NCBI GenBank assembly: GCA_015501585.1
Contig: JADNRY010000130.1
Span: forward strand, 62,001 to 126,000
Origin: Rhodocollybia butyracea
Taxonomy: Eukaryota > Basidiomycota > Agaricomycetes > Agaricales > Omphalotaceae
Direction of reading: 5' to 3'
Length of the DNA stretch: 64,000 nucleotides
In this document: positions 1-64,000 of the stretch, one piece after another
Layout: every line of letters begins with the position of its first letter
Position numbering within the stretch: position 1 is the stretch's first letter
Notes under the pieces: model-generated
Told to the model about the DNA's origin: nothing
Database searches by the model: none
Seen by the model: the letters and a program-made list of their open reading frames with translations, nothing else
Position numbers and translations under genes: made by a program

Positions 1-336
1 AAGGGGAAAACTGGTTTGCATGGTGGCAGTCAGAGGTTCGGCTGCGATCAGACTAGGCAAATAAATATTTTGAGAAATTTTGCAAGTAGTATAGTCTGAA
101 AAAAAATGGACTAAATACACAAACCTTGAAGGTGATGGATTTGTGCTGGTGCTGGTGAGGCTCATAATGGCCGTAGTACTCCTGCCAAGGTCGCTCAGAG
201 TAAGAACGGAAGAAGCGATAGTGACTGTTCCGGCAGTATCGATGGGGCCCACAGGAATGGTTTTAGAAACGGGAGTGACAATGGGGGTCACAGTCGTTGT
301 GGCAATGGCATTAGAGGTCTGTTCAAGGCCGCTCAT
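1..336 (-). CDS. PPxY membrane-protein family, copy 1 (5' part, runs off window)
   Basis: This is the first exon and the start of the second exon of the array gene; the rest lies left of the window. Exon 1 (125-336) starts at an ATG in the same context as the other copies and encodes a Ser/Thr/Pro-rich segment with no obvious signal peptide. It ends ACCTTCAAG before a GTTTGTGTA donor. The intron (53-124) ends TTTGCCTAG, and exon 2 (1-52) continues in phase 2, as in copies 2-5. By comparison with those copies the missing part should hold the membrane span and PPxY tail. No break is visible in the part seen, so whether this copy is functional cannot be judged. Confidence 0.7.
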   Translation of the reverse strand, partial: MSGLEQTSNAIATTTVTPIVTPVSKTIPVGPIDTAGTVTIASSVLTLSDLGRSTTAIMSLTSTSTNPSPSRFVYLVHFFSDYTTCKISQNIYLPSLIAAEPLTATMQTSFPL

Positions 337-403
337 AGTATAGTTTGGCCAAGATTTGTCTGAGATGAATGTAATGAATGAGAGAACTCGCCCAGCGGGC
401 TGC

Positions 404-412
404 CTTTATATG
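404..412 (-). promoter_or_regulatory. TATA box of copy 1
   Basis: On the minus strand the sequence reads CATATAAAGGCAGCCC about 70 bases before the start codon. A near-identical box precedes copies 2, 3, 4, 5 and 6, which supports both the start choice and shared expression. Confidence 0.6.
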
Positions 413-1506
413 GACTATCCATTTATAACTTGGTACCTCCATCACGCCGATCTAGCCAGGTGACAGATGGGCAATGCCACCTGACCGCCGATCTCCTTCC
501 TGCCTTCCCTGGTGATGAGACGCGCAAGTACCAGTGGTATCAGATTCATGGTAATTGCTATTCCGGCCACTTCAGAGGGTTGGGTCCATGCTTAGAGCGA
601 GTGTGGTGTGGTGCTAGCGGTATTAGAATACAAAAGTATGGGACTCCTTTGGAAGTCAGGATAGGGAGCCCGGCGAACAAGAAAGACGGATGGATCAGAA
701 CGATAAGATAGAATCAAGGGTTTGAGACAGAGATTTTAGAAGATGGACGACTTGGAGGATGATATGTTGTTGGGCAATGGTCAAACGACGGTTGCCACAG
801 CAGTTAAGCTTGGTTGTTGTAAACCTAGCGACTTGGATCAAGCGTTTAGTGCTCTCACATTATGCCATATCTAAAGCTAAGTACCGGAATAAATCTGGAA
901 CCAACAGAAAGGCCCTTTCAAGCAGAGTTAAGAGATAAGTTGTGCAAGACCTGGCTTAAGTATATGTGACGATCCGCACTCACTCACATAGGCAGTACCA
1001 TAACCTCCAGAGTCTATTGAAGGTGTTGGGTCCCATGGGCACGTGGATGTGAGGGTGAAAGAAGATGATGGTTCAGACTTCATTCCTTCAGAGCATTTAC
1101 TATTCTCTTGGGTTTTTCTTGTAGACCACGGAGGGATGGCGACGGGAGGTGTGCGGCTCTTACTCCCTGGCTTCTTCTGAGGATGGCTCATTTGAGTCTA
1201 TGGGTTTATATACTTGGTTTTGTCCTCCGAGTCCATCCCTAGCTTCAATGCTCAAAGCTTTACTTTTACAGACATCCCAACCATACAAATTTGATACAAA
1301 TCTGCGGATACGAACAATTCGTTTTGGTGTGGCTAGAATTCCGGCTCCTTTACAAAACCATTCGATCCAGCGCTTTGCCCACTTTGTTATCCGTTGACAT
1401 CCTATATTCCACTGAACAAGTGCCTTCTGGAGGTCATGCCAAAATCACAAAATAGCAGTGTGCTCAAAGCTAATCTGATGCGCATCGGGTATTGGATATA
1501 TGATAT
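413..1506. repeat. Array spacer block 1
   Basis: This is the duplicated spacer between copies 1 and 2. No intact gene was found. Positions about 1180-1400 match, with decay, the plus-strand remnant better kept at 22,946-23,260 and 36,540-36,790 (shared: an intron-like TTTTACAG acceptor, then CTGCGG and GCTCCTTTACA). Short open frames here show no known domain. Confidence 0.5.
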
Positions 1507-2582
1507 TCATGAGGATACGTATGTCGGTGGAGGCGCATCCGAGTGTCCATCCACTGTCCCATCAAGCTGAGATTCAAGACGATGTATATGCTCCGCCATC
1601 CTGCCAATATTAGCCTCCATTCTTCCCATCTGGACCCGCACATCATCATTGTTATCCGTGTTCTGGATGAATCGGAGTGGAAGTAGTGGCGAGCCTGAAA
1701 GGGTCGAACGGAAATTTGACTCGGGATTTTCGGGATTTTCAGAGGTGAATATGGACGTCCTAGCTTCGGCTTTTTCTGGCAGTAGGGAAGTTCTGCTACG
1801 CACACCGATGTTGACGTCCAAAGCGTTGAGCTCATATTCACGTGTCGTGCCCTGTTTCGAAGGAGATGTTTGGTCCGGCGCTCCCCTTCGTCGACGACGA
1901 TAAATCATGAGTATGGCAATGACTGCAACGAGTGCAAACAGCGACCCAATTACAGCTCCTGCGATGACGCCCGCGGATATTGAATGTCTTCAGAAATATT
2001 ATTATTATGGTTGTTGCAACACAAAAAAACAAAGAATGAACTCCGAGTGAACGCACTTTGGTGGGGAGGTAGAGACGTTCGGATGGGTCCCACTGCCCGA
2101 AGGGACTGGAGACCCGGTAGTCGTAGTCTGACCTGGAGAACTCGTAGTCTGGCTTCGGCTTGCGATCACAAGGCTCTGGCTTCCACTTGTAGTTGCAAGG
2201 CTACTCGAGAGGCTATTTTCACTTGTAGTCACAGAGCTAGCTCCACTTGCAATGGCAAGGCTATTTTCGGTTGGGATGGCAAAGCTAGTACTACTTTCAC
2301 TTGGGACCAGACTGGGCACGTAAGTATTTTGGGTGATTTTGCACGCGTGAAAAATTATGGGAAGTACACAAACCTTGATTGTGATGGAATCGTACTGGTG
2401 CTGACACTAGTGCTAGTAATTGTGGCGGTACCGCTATCCTGAGAGCTGGCAGTACTGTTGGACATGGAAAAGAGTTTACTGAGGATACCAGGGAGGAGGC
2501 CACTGCTATCCGAAGTGCTGGCAGCTTGAGTGACATTGGGTGTCGCAGTACTAATACTATTTGTACGAGCTGACAGTGTCAT
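1507..2582 (-). CDS. PPxY single-pass membrane protein, copy 2 (intact)
   Basis: Three exons (2374-2582, 2057-2311, 1507-1987) with introns of 62 and 69 bases, both phase 2, give an open frame of 314 residues. Residues 1 to about 154 are a Ser/Thr-rich, mucin-like segment. Residues about 158-182 form one hydrophobic span starting HSISAGVIAGAVIG, followed by YRRRRRG, which suggests the tail is cytosolic by the positive-inside rule. The tail carries a Met/Arg/Glu-rich helix (VQMGRMEANIGRMAEHIHRL) and ends APPPTYVSS. PPTY is a PPxY motif of the kind bound by WW domains, for example in Rsp5/Nedd4 ligases. The donors are GTTTGT and GTGCGT. No classical signal peptide is seen. A role as a surface sensor or adaptor is inference; no specific function is known to me. 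Confidence 0.75.
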
Positions 2583-2710
2583 ATAGCTTGGTGAAGTTTT
2601 GTCTGTCTTTGAATGAAATGAATGTAGGGGCAAGAGTTGGACTGAACTCCGTCTTTGAGGGAAATGAATGTAACAGGCGAGAGTTGAACAGAACTTGCTC
2701 GGAGGGCTGT

Positions 2711-2719
2711 CTTTATATA
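2711..2719 (-). promoter_or_regulatory. TATA box of copy 2
   Basis: TATATAAAG followed by ACAGCCC on the minus strand, about 130 bases before the chosen ATG. Same box as copy 1. Confidence 0.55.
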
Positions 2720-5331
2720 GACTATCCACATTGGTAACTGATGAGCACCATTTTCCTCGGAGAAGTGTAGCGGGTGACAGATGGTGAGCTTGATGACGGG
2801 ATGCGTCAGATTCATGGTAACAGCTATGCCAGCCAACATTGAATAGAGCTGGGTTGGCATTTAGAGTCAAAGGATGTGTGTAGTAAGCTGCCAGCAGCAC
2901 TGCATAGGAGACTAGTCACTAGGGACTGAAGCTCCTTCGAAAGTTAGGATAGGAAAAACAGGAAAGACCGATGGATCAGAACGATGCCAGTTAGAATCAG
3001 GCGTTAGGCACAGATCATAAACTGGCTCAATGAAAGAAGATAATATTTTGTTGGATGATGGTTGCCACAGCCCACAGGAGGTGGGTTTGGTGTTCTAGAG
3101 ATTCAGAGGGCGTGTTTCAAAGAGCATTTGCCGGCTATATAGGATGTTTGAGGCTCGCCTAAATGTCCCCTCTGTCGAAGTTCCGCAAGAGTTTGTAGGA
3201 AGACCTAGATTAAGTATGGGAATCATTTTACTACTAGTCTTAAGTATATTTGCTCGCATATCCGATCAGGCTACTTATCACAGAAAGGGTGGCGTAACTA
3301 AGCTTCCAACTTCCGTAGGAGCGCGGACTTGCGCGGACAAAGGGATGGCAACAGATCGCATACATCTAGGGCACAGGAAGTTGATAAGCAGTCAATGTTT
3401 TGCCGAAGCGGCACTTCTAAGTTTGTCACGTTGCAGAAGATGGCTCTTTGCAGTGAACCGCGACAACGACAAAAGTGTCGGCTCGACATGACAGACCATC
3501 TCCAAAAACTACCATTAGCTTCAAATCCTCGACTCATTTCACTACCAAATAGACTCAAAGACGTCATCTGGGATTTTGGATGGATCCATACCTGTCTCTC
3601 TTTCGTCCTCTCATCCTCTCAAGATCTCATCGAGCATCAGCGCCAGCTTCAATAATATCGATGGTACCGGTCCTTTTCTGCGCGACTGGAATTACGGGCC
3701 CTCCTTGCGAAAGCGGCTTCGTCTTCCTTCATTTCCTCCGCTAGGACATCCTCTATTCCGCGTTGCTGATATCCCTGGAATGGGATCAGTTTTATGGTGC
3801 GGTATCGAGGGCGCTAAACAGAGGTTTTCGGAGTGTGACGAACCTGAACTCCAGTGTGGTCGATTTGTGCAGAATAAAAGGTGACCGGAGCTATCTATCT
3901 ATATGATGGAAGAGTTTTTGTTGTTCTCGTTAGGTCGTTGATCGATATTCCCTTCCAGTCCTTTCAAATCTACCACCATTTCCTCCTTGTGTCGCCTATA
4001 TCGTCGCTCATCCAACCGAAATTCGAAACTCCCGATCTTCTGAAAATCCGAACATCTTTACCTGTAATTCCACCCTTCGTCATTGGAACTATCCATAACC
4101 TGCTTCGCTGCATCCCCACGAAACTATCCCTTTGATGCTATACCGAGTCTATCGATATCATCTTCAATGCGCCCGAGTCCAAGAGTTCAAACGTTCACGT
4201 TCAATGCTTGGTTGATTGTTGGGGCACATTTTCGATGGTCAAGGATGGGTTTTCACAGTAAAAATACTATTTTTCAGAGAAACTGGGTCTGTTGTTCGAG
4301 CGAGATCTGGTTGGTTACCTATATCTAAAGGCGTTTAAACCCAACGGATATGTTCTCTCTATCCTCCAGAGTTACAGGAATTGTCTTGTTACCAGTCCGT
4401 ATAAGTATTCGCCGGCGTGATTTATCACAGAAAGTCTAGCGTATAAGCAGTATCGTTGCCTTGAAGCCGCAAGGATGTGAGTGGAGGCTCAAGGAGGCCA
4501 GTAGGTGGCGGTTCGGAGAGTACTATTTTCAGCAGATGGAGGAATGGTAACATAAGGTGCGCGGCTCATATACAATGGAAGTCGATCATGATAAAGTTGC
4601 TGGGGCGTAGTTTCCACGATATCAAAGATGGCTTCTTGCAGTCCACGAGTCAGACCCAGACGCTGAACTTGAAACAGTTTCTTAAAAATTTCGCCCCGAT
4701 TTACTTCCAAATCCGACTTTGTCTTTTTCTTCGAATCCCCCAGTTCCCTCTCGCTCACTCCCTTCAGATGCTCGAATATCTATTTTTACAGACGACACCC
4801 AGGCGCTCAACTATAATATCCTACACCATATGTGGCCTGGTACAGACGTACATTGAAGTTGTCTCTTTTTTAACTTGTCACAACTCTGGCTCGAGTTCAG
4901 GTGCATCCTTATCGCAAGACCTTTCTCCCTCCACTATTGTTATTGCGAGTGTATGCTGAATTTTCAAGGTACGAGGAGCTCGAGCCTAGGTGTGGTGGAG
5001 AGATAATTGCAAAGGGAGGTCACCGAGTCAGAGCTTGAGTAACCCTTTGGCAACGGGGACCGGTCACCCTCGTCCTCTGACATGAAGTAACAGGAATGCC
5101 TTGTGTTAGCCTCTCCGCACACTCCTCTGATATGAAGTAACAGGAACGCCTCCTGTTGACCTCTCTCACCACTATACAATTGTAAAGTGCCAAGCTCTCC
5201 CCCTTTCATTTGAACTGCAATCAATATCTTTACTAATGAATTTTCCCTTCCCTCTGACCATTCCATTCTCTCCTCCATCTTATCATTCCATGAAGTACCC
5301 CTGCCCAAACAGTACATTATCCACATGATAT
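2720..5331. repeat. Array spacer block 2 with decayed plus-strand gene remnant
   Basis: This duplicated spacer resembles 6,400-8,600, 21,870-24,100, 33,604-34,500 and 35,790-37,300. Shared landmarks are a TATATAGGATG segment near 3138, a CGACAACGACAAAAGTGTCG segment near 3461, and GACTGGAATTACGGGCCCTC near 3687. The plus strand at about 3576-3884 reads a remnant including DWNYGPSLRKRL, with stops and frameshifts. At 5040-5160 a short tandem duplication is built on GAAGTAACAGGAA; this same segment recurs at 8,360-8,470. I do not recognise the remnant protein. Confidence 0.45.
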
Positions 5332-6240
5332 TCATGAAGATACATATGTCGGTGGAGGCGCATCTGAATGTCCATCTCCTGCCCAGTCAAGCTGAGATTC
5401 GAGACGATGCATATGCTCTGCCATCCTGCCAATAGTAGCCTCCATTCTTCCCATCTGGACTCGCACATCATTAACGTTATCCGGGTTTTGAGTCGAGAGT
5501 GGAAGGAGTGGAGAACCTGAAAGACTTGAACGAAAGTTTGACTCTGAATTTCCGGAATTTTCAGAGATGAAAATGGATTTAACTTCGGCCTGGGGTATTT
5601 CGATCTGGGATCCTTTTTCTGGCAGTGAGGATGATGAGCTAGGTGGACCGATATTGACGTTCAAAGCATCAAGTTCATAGTCACGCGTCATTTCTTGTTC
5701 CAAAGGTGAAATATGGTCCTGCGCTCCCATTTGTCAATGCCAAGAGTTACGTCGACGGCGATACACAATAATGAATATGCCAATGCCTGCAGCGAGCACA
5801 AGCAGAGATCCAATGACAGCTCCTGCAATGACGCCTGCAGAAATTGAGTGCCTTGATTAAATGTTATTATTAGTTTTAGTGCGAAAAAAATAAATAATTT
5901 AGACTTCGAGCCAACGCACTTTGGTGAGGTGGGGAGTTGACGGGCTTCGCCTGAAGGGGTTGGAGTTGTAGAATTAGTAGTCTCGCTTGCACTTGCAATC
6001 AGACTAGGCAAACAAGTATTTTTGCAAGCTGTAAGGTCTGAGAAACTATTGGAATGGGAAGTACACAAACCTTGAAGGTGATGGAACTGTACTGGCCCTG
6101 CCACTAGTGGTTCTAGTAGAGCTAGTGGTTGAAGTGCTACCGATGGAGCTAGTTGTTATACTAGTGCTAGTGCTAGAGCTAGTGAATGTACTGCTAGTGT
6201 TAGGAATAGTGAATGTCGATGTACTGCTGGTAATTGTCAT
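5332..6240 (-). pseudogene. PPxY membrane-protein family, copy 3 (one in-frame TGA)
   Basis: Exons 6071-6240, 5920-6003 and 5332-5851 are joined by phase-2 introns of 67 and 68 bases. The frame is open from the ATG through the Ser/Thr-rich part and the membrane span (HSISAGVIAGAVIGSLLVLA), but codon 124 is TGA (5734-5736), just after the Arg cluster. Directly after it the same frame stays open for 132 codons, encodes the conserved helix, and ends APPPTYVSS. Copy 5 has a CAA-type codon at the matching place. Without read-through the product would be a 123-residue anchor lacking the PPxY tail. The undamaged frame after the stop means the change is recent or the stop is bypassed. Confidence 0.7.
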
Positions 6241-6337
6241 TTAGTTTAGCGAAGGTTTTTCTCTCTTTGAGTGAATTGAGTGAATGAATGTAGCAGACAA
6301 GAGTTGGGCGGAACTTGCTCAGACTCCAGAGGGTTGT

Positions 6338-6346
6338 CTTTATATG
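6338..6346 (-). promoter_or_regulatory. TATA box of copy 3
   Basis: CATATAAAG followed by ACAACCC on the minus strand, about 100 bases before the ATG. Confidence 0.5.
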
Positions 6347-8612
6347 TATTGTGCGCATTAGTAACTGATGAACATTGTCTTCCTCGGATTCAAGTTCATA
6401 TGACTTGCATCACTGTATAACTGAGTGACATATAATGAGCAATATGCTTGGCGACCACTAACGGGACACGCAAGTACTAGTATCAGATTCATGGTAACTG
6501 CGATGCCAGCCGCTTCAGACAGTGGGTTGGCATTTAGTGTGAGTTGAAGGGTGAGTGCAGTGAGTGCAGTGTACCGCTAGCAGCACTATGTATAGCGGAT
6601 GAAGCCCCTAAGTTCGAGAGTTAGGATAGGAAAAAGAAGATAGACTCGTGAGTCAGAATGATGGTTAGAATCAGGCGCTAGGCACAGGATGATAAAATCG
6701 TTCAATGGAAGAGGATAATATTTTGTTGGACGATGGTTGCCACAGGAGGTGAGCTTGGTGTTCTAGAGATTCAGAGGCTGTGTTTCAAAGTGATTTCGCT
6801 GGTTATATACTAGGGTGCTCAAGCCTGATCAAGAATTGAGCCTGATGGAAATGTTCTCCGAGTCTATGTCCTGAGTCCTCTGCAAGAGTTTGTAGGAAGA
6901 CCTAGTAGATTAAGCATGAATATCATTTTATTACTTGTCTTGTTTGCTCATTGTTTGTTCGCATGTCCAATTCACAGAAGTGTGCATAAGCTATTGGACT
7001 CCAACTTCCGTACGCTAGGAGCGTGGATTTGCGCCTGCGCCGTAGGGTGGAAGTTGATTGCGGTTCAGAATGCTCAGACGTTACTATTTCCGGATCCTAT
7101 TTGCGGACAAAGGGATGGCAACAGATCGCATACATCTAACACTGGAAAGTTGATAAGCGCTAATCAGTGTTATGCCGAAGCGGCACTTCTCTTGTCATGA
7201 TGTCATTGAAAATTTGAAACGTTGCAGAAGACGGCTCTTTGCAGTGAACCGCGACAACGACAAAAGTGTCGGCTCGACATGACACTGACAGACCATCTCC
7301 AAAAACCACCATTAGCATCGAATCCTTGACTCATTTTACTACCAAGTCCGAATACCAACTTGCGCTACAACTCAAAGACGTCATCTTAGATTTTGGATGG
7401 ATCCATACTTGTCTCTCTTTAGTACTTTAGTCCTCTCGTGCTCTCAAGATCTCCTCGAGCTTCAGCGCTTCAAGCTTCCGCACCAGGCTCAATATCAATG
7501 GTCCGTTTCTGCACGACTGGAATTACGGGTCCTCCTTACGAAAGCGGCTTCAGTCCTTTGTCCACTTCGTCTTCCTTCTTTCCTCCGCTAGGACATCCTC
7601 TATTCCTCGTTGCTGATATACTTATCATATCGCTGACATGGGATTAGTTTTATGCTGCGATGTCGAGGGCGCTGAATGGAGGTTTTCTGAGTGGGATGAA
7701 CCTGAATTTCAGTGTGGTCGATTCGTGCAGAATAAAAGGTGACCGGGACCGGTGAGCTATCTATCTATATGATAGAAGAGTTTTTTTTTTTATCATTAGG
7801 TCTTTGATCGATATTCCCTTCTTGTTCTTTCAAATTTACTCCTTGTGTCGCTTATCTTGCCATTCATCCAACCGAAACTCGAAACTCCCGATCTTCTGGG
7901 AATCTAAACATCTTTGCCTCTAATTTTCGACATCACAATCCATACCCTGCTTCGCTGTGTCCCTACAAAACTATCCCTTTGGCGCTATATTGAGTTTATT
8001 GATATCATCTTCGGTTGCCGGAGTCAAGAGTTCAATGTTCATCATTCGATGCTTAGTCGATTGTTGAAGCCCTATAGCTAAGCTCTACATTTTTCGAGGG
8101 TCAAGGATTGTTATGCCTACGGCACAATGAAAATGATGTTTTTCGGAGGAACTGAGCTTGTTGTTCGAGCGAGATTTGGGGGGAGCTGAGAATATACCTA
8201 TGTAAACACCTTAAAGCCAACGGATACATTCTATCATCCGCAGAGTTAAGCAACGGGAAGACCTGGCTATGTACAAGATCACCAGTCTGCATCCACTGAC
8301 GTGATTTATCACAGAAAGCAGTGCCGTTGCCTCTATGCTGCTGCGCCCGGCCTGGAGCGCCTGGAGAAAAGGGAGCTCACCGAGTCAGAGTAACCCTTTA
8401 GCAACGGGGTCCAGTCACCTTCGTCCTCTGACATTAAATAACAGGAACACCTTATGTTGACCTCTCTCCTCACTATACAAGCGTAGAGTGAGCTCTCCCC
8501 ATTTTATTTAAGCTGTAATCAATATCTTTATTAACGAATTTCCCTTCCCTCTCCTCCATCTTATCACTCCATTAAGTACCCCTGCCCAAACAGCACATTA
8601 TCCACATGATAT
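6347..8612. repeat. Array spacer block 3 with decayed plus-strand remnant
   Basis: This copy of the spacer lies between copies 3 and 4. It matches block 2 along most of its length, including the CGACAACGACAAAAGTGTCG segment (near 7,255) and the DWNYGSSLRKRLQSF remnant (about 7,500-7,580, plus strand). No intact coding region was found. The last 250 bases repeat the region downstream of copy 3. Confidence 0.5.
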
Positions 8613-8732
8613 TCATGAAGATACATACGTCGGTGGAGGTGCATCTGAACGTCCATCTCCTGTCCAGTCAAGCTGAGATTCGAGACAATGTATATGCTCT
8701 GCCATCCTGCCAATGGTAGCCTCCATTCTTGC

Positions 8733-8741
8733 CTCCATTCT
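8733..8741. repeat. Left 9-bp target-site duplication of E1
   Basis: CTCCATTCT, repeated at 20483-20491 on the other side of the element, inside the copy 4 coding sequence. Confidence 0.85.
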
Positions 8742-8751
8742 CGGCCTGTAT

Positions 8752-8950
8752 TATTTGGAGTCAGCCTAGTGAGTTTGGAGTCACGATAGTGAGTATTGAG
8801 TATATTTGATTTGCGTTTGAGTCAAAATTTGGAGTTTGAGTCAAAGTATCTGAGTATGAGTTTATTTGATTTGAGTATGAGTTTACTCGATTTGAGTATG
8901 AGGTAATTTGATTGGAGTATGAGTTTATTTGATTGGAGTATCAGCCAGAA
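8752..8950. repeat. E1 left subterminal repeats
   Basis: Short degenerate repeats of the type TTTGGAGTCA, GATTTGAGTATGAG and GATTGGAGTATGAG follow the left terminal repeat. They mirror the much longer array at the right end. Confidence 0.7.
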
Positions 8951-10747
8951 TGTTATTCTATTGGGCAGGCTGCCTGCGGACAAGCTTTACGGCCAGATAT
9001 AGAGTGCCATATGGCTACCAGAACCAGCGCTCAGCACTGTGCTGATGAATTTTCATTTTTTCGCTATTGTTACATGTACAGCGCAGCTCCTCAGTAAGTG
9101 TTTTGATAGGAAATGACAGGCCGCCGTGTGGCACTGCAAATTTATAAGTGTATGCGGAGGCGCGTAGGCTAGGCTTTCCGCACAAACGCATCAATAAATT
9201 TGCAAAACATTTTGATGGGTTTTGAATACAGCATATAAGGACCCGGATTTGCGGTTTTTTGTCGCTTTCTACCCCTCCTCTCGAAGAAATCAGTAGTATA
9301 GTATACAGTTACCACTATCCTTAACGCTGCTGCGCAGCAATCCCCAACTACCAGATTAAAGTTGGATTAAAGCATGCTTTACATACTTAGTAATGGTCAC
9401 TACGTAGGTTAAATCTCCATTAGTAGCTCACAGGCAAAATTCTCACGATTTCTGTGGCATATATCTCGCGTGGTATATATATTACTTCCTAGTATGGGAA
9501 GCATGTTTTTGAGACGGAGAACTTAGGCACTGTTTTCTGAGCATGCGCTGCCTGTTGCTGCCTCCTGTCACTGCCTAGTCGTTTGGGTGGGGACATTAGT
9601 TTTGGTCAGTTGATAAGCATGGTTTTACCAAGTCAACGTAGCAGATACAATTATAACCGTTATTTACAGTACATGCAAACTTTACTCAGTTAGTGTGCTG
9701 AAATGATGTCAGTGCCCCGAATGCACATTTTCCATATTTTTCAACTTGTGCAACTTCTGACCATGTAATACAAGGATGTGAATGTGGTGAGTTCCACGTT
9801 TTGTGATTCAATTATTGGGAGAGTGATATTCGAGATGGCAGTTGTCCGAAAGGCAGGGCCAGAATTTCAGAAAGAGTATATCGGTTGTCGCTGATCAAAA
9901 ACTCTTTCACTGCTTGTTCTACCGGCACGCCAACGGAGCGAAACCAATGCGGACAGAAGATCACACCTTCTAGTTATGTCTTTTATTTCCCCTGCTATGA
10001 GTTGTTTGCATAGCATGTATGTTTTGAAGATCCTGCCGTTTCATGGTAAGTAAATAATGTTAGTGGACCGTGTTGTCTTGTTTGGGGTTGCCACAAGGTA
10101 CCACACTAGTTAAGCAGTGCACTTGATCATTACCGAGCTCCCGGGATGGTTTGGAAGCTATCATTCTACTCCAAGCGTGTTCCCCCCGTTTGAGCTGGTT
10201 CAGATACAATTTACAAATCTCCGTTGCAGTATCATTGATTACTACTCGATTGTTTTACACGAGTACTAGTAATCATGTAAATTACAGGCCAGTCCATCAC
10301 TGTCCATGTGGGATAGGGGTGAGGGGTGTAGTTGCTGCGTTCCGCACCTAAGAACGTGTGGTGCCGGGGCTCATGTGACTGTACCCTTTACCCCACCCTT
10401 TACCCCACCGCAACACCGCTAGTAGTCACTTGTTATTTGGTCACAACCACGGAGCAATCAAGGACAATAGGAGAGAGTGACCTTTGGTGCTTGTTTAGTG
10501 CTAGTAGCCAAGTGGGAGGTTGCTATACAGGACTAGCAACCAATGTGCCAACAGCTCCTGGAATGGCAGCCTAGAACTGTTTAGGCCAATACGCTGCTGT
10601 GGATTTGAGATCTTTCTACGGAGATGTTAACATTACATAGCTTGAGGGACTTACACTAGCCTACTAATTTCGCTCCCTACTGATGTCACGCGTCACAAGC
10701 GCTATCGTTGTCTCAGTCTCAATGCTACACTCTGCTATTGTCTGGAC

Positions 10748-11117
10748 CAAGGGGTGAGCAAACGAAAATGCCCTGACATGACCTTAGGGGGGTCAAAAGT
10801 TGGCTTATGGCCAAAAAGTTTAACCCTACATAGTGGTGTTCTCGTAGTGTTTAAATGGTCTGTGGCTGCTTTATACACCCTTCCGACACAAATTCAGCTA
10901 TAAACCATCAAAAATACCACTATCATGGGCCAAACACTAGGTTTTGGCACTCTCAGTGCTCTAGAATATCACCCAAACACTTTCCATACTGCAGCCATTC
11001 ATACTGATTGAGGCATAATGCTGCTCTGATCTATAGGGGGGGGGGGGGGGGGTCAAAAAAATCCTTATGGCCCAAAAACAAGGTCATGTCTGGCCATAGT
11101 GGTTTGCTCACCCCCTG
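10748..11117. mobile_element. hAT-type MITE (370 bp)
   Basis: The inverted ends are CAAGGGGTGAGCAAAC and CAGGGGGTGAGCAAAC. The element is flanked by an 8-bp duplication GTCTGGAC (10740-10747 and 11118-11125). It has no coding capacity, and a long G run sits near 11,038-11,052. It is the same family as 46,781-47,303. Confidence 0.8.
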
Positions 11118-11938
11118 GTCTGGACCACCTGGAACTACGATATATCTGTAACTAATAAATGAAGGAGAGCAAGACAGGAATTAGTACAATCTAAAATTTA
11201 CCAGGCTCAGGTCGGTACCAGTTAAGTAAGTGTAAATGTGTTAGTAACTGGAGGGTAACTACAGGCACTTGCAGCTCACTCAAGACCACAGAAGAACTAA
11301 GTTAAGGGAATGATCCCAAGGGAAATGTGCACTGTTACATATCAAGTTATGTCAAGGGGTTTCAAGTTTTACAAAATGTGACCGCAGGTTGAACTTTCTG
11401 AGACAAGCCCAAAGGTCAGACTAACTAACTATGTAATCATTCCCATGGCCTATATATGGTATATCAAGATTAGATAACTCTGCCCATACACTTCTCTAGC
11501 GTTGCTTTGAGCTTTTCCAATTTCTTGAGGTAAACCCTTTTGACTCTTTATGTCTTTTATAGTAGTCTGGCCATCCATGATCTAACAGTGAACACTACCC
11601 AATTTGCGGGCTGGTTTAAATATCCTAGTTTACTACATTACTGCATTACTTGTTATCGCTACCTTATTCCTGTGTTGTTACACTTATTTACTGTGACAGT
11701 TCCCTAATTGTTCTTTACCTTGTACTCTTGTACTATGTCTCTTCCCGCTTGTCAAATATAGCGTGGTTCTCACAATTGGTTCACATTGTGATCTCAGTGA
11801 TTTCCGACCTTCAGCACAGTCGGTTTACACTGGGCTTTTCACGCAACCCATTGCATCAATGGTAAGGTTATCAGGGCTCTCCTATGCAGTAATTAATCTG
11901 GGTTAGTGTTGCATATCTGATTGACTTTAATATACTTA
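11118..11938. other. Non-coding stretch inside E1
   Basis: No gene, repeat or RNA feature could be supported here. The only open frame (about 11,650-11,865) has no recognisable domain. Confidence 0.5.
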
Positions 11939-12472
11939 GGGCCTGTTCGGCAACACGAATCTGGATTTTGTGTGATTTTGCCAGAGGCAAGATTTTGAAG
12001 ACTTATATAAAATGTTTGGATCAGCTGGCCGGTCGCCATGACTCTGGAAATGTCATAAAATGACATAACTCCTGCCCTGACATGTCAGACGTTCCTCTCG
12101 CTGTCCCGCAAGTCGTCCCGACCACTCTCAATGATGCCACACAGTGACCAACATGTTCTGGTCATCATCTTTCAAGTTTAATGTAATTGTATATTATTGT
12201 TGAAGCGATTTTATTCCTCTATATTGTCTAAGCAAGTGAAACCTAAAGTAAAAACTACATTTGAGAGTGGCGGGCATGTCTGAGCATCGAGCGGGGTGTT
12301 GACCTCAACATGGAAGAAACGTCTGACAGGCTGTGACAGCATGCGCGTTTACACGGAGCGCTCAACTGGCTGATCCGAGTAATACTTACAAATGCTTGAT
12401 GGCTTTTTTATATGGTGGCAATACCTGGCAAAATCCAAACAAAATCTGAGATTCGTGTTGCCGAACAGGCCC
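11939..12472. mobile_element. PIF/Harbinger-type MITE (534 bp)
   Basis: The ends are GGGCCTGTTCGGCAACACGA and its inverted copy, flanked by TTA (11936-11938 and 12473-12475). A 3-bp TTA duplication with GGGCCTGTT-type ends is characteristic of PIF/Harbinger-derived MITEs. The subterminal ATTTTGCC segments are also inverted copies. No coding capacity. Confidence 0.85.
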
Positions 12473-12475
12473 TTA

Positions 12476-14660
12476 AATGCCACTCATCCTTGGCTCATTC
12501 ATCCTCTTAGTTGGCTGTACCTAGCACTAGTGAGGTTTATTCTAATGGCTAAATCAATGGGCTGGCAGCTATCTTCTTGGCATATAAAAGCCAAAATTTG
12601 GCCCTTTGGGAGGGGGGTCAAACTTTTTTTTTCTGGCCTCACGGCCAGACTAACTAACCGACCCCCTATTGGGCGCTTAATTTCCTGAACCCCCTTGAGT
12701 TATGTATCATATTCCAGTCTCCAGACAAGGTACAGATAGGTTATCTGGATTCTGTAAACTCTGTACAGACTTGGACATGTACTTTAGGTAGTTTCATGGT
12801 GTGTACAAGCTTGTTCAAGATAGAAATCTGCATCCCGGTCATACCATTATGATGAACTGACCAGAATGACACTGTAAGCTCTTTGAGTTGTGGTAAAGTG
12901 TTGAATACACGCTCATAAAGATCCCTGCTGCTCAACTTGGACAAGGTTAGATTTTTACATGAACATGAAGTCTAATGTTGCTCACAGCTAATTCATTGCT
13001 ATCACATAAAGTTAATATGCACCCAAAAGCTTCGTAATTGGATACAAGCATTCAGTAGTGGCTGGACATCTTTCAGAGATATGCCATTCATGGGGTAGGA
13101 ATTTAGAGAAGTGAAGGTGTGGCATGCCTTCAAAGCAGCACAGAAAGTGACAAAGGATAACGGATCGCGGTAACGGATCTGTATTTTTGAAGTGAGCAAA
13201 GTTGCATCACCGGCACCTCTATGGCTGTTGTTGTAAATCCTTTGAAGTGCACCAAGTTTTGACCAAGTTGGATAGTGAATGGCATAGCGTTGATTTTAGA
13301 TCATCAATATGTCTGTCATTGGTGCTGTATACCAGGTGTTGCAAGCCCTGGTGACGTCTGAGGAATTTCAAAGTATTGAGCTGAATATTACCATTCGAGT
13401 AACCAACGAGTAACTGAATGATGTCAAATTTGGAAAGGTAAATTCAACATCATTGAAAACAGCTTGTAGTTCAGTGACAGGAAGTGTTGTGGGTGTCAGT
13501 GGCATGTCACAGGGTGTGTGTAAACGTTGAACCAGAGTAGTGAGGTTAGGGCTTTTTGTGCAAGTCTTGTATAATTTTTGCAATTACAAAGTACTCGGCT
13601 ATGTGAGACCAGTAACTTACATGAAAATTGTATGTTATTGAATCCCAAATTAAGGAAGTCATTGAATTTTGTTGAGCAGTCATATTCAAAGAGACCATAG
13701 TCTTAGTACTGTTAGGCTTATATTTTCATCTTTGTTTGGAAAAGAAAGGCAAATGCAGATGTATTGTATATCAAAATGAATGCCAGGTTTGAGTCCATGG
13801 AGAAATCATCCAATTGAGAGGTGGTACGATTCAAGACTTAAGGAATTCAACTTCCTGTCTCTTGAATGTAATACGGCTTGGAGGGCAAGATGACATTCCC
13901 AATCTGCTGGAGGAACCCAAGCTCCATCAGAGCTATCCAGGCAAAGATGTTGAACAAATGTTGTAGGATGCGAGGTAAATTCTATGTTTTGTAGATGATG
14001 AGCACTTGGGAAGTGCCGTGTGCCCACGGCAGACCACCTTGCTTGAGTATCGGGGCAATAGGTATTGAATTGAAAGTACGACAAGGAGTACTACATAAAG
14101 AATGTAGAGAAGATATAAAGAAAATACTATCAGTTTACTTCTGAAATATGGCACTTCTTTTCAGGAGAAGAGGGATGAAGAGCAGCTATACAACGCTTCT
14201 GGGGTGAAACAAGACGAGGCGGTGGACAAGGACATCATGGATATCAGCTGTGCAGATTATAGACCGCAGGGACAAACCATAGGTGGATATTGCAAGGCCA
14301 CCCAGGGGGCACTTAGACCTATTCAACATATATGTTGGACTTTCACGTAGTTTGGGTAGAAAAGAAATACAGTTGATATTTTTACAGGGACATTCAGCAG
14401 AATTGCTCCAGGAGGACGGTGGATTGGAAGAGTTGAACGAGAAGACAAAAATTTAGGGGAGCAAAGTGCAAAAGAGTAGTTGGAATGGACTCGAAGATTA
14501 TCAGCTATGAATGAATGTAAATGTTCCGACGGAAGAGATTGTTTGTACTTATTTGCGATGTTAGTTCCGTCGGCTGAATTATGAAAATTGAAAGACCTTG
14601 ACAAGCAAGGTAATGTATTAAGGCAACTGTAGCTTTGTGTGTCAATGTCTCGTACAGTCA
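12476..14660 (-). pseudogene. Decayed leucine-rich sequence, possibly F-box/LRR-like
   Basis: Several minus-strand open stretches (12,741-12,944; 13,002-13,199; 13,368-13,583; 13,806-14,084; 14,323-14,661) have leucine-spaced sequence such as LPQLKELTVSFW and FPNLTSFSYSL. They are separated by stops and possible introns. The pattern resembles the leucine-rich half of basidiomycete F-box-like proteins, and PPGAILLNV near 14,400 could be a damaged F-box start. I cannot build one continuous gene, so this is a weak call. Confidence 0.3.
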
Positions 14661-16905
14661 CATTTCAACAAAAGGCAAAATCAGCTTCTGCTTCCATCCC
14701 TATTAACAATGATGAGACTCACCCATCACCTCCCTTGCTTCCACCACTCCAAACCCAGGTTAGCTTTCAACCTCCCAAACTGAAGCATAGTAGCCTGTCA
14801 TTCACAAAAGATACTCAGACAGAAGTGCAAAAGCAAATGGCACGGCTTCGCAGAATGGAAAAGGCAGCTGAGAGGCAAGAAGCTGTTGAAGCCCAAGCCA
14901 AAGAAGAAAAAATAAAGAAAAAGGATCAAGAGCGAGAACAAGCTCGTGTGCATCAGCAACGTCACCAGAAAAAGCTGAAAGACTTAGAACCTGACAGTGA
15001 GTCAGAGTCAGACTTGACCAATGAACATGCAAAAACTCACCAAAGTCATCCAACCTCGGACCTTGCTGTAATATCTTGTCCTGGGCATGAAGGATATTGT
15101 GAATCTAGAGATGGTTCTCGAGGAGGTGCACACAGAGGTGATGCCAAACACGCCAACTGGTTCCACCCTTTGCTATGGCCACCTATTGACAAGGCAATGC
15201 AGAGAGCAGGTTGGAGTTCTGAGGGTGCAGAAAGATTCTTTGAAGTGAGCACCCAGAGTTTTACACAAGACTTTATCGAGGGACAATTCACAAGTGGAAG
15301 AAGCAGGGCAAGCATGACTGGTCAGAAGAGACAAAGGTTAAGATCATGAGCGGCATGCATTGATTGGAACCAGTAAAGCTGGTGCACTTGCCCAGTTCCC
15401 CATGGTTGTTGCAGAGATTAAAGAATCTCTACAAGCTCTTCACACTGCTGGACTGGTTGTCAGTGTAACCATTGCTCATTCTGTCATACTCAGCTTGATC
15501 CACAAGTGTAACCCTGAACCCTTAACACAACACTTCCAATGCACTGAATCTTATGTTTGCACTTTTCTCCAGTCAGTGATGGATTGGACTCCTTGGGTTG
15601 GGACTCGGGCAGCAGCTCATCTTCCTGCAGATGCCGAAGATCTGTGTGAGTGGGCTTTCTTCCGCCTTGCTTACTGCATGAAGTGGGAGAATATTCCCCC
15701 AAAACTTGTGATTAACTTTGATCAGCAGGGGATCTATCTTTTGCTGAGCGCATCAAAGACTTTCGCTCAGTGAGGTGAACGCCAAGTCTCTGTTGTTGCC
15801 AAAGAGGAGAAACGCGCCTTCACTCTGTGTGTTGTGAGTACAGCTGCAGGTGATTTTCTTCCATTCTAGTGTGTCTGGGCTGGAAAGACCGCAGCTTCAT
15901 TACCATCAGACAATGCACCTGGAATGGCAGAAGCTTGTAGATATGGGTTTCACTTTGCTGTAGCTGCAAGTGAGAAAAGCCCTCGATCCCACTTCAGTAC
16001 CCTCAAAACCATGATTGAATATGTCAAAGAAGTACTGGTTCCATATCAAAAGAAAGTGATTGATGAAGATCCCAGCCTTGATAATGATCAAAAAGCCATA
16101 TTTTACATTGACATCTATCCTGTTCATACTGGCAAACCCTTCCGTCAGTCCTTCATTACTTCTGAAGACTTTATTCTTGCTTTTGTACCTGGTAACTGCA
16201 CTGGAAAGTTTCAACCTGCTGATGTAGGCCTTCAGTGGCCTATCAAGCACATTCTGAAGAGGGAACTCTTTCAATGGATGGTAAATGAGTTTCAGAACCA
16301 GGCTGACCAGGGCATCAGTCCTGAGCAGATAAAAATCACCAACTCATTACCAAAACTCCGAGATGCTTCAGTTGCTGGTGTTGTCAAAGTTTATGAATTT
16401 ATGCAGAGTCTTGAAGGTCGTGAACTGGTCAAAAAGGTATTTTTATTAGCTCTTATCTTTTGAAATGAAAGCTCATCTCAAACTTGGTAAGGCATGGGCA
16501 AAGTCAATGGCAAAAGGATATAACCTTTCTGTGGAGTGCCTTACAAGTAAGGAATCTCATGCAGCACTGAAGGAGTATCTTCGGAATGACAGTATTCTTC
16601 ACACTGAAATTCACGAGAAAACCGGGCAGGATTTGGGTTTGACTGATGATATTCAAGATGCCATCAAAACAGATTTGGACTGTTGTGCCAATTTGCAGGA
16701 TGATATTGATGTGCCATTCAATGAAATTGTTGCAGAGACATTCAATGAGTGGAAGGACAATACTAATATTGTTGCAGGGCTGTATGGCTTGGTTAGTGCT
16801 GCATCAGGTGAGGACATATGGGCTTATGATGATGAGGGGAATCTGTGGTCAGAGACAGGAAATCTTCCAGATATTTCGGGCAACAGTCTCAAAACAGTCT
16901 TGTAG
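14645..16905 (+). pseudogene. DDE_1 (CENP-B/pogo-like) transposase, decayed
   Basis: Three open segments (14,645-15,349; 15,360-16,463; 16,465-16,905) in different frames read one protein in order. First is a charged coiled-coil-like region (about 14,820-14,980), then the DDE core with INFDQQGIYLL (first Asp, about 15,715), FYIDIYPVHTG (second Asp, about 16,110) and GNCTGKFQPADVGLQ (third acidic position, about 16,195), then a tail with NLSVECLTSKESHAAL. These are hallmarks of the DDE superfamily endonuclease common in mushrooms. Breaks include a frameshift near 15,350, TGA at 15,771 and TAG at 15,869. It belongs to a TA-target family, so it is unlikely to be the enzyme that moved E1; its own terminal repeats were not found. 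Confidence 0.7.
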
Positions 16906-18589
16906 GAACCAAATATATTATTTTAGCAATTTTTAATTTTTTTTTTCAAATTTGTTCATGTCACGGTCGAAACGAAGGCAATGGCCTTAAATTTTACCAT
17001 GACATCATGGTAAAGAGGCAACACGACTAGGCCTCTGTGACCGTGACCGATAATTGGCTTGGTTTGTACTGGTATGTGAAAGGCGCTAGAAAACAACCTA
17101 ACAAATACAAGACCGCGACGGTGTTCTGTCTGCAACTTTAAAACACACACTATAAAGTGAGAAGACTGATTGTCGATCTAGGTATTCTTCTCCAATTTTG
17201 GATATCAGTTCATTGGGAAGATCTTTGAGTCCTGGCATACAGATATTTAGTGATGTCTTTTCATGGGGCATGACAGATTACCTTTCATTGTTGGTAGTTG
17301 TTGTAAGAATGGCATAATTTTCTCTGCACAAGGGTGGCACAGCTAGTAGAATGTGGCAGGGAAGTTTTACTCTAGAATGAAATGTAAGGCAGGTAAAGTA
17401 CCATGGCTGGTATCTTGTGAGTTCTGGTAGTTGGTGCTTTGGATGTGCATGTCTATGATGGTGTCTAAACCCTTTGGGATAGTGAACGATGCAGTTTTAC
17501 CTAGGATCTGATCTATTTAGGCTACTGCTGTGTTGAAATGTCTCAATGTAGATCAATATGCTATCCGCATTTGCAGTTATGTTCACTCATTGATGAGAAT
17601 GCTGACTGTAATCTAAACAATGGTGTTATGTGGACCTCGTCTGTTCTAAGCAGTGGATGAAAAGTAATCGAGCTTGGCTTACTCATTGTTCCAGGCCTTG
17701 ATTGTTTGACGCAAACTATGTAGTGCAACTGAAGCGTTCGGCAAAAACCAGGACTCATGCAGGTTTTACTAAGAAATCAAGCTGATGGCCTTAGTACAAA
17801 GATCGGGATAGTGGCAAGAAGATTGGGATAGTGGCAACTATCCCGCATACCGGATCATTAGTGAAATGAGCTGACATAGCGGATTTGGTGCTTGGCACAT
17901 GACATGATTAGATAGGGCATCTGAAACAACCGGCATGGCGGCTCAACATCAGGTGGGAAAGGAATACCCGATCTGGCGGTTTTGGAAGAATCCAACACTC
18001 ATTTGACACCTACAAGACCCTCCCTTCCCTTCGGTCAGAGTCGGGGATGAGTTGGTTTGTAAGCCTTATATGCATGGAAGAGCGAAGAAGTACAATTAAA
18101 GTAACGATGTAATTACCAGACTCAGCTCCGCAAGTACATTGCCAATGCAATTCATCCCGGCAATTCTGAGGCGCATTCAGCACCTCCTGTGCCGCCTCCT
18201 GCCACTGCGTTTGACACACTTCCACTGTTTGATGAAAAAGGTATGTTCTTGAGATGTGTATGCATAAAACTAGCTTAATGTTGTGATAGGTGTACAAATT
18301 GTACTACTGAGGTTTAGATTACTTACTGAGTTCACACAAGTTGGGTCAGAAATTTTGTTTTGTGTATCAACACATCTTATCACCTTTAAATACATTTTTA
18401 CAGGACCTTCACCATGTACTCTATTGACTCCACTCTTCAGTTTAGCCAGGAATGGAGTGTAGCAGTCAGACAGCCTTGGTCTATCTTTGGTATATTTTAT
18501 GTTCCTATTGGCATTTTTGTGTTGTTTTGATTTCTTTAATTAATCACTACCCCTCCATCTGACAAGTCTCATGCTTCAACAAGTTGGAC
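16906..18589. other. Non-coding stretch inside E1
   Basis: No gene could be supported. A short inverted pair around the ATGACATCATGG-type segment (about 16,998-17,012) and AT-rich patches are the only structures noticed. Confidence 0.4.
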
Positions 18590-20120
18590 CCCACAAAGGC
18601 CTACTCAACTCTAATAGAACTCAAGTGACTCAACTCCAATAAAACTCAAGTGACTCTAATCTTGACTCACTCAACTCCAATAAACTCGAGTGACAAGTCT
18701 CACACTTCAACAGTGGCTACGGTATGTGTTGGCGCAGTCATAAATTGTGACATTGAGGCTGGCAACCTGACTTCAGTTGGACTCCACAAAGGCATACTCA
18801 ACTCTAATAGAACTCAAGTGACTCCAATCCAATCTTGACTCACTCAACTCCAATAAACTCAAGTGACAAGACTCATGCTTAAACAGTGGGTGTGGTATGT
18901 GTTGGCATAGTCCAAAATCATGACATTGAGGCTGACTTCAGTTGGACTCCATGAAGGCATACTCAACTTAATAGACCTCAAGTGACTCAACTTGACTCCA
19001 CAAAGGTGTACTCAACTCTAATAGAACTCAAGTGACTCAACTTGAAAGAAAACTCAAGTGACTCCAATCTTGACTCACTCAACTCCAATAAGCTCAAGTG
19101 ACAAGACTCACGCTTGAACAGTGGGTGCAGTACATGTTGGCATAGTCCTAAATCATGACATTGAGGCTGACTTCTAGAACTCAAGTGACTCAACTCGACT
19201 CCACAAAGGCATACTCAACTCTAATAGAACTCAAGTGACTCAACTCAAAAAAAAACTCAAGTGACTCCAATCTTGACTCACTCAACTCCAATAAGCTCAA
19301 GTGACAAGACTCACGCTTGAACAGTGGGTGCAGTACACGTTAGTGACTCAACTCAAAAAAAACTCAAGTGACTCCAATCTTGACTCGCTCAACTCCAATA
19401 AGCTCAAGTGACAAGACTCACACTTGAACAGTGGGTGCAGTACATGTTGGCATAGTCCTAAATCATGACATTGAGGCTGACTTCTAGAACTCAAGTGACT
19501 CAACTTGTTTCCACAAAGGCATACTCAACTCTAATAGAACTCAAGTGACTCAACTCAAAAAAAACTCAAGTGACTCCAATAAACTCAAGTGACAAGACTC
19601 ACGCTTAAACAGTGGGTGAGGTATATGTTGGCGTAGTCCTAAATCATGACATTGAGACTGACTTCAGCTGGACTCCACAAATGCATACTCAACTCTAATT
19701 GAACTCAAGTGACTCAACTCGACTCCACGAAGGTGTACTCAACTCTAATGGACTCAAGTGACTCAACTCAAATAAAACTCAAGTGACTCCAATCTTGACT
19801 CACTCAACTCCAATAAGGCTCAAGTGACTCCAATATAAGTTTTTAGTGTGACTCAAGCTTGACTCCAGCTTGACTCCAGCTTGACTCACTGAACTCCAAT
19901 GTAACTCAAGTGACTCAAATATAAATGTGAGTCAAGTATTTTGAGTCACTTGAGTATGAGTATACTCAAGTGACTGACTCTACTTGACTCCACTTGACTC
20001 ACTTGACTCACTTGACTTTTTTGCATGTGAGTTTGAGTCAAGTGAGTATGAATTTGGAGTCAAGTGAGTATAAATTTGGAGTCAAGTAAAGTGAAGAGTC
20101 AAGACAATCCCAGGTTAAGT
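18590..20120. repeat. E1 right subterminal repeat array rich in TGACTCA
   Basis: About 1.5 kb is built from short units such as ACTCAAGTGACTCAACTC and CTTGACTCACTCAACTCC, arranged in larger imperfect units of about 110-240 bases. The start of a larger unit (ACAGTGGGTG and variants) recurs at about 18,709, 18,882, 19,118, 19,320, 19,430 and 19,609. Many units contain TGACTCA or TGAGTCA, the sequence bound by Gcn4/AP-1-type bZIP proteins. The same GAGTCA word is in the terminal repeat. Confidence 0.8.
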
Positions 20121-20476
20121 TGGTGATATATTATACCTTTTTGGTGTCTAGCACCACTTTAGAATAATTAGATTTTAGTATTCATAGTTTTGTACACCGT
20201 CGCACATTGCCAACCTCGTTGATCGATGCATTGATCCCATCAAAAATTTGCGTATGCAAAGGTAGAGAGCGTGAACACCGAGAATTGAAGTTGGAAACAT
20301 TGGGCATATGGTTGAGGATGTAAGTATACAATTATACAAACATTTGACGCTGTACAGTCAAATGACCAAGTACCTACTATTTACACAGCTGACTCCAATT
20401 AATTTGAGTCAATACTCAATACTCACCTGACTCCAAATTTTGACGCAATACTCACCAGGCTGACTCCAAATTCTAC
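20121..20476. other. Right end of E1
   Basis: No gene is seen. The last 90 bases return to ACTCAATACTCACCTGACTCC-type repeats that lead into the right terminal inverted repeat. Confidence 0.5.
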
Positions 20477-20482
20477 CTACCG

Positions 20483-20491
20483 CTCCATTCT
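20483..20491. repeat. Right 9-bp target-site duplication of E1
   Basis: CTCCATTCT, identical to 8733-8741. Confidence 0.85.
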
Positions 20492-21537
20492 TTCCATCTG
20501 GGTCCGCACATCATCCTGGTCGGCATTATCCTGGTTCTGAGTCGAGGCTGGAGGGAGTGGTGAGCCAGAAAGACTCAAAAGGTTTGGCTCAGGATTTTCA
20601 GAGGTGGATATAGCTGCGGCTTCAGCCTGAGGTATATGGGTGTGATTAGTTTGGATAGGGTGTCCTCTTTCTCGTGGTTGGGACATTATGCCACTGGGAA
20701 TGATGTCGACATCCGAGGTGCCAAGTCCATACTTGCGCTTCATGTCCTGTTCCACCGGAGAAATACGGCCCAGTGAACCTAATCGTCGACGCCGTCGCCG
20801 GCGATACACAATCATAAATATGCCGATGCCTGCAGCGAGCACAAACAGTGCTCCAATCACAGCTCCTGCAATAATACCTGCAGAAAGAGAATGGCTACAT
20901 GAAAGGTTGAAGTTATCAAAAACAATACAAAGAACCCAGTCAACGTACTTTATTGGAGAGCTAGCATTATGACTTGAATGGGCCGGAGCTGTAGAACGGG
21001 CAGTTTGGCTTCCATTTGAGATCAGACTAAGCAATTGAGTATTTTAAGGCATTCTGTAAGAAAGAGCAAATATTGGACTGGGATGTACACGAACCTTGAA
21101 GGTGCTGGAATTTTATTGGTGCTGAGGCTAGTGACTGTACTGGCTGTAGTGCTGCTGTTAGTTGTACTACTGCTGCTAGTGCTAGTGCTAATGGTTGTAG
21201 TGTTACTGCTAGAGCTACTTGTACTGCTGTTAATGCCAGTAGTAGCACTGCTAGTGCTAGTGGTTGTAGTGCTACCATGACTGCTAGAGCTAGTAGTTGT
21301 ACTGCTGCTAGTGCTAATGGCCTCGGTGATCGGAGTCTGGGTTGGCGGAGTCTGGGTTGGTGACGCAGTGGCTGCTGGTTTAACGGTGGGTACCGGCGTG
21401 GTTGGTGGTATTGGCTTGACTGGTGTTAGTATTGAGGAGAATGTACTACTAGTCATAGTTTGGCAAAGATTGTCTGTCTTTTAGTAAAACGAGTGTGGTG
21501 GGCGAGAGTTGAACCAACTTATTTAGCCTAGGGCTAT

Positions 21538-21547
21538 CTTTATATAT
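21538..21547 (-). promoter_or_regulatory. TATA box of copy 4
   Basis: TATATAAAG followed by ATAGCCC on the minus strand, about 85 bases before the ATG at 21456. It matches the boxes of copies 1-3. Confidence 0.55.
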
Positions 21548-24151
21548 CAGCCTGCTCATTGATGAACCATTGATAACTGATTAATATCGTGTTGCTCGGA
21601 GTTGCTCGGAGTTGCTCAGAGTACTTTATATTACCTCCATCATCATGTAGTAGCCAACATAGAGCTGGATGAAAGATCAGCAATGCTTAGTGATGGGATG
21701 CACACTGTAGATACTATGGTACCCACCCCAGAGAGCTATGTGGACATTTAGAGTGGGTAGTACTAGCGGCATTGGGGGGACTTTGAAAGTAAGGATCCGA
21801 GATCAAACGAGAGAACGGAACGATAGATAGAATCAAGCATTAGGCACAGAGATTTGATATGATGGAAGACTCTTATGATGTTCTGTTAGCTGATGGTCCA
21901 CAGCAGTTTTCGACAGACTTGGATGAAGCGTTTACTATTTAGTGCCATCTGGAGCTACTTGAAGCCATAAGAGTTTAGCTGTAGCAACTCGCTGTTGTAG
22001 TTGCCGATCCGACGATGACATCGTGTCAATCCGGCACTGATATTCCTCCGACGTTGCTTACTGATTTACTTACCAAGATACTTACCAATACTTACAGACT
22101 CGGCAGACACCTTGTAGAGTACCCGTACTGTAGTATATAAGGCCAGGTATGAAGGCCAAGTAGTACATAGAGCAATAGAGCACTTATATCCCCAATCTCC
22201 TGAGGGAGCCTCATGGCTCCGAGTCCCCACTGCGCCGGATACCTACGACACTCGCAAGACCTGAGTCAAATATATGAATCATCTTGTTACTGATCCCCAT
22301 TCACTCACATACTTAGTTTATGACAGGCACCGTATAGGCAGTACCATAACCTTAAGCTGTCGAGAATCGAGTGTCATGCGCGTAGAGGGTGCAAGGTGAG
22401 TCCAGGTGACGGAGGAGAAGCTACTACTACTTTATACTTGGATACAGGATGGTAAACAGAACGTTGTGCCGGAGCGGCATAACTCTATCTGGTTTTGGAC
22501 TGTCTGGACAACTCGGCTCCAGCAAAAGCCATGATAATTCCCGCCTCGTTTCGCAGAACCGAATACGAACTTCATATACTCAGACTCGTTCTTCTCTCCT
22601 TTCATCAATCATCTATTTTAACAGATGTCACCCAGGCACTCCAACCATAATATCCCACACATTATGCGGTCTGGTACGGACAGAAACTGAAAGCCGTCTC
22701 TTTCGTCCATCATGCTTGTTCCCAGTGCAAGTATGGCTCAAATTCATGTGCCTCATTACGAAATTAAACTATCAGTGCACTTGTAAGAGTGTGGACGGGC
22801 GCATGTGTCGTACCGTAGATGTAAGCAAAGAGTGCGAAGTTCAGTGATTTCATGGTTGCAGACAATCATTGAAAGGGATGGCTATAGAAGGCGCGTGACT
22901 CGCATACATGGTTCTTTGCAGTGAACTCCGACGAAGACACCAGCCTTGGCTCGATATGTCAAACCGGTCACTGGCCTTAAATTCCCGAGTCATTGCCAGA
23001 TCGAAATGATCTCAACTGCATTACGGTACAACTACTTTTACAGACATCGTCCAGACATCTCGATCATACTGTTATACACAAATCTGCGGCTGAATATCAA
23101 TGATTCGTTCCTGTGTTGCTGGAACTACGGCTCCTCCTTACGAAAGTGGCTCCATTCCTTTGTCCACCTTGTCTTCCTCACCTATGACATCCTCTATCCC
23201 ACCAAGTCACTGATATCATTGGTACGGGATTGGAACATTACTACTTTTACACTGTGTTGAGGGCGTATTACGGAGTCTTTCTGAGTAGGATGAACTTGAA
23301 TTCCAGTGTGGTGATGTGGGTCAAAGGTGAGCTTGTCGGGTGAATCTTTTGGAAAGAAGATGACATATATAGACGACAACGACGGCAACGGGCCCTTTCT
23401 CATAAGCTCTCTATGTGATTGAAGAGTTTTCCTTATTTCCTGACTGTGTCGCCTATTTGTATTTGGTTTCTCATCAAACGGAAACTCACCATCCTCTGCG
23501 AATCCAGTCATCTTCATCCAGAATCCCACCTTTTGTCTCTCCACTATCCTGAACCTGCTTCGCAGCGTACCTACAAAAACTAGCCCTCTGATGCTATACC
23601 GAGCCTATCGATATCGTCTTCCCGAATCAGAGGCGGAATGGATGGACTCGAGAGCTTGACGTTTAAGCGTGATCGTCGGAGCCCGTTGTCGATAGTGAAG
23701 GATTGCTATGCCTATGACCGCATCCTTTTTACAATGTAAATGATATTTGCTAGAGGAACTGGGTTGGCTGTTTGAGTGGGTTTTGGGGGGAGCTGAGTGC
23801 CATCGGTTACTTACTTGTATCTCACGGCGCTCAAAGCCAATGGAAACGCCCTCTCTATTCTCTGCAGAGTTGAACAGTAGCAAGACCTAGTTTACGTACA
23901 GAAACTATCTTGATACCAGTCTGCATTCAATTGCCTGGTCTAGACTCTCTCACAGAAAGCATATAATTGTAGTACTTATCATTGCCTCTGAGCTGTTGTG
24001 TCCGACCTGCCAGGGGGCATGTATGTGAGCAAATTCCCAAGGAGGCAAGTTGGTGGCGGCTCAAAGGAGAGGCTACTATTTTTATGTCCTGCAGATGCCA
24101 GAGGACAAGAGAAGGCGCAACAAGTTATAGCTTGGAATATGGCTTAACAGC
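21548..24151. repeat. Array spacer block 4 with best-kept plus-strand remnant
   Basis: Duplicated spacer. The plus strand at about 23,030-23,260 reads RPDISIILLYTNLRLNIND followed by CWNYGSSLRKWL and SLISLVRDWN. The same protein-level pattern recurs at 36,540-36,790, so this was once coding. An upstream TTTTACAG looks like a splice acceptor. I do not recognise the family. No intact gene remains. Confidence 0.45.
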
Positions 24152-24156
24152 AGCTT
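24152..24156. repeat. 5-bp target duplication (left) of the gag-only element
   Basis: AGCTT, repeated at 27514-27518. Confidence 0.85.
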
Positions 24157-24409
24157 TGTAACGCCTCCGCCTCTCCATAATCACCACTGACCGTATCCGG
24201 CGATACGGTCATCCTAGACGCCGCCGATAGACCAAACGGTCTATCTTATCATTCTATTTATTATTAATTATATAATAAATCCGTTACTATAAGTATCGTA
24301 CGATTACTTAAGAGTCTAGTTAGTCTTTTACACCGTCGTACACACAATAGTATCCTATTTGTCGTGTTCACCGGTGTTCTTAAGGACTTTGCCCATAGGG
24401 CGCGTTATA
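24157..24409 (+). repeat. 5' LTR of the gag-only element
   Basis: Begins TGTAACGCC. It holds inverted repeats at 24189-24210 (arms GACCGTAT) and 24226-24245 (arms GATAGACC) and an AT-rich TATA-like stretch at about 24,246-24,262. It ends in TTATA rather than the usual CA. Confidence 0.9.
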
Positions 24410-24414
24410 CTTTT

Positions 24415-24441
24415 TTGAACATCAAAAAATACTATTGTGTG
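24415..24441 (+). promoter_or_regulatory. Candidate self-priming primer-binding site
   Basis: ATACTATTGTGTG (24429-24441) is the exact reverse complement of CACACAATAGTAT in the LTR (24341-24353). Just upstream TGAACA also pairs with TGTTCA at about 24,364-24,369 of the LTR. No tRNA-type site is obvious after the LTR. Such pairing between the start of the transcript and the region after the LTR is how Tf1/sushi-type elements prime reverse transcription. Assignment is inference. Confidence 0.5.
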
Positions 24442-24577
24442 AATAACACAAAGCTATTAGTTTAACAAGCTAAAAACAGTTATACTACCAAGTATAACAA
24501 TCACTATTCCAACTCGCTTCAACAAGCTATACAAATCCGCTCCATTTTTCCTTATTGCTATATCATTTGCTGTCCCC

Positions 24578-26920
24578 ATGACCTCTCGAAATCAATCAGA
24601 GAAGTCATATCAGAGTGTGCGCGATCGCGCACATTCCATTCGTGGTGACGTGTCACCACACTCAATCTATTCAGTGGCATCAGCGACTCATTCTGTACGT
24701 GCGTCTGAAGGACGGCACTACAGGCAGGACAAGAGTCCACCTAATGAACAGTCTATGACTATTCGTAAGAAACGGCGAACCCGAGAGGGTTTAAGTGAGA
24801 TTTCTTCTGCGCTACAAGACGTAGCGGCATCACTCGACAAGAGTACGCAAGTACTCAATCGTATTCTCAACATAACTGAGAAATGGGATGCATCTAGCAT
24901 CCGATCTAATGAAGAAAGATCTTCTTCATCGAGAAACAGCAATAGAATCACTATTGCTGCACCCACACCGAGACGGCCTGCCGTCACACCGCCGGTATTG
25001 CACAATGCAGCACCATCTGTTCCTACCGAGGCAAACAACTTGGTACGCCAATGGCGTGAGACTGTGCCCAAGGCACCGTCAGTCCAACAATCACTGTTGG
25101 ACGAACAGTATTCACAAGGGATGACCAAGTCACCCCGTCATGTTCCTGTATTCCGACAGGAATACGCACCAGTGTCAGTAACTATACCGACACCCATCTA
25201 CACATCCCGCATGAGACAGAGTCCCAATGCGGAGGTAGCGTCTCTGACACTGCGAGGTCCCAGGCCATTACCGGTGACCAAATCTTGCTCACCACAAAGC
25301 GCGGTGAACATTAAAAGTGAACCGAAGTTACCTCGTAACTTCAATCAGGTAGTAGCGATACCACCACAGGAAAGTACAATGTACTTCCCTACTGCAAGGG
25401 CGCCAATGGTACCCAATATTATTACACCTCCAGTAGTTGTACCAAACACTACTGGAAATCATTCCAGTATGGGACCGCAACACGGTACCCTTCCGGTAGT
25501 TCCTACTACCATATCCATCGCCCCGGCGACACAAAGTGTTGCCCCTCCAGTAGTACACACTACCATAAGACTGCCCAAATTGCCGCCCAGCAATGCGCCA
25601 GAGCCAAGTTCAATGCCAGTACCAACGGTATTGGCCGAGTTGCAACCACAGCCGCTTCTGTTGGGAGTAGCTAAAGATTGGATGAGTCGCATAGCGATTC
25701 AACGCCAACATAACACCAGTCTCCGAGATTTCGGATTCGCGCCATCTGGGCTTCCCGACCAAATGGTGGGATATAATGTCGACGGAATACCCGTTGATAA
25801 ATTGACTACTCCCAGAGAAATCTGGGATCGATTTTACATTCCACCCGCTGAGTCCTTTCCAGGACCAAGCAATAATGCCGGAGCAAAAGCGCCTAGCAAA
25901 AAATCCCGTGAAGGGGGGAGGAAGCACAAGAGTGCTAAATCCAAAGGCCGCAAACGCAGGCCATGGTCGGATGAATCATCTGACTCTAGTGATACCGAGT
26001 CAAATACTGACTCTTCGTCTGATGCCTCTTGGCTAGACAAATTTGCTACCCGTAAGGGTAAAATTACTCCTAATGAGCGCCGTAAAATACTGCGTTCACT
26101 TGCATCTAAGATGCGAGAAACAACAGGTGACGACGAACGTCGTTCCCGATGGAAACACAAGGTACACAAAGTGTACCGTAAACAAATTCGAGATAAGGTA
26201 GGGAATCCTATCCCTCCCATTGAGAGCCGTAAAGCTCTTAAAGTTCCATCTCCGGAGGTCTATGACGGATCTCCGGATGTCGATGTCTTCGAGCGGTGGC
26301 TAATGTCACTTCTCCAATGGATGGTAGTCAACCGCATGTGCGGTGACGATTACGATGCTACACGGACTGTCGTGCTTGGCATGTTTCTAAAGGGCAAAGC
26401 CCTTGACTGGTATAACGACGAAGTCGCTGGTATACACCGCACTGTCCTTAAGTGGACATTTGAAGGCGCCATCATTGGTGTCTTTGATCGTTGCATCCAA
26501 GCAACGACCATTCATCAAGCTGCACGGCAGTTTGAACTTATTGAGTATTCACCCGATATGGGTGTGAGGGATTATTATTCCTCACTTACACGATGGGCAT
26601 CACGGATGCTCCAAACACCGGATGATGCAACAATGCGGAAACGGTTCATTGAGGGATTACCCTTCAATATTATCAGGCAACTCACAAACGAGGGGATCGT
26701 TCCGGAGTATGCCAAATTAGGAGTGATGGTCAGAGCCGTCACACGCATTGAGGACCACACGGCCCTCACTAAATATTATGTCTCTTCTAGGAATAGAGAC
26801 GATGAACTTGAATCATCAGAACACCCCGATGAGTCGGACACCGAGAACATTAAAAATGTTCTTGAGCCAATCGAGGAGGACACCTCCTTAAGTATCGGAA
26901 AGGATAAACCTTCCGAATGA
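24578..26920 (+). CDS. Retrotransposon Gag protein (780 residues)
   Basis: One uninterrupted frame. Residues 1 to about 540 are low-complexity, rich in Ser, Pro and Arg, with a basic/acidic stretch (KSKGRKRRPWSDESSDSSD) around 455-480. Residues about 555-735 match the retrotransposon gag fold: VYDGSPDVDVFERWL, then GMFLKGKALDWYNDEV, then FDRCI and VRDYYSSLTRWASRM. There is no CCHC zinc knuckle and no pol domain. The DNA of the frame is unusual: about 45 short inverted repeats with arms of 4-9 bases and loops of 0-10 bases follow one another through the whole gene. Examples are 24617-24632, 24642-24659, 24841-24856, 24937-24959, 25082-25102, 25324-25342, 26161-26177 and 26845-26861. Confidence 0.85.
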   Translation: MTSRNQSEKSYQSVRDRAHSIRGDVSPHSIYSVASATHSVRASEGRHYRQDKSPPNEQSMTIRKKRRTREGLSEISSALQDVAASLDKSTQVLNRILNITEKWDASSIRSNEERSSSSRNSNRITIAAPTPRRPAVTPPVLHNAAPSVPTEANNLVRQWRETVPKAPSVQQSLLDEQYSQGMTKSPRHVPVFRQEYAPVSVTIPTPIYTSRMRQSPNAEVASLTLRGPRPLPVTKSCSPQSAVNIKSEPKLPRNFNQVVAIPPQESTMYFPTARAPMVPNIITPPVVVPNTTGNHSSMGPQHGTLPVVPTTISIAPATQSVAPPVVHTTIRLPKLPPSNAPEPSSMPVPTVLAELQPQPLLLGVAKDWMSRIAIQRQHNTSLRDFGFAPSGLPDQMVGYNVDGIPVDKLTTPREIWDRFYIPPAESFPGPSNNAGAKAPSKKSREGGRKHKSAKSKGRKRRPWSDESSDSSDTESNTDSSSDASWLDKFATRKGKITPNERRKILRSLASKMRETTGDDERRSRWKHKVHKVYRKQIRDKVGNPIPPIESRKALKVPSPEVYDGSPDVDVFERWLMSLLQWMVVNRMCGDDYDATRTVVLGMFLKGKALDWYNDEVAGIHRTVLKWTFEGAIIGVFDRCIQATTIHQAARQFELIEYSPDMGVRDYYSSLTRWASRMLQTPDDATMRKRFIEGLPFNIIRQLTNEGIVPEYAKLGVMVRAVTRIEDHTALTKYYVSSRNRDDELESSEHPDESDTENIKNVLEPIEEDTSLSIGKDKPSE

Positions 26921-26940
26921 TTTATTGGTTTATTCCAACG

Positions 26941-27180
26941 CCCAGGTAATATGCCTTACCTGGGCATCACTACTTATCCTCAGCCCGGATTCTCACTGAG
27001 AATCCTCATTAAGCAATACTCGGAAACTTCCGAGTCTGCGCGTTGAACATTCGGACATTTCCGAATCAAATCATGCTCTAGTGGTACGCCCCACTATTGT
27101 TTGATTCGGACAAGTCCGAAAATCTGATGCGCCGCATCAATTAATCCCGTACTTGATACGGGATCATTCTATGTTAAACC
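26941..27180. repeat. Row of unrelated small inverted repeats in the 3' part of the gag-only element
   Basis: After the gag stop codon come 26941-26964 (arms CCCAGGTAA), 26987-27005 (arms GGATTCTC), then CTCGGAAACTTCCGAG, a TTCGGA/TCCGAA set, TGATGCGCCGCATCA and CCCGTACTTGATACGGG. Each has a different arm sequence and a short loop. Confidence 0.8.
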
Positions 27181-27248
27181 AAATTAAAAATGGTTTGGAT
27201 GGTGATGATGTCATTACCATTTTCAATTCACATCCCTGATGTTAATCT

Positions 27249-27260
27249 GGTGGGGGAGGG
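27249..27260 (+). promoter_or_regulatory. Polypurine tract
   Basis: GGTGGGGGAGGG directly before the right LTR, the expected plus-strand primer. Confidence 0.8.
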
Positions 27261-27513
27261 TGTAACGCCTCCGCCTCTCCATAATCACCACTGACCGTAT
27301 CCGGCGATACGGTCATCCTAGACGCTGCCGATAGACCAAACGGTCTATCTTATCATTCTATTTATTATTAATTATATAATAAATCCGTTACTATAAGTAT
27401 CGTACGATTACTTAAGAGTCTAGTTAGTCTTTTACACCGTCGTACACACAATAGTATCCTATTTGTCGTGTTCACCGGTGTTCTTAAGGACTTTGCCCAT
27501 AGGGCGCGTTATA
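27261..27513 (+). repeat. 3' LTR of the gag-only element
   Basis: Almost identical to 24157-24409 and followed by the target duplication AGCTT (27514-27518). Confidence 0.9.
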
Positions 27514-27538
27514 AGCTTGACACGCAATGGGCACATGT

Positions 27539-28856
27539 TCATGATGATACATATGTTGGTGGAGCCGCATCCGATTGTCCATCTCCTGTCCAGTCAAGCT
27601 GAGATTCAAGGCGGTGCATATGTTCCACCATCCTGCCAATGGTAGCCTCCATTTTTACCACCTTTGCCCGCACATCATCCTGGTCTACACTATCCAAGTT
27701 CTGAGTAGAAGAAGCTGGTTGAAGAAGTGATGAGCCTGGAACACTCGAAAGAAAGTTTGACTTGGGATTTTTAGGGGTGGAGATGGCTGCGGCTTCAGTC
27801 TGAAGTATTGGTGTGTGATTAGTTTGGATACGGCGTCCCTTTTCTTGTGTTGGGGATGTTATGCCACTGGGAACAATGTCAATGCCCAAGGCATCAGGTC
27901 CATATCCATGTCTCATGTCTTGTCTCAAAGGGGAGATATGGCCCAATGCCTTCACTTGTTGACGCTGAGAGTCACGTCGACGGTGATACACAATCATGAA
28001 TATGCCGATGCCCGCAGTGAGCACAAGTAGTGATCCAATCACTGCTCCTACGATGGCACCTGTGGAAATTGAGTGCCTTCATGAAAACTTAGTATGGTCG
28101 CTGCTAAAGAATGGATTCTGACATACTTTGATGCAGAGGTACATCAGGAAAAGCCGTTTTTGCCTAGGTGACCCTAGAGTGGCCTAAAGCAAACTAGGTG
28201 ACCTATGAATCCTATGGCATCCTAGGAATTTGGGCTCGTCCCTTGCCAGTAAAGGCTCTTGAGGATTCCCTAGGCAAGCCTAGGTTTGCCCAGGTTTGCC
28301 CAGGTGCTCCTGGGGACTTGCCCTGGGTTTGCCTAGGATACCCTAGGGAATCCTCAAGAGCCTTTACTGGCAAGGGACGAGCCCAAATTCCTAGGTCACC
28401 TAGTTTGCTTTAGGCCACTCTAGGGTCACCTAGGCAAAAACGGCTTTTCCTGATGTATGATTGGCTCCCATTTCTGTCTGGCTTCCACTTGGAACTCCCC
28501 TAAGCAAATGAGTGTTTTTAGGAATTTTGCAAGTGAGGTCTGAGGAGCTATCGAAATGGGAAGTACACAAACGTTGAAGGTGATGAGGTATTTTTAGTGT
28601 CGATGCTAGCGATAGGGCTAACAGTTGTAAGGATGCCTGTAACAATGGATACCCTCACGCGACTTGTAGTACTCACACTAGAGGGCTCTGTATGGGCAAC
28701 AAAAACAGTGGAACCAGCCGCGTTCGTAGTACTTGCACTAGAGGGCTCTGTATGGGTAACAAAAACAGTGGAACCAGCTGCGTTTGTAGTAAGCAGTATA
28801 GACTGTATAGTAGGGGCACTAGTAATCTGAGGGTTATCAGTACTGCTAGTTGACAT
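27539..28856 (-). pseudogene. PPxY membrane-protein family, copy 5, exon 2 split by a MITE
   Basis: Exon 1 is 28573-28856 and its Ser/Thr-rich product contains a tandem repeat (NAAGSTVFVTHTEPSS and NAAGSTVFVAHTEPSS). Intron 28500-28572. Exon 2 starts at 28499 and is interrupted by a 314-bp palindromic MITE (28142-28455) with TA on both sides. After the MITE the exon continues to 28127 (donor GTATGT), and exon 3 is 27539-28076, encoding the span (HSISTGAIVGAVIGSLLVL), helix and APPPTYVSS. Reading into the MITE meets TAG at once. Without the MITE and one TA the frame is open for 292 residues. Unless the MITE is spliced out, the copy is dead. Confidence 0.8.
28142..28455. mobile_element. Palindromic MITE with CATCAGGAAAAG ends
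   Basis: The inverted ends start CATCAGGAAAAGCCGTTTTT and the whole element is close to a perfect palindrome with GCCTAGG repeats in the centre. It is flanked by TA (28140-28141 and 28456-28457), as in Tc1/mariner-type MITEs. A close relative is at 63118-63480. Confidence 0.8.
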
Positions 28857-28936
28857 AGTTTGGTGAAGAGCTGTCTGTTTTTGAGAAATGAATGTAGTCG
28901 GTGACAGTTGGATCCCCAACTCATTCAGAGGGCTGT

Positions 28937-28945
28937 CTTTATATG
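28937..28945 (-). promoter_or_regulatory. TATA box of copy 5
   Basis: CATATAAAGACAGCCC on the minus strand, about 85 bases before the ATG. Confidence 0.55.
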
Positions 28946-29943
28946 GACTATCCATTAATAACTGATGAACATCATGTTCCTGGGAGTACTTCATACAGCC
29001 ACTGAGCAACACTAGTTCTGCAGTGCCTCTTTCGCGCATTGTGAGATGCCACAGCAGTGCTTCTGCAGTGCCAAGGCCTTGGCCCCAGAATTCCGGTACT
29101 GCCACGACTGGGTTTCCTCAAAACAATTGCTCCTCTTCGGAAATTAGGTTCGTTCTTGGGCTGGGGTGCTTGCGATTGCTTGCATTCGTTGGTCTTTGAT
29201 TGGGCTCAGATTAATGCTCAGACTGTCCTTACAGCTAAAGTGTATTTTGGAAAAGGTTCACAGAGAGTGGCTCAGAAGGCATAGAGATGAAGACATGGAA
29301 AGGAGTGACTAGGAAGATACTATGGGACGAATATGTATTGCATTTTATTTCTCCTGTGGCGCGCTACAGTTTACTTTCCTCTTTGCGTTCACTGTAGCTG
29401 CTAGCATGGCTGTGTTGGGCCGTCTGCTCCCCAGCGGGACCCTCACGGTAGAGCCGAGTATGTCAATAATTGAATGATGAGCAATGTCCTTGGTGATGGG
29501 ACACAGAAGTACTAGGATCAGATTCATAGCCCAGCCACTTGAGAGAGCTGGATTTACACAAGTGAGAGCGAGTCAAGGGGTGGGTGTAGTGAGGTACTAG
29601 CAGCATTATGCAGGAGATCTTGAAGGCATGAACTGAAAGCTAATATCGATAGGACTGGATCAGAACACTGATGGATAGAACCATGCGCTTGGCACAGTGA
29701 TCCGAAATGACTTGATGGAAGAGGATTATATTATTGATGGTTGCCGCTACAACAGTCAAGTTTGGTGGTCTGGAGACTTGATTCTTGCTTGATTCATTCG
29801 AGGGAGGTGTCCAGTGCCATTGTTTATATAAAGGTGTTTGAGGCCCCTCTCTGTCATCTGAGTTAAGCTAGCAATGATTTTATTACTGCTCACCCTGCAT
29901 GACCTACTAATCACAGACAGTGTAGTGTAACTTGTATAAGCAC
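28946..29943. repeat. Array spacer block 5, first part
   Basis: Duplicated spacer upstream of copy 5, cut at 29943 by element E2 and continuing at 33604. It shares TATATAAAGG near 29825 and TCACAGACAGTGTAG near 29911 with the other blocks. No gene was found. Confidence 0.5.
29935..29943. repeat. Left 9-bp target duplication of E2
   Basis: TATAAGCAC, repeated at 33604-33612. Confidence 0.85.
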
Positions 29944-29956
29944 CGGCACATAGAAT

Positions 29957-30545
29957 TCCAAGTCTAGCCCACGTCTAGACTCAAGTCTCAAGTCTAATCA
30001 GACTTGACATCACTCAAGTCTCGAGCCATCACTCAAGTCTAATGTATTGATCAATGTAAATGCTGTCATTTACATCGATCATCTAAGTGATGTGAGTTTG
30101 ATTGCAGTTCGCACGGTATATATGGCTGAGATATGGCTCAGTAAGACTTGAATATGATACTACCATACACTAACATACACTAGAGCTCCTATAATGATGT
30201 TGTTCTTACAACGAATTGACATTATTGATGTTGGACAGTGATGGCAATTAAAAACAAGTCTAAGTCAACACACCACCATGAAAATATCTTACCTATACTA
30301 CTTTAATGTTGAACTAAGGATATATATTGGGAAACTTCATACAAGTCTGGTCAAGTCTAGCTAGACTTGGCATTTAGCCAACTCAAGTCTAATTCACTCA
30401 ACTCAAGTCTACTCAAGTCTACTCAAGTCTGGCTTGAGCTCGACTCAAGTCTTGGTCAAGTCTTTGAGTCTAAGTCAAGTCTTGGTCAAACTATCTCTCA
30501 AGTCTTCTCACGTTGTGCTCAAGTCTTACTCAAGTCTTGAACTAC
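29957..30545. repeat. E2 left subterminal AAGTCT repeats
   Basis: Many copies of ACTCAAGTCT and variants, at 29,957-30,045 and 30,340-30,545, with a non-repeat gap between. The right end (33,485-33,600) carries the inverted form AGACTTGAGT. Confidence 0.8.
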
Positions 30546-31664
30546 TGTCATTCTTCACCTTGGCTGTCACATTGTTCACAAGCCAAGGTGATGCGTGAGT
30601 ACACACTCGGTTTGTTGGAGTAAAATGATTAAGTCGCCGAAAGATCACTTCACTCCGGTCTATAGCAGAGAAGCCCTAGCAAACACGCAGGGAAAAATAA
30701 TATTGAACGGTGGTTTAAATAAGCTGCAGCTACGGAGAAATATACGGAGAAATATAAGATAAAACATAAGGTAAAACAGATAAGCTCCACACTGGCGTGC
30801 ACTCCGGGGCAGAATAAACATCTAAAACTACTGGAGAAATATCGGCAAGCAAATCAATTGCACAGCTGATAATATTTCCAACACGGTTCTATACAGTGGT
30901 TTTCAACAGGTGGAGTATATGCCTTCTCCATATCATTGTGGGTTTGAAAACTTGAACTAGTACAAATCTTGCTTAAAACATTCCTAAGTACTTTACAGCT
31001 TGATATAAATAGTGGAGTTACATGAGTATTATAATATTAAAGTCCGTAGGTAGATGTAGAAACCAATTGCCTACCTACAGACAATTGGTAGCTCTGTAGC
31101 TACAAGTTTCAAATACATACATACAATATCATCTTTACTTTCTTGACCCAGAGCCCGGTACTTTCTTGTTGTAATATTGTCACCCTCTTGCCCCCATTTG
31201 TTATGACCCATACCCAAACTATAAGCATATACACATCTTTTTCTATTATTATTAACCAGCTACTACTACTATCATTAAGATTTCTACTTATCATATACAC
31301 TTTACATTCATTACTCATTTTCTCTACATTATTTGGCATAATGTTGCACACATGAACATACTGTTAATCAACTTCGGTTCCACTAGAATGATTGAACACC
31401 AGTCACTGCATGTTACACCATGACATCATTCTACTACTCCGCAGTTATGATGTCATCTTACTGCTCCGCAGTTATGACATCATTCCAGCCCCACAGTTAT
31501 GATTCATTTTTATGATGTCATTCCGCAGCATTTCCTAAATAATACATACTCAACAGTATATAAGGAGGCTAGATTTACCAATGTATAGTAGACGTATTAT
31601 TTTTCTTAAATCCAAACCCCCACTTGTTTGCTGTTATCACTTGTGTGAATCACCAGACCAACTC

Positions 31665-31978
31665 ATTGTATCTTGTTGAGCTATCTCCAAGTTACAATAC
31701 ACATTTATACATCTTGTTGAGCTAACTCCAAGTTGTATCCACTAACATTCACCTGTTGAGCTATCTCCTAGTGAATACTTCTTTAATTGCCACTTGTTGA
31801 GCTATCTCCGAGTTGCAACTTCCTATTACTTGTTGAGCTATCTCCGAGTACTAGACACCACACTCACTACTACTTGTTGAGCCATCTCCGAGTACTAGTT
31901 CTGATTCATATTACTGCTTGTTGAGCTATCTCCGAGGGTAATCATATTATTATTTGTTGAGCTATCTCCAAATAATAA
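31665..31978. repeat. Array of eight hairpins with one shared core and different stems
   Basis: The core CTTGTTGAGCTATCTCCGAG (or close variants) occurs eight times: cores start at 31672, 31713, 31753 (less exact), 31793, 31829, 31873, 31917 and 31953. The core can itself fold (GAG pairs CTC around CTAT; CTTG pairs CAAG or CGAG). Outside the core each copy has its own flanks that are complementary to each other: ATTGTA/TTACAAT, ATACA/TTGTAT, ATTCAC/GTGAAT, TTGC/TGCAA, CTATTA/TACTAG, CTACTA/TACTAG, ATTAC/GGTAAT and TTATTA/TAATAA. In copy 8 the closing pair changed on both sides (TTTG...CAAA). A TATA-like TATATAAGG lies upstream at about 31,556 on the plus strand. Confidence 0.8.
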
Positions 31979-32015
31979 CTTCTGTGAGTTTTGTATTACA
32001 AACTAGTTACTAACT

Positions 32016-33096
32016 TTACTTGAGCCTAGTTGTTTGAGTATATATTTTTTGCCTAGCGGTTTCAACGAACAGAAAGGCTTGCTCTATAATCTCATTAATT
32101 TCTCTTATCATTTTTACTGCTGAGTTACGTACTGTGAAGGTTTGGACGAGACTATTGATCGAGTCATAACACCATTGGATCAACCATGAGCGGGAACCAC
32201 ATGGAATATGCTTGCGCTGCCCTCCACAGGAGCATTCTCCAAGCCATTGAAGCTGAGAGAAAATCTTGGATTGTCCACCAGTTACAGGTCTCATCACAAT
32301 TGAGCAATCATTGTTGTCACAGCTCAAAACACCCAAACATGTCCTATGAGACACTCGGCCCCCTTGCATGGTGGATGAGTTGAAAGATCCTTTGGTACCA
32401 TTGTATGAGCTGGTCTGTGTAGCCTATTATGCTCATAATACTGGTGTGGGACATCCACAGTAAAAGGATGATTAGGCCAAGCTGGCCAGTGGCCTTCATT
32501 GAGGAGCTCAACTGAGGTTACAATCACCCCTTCATCAAAATGAGTCTCAGAATGAGGTTGAGGTTGCACTGGGACAAATGAAGTAGGTTTGGCTGGCCAT
32601 GACATATCTGCAATAGGAACATCAGTCCAGTGCTGAGGCTTTACAGTTGAGCCTGGTTGTTGAGTTATGCCAGTATTTATGGGTTGAGTAGTTGCAGAAA
32701 TCAGCTGAGACCCAATGATATTGCCTGCAAAATTCAAAGCACAATCACCATGTACATTACAGATTACACATACCATATGCATCAAAGACAGGAAGGAACT
32801 TGGCACCTGGTTGAGCAACAGCTGTGCTTGGGATATTTGGCGCCGGTGGTTTGTCCGGGTCATTATCAGATATATAACCTGAAAGAAAGTCTCGAATTTT
32901 ACGGGCACACTTCTTGCCAACCCATTTCTAGCCAGCAATACAGTAAGAAATTAACGCTACAACTGTTCAACAAATTGAGGAAACTCACAACGTGCTGCAT
33001 GCTGAAAGACTTGATAACAGAAAGATAGTCAAGGATAGGAACGGGGATTTCATCCAGAACACTAGTCGAGCCCTTATACCAATTGATAGTGATCAT
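32016..33096 (-). pseudogene. GCM/WRKY-type zinc-cluster protein gene in E2 (frameshifted)
   Basis: Proposed exons are 32989-33096 (MITINWYKGSTSVLDEIPVP), 32774-32927 (KWVGKKCARKIRDFL then GYISDNDPDKPPAPNIP), and 32016-32724. The third exon reads GHWPAWPNHPFTVDVPHQYY in one frame and, after a shift near 32,350, CLGVLSCDNNDCSIVMRP in another, then CSCGGQRKHIPC. The order Cys-x5-Cys-x4-Cys...Arg-Pro...Cys-x-Cys...His-x2-Cys is the zinc cluster of WRKY-GCM1 type domains, known from Mutator-like transposases and basidiomycete proteins. The frame ends at TTRLK. A DDE core is absent, so the product could at most bind DNA. The frameshift could be an unrecognised intron. Confidence 0.5.
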
Positions 33097-33484
33097 TCCG
33101 TTTCGGAGAGGTGACCCTACACCACAAGTCTCGAATTTAGAAGTCCGACTGGAGGCGCATCACAGCATTTTATTACGGAACATGCACCTCATGCAACAAT
33201 AAAGAACAAACATGCATCCTTCTTCTCATGAAGATGGAACAGCATAACATTAGTCTATTATGTATTACAGAAGGTCGGGACTTGAAACCGTTGAGTATTG
33301 ACTTGGGCAATCCATTGGACACAATGGGTAGCTAATTGATGGCATTGATTAGCTCACATTGAATTCAAATATAGCGCACAACGGTAAATGAATGGACTAT
33401 TCCCGTTGTCATTGGCAACCGATGATAACGGTTTTGGCAAACATTGAGGGGGTGCACTCGTTTGCACAAGACTTGCATTTTGCG

Positions 33485-33600
33485 ACTTGAGTCAGACTTG
33501 AGTTGATTCATTTGAGACTTGAATAAGACTTGTAATTTACTTAGACTTGAGACTTGAGTCAAGACTTGAGACTTGGGTGTAAGACTTGGAATTATACAGT
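33485..33600. repeat. E2 right subterminal repeats
   Basis: Repeats of GACTTGAGTCA and AGACTTGAGACTTG, the inverted form of the left-end repeats. Confidence 0.75.
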
Positions 33601-33603
33601 CCG

Positions 33604-34538
33604 TATAAGCACTAAGAGGTCCCGTGTGCGTGTGGATGCAGCAGAGGGCGGCGGTTCAGAGGAGTTGTGCCGACTGAGCGACATGCTCTCTTTGAAAACG
33701 ACACAGACTGATCCAGAACCCACCGATATCCTTGACAATTCTCAACTAATTTAAACTCCTTGAACTCGTACTAATTGAATTGACCCAAGACATAAGATAT
33801 ATCCAATCATGGACATTTGTTTTATTTCTCATATTATTTCTGGTATTTTCTTTTGTCCTGTTTATGGTATGTTCCTCACTCTTTTGTGCTCTCGTCAATG
33901 TCCAAAGATGAGCTTTTACAGATCTCCCAGACATCCTCAACTATGCTACAATATAAAATTGTGGATGGATATGAACAATGTGTTCCTGTGGCTTGAATTA
34001 TGGCTCCAGTCCTTCATCTACCTCGGCTTCCTCCCCATCCATGTCCTATATTCCATGATGGCCAAGGGCCCCTTCCTCATTAGCTCACTATGTGATGGAA
34101 GAGTTTTTCTTGTTTGACATTAGGTGGTTATTTGATACTCCCTCCCTATTTGTTCAAATTTACCGCTGGTGTCGCCTATCTGGTTTCTCATCCAATGGAA
34201 GCTGCTCATCCTCTCTGATTCCAATGATCTTCATCTGGAATCCCACCTTTTGTCATCGCCAGTATCCATAACCTGCTTCGCTCCATCCTTACAAAATCTA
34301 TCCCTCCGATACTATACCGAGTCTATCGATATCATCTACAATGCACCCAAATCGGAAACGGAATGGATGGACTCGAGAGGTGGTAATGGCCCAAAGTGGC
34401 AAGTAGGTGGCGGTTCAACGGAGACTACTACTAGTAGTATTTTCATGTCATAGAGTCTGCGGATAGAGGAAAACCGAAGGCGCAACAAGTTATAGCCTGG
34501 AATATTACAGGTAAAGAGGGCTTAACGGCACATGATGT
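33604..34538. repeat. Array spacer block 5, second part
   Basis: Continuation of the spacer after E2. It matches blocks 4 and 6, including the TTTTACAG acceptor-like segment (about 33,913) and the decayed plus-strand remnant. No intact gene. Confidence 0.5.
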
Positions 34539-35349
34539 TCATGAAGATACATACGTCGGTGGATGCACATCCGATTGTCCATCTCCTGACCAGTCAAGCT
34601 GAGATTCAAGGCGGTGCATATGTTCCACCATCCTGCCAATGGTCGCCTCCATTTTTACCACCTTTGCCCGCACATCATCCTGGTCTACACTAGGCTGAAG
34701 GGGTGACGAGCCTGAAACACTCAGAAGGAAGTCAGACTCGGCAGTCTGAGGTATTGGGGTGTGATTAGTTTGGATATAGCGTCCCTTTTCTCGTGGTGAG
34801 GATGTTATGCCACGGGGAATGATGTCAATGCGTGAGGTGCCAAGTCCGTGTGTCCTGTCTTGTTCCAAAGGAGAGATATGGCCCGATGCCCTCACCCGTC
34901 GACGGCGATACACAATTATGAATACGCCGATGCCTGCAGCGAGCACAAGCAGTGATCCAGCCACACCTCCTACGATGGCGCCTGTGGAATTTGAATGCCT
35001 TCAAGAAATGTTCTTAGTATGGTTACTATTGGAATGGGAAACACACAAACCTTGAAGCTGATGAAATGTTGCTGCTGCTAGCGGAGGAGATAGAAAAAGT
35101 GGCAAAGATGGTGCTACCAGCATTCTGACTCGTGAGGCTAGAAGTGACAAAGACCGTACTACCGGCACCCTGAGTCGTGAATACAGGAGAGACAAAGACA
35201 GTGCTACCAGCACCCTGAGTCGTGAATACAGGAGAGACAAAGACAGTGCTACCAGCACCTTGAGTCGTGAATATGGTAGGATTGTCACTGAGAGAATCTG
35301 CAATTGTCACTGAGAGTTCAGATTTAGTGGTACTAGCAGGGCCTGCCAT
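34539..35349 (-). CDS. PPxY single-pass membrane protein, copy 6 (intact, middle exon missing)
   Basis: Two exons (35051-35349, 34539-34998) joined by a 52-base phase-2 intron give 252 residues. The outer part holds three tandem units of about 15 residues (VFTTQGAGSTVFVSP type). The span is GAIVGGVAGSLLVLAAGIGV, followed by YRRRRVRASGHISP. The tail keeps the helix (VVKMEATIGRMVEHMHRL) and ends HPPTYVSS, so PPxY is kept. The single intron starts like intron 1 of the other copies and ends like their intron 2. The middle exon was therefore lost by a deletion between introns, and equal intron phase kept the frame. It looks functional; what it does is not known. Confidence 0.75.
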
Positions 35350-35432
35350 TTAGCTAGGCAAAGATCTCTCTGTCTTTGAGTTAAGTGAATGTAGAGGGTG
35401 GGAGTTAAACCCCAACATGTTCAGAGGGCTGT

Positions 35433-35441
35433 CATTATATG
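35433..35441 (-). promoter_or_regulatory. TATA-like box of copy 6
   Basis: CATATAATGACAGCCC on the minus strand, a one-base variant of the box of the other copies, about 85 bases before the ATG. Confidence 0.45.
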
Positions 35442-37429
35442 GAGTATCCACATCAATAACGGGCTTTTATACCTCTTAGCTGGCCCTGATGGATGATGAC
35501 AACACTTTGTAACGGGAGGTGTAAGTGCTAGTAAGTTATCAGACTCATGGTAACTGCTATTCTAGCCACTTCAAAGATACGGGTTTAGAGTGAGTGTGGT
35601 GAGGTGTTAGCGACACTGGGAGACCAGCGCATGAGAAGGTCAGTATTGAGAAAGAAAAATGAAAAAGATGGACGGATCAGAACGACGGATAGAATTAACA
35701 AAAGTTGATGATATCTTGTTACATGATCATGATGGTCGACATCATGGGCCCGCTCTAGAGATTTGGCGGGAGCGTTTGGTTCAAGTTTGGTCGCCGGTTA
35801 TAACATATATAGTGTTTGAAGCTGGTGGAAAAGCCCCTCTGTCCTTCGCAAGAGTTGGTAGGAAGACTTAGATTTAGTATGGGAATTATTGTATTAGTAG
35901 TCCATATCGCCCGCATGTCCTATCACAGAAAGTGTAGCGTTTAAGCGGGTTCGTAGAAGTGTGGACTTGCGCGTGCGCCGTGGATGTAAGCGATGAGTGC
36001 AAGTAAGTGGCGGTTCAGAGGAGAAGCTCCTATTTCATGTCCTTTCGTGGACAAAGAGCTGGTAACAGAAAAGGCCGCGCGCGTGACGGGTGTACATCTG
36101 AGGGTTTGGGAGGAGGAACAAATTACTCGCCACGGTCCGAACGCCGGGGCAGCCGGACTTATGGGAATATATTGATAAGCGCCATAATCAGGCCATAATG
36201 CTGCTCGCCTTTCGCCACGATGCTGTCCGTTGAATTCTTGAAGACGGCTCTTCGCAGTGAACTGCAGCAAAGACACCAGTCTCGGCTCGACATGACTACA
36301 TGACAGGCCATGTCCAAAAACCGCTGGTTTCAAACCCTCGATTCATTTCACTGCCAAACAATTTACGCTACAACTCAAGACGTTGAGATATGTCCCGTTG
36401 AGATACGTCCATTTGGCCTCGTTAGACGGTGAGTTTCATGCTTTCTTTCTCATATTCTCTTCTTTCGCGTATGCATGCTATACTGGTGCTCGTGATATTT
36501 CACATGAATCCATATACTGTCTCTCTTTCATCCTTTTGTCAATGCTCAAAGATTTACTTTTACAGACGTCACCCAGAAATCTCAGTCATACTATTGCACA
36601 CGAATCTGCGGCTGGATATCAACGATTCGTTTATGTATTGCTGGAATTACGGACCCTCCTTACAAACGCGGCTCCAGCTCTTCGTTCACCTTGTCATCCT
36701 CGCCTACGACATCCTCTATTCTTCATCACTGATATCATTGGTACGGGATTGGAACTTTGCTACTCTTATACTGCGGTGTAGGGCGTCTTAGGTTTTCTGA
36801 GTGCGCTAAACTTGAGCTTGAATTCCAGTGTGGGTGATGTGTGCAGAATAAAACGTGAGCTCGTCGGATAATCGATAATCTTTCGGAAAGAAGACGACAA
36901 CGACGGCCACGGGTCCTTTCTCATTAGCTCTATTCGATAGAAGAGTTTTTCTTGCTTTCCTTAGGTTGTTAATCGAGATTCCCTTCCCGTTCATTCAAAT
37001 CTACCGCCATTTCCTCCTTGTGTCGCCTATTGCCAACATAAACTCCCCTTCCTCTGCGAATCTAAACATCGTCATCTGGCATCTCACCTTTTCCTGTTTC
37101 GCTGTGTCCCTACGAAAACCATCCTTTTGGTGCTACACCGATATCATCTTCAATGCGCCCGGATCGGAAACGGAATGGATGGACTCTCGAGTCGAGAGTT
37201 TGATGCTTAGTTGTGATTGTTGGAGCCTCAGCGCCAGCTCTCACAGTTTTGATAAAGGATTGTTATGCCTATGAGAGTCCTCTTCGCAATGACATTAACA
37301 TAACTACCATCCACCGCGAGAGCTGTAGTCGTCCGACCAGTCGAGTGTGATATACTCTCTCACAATCCAAGCCAAGATAAAATTTTGAAACAAGCGAAAG
37401 CATGATGTAAAGAGGGCTCATGAAAGCTA
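35442..37429. repeat. Array spacer block 6 with decayed plus-strand remnant
   Basis: Duplicated spacer. The plus strand at about 36,560-36,780 reads HPEISVILLHTNLRLDINDS, then CWNYGPSLQTRLQLFVHLV and SLISLVRDWN, preceded by an intron-like stretch with a GTGAGTTT donor near 36,430. It is the partner of the remnant at 23,030-23,260. The region 35,925-36,020 corresponds to the place where E2 inserted in block 5. No intact gene. Confidence 0.45.
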
Positions 37430-38616
37430 AAAAAGATATACTAGAGGGTACCCATCCATGAAGGTGCGTATATCCTCGGAGTGCATCCATTTGTTCGTCC
37501 CCTTCCCAGTCAAGCTTAGATTCGAGATCATTTATATGGGCAGTCATCCGTCCAATAGCAGCCTTCATTCTTGCATTTGAGCTCGACAAGGAGCCACATG
37601 AGTTCGCACACCGTCCGGGTCGATGTCTCTTGTAGTTGTGTAAAGGTCAGGTCCGAAGGCGTTAGCACTTAAGGTCACTTGGATATTTAAAAGTGGGGTC
37701 ACGGTCAATCAACCTACAGTCACCTGCAGTCACCGTTAACTGCGAAGGCGACTGTGTATGTTCTATGCCCGGTTCCGAAGGGAGTGGCGTGCCTAGAAAG
37801 CTTGACTGTGGATTTCAGATTGTGATTGGCTTAGCGCATGAGGGCACTCTTTGCTCGCCCCATGCCACCGGGATTCAAATTGGGTTCAGAACAGTCGGGT
37901 CGGAGTCGCCGTTTGCACCTGTGTACATCTCATATTGCAACGATGAAATAGGCTGAAATATAGGATCCAATTATACCATTATCAGATGTCGACGTCGCGA
38001 CTCGCCGGTGATACAGCACCAGGATGAGCCTCAGATAGGGTTAAGCTTCTCTGTTTGCCGATTGAAAGTAACCTAGTCCCATCTCAACGATGTCAACGGT
38101 TACTTTTGGGTTAACTGCCACCAGGTTAAATCAACCCGCTCCAAGTGAGATTAACCCAACCACGCCTATGCCTGCAACGACCCATGCATAGCTCCTGAAT
38201 CACATCTGTGGAAAGGTGGCGTGCACGTCACGTATGGGGTTGCTGGTTGAGTTATAAAAAGGTTTCGGAAAAGTGGAGCCGGCGAACCTCGTCAACGGTG
38301 TTAAAGATGAAGAGTCAGAAGTAACGGTCGGATCGAATTTAGACTATATAAGATAACTTTCGCCGGAATAGGCAAAATACGAATTACCTCGAAGGTGACG
38401 AAGAGCTGGTGGTGCTACAACTAGAGCTTGTAACCGTACGAGAGTAACCGAAGCAAGAACTATACCGCTGGAACCAGACGGATCAGCCGCGGCAAAACTA
38501 CGACTACCAGGACCATCAGGACCAGTAACCAACAAAACGGATGTAACAGAGCGATTACGAAAATCAGGTCCCCTGTTCAGAGGGCTGCCCTGGGCTACCT
38601 TGATAAATCTAAACAT
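37430..38616 (-). pseudogene. PPxY membrane-protein family, copy 7 (decayed)
   Basis: The 5' end (about 38,390-38,616) starts with an ATG and Ser-rich sequence but shifts frame near 38,440 before a donor-like GTAATTCG. The middle (about 38,150-38,210) keeps only fragments of the span. The 3' end (37,450-37,590) reads MKAAIGRMTAHINDLESKLD then WEGDEQMDA, clearly the conserved helix, but the PPxY end is scrambled. It is the most decayed copy and lies back to back with copy 8. Confidence 0.65.
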
Positions 38617-39225
38617 GTGGCTGAGGAATGTTGGCTAGTGTTGGTCTCTTCCATTTCTTCTCCGTACCTATCGTTGTGGGGCTGAATGAAGATCTTTTTG
38701 GACATCTTGCTTGAAAGATTCGGGCAATCATGCCGTCCGCGTATATAACATAACAGTCAATCCTTTTACAGAACTGGGATGACGCATTTGAGTGGGTGTG
38801 AGAGATCTCTGCAGTGGCGTATCAGAGCTATTAGTAAGTACAGCAGGACAGAGCAGGACCTCTCTTGAAGTTAATGTTGGATAAATTAAAATTCGGACGG
38901 ATGGATCGAATCGGTGTGATGTGAGAGGAAGAATGGAAGATGAGTAATTCCTGTGGGGGGAGCAGTTTCCACATGGCTTGTTCCGTTGTGTTCGAGGAAG
39001 ATTCAGACTTGGAAGGAGCGCGCTGTGCGAAAGGTTAAATAGGCGCCTGTCAAGCTCGTGAAAATGATGGATGATCTCGGTTCACCGTCGTTCTGTCCGT
39101 AGATGGCTAGTTTATAAGAATAGCTTTCTGAGCGTTGGACTGGGACTCACCTCTCAGTGGTCCCCTCCACACGCTCATTTTATCCAGAGGCACGCGAATT
39201 CTTACCAGAGTCCGCTAGTACTCGC
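38617..39225. other. Intergenic region between copies 7 and 8
   Basis: This divergent spacer of about 600 bases is unlike the other array spacers. A TATATAACATAAC-type stretch is near 38,741. No gene was found. Confidence 0.4.
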
Positions 39226-40553
39226 ATGGCACCTACGGATATTCATGCATCTCGGGCAGCGATCCAGGCGAGGACAGAATCAATACTTCAGGCTGTCACC
39301 GGCTCACCTACGGGTGCCAGCGCAACTGTAGGCATAGAACCATATGCACCTACGGTTCCCAGGGCCCATGCATCTATTGAGGGAGCAACGCTCTCTTCTA
39401 GTTTGGAAAATGACGTTGGAACGACAAGGGCACCTGTTATTACCACTAGCGCGACTACTACTACTACCAGTACTACCAGTCGTAGCACCACTGGTGCCTC
39501 TGCTCTTAGTACGGCTGGTATCGAATCGAGTTCTAGCAGTGGCAGCAGTAAAGCTCCGTCACTGCCCCCGTCACCCCCAAGGTTCGCGTACTTGCTATTC
39601 TTCGACTTTCCTCGTTTTCACGAAATTTGTATCAACTACTTCTTTATCTAGTCCAGTTATCTTTGTGGGAACCCAAACGGTCACTGATCCCTCATCTCCA
39701 ACAACTACGACCATGATCTCAATGTTCGTCAATCTCCTGTTGATTTCGTATACCCTTGATCCCGATTATTCCAAAGCCAAACATCTTTAACCAGTGTCGA
39801 AGATACCATGACCCTTTCTTTGACCTCAAAACAGACCCTTTTTTCTACTTTCCCTGGTGGAAGTTCAATCTCGACGAGAAGTCAAACTACTAGTTCTACA
39901 ACTTCGATCCCGTCGGTTGGTAGTACCTCTGAAGCTCATGGAAACTCTGCTGCAACTCTACCAAGGTGCGTCGAATCCCCTCTTATTCTTTGCATTAATA
40001 GCAAATTTGAACTATTAGACACCCAGTCTCCGCAGGTGTCCTGGCGGGAGCTGTAATTGGGCCATTATTTGTACTCGTTGCAGGTATAGGCATTTTAATG
40101 TCTTTGTACCGTCGACGCTGGCATCAAACAATGGGGATCCCCGGTCATATCTCCCCGTTGTTGAAACAATATGCATCGCCTGAGCTTGGAGGCTCCTCGG
40201 TCATCGACATTGCTCCCAACGACACGATAGCCGCACCCCAAGAAAAGAGACGCCATACTCATATCAATCACGTCCTGATATCTCCCGTGGAGCCCGCTTC
40301 CAATGAATCTGAAATCCCCCAGTCGAACCTTTGTCTATGCCCAGGTTCGCCATCACAGGTCTCTCCCACCTCGGCCTGGGTCTCAGAAGACATGGCTCCT
40401 GATGATGTGCGAGCTCAGGTCGCATCGTTGAATGTTAGAATGGAAACTACTATTGAGAGGATGGTAGAGCGTATACATCGTCTTGAATCTCAGCTTGACC
40501 AAGTAGAAGATGGACATTCGGATGCGCCCCCGCCAACATACATATCTTTGTGA
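39226..40553 (+). CDS. PPxY single-pass membrane protein, copy 8 (intact, plus strand)
   Basis: Four exons (39226-39581, 39652-39723, 39795-39965, 40019-40553), with introns of 70, 71 and 53 bases, all phase 2, give 377 residues. ATG 39226 is the first in frame. The outer part (1 to about 200) is Ser/Thr-rich with runs of Thr and Ser. The span is HPVSAGVLAGAVIGPLFVLV, followed by YRRRWHQ. The tail has VRMETTIERMVERIHRLESQ and ends APPPTYISL. It is the longest copy, has one more intron than copy 2, and is the only copy on the plus strand. Its divergence from the others suggests an older duplicate or the founder. Confidence 0.75.
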
Positions 40554-41766
40554 TGTATTTGAGACCAAACAGTAAGAAACAAATGTATGATGCTTCTTGA
40601 TCCGAATTCACAGCCTCATAAGTATACCATGTAGTTTATTCCCTTGTATTTTTTTGGACTGCACGGTGTCTTCTCTGACAGCCCATGACAAAAGTGTTAT
40701 GTTGGTAGACGAAACATCGCTGCTGTCTTCTTCAAGTCGATTTGAACATTGAACTGAGATGATTTCGGTGAGAATTTCGGGTACATTTCAAGTTCGCAGA
40801 TCACAATATGATGAGAATTACTGCTGCTGAGAATAATGGGCACAGAGTGGGCAGGGCTAAAGCAGGACAGGTAAGCTCAAGCTTGGACGATGTATACTGG
40901 GACGTATTCACTCGAAGCACATGGACAGTACGCAGCCTCAAAGAGACTCAATACACCATTTGAATTGAAAGACAGATGGATGAATTGATGGGCTTGAGTG
41001 CTCGCCGCCGGGATCAGAATCAGATATGACCTGGGAGTGGAATTCTTATCTAAAGCCGTTTGCATTGAGACTTATACGAGAGCAAGTACGAGAGTCCCCG
41101 TTCTTCCTCCGCAGGTTGGGCAAAAAGAGGTAAGGAAGCTACATATATTTCATCCATGATTCATGAAGATACGAGCATCGTACGTACTTTTGCTATTGAA
41201 GTTTTAAAGAATTGACAAGGCTTACGCCATTGGACTGGATAGTTGGATACTATAAATTGATTTTTAATGTAAAGAATTTGTGAAAATTTGGTTGAGATAA
41301 TAAATAACAGTAGAAACTATTTTGGTGTTTAGGACTACTAGTAAAATAGTGGTTGTGGAATATTCTCATACTTACTGTAACAGTTAAGCAATTTCTGTTT
41401 AAATTGATGCATACAGGAAAGTCTTAGCTGCGACTTCGTTGCTATGTACTTAGCTCACTCCACTGGCACAGCTACTGCACGGCTAACTGTATTGTCAACG
41501 GTACTTATTCGCGGTGCTAACCACGTACCGGTGTTGTACAACCGTTGCGAGGCATTTTACAAAACGCGGTAGTCCTTATTAGCTACTAAGGAAAGGCAAG
41601 AGGATATATGATAGGATGGCGATTAAAATTGGAATGTGTCTGGCGGATCTAGCTACTACCCATTTTGACACTATCTCATCAATTCGATCTCGACTCCTTT
41701 CCGCTGTTTGCATGGAGTATATAAGTAGGTCTACTCAATCCGTCGGTTCGTCCTGACTTACCTCTC
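40554..41766. other. Intergenic region
   Basis: 1.2 kb without a supported gene. A TATA-like TATATAAGTAGG lies at about 41,718, some 50 bases before the transporter start. Confidence 0.5.
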
Positions 41767-44300
41767 ATGTCTTTAGACAAGGCTATTGACGCGGAGAAAG
41801 GTTCCTTCGAGGAACAAGAAGGGCAACGCCGCATTGACTTGGCCAACAATGTGAATGCTAGGTAAACTTATTATCGCGCCGCCGCCGGGCCATGCTTATC
41901 TTTGTTTTAGAATCCAGAACCCCCTTCACGGAATACCCAAAACAAAGCTCTTATCTCAGGTCGAAGCTTTCGCACAGGAGAAAGGTTTGGAAGAAGCTCT
42001 TCCTTTCCTGAGAAAGGGTGCCGTGCTCGCACAAAATCCAAAGGGCTTTGAAACCCAGCCCGAGCTTGACGAAGAAGACCGCGCCATTCTTCGTCGTGAA
42101 ATCACCCGTATGTTCAATCCACCTCTTTCCCACAGATCTATAGTTATCTATTCGGATTCTAGACAAGTGGTCACAGCCGAGGGATCTTTACATGACGGTC
42201 ATCATCTGCTCTATTGCCGCTGCCGTCCAGTATGTTCTTGCCGTTCAATAGCTTGCTCCACTCATTTTAAAATATCATCAGAGGGTGGGATCAAGAGGGC
42301 TCTAACGGTGCAAACTTGTCCTTCCCTCTAGCACTTGGCATCGATGACACCCCTAGTGCACCCAATGCTTCTGCAAACCAGTGGCTAGTTGGGCTTATCA
42401 ACTCTGGGTATGTACTCGCCACTTCATTTCTCTCTCTAATTTACCAGTGATACTCCTCAATAGTCCTTACGTCGGATCTTCACTGCTGGGTTGCTGGCTC
42501 ACGGATCCCTTGAATATCCGTACATTTTTCAGAATATTTTGCGGCCCGATACTTACTCATGCGCTGTATCTTAGTCTTGGGACGTCGTGGAACAATATTT
42601 GTTGCGGCCGTTTTCTGTACCCTCTCTGTCATTGGATCTGCTTGCTCACAAACATGGGAACAATTATTAGTAAGGTGCTTTCCGTCAACTAATCCAGTAC
42701 TTTCTGACCGCTACGCTTTAGGTTACTCGACTTTTGCTTGGTATTGGTATGGGTGCCAAAGCCGCTACTGTTCCCGTCTATGCTGCTGAAAATACACCGG
42801 CAAGTATTCGAGGAGGGTTGGTCATGTCTTGGCAGTTATGGGTGAGTTTGACATTCCAATCATCGATTTCAAAGATATTGATACTTCGACAGACCGCATT
42901 CGGAATTTTCCTTGGTACTACCGCCAACTTGATTTTGTTCCAAGTTGGCCCTATCGCATGGCGTCTGCAGTTCGGGTCTGCCTTCCTTCCTGCTGTCCCC
43001 CTTGCCCTAGGTATATACTTCTGCCCAGAATCACCCAGAGTACGTACTTTTTTTGACCCCTCAGTGCAACTGAACCTATCAACTCTTTGCAGTGGTACAT
43101 GAAGAAGGGACGTTACCAAGAAGCCTATAAATCACTCAAACGTCTCCGAAATTCTAAACTGCAGGCTGCCAGAGATCTGTACTACGTTCACAGACAGATA
43201 GAGGAAGAGTTTGCAGTCCTCAAAGGATCCACTTACTTCTCTCGATTCATCGAGCTGTTCACTATCCCTCGAGTTCGCCGTGCCACCCTTGCTTCATTTG
43301 TTGTTATGATTGCCCAGCAGATGTAAGTGTAGTAGGCTTTTCTTTTCCAAGTTTGCTTTGAACTTTGCACAGGTGCGGTATCAACATCATAGCCTTCTAC
43401 TCCTCCACCATTTTCACAGAAGGTGGGTTCACGACCAAGCAAGCATTGCTTGCTACTTTCGGCTACGGTTTGGTTAACTTTTTATTTGCGTTCCCTGCTG
43501 TCTGGGTGAGGAGAATCAGTACTTTCCACTGTGCACTTCTTCTCACCGGGTTTGACAGACTATCGATACTTTCGGAAGACGTAACTTACTTTTGTTCACC
43601 TTCCCTAACATGGCATGGACCCTGCTTGCCGCTGGAATGTGCTTCTTTATTCCTACCACGAGCGGAGCGCGCTTGCCTCTGATTGCTCTCTTTGTGTTTT
43701 CCTTCGCTGGTATGGAATCTTCATGGCTATATTCCATGTCTAATCTCACTTTTGTCGACAGCAATCTATTCACCTGGAGAGGGACCCGTTCCATTCACAT
43801 ACTCGGCCGAAGTTTTTCCCCTCACTCACAGAGAAATGGGGATGTCGTGGGCAGTCGCGACTTGTTTTTTCTGGGCTGCGGTGTTGGGTGTGACCTTCCC
43901 TCGTATGCTAGATGTCATGACCCCCCAAGGAGGTATGTCAGTTTCCAAAGTCGCTCCTTCTCTTCCTGATTGTTTTCTCCACAGCTTTCGGTTTCTATGC
44001 TGGACTTAATGTTATTGCATTTTTTATGATCTTCTTCCTTGTGCCTGGTCCGTATACTGCCTATTTTCCTTGAGAATAGTGCCTAATATTTGCTTAGAAA
44101 CTAAACAACGCACACTCGAGGAACTCGACTATGTTTTTGCAGTACCTACATCCAAGCATATGTCGTACCAGGGGACCGTCTTCTTCCCGTTCTGGGTCAA
44201 GAAGTGGGTATTCTGGCGCAGAGACACTGTACTCCCACCCTTATATAACTTTGATGAAGTCGAGAGTATAACTGTATTTGAGAGGGGAGTCGGCCACTAA
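41767..44300 (+). CDS. MFS sugar transporter (intact, 14 exons)
   Basis: Exons: 41767-41861, 41911-42107, 42163-42229, 42282-42407, 42464-42519, 42575-42669, 42722-42841, 42893-43039, 43093-43322, 43373-43505, 43559-43709, 43762-43932, 43985-44047, 44098-44300. Together they give 617 residues with no stop. Family marks appear in order: LGRRGTIF after transmembrane segment 2, [25 protein letters not shown] closing the N-terminal half, [41 protein letters not shown], and [14 protein letters not shown] at the end. These are typical of the sugar porter family of proton-linked uptake carriers in the plasma membrane. The roughly 100-residue lead before the first segment is longer than usual. The closest fungal types are hexose or polyol/inositol carriers; substrate cannot be read from sequence. 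Confidence 0.9.
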
Positions 44301-44628
44301 AGCTATGTTCTATACTGATGAATTTTGCTCAGCATCATGATTTCTGATGTGTCCTGCACAAAAAGAGAATTCAAAGGCAGTTTGCCTTTTGTGGGATGAT
44401 CTTTTGTCTTATATCATAAACTCTTATGCCAACTCTGTACCTCATGAGTCATCATTAGAAAAGATGAAATTTTTTTGTGTTAACATAAGCATATGTCACT
44501 AAGGACTTGGTCAGTCGTTGAGATTCTGGGAATCGCAGTCTAGTCCTTCCGCGGGTAAGCTTTAAATCCACTTGACACTCTTTGAGTCCAGGAATAGGTA
44601 AACTGCCGAGGGTGCAATTAAAGCTAAC
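44301..44628. other. 3' flank of the transporter gene
   Basis: Non-coding. No terminator signal beyond A/T-rich sequence is visible. Confidence 0.4.
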
Positions 44629-44780
44629 TGTAATGCCTACGGCACGTTCATTGCCGTTAGCGCCGATACTACATAATTAGTTCACTCCTATCTTTGTACC
44701 ACCTACTCGTTTCGGTCTATTTCTCTAATAGAACGAGACCTTGCTCATGGTCTGAGGCATTAAGAGTCAGGGCTCTTACA
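44629..44780 (+). repeat. Solo LTR, 152-bp family
   Basis: TGTAATGCC...GGCTCTTACA, flanked by CTAAC on both sides (44624-44628 and 44781-44785). It is the same LTR as the element at 58,735-62,581, in opposite orientation. Confidence 0.85.
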
Positions 44781-45085
44781 CTAACGGCTCCAAGATCTCC
44801 CAATTAGTGCACAAAAAGTCCGGTTCGGTCCGGTCCACAGCCATTTTTTGAGGACTGAGGACTGGACTTTTGGTCCGGTTCAGGAAAATTTCGGACGCCA
44901 GGACTGGACCGTTAGTCCGCCAAACTTCCGTCCGGTTCAGGTTCTGAACGTGTCCGGACTTTGAATGCAAAAATCATCATGATTAAAATACTATTATGCA
45001 GTAAATTAATCATTATAGCCCCAAAATCTCCAGTAGCATCTTCAAACTCATTCCAATGCTGCCATAAAATCTACCATAGGCTGGG

Positions 45086-45272
45086 CTGCTGAGATATGAC
45101 CGCTGCTGAGATATGACCACTGCTGAGATATGACCGCTGCTGAGATATGACCGCTGCTGAGATATGACCGCTGCTGAGATATGACCGCTGCTGAGATATG
45201 ACCGCTGCTGAGATATGACCGCTGCTGAGATATGACCGCTGCTGAGATATGGCCGCTGCTGAGATATGACCA
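45086..45272. repeat. 17-bp minisatellite, about 11 units
   Basis: Head-to-tail copies of CTGCTGAGATATGACCG, nearly identical, inside the hAT element. The open frame across it on the minus strand is a product of the repeat, not a gene. Confidence 0.9.
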
Positions 45273-45369
45273 GTTCTGAATTGTCTAACATTTCAAGACC
45301 AAGACAAAGTCAAGAAACAGTGTTAGAGAGTGATGTACTTAGCTTGGAACTACACCATCTCGATGCAAC

Positions 45370-45910
45370 TAAGGATATGAGTCCAGGTCCTAACAGGTGA
45401 CCCGCGGATTCGACACGTGGGAATACCTGTCTGACCCGGATCCGCCGGATCCAGGTCAGTCACAGGTCATCCTTTGGTGACTTCCAGACCTTGTAAAGTG
45501 TCGAGCGTCATGCGCATCTACGCACGAAACTCGTCATATTATCTAAGTATCTTTACAGTATATAATCTATGTACTCATACTGAGACAAATGGAGATCTCT
45601 TTCTTCCCAACCACCACCACTACTTCAGTATCTTGGAGATACCTCCCAGAGATGCATAGGGACTGGCTATATCACAGGCAGGTCCCCCACCAAACTTGAT
45701 ACTTGATTCCAAGTGCAGACTCAATCAATGTATCTCATAAAGTACTATTTTAGTACCAATACCTGCAGATTGACCTGCATGACCTGGATCCGGCGGATCC
45801 AGGTACCCGTTTCCCACGGGTCCGGGTCAGTCACGGGTCAGGATTATTTTTCGCCGGTACCCGCATGGCAGATCTGGGTTGTCCGGGACCCGGACTCGTG
45901 TCCATCTCTA
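45370..45910. mobile_element. hAT-type MITE nested in the hAT element (541 bp)
   Basis: Flanked by GATGCAAC (45362-45369 and 45911-45918). The ends are TAAGGATATGAGTCCAGGTC and TAGAGATGGACACGAGTCCG. Internal CGGATCCGCCGG- and GGATCCGGCGGATCC-type segments are inverted copies. Confidence 0.75.
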
Positions 45911-46343
45911 GATGCAACACTATGTATGTCACTTACACCTCATACATAGTAAATTGTTTTAGACTGTAAAAAGCATGAAAAATGCAGGCATAGCTCTCAG
46001 AGACTCAGTTCTTGTGAAGCCTCCGTTACATGCCCTGTAACATGGATAGCTCCTCAACTCATGTTCCTATCAACATTCACACCAATTTCTCTAAACACCA
46101 AATTACCTCATACATCTTTCTAGCCTGATATGAGTGTGAACTTAATTATATCCTTGAACATGTCCGAATGCATCCGGACGCATTATGGACGTGTCCCAAA
46201 TCTCTAAGATCTAAGATTGGCTGAACATTGAACTGAACTTCAGGTCCGGTCCGGAAAATTACAGGACCGTGAACCAGACTTTGAGTCATGTCCGAAAAAG
46301 TTCAGTCCGGACACAGGTTCAGGACTGAACTTCTTGTGCGCTA

Positions 46344-46780
46344 CTCCCAATAAGTCCCTTCAAATACCTCGAGACGGTCTGTGAGATACTTGACTGCCAC
46401 GATGTTGGAAGCTGTTTTTACGCTCATGAGCATCCTGGAGCTATGATTAGATACTCTGCTCATGATGGATGTCCTTGTTGGGCAAAAATAATCTAGCTGT
46501 GCATGCTGAATTTAGGCCTATTACTTATATTGCAAACTTGGGATTATCCATGATGTCATGGCATTTTACAGAAATCGCATGACATCATTAGGGATAGGGC
46601 GTATCTTCGGGTAAAGCGACTGCACGGTATATTCTTTTATCTAAACATTTATCTATGTTTCCATCGTTGCCTTGATTGTTGTTTCATTTATGCACATGAT
46701 GCCCAGAAGTATGTTCCTTTTTACTTTCATTGCTGGATACTTTGTAGTGACTCCCTCAGAGTGTTCTCTTATCTCTGAGG
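46344..46780. other. Non-coding stretch between hAT elements
   Basis: No gene seen. One short inverted pair around ATGATGTCATGG (about 46,549) is noted. Confidence 0.4.
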
Positions 46781-47303
46781 CAAGGGGTATTCAAAAGCTT
46801 AAGGCCAGACATGACCTTGTTTTTCGGCCATAAGGAATTTTTAGGCCCCCCCCCCCCCTCCCCCGCCCCTTATATAGAAATTTTTTCCCACCCCTAGTAA
46901 CCGGCATCACCGGCACATAGTGTTTGTCAGTGCTGGCACTACCGGCCATGCCTTATTGGTGCCATTGTAGGCATGTTTTGACAATTACCTACCTGTGGCA
47001 TGGGGGATTTGAGTAGTATTACAGTGATCAGTTGCACAGGCAACATTTTTGGCAGGAAGTTTGGAGTCATTAGTACCATGTTCTGAGCTCAACTAAGAGG
47101 GAAACTTGGTTTCTTGCCTTTTTGGACTCCAATTTACGCTGATTACACCCAAATGTGTTAAAAGGGTACAAAAAGCATTTGTGCATCATTTAATCATCAT
47201 TAGAACATGGTTATATAAGGTCGGATCTTTCGGCCATAAGCCAACTTTAGACCCCCCCCCCCCCCAACGTCATGTCAGCGCTTAAATTTTTGAATACCCC
47301 TTG
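46781..47303. mobile_element. hAT-type MITE (523 bp)
   Basis: The ends are CAAGGGGTATTCAAAA and its inverted copy, with the 8-bp duplication CTCTGAGG (46773-46780 and 47304-47311). C-runs lie at both subterminal regions. Same family as 10,748-11,117. Confidence 0.85.
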
Positions 47304-47873
47304 CTCTGAGGTGAACTTATTTAGTTTTTTTACGCTTACTTGTGCTAACAAAGTCTGAAGCTATAGCCTGTGTACTTTGTTAGGTATTTATTAATACAGA
47401 GTGTGCTCTTATCTCTGAATGATAGCTTATTGTATACTTTGTGAGCTCTTACAGTTTTTTCTGGGACTCAGCTGGTGCTTCTGTGCCTCGAGGCAGAGAA
47501 GTTTGAAAAAATTTGGACATCAGATGGAAGCATCCTATGGATAGGACCAACACTCACAAACAAAGACTTCAAAGGAACCTTGTAGTATTCGGCAATACAT
47601 TGGGATTGTACAATAAGATGATCAAGGTGAGAGTAAAAGAAGAAGAGAAGAAGCAAAAGTCAGAGTGTAGCTTTAAATATGTATGTATTTAGAGTAATAA
47701 CGTGACTAGCATGTGATTGTCAAGTAATCGCGCTAACGTGTTTACATCCCTACCCAACTAAAAGCATTATATATATAGGAAGGGGAGAAGAAGAAATGAA
47801 AGGGAAAAAAGGGAAGGAATGATTAAAAAAAAGGCATGAAGCAAAAGCATGAGTTAAACAAAATGAGTGCAGC
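47304..47873. other. Non-coding stretch
   Basis: No gene could be supported; purine-rich towards its right end. Confidence 0.4.
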
Positions 47874-48025
47874 TGTAAGAACCCTGACTCTTAATGCCTC
47901 AGACCATGAGCAAGATCTCATTCTATTAGAGAAATAGACCAAAACGAGTAGGTGGTACAAGGATAAGAGTGAACTAATTATGTAATATCGGCGCTAACGG
48001 CAATGAACATGCCGTAGGCGTTACA
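47874..48025 (-). repeat. Solo LTR, 152-bp family
   Basis: TGTAAGAACC...GCGTTACA in minus orientation, flanked by GCAGC (47869-47873 and 48026-48030). It has its own target duplication, so it is not an LTR of the adjacent chromovirus. Confidence 0.85.
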
Positions 48026-48034
48026 GCAGCACAC

Positions 48035-48716
48035 TCAGTCAACCAAATCAAAGAGCTTATCAGGGCCATCACCACCATGTTGTATCCACTCATCAAGGCA
48101 GGAGCAATCCTTCAACAGAGTGTAAGAGATCCAGCAATCTTCACTGGGTGCTTGACTGACCAAGCGGATTAAGAACTGCCAACTGCATTCGCGGCGGTGC
48201 GAATCCAGTACACAGTCAATCTCATGTTCAGGGAACCCATTCACAATAGTAGGATCAGGGCAAACAAGTTCACGACCAGGAAACAGAACAGGGTCATTAG
48301 GGACAAAACATTTCAACTGGTCCACATAGAAGGAGGGGAAAGCACCAGGTTGATTGGGCATGTCAAGTGTGTAGTGAGAGGTCTCGGAATAGGCCTTGAT
48401 AATTTCGTATGGCCCATCAAACCGTGGAAAGAATTTTGTAACATGCTTTTTGCCAGTTTTCTTGAAAATGTCTTGACGATTCCAAGTTGAAAGTAAGACA
48501 AGATCACCAACCTCAAATAACTTGCAAGGCCCATGGAACTTGTCAGCATGATAAGCCTGCACAACCTTTGCCAAAGTAAGATTATCCTTAGCCTCAAGTT
48601 CAATTAGATTCATCTGGGCAAGGAAGTCCCAAGCATCGGCCTCATTGCAAGACAGGTCAGATTTCTCAATGGATTTATCCGTCACTAAATGAGGCAGAAC
48701 TCTCAGTGCATGGCCG
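48035..48716 (-). pseudogene. Chromovirus integrase C-terminus and chromodomain-like end
   Basis: Reads AYHADKFHGPCKLFEVGDLV, typical of the region after the integrase core, then a chromodomain-like part with EHEIDCVLDSHRRE, WQFLIRLV and SEDCWISYTLL, ending at a stop. The chromodomain would direct integration to marked chromatin. It is joined to the core at 49,587 once the 48,717-49,586 insert is skipped. Confidence 0.75.
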
Positions 48717-49586
48717 TGTCACAGATGGAACATGGATAGTGTAAGGATCTAGGCGGAATCCTTTGAGCCCGGGTTACAAACCTGGAAACCAAAGTGCGGA
48801 TACGCTCCGTACTGCCGTCGTTCAGCCGAACTGGGAAAGTTGGTTTGAGATGTGAAAGGATGTGAGTGTAGAGCAGTTCCAAAGTGCCTATGGGATGTAA
48901 GACTCGTGTTGGGATTGTCCAAGGGACTAATGCCATAAGGACGGCAGGTCCGTACAGGCGATATAATGAACTCGGCGAGTAAGCCTAAGGGTAGATGAGT
49001 TTCCGACTCGAAGGGTAGGACCCACTAAGTGCAAGCGGCTTTGATAGCGATATGAGCGGAAGCGGAAGGTCAAGCGGTAGCTGACCTGATGCGGCGCAAA
49101 CAGAGCAGAACCAAATAGATGATAGTAGATTGCAGAGGTTGTGAAAACGATGGAGTGAAGAAACAGAGTTAAAGAAACAGATAAAGCGAGAAACCAGAAC
49201 ACACAAGAGCACACGAGTCAAGGGGTTAAGCAATATTTCCAATCTACTGTACTTGACATGGTACGGAACTATATAAAGGGTACTCGAGGACCGGAGTAGC
49301 AATAGGTAATAATCTGAGAGTAGAAAAGACAAGAATAGCCAAAAGAAGTACAAGGGATGAAAGACAACAATGAACATAAGTGGAAGCGGCGGGATGAGCA
49401 TAAAGCATATGTATGATTGTAAGAATGATGGAGAATGGATCGACGGGATCATAGAAAGTGTACAGTGAAGGAAAAAGTAAAACGGAAGCAAAGTGGAAGT
49501 GTATCGGAACCGGAAATGCGGCGGAAGTGGGTTATGTAATGGTAAGCAGGAAACGTCGGCAGTCTGTATATGCCTAGGGCATGACA
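48717..49586. repeat. LTR-like insert (870 bp) in the integrase
   Basis: Starts TGTCACAG and ends CATGACA. It has TATATAAAGG near 49,270 on the plus strand and no coding capacity. No clean 5-bp duplication was found, so a solo LTR with later loss of flank is the best guess. Confidence 0.5.
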
Positions 49587-50285
49587 GATAGGTCTGTTGT
49601 AGCCACCAAGGAATTCATCAAATCAAACTGAATTTTTGGGAGCCATTTTGACCACCCCTTTTGGTTGCACTCTAGCTACATAGAAACGGATGCATTGGTT
49701 AACTGTTTTATTAATACATTCACTGCTTCCATCTGTTTCAGGATGAAAGGAGGTGGACATCTTCTGTTTGATGTTGGCCAGCTTACACAGAGCCTTCCAG
49801 AAAGCAGATACAAAAAGTTTGTCATGGTCAGATACCACATCAAGAGGGAGACTGTTATCACAATACCAATGGTCAAAGAAGAGTTGAGCAAAATCCTTAG
49901 CCATAATATCCACTCGAGTGGGTACAATTTTAATGTCAGAATTCATGTGGTCAGTCATGGTTACAATGCAGTCAAAACCATTATCCTCAGGTATAGGACC
50001 AATGAAATCAACAGCAACACTATCACAGCGAGAATCCGGAACTGGTAAAGGGTGGAGTGGGCCTTTTGGATTTTTCCCAGTGTGTCCCTTGTTGCGTTGG
50101 CAGTCTTTGCGGCCTGGGGCATAAGATTTATACAAGCCTTTATGCATACAGGGCCGAAAGTATGAACCCGCTAGTAGGGCATAAGACTTATCAGCACTGA
50201 AATGGCTGCAAGTATCATGGGCCAAATGATATAGCTCCTCACGGAGTGAACCAAAATTGGGAATGTAGAGACGTCCATCAACATA
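49587..50285 (-). pseudogene. Chromovirus integrase core
   Basis: Contains the zinc-binding HTDC-like start (HDTCSHFSADKSY...) with CQRNKG. The core DDE residues are kept: VAVDFIGPIPED, VVSDHDKLF and SSECINKTVNQC. The frame breaks at about 49,620 before the insert. It would insert cDNA into the genome if intact. Confidence 0.75.
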
Positions 50286-51350
50286 TCAGAGGCCATTTAT
50301 GTTCTCAATTCCAGGGACAAGGTTACCACCATTTTCAAGCTTGTGTACAAAAGGATCATTGACATAACCTTGTTTCAAGCTCTGCAGAAAGGACAAATCT
50401 GCAGATATGGATAGAACTGATGCACAGGTGAAAGGGTTGTTTTTCCATTGCTCAACTGTTTCAAATTCAACATCCAAACCAGGAGGTCCACCATCAAATT
50501 GGCTTTCAGCATCTGAAAGTAGGCAACCACAAGGAATGCGGCTCAAGGCATCAGCAGCACAATTATCTTTGCCACATATATAAGCCACTTCAAGTTCAAA
50601 CTGACTTGGACTGAGTTCCTCTTGCCAGCAAAGCTATTGGCAACTCAAGTCTTTCTGACCATCAAAGTTTACAAATGTACAGTGATCAGTTAGGACATGG
50701 ACATGCATGCCCAAACAGTTAGCATGCTACTTCCATAGTAAGCCTACAATAGCAAGAAGATCTTTTTCATGAACTGGGTAATGAAGCTTAGGACTGGAGA
50801 ACTGAGCAGAATCAAAGGCAACGGGGCAAGCAGAATCCAGGTTAGGACCCCACATAAGAACTGTAGCATGACAAGAGTCGCTTGCGTCAGTCACCAGAAA
50901 AATTTTATTATCACCGGGGTTGTCATGGTCAATAGTACTCAGCACCTTCCTACTGGAAACAAGTGCTTTTATAGAGACAAAGGCATGTTCATATTCCACT
51001 GTCCAAAGTGGAAAGTCTTTATTGTATTCACGTTTTGTCAAAGGTGTAAGCACGTGTGTGAACTCAGCTAGATCAAGTTCTAAGTATCCTGCAATGAAGC
51101 GCACCATGCCTAAAAAACGACACACTTCTGAAGTAGATGTTGGAGTAGGAAAATTCAGAATAGATTCACATTTTGAATCCTGTGCATGGATGCCATCTGC
51201 AGAGATGTGGTGACCGAGAAAATCTAAGGAAAGCTGGTAGAACAAGCATTTCTTAGGATTACAGAACAGTTTGTCTGCTCTGAGTGCATAAAGCACAAGG
51301 CGGACATGACAATGGAGTAGGGTACTCCAGTCGGACCTGCCCTTAGTCAA
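50286..51350 (-). pseudogene. Chromovirus RT end and RNase H
   Basis: Reads FCNPKKCLFYQLSLDFLGHH and IAGYLELDLAEFTHVLTPLT (RT thumb/connection), then FLVTDASDSCHATVLMWG and HYPVHEKDLLAIV (RNase H), then CGKDNCAADALSR. There is a stop near 50,640 and a break at 51,350-51,416 next to the RT core. Confidence 0.8.
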
Positions 51351-51415
51351 TCACGTGGTATCATCTCGTAGTAGATCCATTGTCATTAGTAGATCTCAGG
51401 TCATACAGTCATGTT

Positions 51416-52108
51416 CTAGTCACTACGAGCCCAGTTCCCACTCGCTGTATCCTCAGCGGACCACTCTGGCCCACTCCAACGAGCATGTTCTTCCTCAGAA
51501 GAAGACCAGATAATGATATCATCAATATAAATGTGGCAGAATTTTCCAATGTAAGGGTGCAGAGCCTGGGTAACATGTTGTTGTTGAACAGCTGGGGCAT
51601 TACGAGGGCCCTGAGGCATGACCAACCACTCATATTGGCCTAGGGGGGTCTGGACTGAAACTAAAGGAACTGAATCCGGATCCATTTTGCACTGAAAGAA
51701 TGAGTCAGTCATATCCATCTTGCCAAAAATCTTTCCTTTGGCACAATTGGCCAGGATTGTATCAATCCTAGGTAAAGGATGACAATCTGGGACAGTGTTT
51801 GCATTTAATTTATGGAAATCATTGACCCAATGAGGAAATGCTGTGCGGTCTGCTTTTGGAACTAGGAAAGCCGGGGAAGAGAACTGTGAGGATGAGGGAC
51901 AGATACAGCCAGTCTCCAGGTGGCGCTGAATAAGCGTAGACCAAGCTTCCTTATATTTTCGAGGAGAAGCATTTCCATTTGATTGAATAAGATGGTTTTG
52001 GTTTGCTTCCTTGAGTTTGATGCTGCATGTGATATCTGAAGCCAATTCATCTATATGCGGAATAGGACCAAAAACATCTGAAACTTTCAATGTGAGCACA
52101 GACAGCAC
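51416..52108 (-). pseudogene. Chromovirus reverse transcriptase core
   Basis: Carries DFHKLNANTVPDCHPLPRID, FGKMDMTDSFFQCKMDP (first Asp), LVMPQGPRNAPAVQQQHV and HIYIDDIIIWSS (the YIDD active site). Open across the core, broken at both ends. Confidence 0.85.
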
Positions 52109-52126
52109 CTACAACGTCTACAGGTT

Positions 52127-52879
52127 TCACGGGTCAGAATGGCATAACTCAGGGTGTTTATCAAAGTATCGCCCAAGTTCCAGAAGACAGTACTTCATTG
52201 ATTGGAGGGGACATTTATGAGAAAGAGAGCAACAAAGTTTGGGAGAAATAGAGTGAACAGGGTTAAGAGAAGCAACATAAGTATTTGGATTAAGAAGATC
52301 AAAACCAGACTTTTTATCAGTTACAGTGCAGGCCTCATAGTTGATAACAAGTGAATTGTGAGTTAGAAAAGGTAAGCCGAAAATAATAGGAGAACAGAGA
52401 GATGGAAGGACAAGAGCACAGATGGAATGTGAAGACCAGGCCAAGGAAGGATCATCAGCAGAAAGTTTACAATATTCAGTAGCTTGGAAAATTTGTGGTA
52501 CACTGTTTGAGATAGCAAGGGACATTTCCTGGGGTACAGGCATAGTGTGAAGCCTTAAGCCTAACAAATGAACCAAGTCAGCATGAATTAATACAAAAGG
52601 ACAACCGTCATCAGGCAAGGCATCAATCACAACAGGCTCAGCCAAATTAGTGCCATTCAAGGAACATTTCCACTTCATATGGGGTAAGGAAAAGGGCATA
52701 GGACTCACTTCAGGATCGGCAGATTTGGTACTTGGACCTGTGTCAGCCGTGACAACAGGAGCCCAAGTGACAGGGTGCAATCTGGGACAGCAGCGGCATT
52801 GGCGCACAAGAGGGAGTGTTGGACATGACACGATGAGGGGCAGGTGAACAAGAACGAGAGCGGGAGATGGAACGAACAT
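52127..52879 (-). pseudogene. Chromovirus protease region
   Basis: Reads an aspartic-protease-like segment (VVIDALPDDGCPFVLIHADL, then FGLPFLTHNSLVINYEACTV), typical of fungal Ty3 elements. The Asp-Ser/Thr-Gly triad is not kept as such, so activity is doubtful. Confidence 0.6.
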
Positions 52880-53040
52880 GGCAAGGACAAGGACATTGAA
52901 CTGGGGAAGGCAAATATTCCTCCGAGCTCAAATCATTTCCATAGTTATCAGCCCAGTGCTGACCCAGGCCATCGGGCTGTTGCTGGCAAACCAAAGCAAC
53001 GGGTCAACCACGAGGAGCAGCAAGGACCACCCTATGCTCT

Positions 53041-54568
53041 ACCAATAATGCAATGTAGGGTGGATGTGGCCATAGCCTGCATTACAATTTAGGGTGGTCC
53101 CAGGCATAACAGCAAAGTGAGCTCACATTGCAATGTGGCATATGTCACAGCCAGGCTTGTGCAAAATTACTAGATTAGGGAATTTTTTGCTCTGTGTAAC
53201 ATAGAGCTGGGTTTGCATGTCACATCACATCTGTTTTAGATAAATTTGGAAATAAAAAAGTCGCCATATTGAGCTATAGCTAAAGCGGCAGTGCCGGTGC
53301 AGATTGATCCGGTCATGTGACCGGTGGATTGCAGTTTTGGACAGCTTCGAAAAAATCAGTGATTTATGGGCCCATTTTGGACATTTCTGGAGTGGTAGCA
53401 AGCCCAAAAAAGGCTATGGACAATGTATTAATATTTGAGCAGTGTACCATGAGTTGAAGTTGGGCTCAGTAATGGCATGAATTCTCAAGGGGTAAGGCTT
53501 TAAGTGTATACCTGGGTACTGTAGTATGTTAACTACATCTGCAGGTTGTTATACTCGCCATTCTGAGTCCAGGAGGTGGAGGATAGAGTGATCAATGGTT
53601 AGTAACCATCAAAAATCGCTTTTTTGGGTGATAAAATGCTAATAGTGAGTGCTTAAGTGAAGGTAGGCCCTCAAGGCTAGTGATGTGCGGGCTGGGGCCG
53701 GGCTCAGGAGCCGCGGCCAAGGCCCACTTAGCCCCGGCCAGGGCTGACAAAAAATCTGAGCCCAGCCCTACCACAGAGCCAAGGCCGGCCAGGGCTGGGC
53801 TGAGGCTCAAGCCGCGGCTCAGCACTCTGTAATTTATATTGGCATAGAGCACAAAAAAACTTCATTATGGTGTATATTAGTGACCAATTTGTGAGTAATC
53901 CTCTCAGTACTCAACAATATACCAGTCAAACACCCCACAAACATGCAAATAGAGGTTCATGGGATGGTCCACATAGTGATATCCATTCTATTGAGACTCA
54001 CTATACACTGCCAATTGTCTATATTAAGCTCATGTATGACTGGCGCCGTCAAATTGGCCTAAGACTAGTAAAATGAGAAGAAATATGTCCAATCTGACCT
54101 TGAATAATCTCTCAACTAACAAATCATTTGCAGTGCTGAAGGCCGCGGCTCAAGCCCGGGCCGAAGGCTCAGAAAAATCTCAGCCTGCCTTGAGCCCTCT
54201 TGAGCCCTTACCAAGGTCAGGCCAGGCTGGGGCTCAGTAGGGCCGGGCTCAGAGGGCTCAAAGGCTCCGAGCCCTGGCCCGCACATCACTACTCAAGGCA
54301 ATGTAGGTATACTGGAATACATGCTAGACCTTCGTTCCATGTCCAAGAGTGATTAATATGGTACTAGAAGCGATGGTATGGATTGATTTTTCGATATTTT
54401 GCCTAAAAAGTCGATTTTTGAGGAATTAACATGGAATAGTGAAGCCTTTAGAGTACCTAGGGCACTGAAAGTGCTCATACATACTGTCAAAACAGCGGTC
54501 AGTCAACACAAGGTTGACAGCATACTCACCTGAGAGTGTAAGGATATTACAGGAGTTGTAAGAGTGCT
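53041..54568. repeat. Foldback repeat, diverged arm copy (FB2)
   Basis: From about 53,041 the sequence matches, with many substitutions, the left arm and inner part of the foldback repeat at 60,036-62,391 (shared: ATGCAATGTA, GCAATGTGGCATATGTCACA, GGGCCCAT/AGCCTAATT region, GAAGCGATGGTAT near 54,370). A hAT MITE interrupts it at 53,678-54,291. No gene. Confidence 0.65.
53678..54291. mobile_element. hAT-type MITE (614 bp)
   Basis: The inverted ends are TAGTGATGTGCGGGC, with the 8-bp duplication CTCAAGGC (53670-53677 and 54292-54299). GGGCCGGGCTCAG-type repeats lie at both subterminal regions. Confidence 0.85.
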
Positions 54569-55000
54569 TGTTGAGAGCAGAACAAGTGTCCAGACGAATA
54601 GTAGGATTCTTGGTTATTGTTACAGGAAAATATCTACAGTATTTATACTACAGAATATAATAAACCCTATAACAATGTATGAGTCTACTTGAGTTGTACT
54701 GCTAAACATAGTGCATATACATGTGCATAATGTACCCTAAAAGATGGAGTCCGTATGGTAATTCTATAGGTAATGTTCATAGGTACTGCAAGGCAGCGTA
54801 CAAGCTATGTATCATAAGACTAATAGCGAATGGCATAATTGACTAAATCTATACAAACCTGTTTAGAGGCTGCGTCTAGTGTTTGAGGGTGAGTTTCAAC
54901 ATAGCATATATCGACAGTTCATCAATCGTATAGCAAGTGCGTCTAGTCGACTCACATTACTGATTAGATACGACTCATAAGTGGTAATCTAGTTTCAACA
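54569..55000 (-). repeat. 3' LTR of the copia element (432 bp)
   Basis: Read on the minus strand it runs from TGTTGAAACTAG at 55000 to CTCTCAACA at 54569, with inverted ends TGTTG/CAACA. The purine tract GGGGGAG lies just before it on the minus strand (55,001-55,008). The 5' LTR is beyond the window. Confidence 0.8.
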
Positions 55001-55095
55001 CTCCCCCTTGCTAAGAATTGTAGCTAAGAAGTATAATTTTTATCGACTTTAAACGGCATTATAGTTTATAGACATATTGCACAGTCTATAGCGAA

Positions 55096-56049
55096 TCAAT
55101 TAAAGAGAATTCCAAGACTGTTGCAGAATTTCTGAAATTTGACAAGTGCAAGGTTCTTCGTGAGAAGATCTCCAATGTTATCATCAGTAGGAACATAGAA
55201 GAGTTCAATTTCCTTTGATTCAATGCGTTCTCTGATGTAATGATATTGTATATCAATATGCTTGGTTCTTCTTTCTTGTACAGGATTAGATCCCAGAAAG
55301 ATTGATCCTTGATTATCACCACATAAGAGCAATACAGCAATAGTAATTCCGATCTCAGAAAAAAGAGACTTGAGCCACATAAGTTGTCTACATGAATCAG
55401 ATAAAGCCATGTATTCAGCTTCAGTCGATGAAAGAGCAACTGTTTTCTGTTTGTGAGAAGTCCAGCAGATTGGACCTGTGGCAAGTTTGATAATCATCCC
55501 AGTATGGGATTTTCAATCATCTGGACCCGAGCCCAGTCAGAATCACAATAGGCTAAGAAGCCATGGTCAGATTTACCATCAAAGACAAGTACGTAAGCAG
55601 AAGTCCCAATCAAGTAGCGCACAATGTAAAGTGCTTTGGCCAGGTGGTCTGGGTTTGGATTCACCGAATACTGATAACGGCATAAGCAATATCAGGTTGG
55701 GTGCCTAACATTAGATACAATAAAGATCCAATTACACTTTGGAAGCCTTGGCTTAGTTTGGCATCTAAACAACCAGTTTTTGCACGAGGAACCCAGGATA
55801 AAGGTACTGGGGTTGGGGTAGCTTTGGCATTAGTCAGTCCAAAATGTTCTATGACCTTTCAAAGATAAGGTTGTTGGTCAAGTGTTAAGATACATTTGGA
55901 ACGATCCCATGTAATCCGCATTCCAAGGAACTCAGTTGGTTCTCCTAGATCACGACATTCCCATAATTTCATAAACTTGTTTTTCTTTTTAAGAACAAGA
56001 TCTTAGTCCTTGCCAAGAAAGAGTGCGTCATCAACATAGATAATGGCAG
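55096..56049 (-). pseudogene. Copia RT second half and RNase H
   Basis: RNase H (55,096-55,497) is open and reads QKTVALSSTEAEYMALSDSC, then GDNQGSIFLGSNPVQERRTKHIDIQYH in two parts and VPTDDNIGDLLTKNL. The region 55,498-56,049 holds the IYVDDALFLG active site (about 56,010-56,045) followed by stops and shifts. Confidence 0.8.
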
Positions 56050-56649
56050 TTACGGTTTTGCCATTTGATTTAAAGACATATACACCAGCATCTGAAGAGC
56101 AGCGCTTAAATCCCAATTTTCCCATGGAGGTGTAACATTCCATAAGCTAGCTTGTTTCAGTCCATATAATGCACAATGTAACTGCCATACTTTTGGTGTG
56201 CCTTCTTTGATGAAGTCTTTAGGTTGTTCCATGTAGATCTCTTCATCTAGCTTGCCATATAGAAAAGCCTGTTTGATGTCAAGAGCCTGGATTTCCCAGT
56301 CCTCTAATGTGGATAAAGCTAGGAGAGCTTGTACAGTTTCAAACCGGGCAACCGGTGAGAACAACTCATTATAATCCACACCTTCTACTTGTGAAAAACC
56401 TTTTGCTACAAGTCGGGCTTTATAGAGACCCTCAGATTTTTTAGTAAAAAACCATTGACAACGGATAGGTTTGCGACCTTTTGGTAGATCAACTACTTCA
56501 AAGACATTTTGTTTCTTCAAACCATCGATCTCATCTTTGCATGCTTGATCCCATTTCTTTCTTTCAGCAGATGGTAAATGATGATATGATGTTGGAGAAA
56601 TCCAATTATCAGGATTATTCCTAGCGGCTTTGTGTTTAGCTGGTATCAT
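56050..56649 (-). pseudogene. Copia reverse transcriptase, first half
   Basis: Reads KWDQACKDEIDGLKKQNVFE, LPKGRKPIRCQWFFTKK, ARLVAKGFSQVEGVDYNELF and IQALDIKQAFLYGKLDEEIY, then ALYGLKQASLWN. Open but cut off from the active-site part by a frameshift. Confidence 0.85.
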
Positions 56650-57542
56650 TTCACTGTCAAGATCTGTGATAAAAGATGATTCTTCAGAAGTGCTTCCTCT
56701 TCTATGTCAGAATCCGGAGTAGCGCCAGGAGGTGGCAGTGTGACCATATGGTCATCAGGATTCAATGGACGTGGTGGTGGAACTGGTGGCGGAACTTGAT
56801 CAGGAACTATATTGCAAGCAGGCACAAGTCCACGTCTAGCATGTCCAAAGCACTCAGCATGTTCTTCACGATCAGCTTGTCGGCCCCAATTGCCAGGCAT
56901 GGGTATCATGCCAGGGCGCAAGGGTGCACAGCGTTCTCTAGTGGGGTTCACACATTTCCATGCTTCAATGTCTTTGGGACGGTAGCTGAATGGATTAGGA
57001 TCAGGAGCAGGTGGTGAAGGGTCTCTTGCTTGAGGTGGAGGGGTGGGTGATCGAGCTGGTACCGGAGGATTGGGATTTGGAGCATCATCATCACCAGGCA
57101 GATCTGGATCTGGGCCAGCTGGTGGGCTGTGCGGTCCATTATCTGGTTCAGTAAACGGTTGTGGTTGATCTTCCGGGAATTCCGGATCAAATGGAATGTC
57201 TGCACTGTTACCATTTGAAGCTTGTGAAGGTTTCACAGGCGTGGGGGCAACAGGTATAGCGGGTTTTACTCCAGAATCAGATTCGGATTTGCACCGTGGA
57301 AACCATTTCTCATAGAAAGTTGCTTGTGCAGCATGCACTACAGAGTTATTGCTACGCATGAATAGATATCCTTTGCTTCCTTGGTCATATCCAATGAAAG
57401 TCATCACTTCAGAGTGTGGAGATTGTTTATTTTTTCGCTTGTCAATAGGAATAAAGACATAAGCACCACAGCCAAAGGTTCTGAAGTACGAGACATCAGG
57501 TTTCTTTTTGAGAAAACCTTCAATTGGTGTCTTCCAGTTCAA
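56646..57542 (-). pseudogene. Copia integrase C-terminal region and linker
   Basis: Starts WKTPIEGFLKKKPDVSYFRT, continues FGCGAYVFIPIDKRK and SEVMTFIGYDQGSKGYLF (copia integrase tail), then a long Pro/Asp-rich linker (about residues 95-260) before RT. It overlaps the RT segment by four bases in another frame. Confidence 0.75.
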
Positions 57543-58734
57543 TCAATGGATTGGTGTGTGGTTGTACACATGTACTCCTGTTGAATATGAAAATTGCCAC
57601 CAGGACTCCGGGCAGCATGCATGGTGTCACATGGCTTTGGATTTTTCCATGAGTGTACGGTTGATATGTTCTGCTCTACCATTCTGTTGATGAACATAAG
57701 GTTCGGACATTTGAATATCAATACCCTCAGACTTGAGAAAGGAAGTAAATTCCTTTGAGATAAGTTCTCCCCTTCAATCAATGCAGAAACGCACAAGTTT
57801 GTGTCCAGTTTGTTTTTCAGCCAAAGATTTGAAATCCTTGAAGGCTTGAAATGCTTCTGATTTTTGTCGCAGCATGATCAAAGTAGCATGAGAAGAGCAG
57901 TCATCCAGCAGAGTGACCACAAATTTAAATTTATGATAAGAGACAGTTGGAATTTCAACCAAGTCTGTGTGAATTAAATCCATAGGATTGGATGCTCGTT
58001 TCTCTGACTTAGGATATGCTTTGGAGGCAGCCTTTCCAAGCGCGCAACCTTTGCATGGGGATTCTTTATCTGGTATCAACAACTTAGGTAGTCCATTGAC
58101 ATTTCCAGGAGCATTGCATAATACGACATCGCCGGGATGTGCAAAACGGTTATGCCAGGTGTTAAAATCATTAGGAGATGATATCATGCCTATCTCAGAT
58201 TTCACTACGTTGGCCTTTAGCCAGTGAATATTATCCCTGTTGTTATTGGGATATAAGGTCATGATGATTGAGTCATCATCCATCTTACGAATAACTGATT
58301 TTTCAATGTTAATAGTTGTGTAACAACCTTGTTGATTTAATAAACCAACAGATAGAAGTCGGTGTGTGCAATGCGGTTGGTAAAACACTGGGTGTAACTT
58401 AGTCGTGAGGATTTTTCCTTTGCCGTTGTCATGCCTTATGTAGACTGTTCCAGCACCTTCAATAAAGGTTGATGTATGTTCATCAGCAGTCTGGACAGGT
58501 ATCAGATGTGTGAATTTTTTATAAGACACAAAGTCTTGTCGATAAGGGGTAAAATATCCAGATGCACCGGAATCAAGCAGCCATTTGTTGAATATCTGAC
58601 TAAGGTTCTTATTTGCACCATGCACATCATTAGAAACCATTTTATTTAATTTACCCTCACTAGGAGGTACAGAGTTCAAGAAGTGTGGAGAATGTGATAC
58701 ATAAGGTCCATTTGGACCATTCGATATTCCAGCC
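57543..58734 (-). pseudogene. Copia protease and integrase core
   Basis: Reads WLLDSGASGYFTPYRQDF (protease active site DSGAS), then HNRFAHPGDVVLCNAP and CKGCALGKA (zinc-binding part), MDLIHTDLVEIPTVSYHKFK (first catalytic Asp). After a TGA at about 57,774 come HQQNGRAEHINRTLMEKS-type sequence (catalytic Glu). Gag-pol continues from the gag part at 62,582 when the intervening LTR element is skipped. Confidence 0.8.
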
Positions 58735-58886
58735 TGTAAGAGCCCTGACTCTTAATGCCTCAGACCATGAGCAAGATCTCGTTCTATTAGAGAAATAGAC
58801 CAAAACGAGTATGTGGTACGAGGATAAGAGTGAACTAATTATGTAATATCGGCGCTAACGGCAATGAACGTGCCGTAGGCGTTACA
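58735..58886 (-). repeat. 3' LTR of the non-autonomous element
   Basis: 152 bp, TGTAAGAGCC...GGCGTTACA in plus-strand reading; closely matches 62432-62581. Confidence 0.9.
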
Positions 58887-58983
58887 CATGCTCCCTAGAA
58901 TGACCCCACAGGTCCATCTTACCCAAAAAAAAAACAAAAGAGAAAGATGGAAAAGGGAAGACATAACAAAGAGAAACATACAG

Positions 58984-60013
58984 TCATCTAATAGGTAACG
59001 TATGATGTAGTATGCTGGCAATTTCCATAAGTGCAGAAGAAGAGAAAGTGTCCTGTGAAAATCGCCGGATTCTCTGGATGCTGACACTAAGTCCAGATTG
59101 AGATGGTGGTGGCACATTGGAGACAGTATATCTCCAGCGCCATGAATGGGAGCATTGATTGGGAGCACAAATATGGTGATGGGGAGTTTCAGTGGGTGAA
59201 GGTGATGGCATGAGTGTACCAGATTGGGATGGGCAACGACTTGAACGAAGCAAGAGCGAACCAAACGCACCATACATGTTGTGTTTGACACGTTTACGAA
59301 GGCCTGTTGGTGGAACAGCAGTCACAGGGGCAACACAAGGCACAGGTGTACACTCGGTTGGAGTGTTTGAGAGATGAACCTGGCGGTGCTCCAGCTGTGT
59401 GTTCAAGCCCCGTGACATGTTTATCCATGAATACTTCGAGTTTCCGGCCTGATTTCCGCAGTTCAGCCACCTCCCGTGCAAACTCTGAGGTTGGTTGGAG
59501 TTGAAGTGAAGGGGGAGTGGGTTTGGATGGTGAAACCAATGTCAGAGCATGTGGAGATGATTTCGACGTGTCTGACGCATTCGAAGCAAGTGTGGGAGTT
59601 GGTGATGAGGCAGGAGGAGCGGTCAAAGGTGATGGAGAACTCAGAGCAGGAGGTGGTGTTTGAGATTTAGACAGTTCCATCCCAAACTCTTCTCCCAGTC
59701 TCTTAATAGACTCTATCATCTGAAAACAGACCTCTGCCTGGAAACCTTCTTCCTTCACTGCCCAGCAACATCTTAATGTTGAATCCTGCACCACTGCCTC
59801 TGCCAAATTCCTACCAGCCACTGAAAGACCATGTTGTTCCCAGAGCTGCTTAAAGTTGACTAGCAGCTGTTGAATTCCCTGGGAGGAGAAGTCCAGGATC
59901 CCAGAGATGTGTGAGAGAGGATCATGAGGGAACATAGAAAGGATTTGAGAAAGAAAAGAGTAAGCCAGAGCCATGACAGAGTCATGGCTTGAGTTGTGCT
60001 GTTGTGTGGTCAT
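58984..60013 (-). CDS. Unrecognised gag-position protein of the LTR element
   Basis: The frame 60013-59294 (start MTTQQHNSSHDSVMA, 239 residues) has an N-terminal helical part (about 1-100) and a Ser/Pro/Thr-rich middle. The frame 59481-58984, one base off and overlapping it by about 190 bases, reads a plausible continuation (LRKRVKHNMYGAFGSLLLRS and WRWRYTVSNVPPPSQSGLS). Either a frameshift mutation or programmed frameshifting would join them. The position after the leader suggests Gag, but no gag motif or zinc knuckle is visible and I do not recognise the family. Confidence 0.35.
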
Positions 60014-60035
60014 ATTGCTGTAATAGTCCGAGGCA

Positions 60036-62391
60036 ATGTGGAGCCCATAATGCAATGTAAGATGGATGTGGCCACATCCTGCATTGCAATTTAAGATGGT
60101 TCTGTCCGCTGCGGCAAATGTGCCTGCATTGCAATGTGGTATATGTCACAGCCTGGCCTTTGAAAAATTACTGAATTAGGAAATTTTTCACTGTGTGTAA
60201 CATGAAGCTTGCATCTGCATGTCACATCACAACTGTTTTAGCCAAATTTAGAAATATAACAGTTGGCCATATTAAGCTATGGCTAAAGCGGCGGCGCGGG
60301 TACACATTTGATGGGGTCATGTGACTCGCCGATTGCAGGTTTAGATAGCTTCGTTAAAATAGGCAATTTACGAGCCTAATTGGGATGTTTCTGTATGGGT
60401 AGCTAGCCCCAAAAAGGCTATGGATAGTGTATTAATATTTTAGCACTGTACCTCGATGGATGGGGCACCGTAATGGGTTGGATTGAATGAAAAGATTTAG
60501 ATTACCTTCGGTCAAAGCTGTACATCACTGCCTAATTGGGAATGCCAGCAAAGCGGCCTAAAAGCCTGCTTGTACAGCAGATATCCTTGCTAATGGGGAT
60601 GTACATAGTGTCTTTAGATATATCAGAGGTCCCTGAAGCGAAATCACAGCCAGAGCGGCGGTCAAAGCTGTTATATTGGGGCCTTGAGAGTAGCCAAGAG
60701 GCTAAAACGTCGTATATAGACTGTACTACATAGTACTAGACATCGCCATATGCAAAAAAGATTTATAGAGCACCTGAAGCGATGGTATTCCCTGATCTGT
60801 ATGGATTCTGCCAAAAAATGCGATTTTCAGGAAATAAAACAGGCATAGAGTGTGCTACAAGTCTCAGATCAAACCAAAACTTGGGAAACATGTCTTCGAA
60901 TCCAATTCAACGATCACCAGGTGTTATATCTACATCTGGGTACCTCCATGGAACGATACTGTGGTAAGTGCACACTAGGATACCTCTACTTGGCTCAAAG
61001 TTCAGATCGTGACATTGAGATGTATATACTGAAACCTTTTAATCTGGCGGGCGTATATATGACTCGAATACATGATTCTCAAAGTTTGAGCATAGTCTGA
61101 GGTCCATAGCATACTGGACACGGATCGAGTGTATACCATGTAGTACAGTCTACCTACCAAGCTTTGAGGTGCTACCTGCGCTTAGGCACTCATTATTAGT
61201 ATTTAATTCCTCAAAAATGCGAATTTTGATGGTTACTCACCATTGATCACTCCATGTACATCCTCCTGCCCACATATTGGGAAATATAACACCTGGAGGG
61301 CGTAGCTAGTATACTACACTACTCAGATATGTATTCCAAACCTCAGACCTTGAGAGGCTATGCCATTACTGAGCCCAACTTTGACTCAACACCACCTGTA
61401 TGTAATGATATATTTCCCTATTTGGACATACAGCTTTGACCTCCTCCGGCCTAGAGCTGGCAATTACAGCTTATTCTCTCCACAGAATGCTCTAATTTCG
61501 CTTCAGGTATATATATACTATGTAGAAATCATGCCTGTACCACTAGTATATCAAACATCCCTACCTTTACTTCGATTTTTTAAAGCACAGCCACAGTCCC
61601 AAACCTCGAAGCAGGGCCACTATTACACCACATACCAGCTTTAATTTCGCTCTAGGTACCTACTGTGCATCTATAAACACTGCTATTAGGTAGAATACCC
61701 ATGCATAAACAAGCTTTTAGGCCGCTTTGCTGGCATTCTAAATATGGTAATAAAACAGCTTTGACCGCCGCTCTGGCTGTGATTTCGCTTCAGGGACCTC
61801 TGATATATCTAAAGACACTATGTACATCCCCATTAGCAAGGATATCTGCTGTACAAGCAGGCTTTTAGGCCGCTTTGCTGGCATTCCCAATTAGGCAGTG
61901 ATGTACAGCTTTGACCGAAGGTAATCTAAATCTTTTCATTCAATCCAACCCATTACGGTGCCCCATCCATCGAGGTACAGTGCTAAAATATTAATACACT
62001 ATCCATAGCCTTTTTGGGGCTAGCTACCCATACAGAAACATCCCAATTAGGCTCGTAAATTGCCTATTTTAACGAAGCTATCTAAACCTGCAATCGGCGA
62101 GTCACATGACCCCATCAAATGTGTACCCGCGCCGCCGCTTTAGCCATAGCTTAATATGGCCAACTGTTATATTTCTAAATTTGGCTAAAACAGTTGTGAT
62201 GTGACATGCAGATGCAAGCTTCATGTTACACACAGTGAAAAATTTCCTAATTCAGTAATTTTTCAAAGGCCAGGCTGTGACATATACCACATTGCAATGC
62301 AGGCACATTTGCCGCAGCGGACAGAACCATCTTAAAATTGCAATGCAGGATGTGGCCACATCCATCTTACATTGCAATATGGGAACCACAT
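60036..62391. repeat. Foldback (long inverted repeat) FB1
   Basis: The left arm, about 60,036-60,675, and right arm, about 61,752-62,391, are inverted copies. The sum of paired positions stays at 122,427 from end to end, so there is almost no length change. They look nearly identical, and the spacer is about 1.08 kb. The arm ends contain the palindrome GGATGTGGCCACATCC. The repeat lies between the 5' LTR and the gag-like frame, so a transcript would carry a giant hairpin. No gene within. Confidence 0.85.
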
Positions 62392-62431
62392 AGGGTGATA
62401 GTCCTATTCAGGACAAGGTTGCTCAAAAAAG

Positions 62432-62581
62432 TGTAAGAGCCCTGACTCTTAATGCCTCAGACCATGAGCAAGATCTTGTTCTATTAGAGAAATAGACCAA
62501 AACAAGTATGTGGTACGAGGATAAGTGAACTAATTATGTAATATCGGCGCTAATGGCAATGAACGTGCCGTAGGCGTTACA
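62432..62581 (-). repeat. 5' LTR of the non-autonomous element
   Basis: 150 bp, flanked on the right by the target duplication CAGCC at 62582-62586. Confidence 0.9.
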
Positions 62582-64000
62582 CAGCCATATTATTGAACAT
62601 CTGTTGTAATGAGTGCAATTGGTCAGTGAATTTTTCCTTAAAACTATTAAGGGAAGCTTGCCAGAAGATAAGGCGCTTGTCTCCAGAGCCATACATTTCC
62701 TTGTAATCATCAATGTCCATGTCGAGTTTGGTCTGAGGCCAGAGGTGATCAGAGAGATTGACCTCTACTTCCTCAATCTTCATCCTGTCAAGGACGGAGT
62801 TGTGGGAGGCTTCACGGAGGAAGCTGTTGTTAATGCGCAAGGCAAGGCAGGTGGCAAAATTAGAGACATTGGAAGTCTCCACTTCAGCCGATTCATGAGC
62901 CTTTTCTTTGCCTTTTCCTCCTTTCTTTCCATGGTGTGTCTTTTTGTCTTTGTCGGAAGAAGAGGACGAGTCGTTAGAAGGTTTGCTGGCCGGGTAAGGT
63001 GCTCCCTTCTTAGTGTCTTTCTTCTTTTTAGACTTTGAGTCAGATTGACGTTTGATGCCAGAGATGCGTGCCGCAAGCGAGATAGTGTTGGATTGGCAGC
63101 GGAGGTACTTGTCCTGCATCAGGAAAAGGTGTTTTTGCCTAGGTGACCCCAGAGTGGCCTAAAGCAAACTAGGTGACCTATGAATCCTATGGCATCCTAG
63201 GAATTTGGGCTCGTCCCTTGCCAGTCAAGGCTCTTGAGGATTCCCTAGGGTATCCTAGGCAAACCCAGGGCAAGCCTAGGTTTGCCCAGGTGTTCCCCAG
63301 GTGTTCCCCAGGAGCACCTGGGCAAACCTGGGCAGACCTAGGCTTGCCTAGGGGATCCTCAAGAGCCTTGACTGGCAAGGGACGAGCCCAAATTCCTAGG
63401 ATGCCATAGGATTCATAGGTCACCTAGTTTGCTTTAGGCCACTCTGGGGTCACCTAGGCAAAAAACACCTTTTCCTGATGTGTATGATCGGCATGATGTT
63501 GGATGGAGTAAGAATAGTAGCATCTTGAGAAAGGATTGTCATTGCAAGACTATCCCATTGAGTAGGAAGAGCGGCCAAAAGAATCATAGCTTTTACCGGT
63601 TTGGGAAGAATGAGACCAGAGCCATCAAGGCGAGAGAAGGTGGAAGTTAGTGAAGCCAAGGCTAGAGTAGGATCGGCTCTTCCATCGATTTGGAAGTTAA
63701 TGGCTTCTTTAAAGATGCCAAAAGTGCCGGCAGAGCCGGGTTTGCCATAGATCTTTTTGATTTCAGCCCAGGTTTCGTATGCTTCATCCTTCAGAACAGT
63801 AGCTCTGATGTTGTCAGGAAGTCAGAGGGTAATTAAACCCATGGCTTGGTCATCAAGGTTTTCCCAGTCGTTAATCTGTTTCTGTCACTTGGCAGTGGCG
63901 GTCTCTACATCTTCACCAGACTTGTAAGTCTTTGCGGCTATTTCATCAGCAGTGGGTTTGCAAAAGGTTTGTAGTGGACAAGTCGATCGGCCACTAACAA
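62582..64000 (-). pseudogene. Copia Gag (partial, broken)
   Basis: The right part (63,481-64,000) reads WENLDDQAMGLITL, then LPDNIRATVLKDEAYETWAE, IKKIYGKPGSAGTFGIFKEA and ALPTQWDSLAMTILSQDATI, the UBN2-type gag of copia elements. It has TGA at two places (about 63,888 and 63,825) where an Arg codon is likely. After the MITE the left part (62,582-63,117) has a Lys/Ser-rich stretch (SDSKSKKKKDTKKGAPYPAS), then sequence leading into pol. A zinc knuckle is not evident. Confidence 0.75.
63118..63480. mobile_element. Palindromic MITE with CATCAGGAAAAG ends (363 bp)
   Basis: Near-perfect palindrome closely related to 28142-28455, with a longer centre of GCCTAGG/CCCAGGTG repeats. It interrupts copia gag. 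The flanking dinucleotides are TG on both sides rather than TA. Confidence 0.8.

Follow-up and report, generated by a model that had tools for sequence, protein, structure and literature searches.

A young gag-only LTR retrotransposon of Rhodocollybia butyracea carries an excess of short inverted repeats in its coding and non-coding parts

Introduction

Can the sequence of a mobile element be constrained both by the protein it encodes and by the folding of its RNA? The question is raised by a locus in a 64-kb window of the Rhodocollybia butyracea genome (the window being the whole stretch of 64,000 nucleotides analyzed here). A first-pass annotation made from the sequence described 24157..27513 as a gag reading frame made almost wholly of small inverted repeats, unlike the neighboring genes, and took the RNA to be a string of hairpins. 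That span corresponds to an entire element, within which the coding frame occupies 24578-26920.

Results

The locus is a young non-autonomous LTR retrotransposon, with its parts in the order LTR, leader, gag-only ORF, 3' UTR, LTR. The features discussed below are:

24152..24156, no strand: target-site duplication, left copy, AGCTT
24157..24409, + strand: 5' LTR, 253 bp, paired with the 3' LTR
24188-24211, + strand: LTR hairpin with 10-bp arms
24226-24245, + strand: LTR hairpin with 8-bp arms
24410..24577, + strand: leader, with hairpins at 24411-24429, 24435-24451 and 24479-24498
24578..26920, + strand: single Gag-like ORF of 780 codons, with 43 inverted repeats (arm at least 5)
24937..24959, + strand: example hairpin with 9-base arms and loop AATCA
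25450..25469, + strand: hairpin with one clean compensatory change
26921..27260, + strand: 3' UTR, with 9 inverted repeats against 2.6 expected
26940..26965, + strand: 3' UTR hairpin with 10-base arms
27249-27260, + strand: polypurine tract at the end of the 3' UTR
27261..27513, + strand: 3' LTR, 253 bp, paired with the 5' LTR
27514..27518, no strand: target-site duplication, right copy, AGCTT

The target duplication of 5 bp is identical at both ends of the element, and the two LTRs differ at a single position over 253 bp. Across the genome we counted 153 5' (LTR-leader) and 246 3' (tract-LTR) junctions, and none with a reversed control; this dispersed, multicopy state and the polypurine tract are those of an LTR retrotransposon. 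The region beside the 5' LTR lacks the TGG start of a primer site, and a 13-base complement of the LTR lies 20 bases downstream. Since the element has no pol, its reverse transcriptase and integrase must be supplied by some other element; a gag ORF between LTRs without pol is the arrangement of the gag-only TR-GAG elements. Residues 1-780 are covered without a stop in 11 of 63 rows. Long interiors at C529 and C922, considered as separate relatives, proved to be the same family with extra sequence. A tRNA search of the window returned none, and ten further window ORFs had no match in Pfam.

The ORF is under purifying selection, with a ratio of non-synonymous to synonymous changes per opportunity of 0.32 (non-deamination variants present in at least 3 copies). 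Its residues 602-694 match Retrotrans_gag weakly (14.2 bits, below the cut-off of 24.1), and a basic stretch lies at about residues 430-470. Within a set of 20 proteins, BLASTP aligned it with the gag of family X, an autonomous Gypsy family of the same genome (27.7% over 83 aa, E 6e-9); phmmer reported no match in that set. A whole-gag search of about 5.8 billion proteins found no relative at E ≤ 1e-3 among the 7993 candidates scored. Scans of viral contigs with gag and with a piece of the X reverse transcriptase found none, and a degenerate gag-motif pattern had 0 matches across the element's own genome. The predicted fold of residues 530-780 (mean pLDDT 41) is too poor for fold comparison, and the one match in a PDB sequence search (E 0.078) was taken as chance.

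The gag frame contains 43 non-overlapping perfect inverted repeats (arm at least 5, loop 0-8), against 15.98 ± 3.29, and at most 25, in 300 shuffles that kept both the protein and the codon usage. The codon-preserving comparison therefore bears out the hairpin density first reported, and each of the ten example sites given with it is an exact inverted repeat whose arms measure 6-9 bases. The excess grows with arm length in the same kind of shuffles (26 against 4.7 for arms of at least 6; 13 against 1.4 for arms of at least 7). When nine other symmetric base relations served as the control, 47 inverted repeats stood against a mean of 14.3 and a maximum of 21; mirror and direct repeats occur near expectation. 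For arms of at least 6, the excess is carried by loops of 1-6 bases (26 against 3.5), with a weak one at loops of 9-11 (5 against 1.5) and none beyond 11. Loop 0 has a slight excess (1 against 0.32). Stems with arms of at least 5 make up 23% of gag bases, so that “almost wholly” overstated the extent of a real excess. Over the element body, hairpins with such arms span 32%, and arms of at least 4 place 35% of bases in stems; 40 hairpins of the body have arms of at least 6.

The hairpins are spaced at random rather than regularly, and those with arms of at least 6 show no codon-register bias (8, 8 and 10 per register, each above the null). Their arms are all different, and no loop or stem motif is shared beyond A-rich loops. 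Two Rfam matches fell far below the gathering score and were taken as chance.

The non-coding parts share the excess, as the first reading had noted for the LTRs and 3' part: against dinucleotide shuffles, there are 9 inverted repeats in the 3' UTR (2.6 ± 1.4), 5 in the LTR (2.1 ± 1.3) and 3 in the leader (1.5 ± 1.0). The rest of the window has no excess overall by the base-relation control (194 against 195.9 and 310 against 275.9). In 2-kb windows, the element reaches z 7.0 twice, followed by 3.2 (44001-46000) and 2.5 (46001-48000). The composition-adjusted ratio is 3.9 for the element and 0.98-1.02 for host DNA. The autonomous Gypsy families X and Y, whose pol has reverse transcriptase followed by RNase H and then integrase, show a 1.6-2.1x excess through gag and pol. 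A Copia element at 55.9-60.2 kb of the window has 1.69x, so the contrast drawn with neighboring genes holds for host DNA and fails for the Copia element. Nineteen other sampled loci range from 0.76 to 1.43x, and most other Gypsy families lack an excess. The inverted-repeat excess is nearly confined to this element and, more weakly, to some other LTR families.

Over the whole element, folding is more stable and pairing more abundant than in sequence-matched controls. Local fold energy of gag lies below the shuffle means on both strands (plus z -16.8 and minus z -11.3 with 60 shuffles; -12.0 and -11.6 with 40), values that overstate the effect because codon shuffling by itself puts five of six control genes at z -2.5 to -4.7. 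The 3' UTR folds with z -9.2 against 100 dinucleotide shuffles. The difference between plus and minus strands is z -2.3 for the element, compared with -1.1 to +1.6 in the six controls and -2.2 to +0.5, seven negative, in eight pieces of X and Y. On the sense strand, A makes up 44% of gag loops, compared with 32% in the shuffles (p 7e-4); A+C content (p 0.079) and G content (p 0.075) are not significant alone, and X and Y lack A-rich loops. Closing pairs favor C-G over G-C by 23:3 (p 0.002), C-G closing being strand-neutral. Mismatches within the stems of gag show no preference for G.U (15) over A.C (13). That the sense RNA is the folded, selected molecule is supported but not proven: the A-rich loops and the strand difference favor a string of RNA hairpins with moderate strength, and the near-equal G.U and A.C counts speak against it.

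Variation was compared among 35 copies, with deamination and non-deamination variants scored separately and with sites where the window base is not the commonest excluded (25 of 3357). Non-deamination variants are about half as frequent in stems as elsewhere (odds ratio 0.49, p 5.5e-5), a depletion matched by 0 of 2000 shifts, and by 2 of 2000 within gag; deamination strikes stems and other sites alike (odds ratio 1.07). At codon position 1, stems are not depleted of variants (11/175 against 38/551). The hairpins look to have been preserved before insertion, and the proposal that protein and folding are constrained together is supported by both the selection ratio of the ORF and this depletion. 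The compensatory changes that had been suggested as a check were found in one clean case, 25457/25462 (A-T to G-C, in all 6 carriers). The other nine of the ten Watson-Crick pair types with both bases changed run from C-G to T-A, a change that deamination of the two strands explains. The outcome comes close to the absence of compensatory change that the first reading had named as a refutation. Single-change cells across copies, counted against the copy in the window, comprise 119 G.U and 104 A.C.

Discussion

We read the repeat excess, its restriction to short loops, the purifying selection on the ORF and the depletion of non-deamination variants in stems as the marks of a non-autonomous, putatively Ty3/Gypsy-type element whose sense RNA has been selected to fold into a hairpin chain over its whole length while its Gag-like protein stayed constrained, an account to which we give slightly better than even credence. 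The sense RNA would fold into short local hairpins over LTR, leader, ORF and UTR. The benefit may be general foldedness, which could protect the RNA against nucleases or host silencing or compact it for particle entry. Random positions, differing arms, the lack of a motif and the excess in pol of relatives fit such a general benefit better than one local signal. Competition for entry into the particles of the element that supplies the enzymes could have pushed folding to its extreme. The broader proposition, that genome-long RNA folding, coding parts included, is selected in mushroom LTR retrotransposons, weakly in autonomous families and extremely in a gag-only parasite, we regard as evenly poised.

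Inverted duplications are known to arise by template switching, and reverse transcriptase or repair could repeatedly copy arm onto arm by folding back, so that short palindromes build up and stay perfect with no benefit. Perfect arms, short loops, the lack of G.U preference and an excess found in several LTR families and not in host DNA all agree with such an origin. So does fast turnover of inverted repeats in the weaker families, where L073 and L071 share 39% against 22-38% for control relations, as do two single-copy multi-base variants that create arms of 9 (25041-25046) and 7 (26599-26604) bases. Yet no arm of at least 7 is gained by any of the 29 listed multi-base variants that occur in at least 3 copies, and three of them gain an arm of 6. 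Moreover, most other Gypsy families use reverse transcriptase and show no excess, and A-rich sense loops and C-G closing pairs are not predicted, although the process might itself favor stable hairpins. We judge a mutational origin unlikely.

The hairpins might instead be dispersed packaging signals for the element's own Gag, making multivalent RNA-capsid contacts, with assembly as the selected trait. A gag-only element must load its own RNA into particles, and this one has hairpins throughout its RNA and a basic stretch in its protein. Such signals would not predict random spacing, the lack of a motif beyond A-rich loops or an excess in pol of autonomous families, and we consider them quite improbable. 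The interior of Ty1 also argues against them, up to 5 kb of it being reported as dispensable for transposition (PMC4974528).

Selection at the DNA level, which would maintain the palindromes for their double-stranded or cruciform-prone form (in a promoter, in chromatin or as protein-binding sites, for example), seems very improbable. It would suit symmetric Watson-Crick palindromes without wobble preference that extend into the LTR, but the excess peaks at loops of 1-6 and is slight at loop 0, runs through the coding frame and comes with A-rich loops on the sense strand; as the arms all differ, they offer no common binding site. Chance, composition or codon usage can practically be dismissed, for despite mildly low energies in five of six control genes under codon shuffles, none of the 300 shuffles exceeded 25 repeats against the 43 found, and the ratio is 3.9 against 0.98-1.02 in host DNA.

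Returning to selection on the sense RNA, the element has counterparts in several known systems. TR-GAG elements, gag-only non-autonomous LTR retrotransposons described in plants, likewise have LTRs, a gag-like ORF, no pol and many copies. The present element differs in its fungal host and in an inverted-repeat excess in coding and non-coding parts, a trait not mentioned in the titles and abstract openings listed for TR-GAG. In its apparent folding beyond chance over a whole RNA, coding parts included, it resembles the genome-scale ordered RNA structure known from RNA viruses and may be its retroelement counterpart, though it is no RNA virus, its folding is predicted from sequence and a link to persistence or shielding is conjectural. 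Dispersed packaging signals, known in small RNA viruses, similarly consist of many short hairpins across a small RNA genome; here there is no shared loop motif, and capsid contact is hypothetical. Titles and abstract openings of the literature matches listed describe no such retroelement.

If selection acts on the RNA, one natural coding sequence would be obeying two codes simultaneously, carried by a mobile element with more than 150 junctions in a single genome, and limits on mushroom retrotransposon RNA (silencing, decay, packaging) would become directly testable. Genome-long folding, if true, would imply strong RNA-level pressure from silencing, decay or particle entry on the mobile elements of these fungi. 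If fold-back errors made the hairpins, they would instead be the strong trace left by a mutational process. In either case, the signal can be measured on the sequence, and its strength varies by degrees among the families of one genome.

Compared with the Agaricomycetes Ty3/Gypsy families X and Y, the element lacks pol, carries 3.9x rather than 1.6-2.1x inverted repeats and has no DNA similarity beyond 15-base matches. It shares with them the 5-bp target duplication and LTRs starting TGTAAC, and with X a putative distant gag homology.

Structure and copies of the gag-only element

The gag-only element, an LTR retrotransposon with many copies in a genome of 95.6 Mb, lacks pol and has the following parts in the window.

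24157-24409 and 27261-27513: LTRs, 253 bp each, one difference between them
Both sides of the element: flanking sequence AGCTT
24578-26920: single ORF, 780 codons
27249-27260: polypurine tract

Allowing up to three mismatches, we identified 153 LTR-leader and 246 tract-LTR junctions in the same genome, where a reversed control pattern gave no matches. Among the first 100 matches listed per junction type, most junctions that pair within a contig are separated, judged by eye, by 2.6-2.9 kb, the length of copies with gag only, and some by 3.2-5.4 kb. The two longer-spaced interiors examined (L075 and L076) belong to this family and carry extra sequence. Copies L042 (C739) and L043 (C465) align abnormally 3' of element position 2732, a pattern that an insertion or a divergent 3' end could produce; L043 is also truncated by the limits of the region taken. 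A stretch of 13 bases in the 5' LTR (24341-24353) is perfectly complementary to 24429-24441 in the leader, 20 bases after the LTR, which is reminiscent of Tf1-type elements, where U5 pairs with the leader or the RNA primes itself.

The ORF scores 14.2 bits against Retrotrans_gag, under the cut-off, which the gag of family X (an autonomous Gypsy family of the same genome) itself exceeds. Within a set of 20 proteins, BLASTP matches the ORF to family X gag (27.7% identity over 83 aa, E 6e-9), and phmmer on this set returns no such match; this is weak evidence that the ORF may be Gag-like. The ORF looks to be under constraint. Variants were divided into deamination changes, either C to T or G to A, and all others; the non-synonymous to synonymous ratio per opportunity is 0.32 for non-deamination variants in at least three copies, 0.58 for all non-deamination variants, and 0.57 and 0.86 for deamination variants. 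Residues 1-780 are covered without a stop in 11 of 63 aligned rows.

Excess of inverted repeats

The first-pass annotation described the gag frame as consisting almost entirely of small inverted repeats and inferred that its RNA is a string of hairpins. All 10 of its example inverted repeats were confirmed, and counting non-overlapping perfect repeats (arm at least 5, loop at most 8) gave 43 in gag vs 15.98±3.29 in 300 shuffles preserving the protein and its codon usage. With arms of at least 7 there are 13 vs 1.42 in codon shuffles, and against dinucleotide shuffles the 3' UTR has 9 vs 2.6 and the LTR 5 vs 2.1. For arms of at least 6 the excess occurs at loops of 1-6 bases only (26 vs 3.5), apart from a weak excess at 9-11 (5 vs 1.5). 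Mirror and direct repeats are close to expectation. A second control, counting the same geometry under nine other symmetric base relations, gave 47 vs 14.3 (maximum 21) for gag, 28 vs 1.8 for arms of at least 7 in the element, and 194 vs 195.9 and 310 vs 275.9 for the rest of the window. RNA folding reaches z -9.8 for 24578-25500 (20 dinucleotide shuffles) and z -9.2 for the 3' UTR (100 dinucleotide shuffles). Stems make up 23% of gag, and hairpin spacing is random, without regularity.

Among the titles and abstract openings of open-access journal papers listed in literature searches, none describes a hairpin-studded retroelement. The main text of a paper on LTR retrotransposons in fungi (PMC3248453) has no occurrence of inverted repeat, hairpin, palindrom, secondary structure or self-priming; related topics are Ty1/Ty3 packaging (PMC4974528) and GORS (PMC9784701).

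Other LTR families and host DNA

We compared 20 gag-bearing loci, sampled from 147 Retrotrans_gag matches, and six longer pieces, scoring inverted repeats against the control relations as a ratio adjusted for composition. This ratio is 3.9 for the gag-only element and 0.98 and 1.02 for host DNA. It is raised in family X (L064 1.61, L069 1.82, L072 1.65) and in a second autonomous Gypsy family, Y (L063 1.75, L070 2.12, L071 1.91, L073 1.63); L074 and the remaining 18 loci of the sample range from 0.76 to 1.43. In X and Y, arms of at least 7 are near their own controls, ORFs or ORF parts exceed codon shuffles by z 2.6 to 5.3, and 1.5-kb pieces over gag and pol give z -0.1 to 3.7. Both families belong to Ty3/Gypsy and have one ORF, in which reverse transcriptase, RNase H and integrase zinc-binding domains are present. 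Their LTRs start with TGTAAC, as in the gag-only element, with a TTTTGA-AC-type sequence following (by eye; X ends read from a single LTR), and their DNA similarity to it is at chance level. Two further elements lie in the window.

55900-60200, minus strand: Copia-like element (Pfam matches), ratio 1.69
48035-52879, minus strand: Gypsy remnant (Tf2-1-like SH3 and reverse-transcriptase matches), ratio 0.98, no excess

The Copia-like element also has an inverted-repeat excess and is unrelated to the gag-only element by family. Named relatives of a same-genome reverse transcriptase, among 120 of 718 matches listed, include Candolleomyces, Pisolithus, Mycena, Grifola, Trametes, Pleurotus, Ganoderma and others; these are Agaricomycetes, and the host is therefore probably a mushroom.

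Stem conservation among copies

Variants were mapped pairwise to the window copy in 35 copies, including the window's own (48 loci less 11 duplicates, four merged to two; L075 and L076 left out); 19 cover more than 3000 positions and 16 are partial. Most decay in these copies consists of C to T and G to A changes at CpG: more than 70% of CpG positions are variable vs about 10% of the remaining C/G positions, the pattern that CpG methylation predicts.

Post-insertion decay ignores stems. The share of CpG positions showing deamination is 72% within stems and 75% for sequence outside hairpins (stems vs other sites, stratified odds ratio 1.07, p 0.6). Non-deamination variants are half as frequent in stems: with stratification by base and codon position, the odds ratio is 0.49 (p 5.5e-5). 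When the stem map is shifted circularly, 0 of 2000 shifts reach this value, and 2 of 2000 do so when shifts are kept within gag and in codon phase; for non-deamination variants in at least three copies the odds ratio is 0.37 (p 0.009). Depletion is seen in non-coding parts (15/336 vs 76/584 sites) and at third codon positions (10/181 vs 66/539), is not significant at position 2 (4/171 vs 33/548, p 0.07), and is absent at position 1 (11/175 vs 38/551). Therefore, stems are kept by something acting before insertion.

Origin of the hairpins and the folded molecule

A mutational origin, by fold-back copying of a nearby arm, would leave multi-base variants that copy such an arm. Two single-copy variants do gain arms of 9 and 7, and L073 and L071 (83.6% identical) share 29 inverted repeats of 76 and 73 (39%) vs 22-38% for control relations. 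However, none of the 29 listed multi-base variants in at least three copies gains an arm of at least 7, three gain an arm of 6 and two lose one, and we regard this origin as unlikely. In the weak families, inverted-repeat turnover is nearly as fast as that of chance repeats, as either weak selection or mutation would produce.

Most observations agree with selection for a folded sense RNA. In gag loops, A makes up 44% of bases vs 32% in codon-shuffle loops (p 7e-4); their A+C (p 0.079) and G (p 0.075) contents alone are not significant. Body loops of arms of at least 6 have A 44, C 26, G 11 and T 19% vs 28, 26, 22 and 24% elsewhere; the loops of X and Y lack this A-richness. Closing pairs are C-G in 23 hairpins and G-C in 3 (p 0.002), a strand-neutral feature. 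The plus-minus difference in local folding, relative to codon shuffles, gives z -2.3 for the gag-only element, -2.2, -1.7, -0.4, -0.4, -2.1, -0.8, -1.4 and +0.5 for X and Y pieces, and -0.6, +0.3, -1.0, +0.3, +1.6 and -1.1 for six controls. Mismatches within gag stems (15 G.U, 13 A.C) count against RNA, their near-equality being unlike what long RNA selection usually leaves; across copies, single-change cells number 119 G.U and 104 A.C, as neutral decay would give. As for covariation of paired arms, a check proposed in the first-pass annotation, the true partner gives 15 both-changed Watson-Crick cells, and partners displaced by 1-3 bases give 0-5. Of the 10 pair types, however, 9 are C-G to T-A, and a single clean compensatory pair remains, at 25457/25462 (A-T to G-C, 6 of 6 carriers).

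Since a local signal would occupy one place, the involvement of LTR, leader, ORF and UTR, and of pol in relatives, makes such a signal unlikely. Folding of the sense RNA would more likely bring a general benefit, perhaps shielding it from silencing or decay or compacting it for particle entry, and the gag-only element may be under the strongest competition.

Other features in the window

A nested long inverted repeat at 28140-28457 is CCTAGG-rich and resembles a small foldback element.

28140-28210 / 28387-28457: outer arms, 71 nt, 99%
28221-28294 / 28322-28395: inner arms, 74 nt, 91%
15924-16463, plus strand: DDE_1 transposase-like fragment, elsewhere in the window
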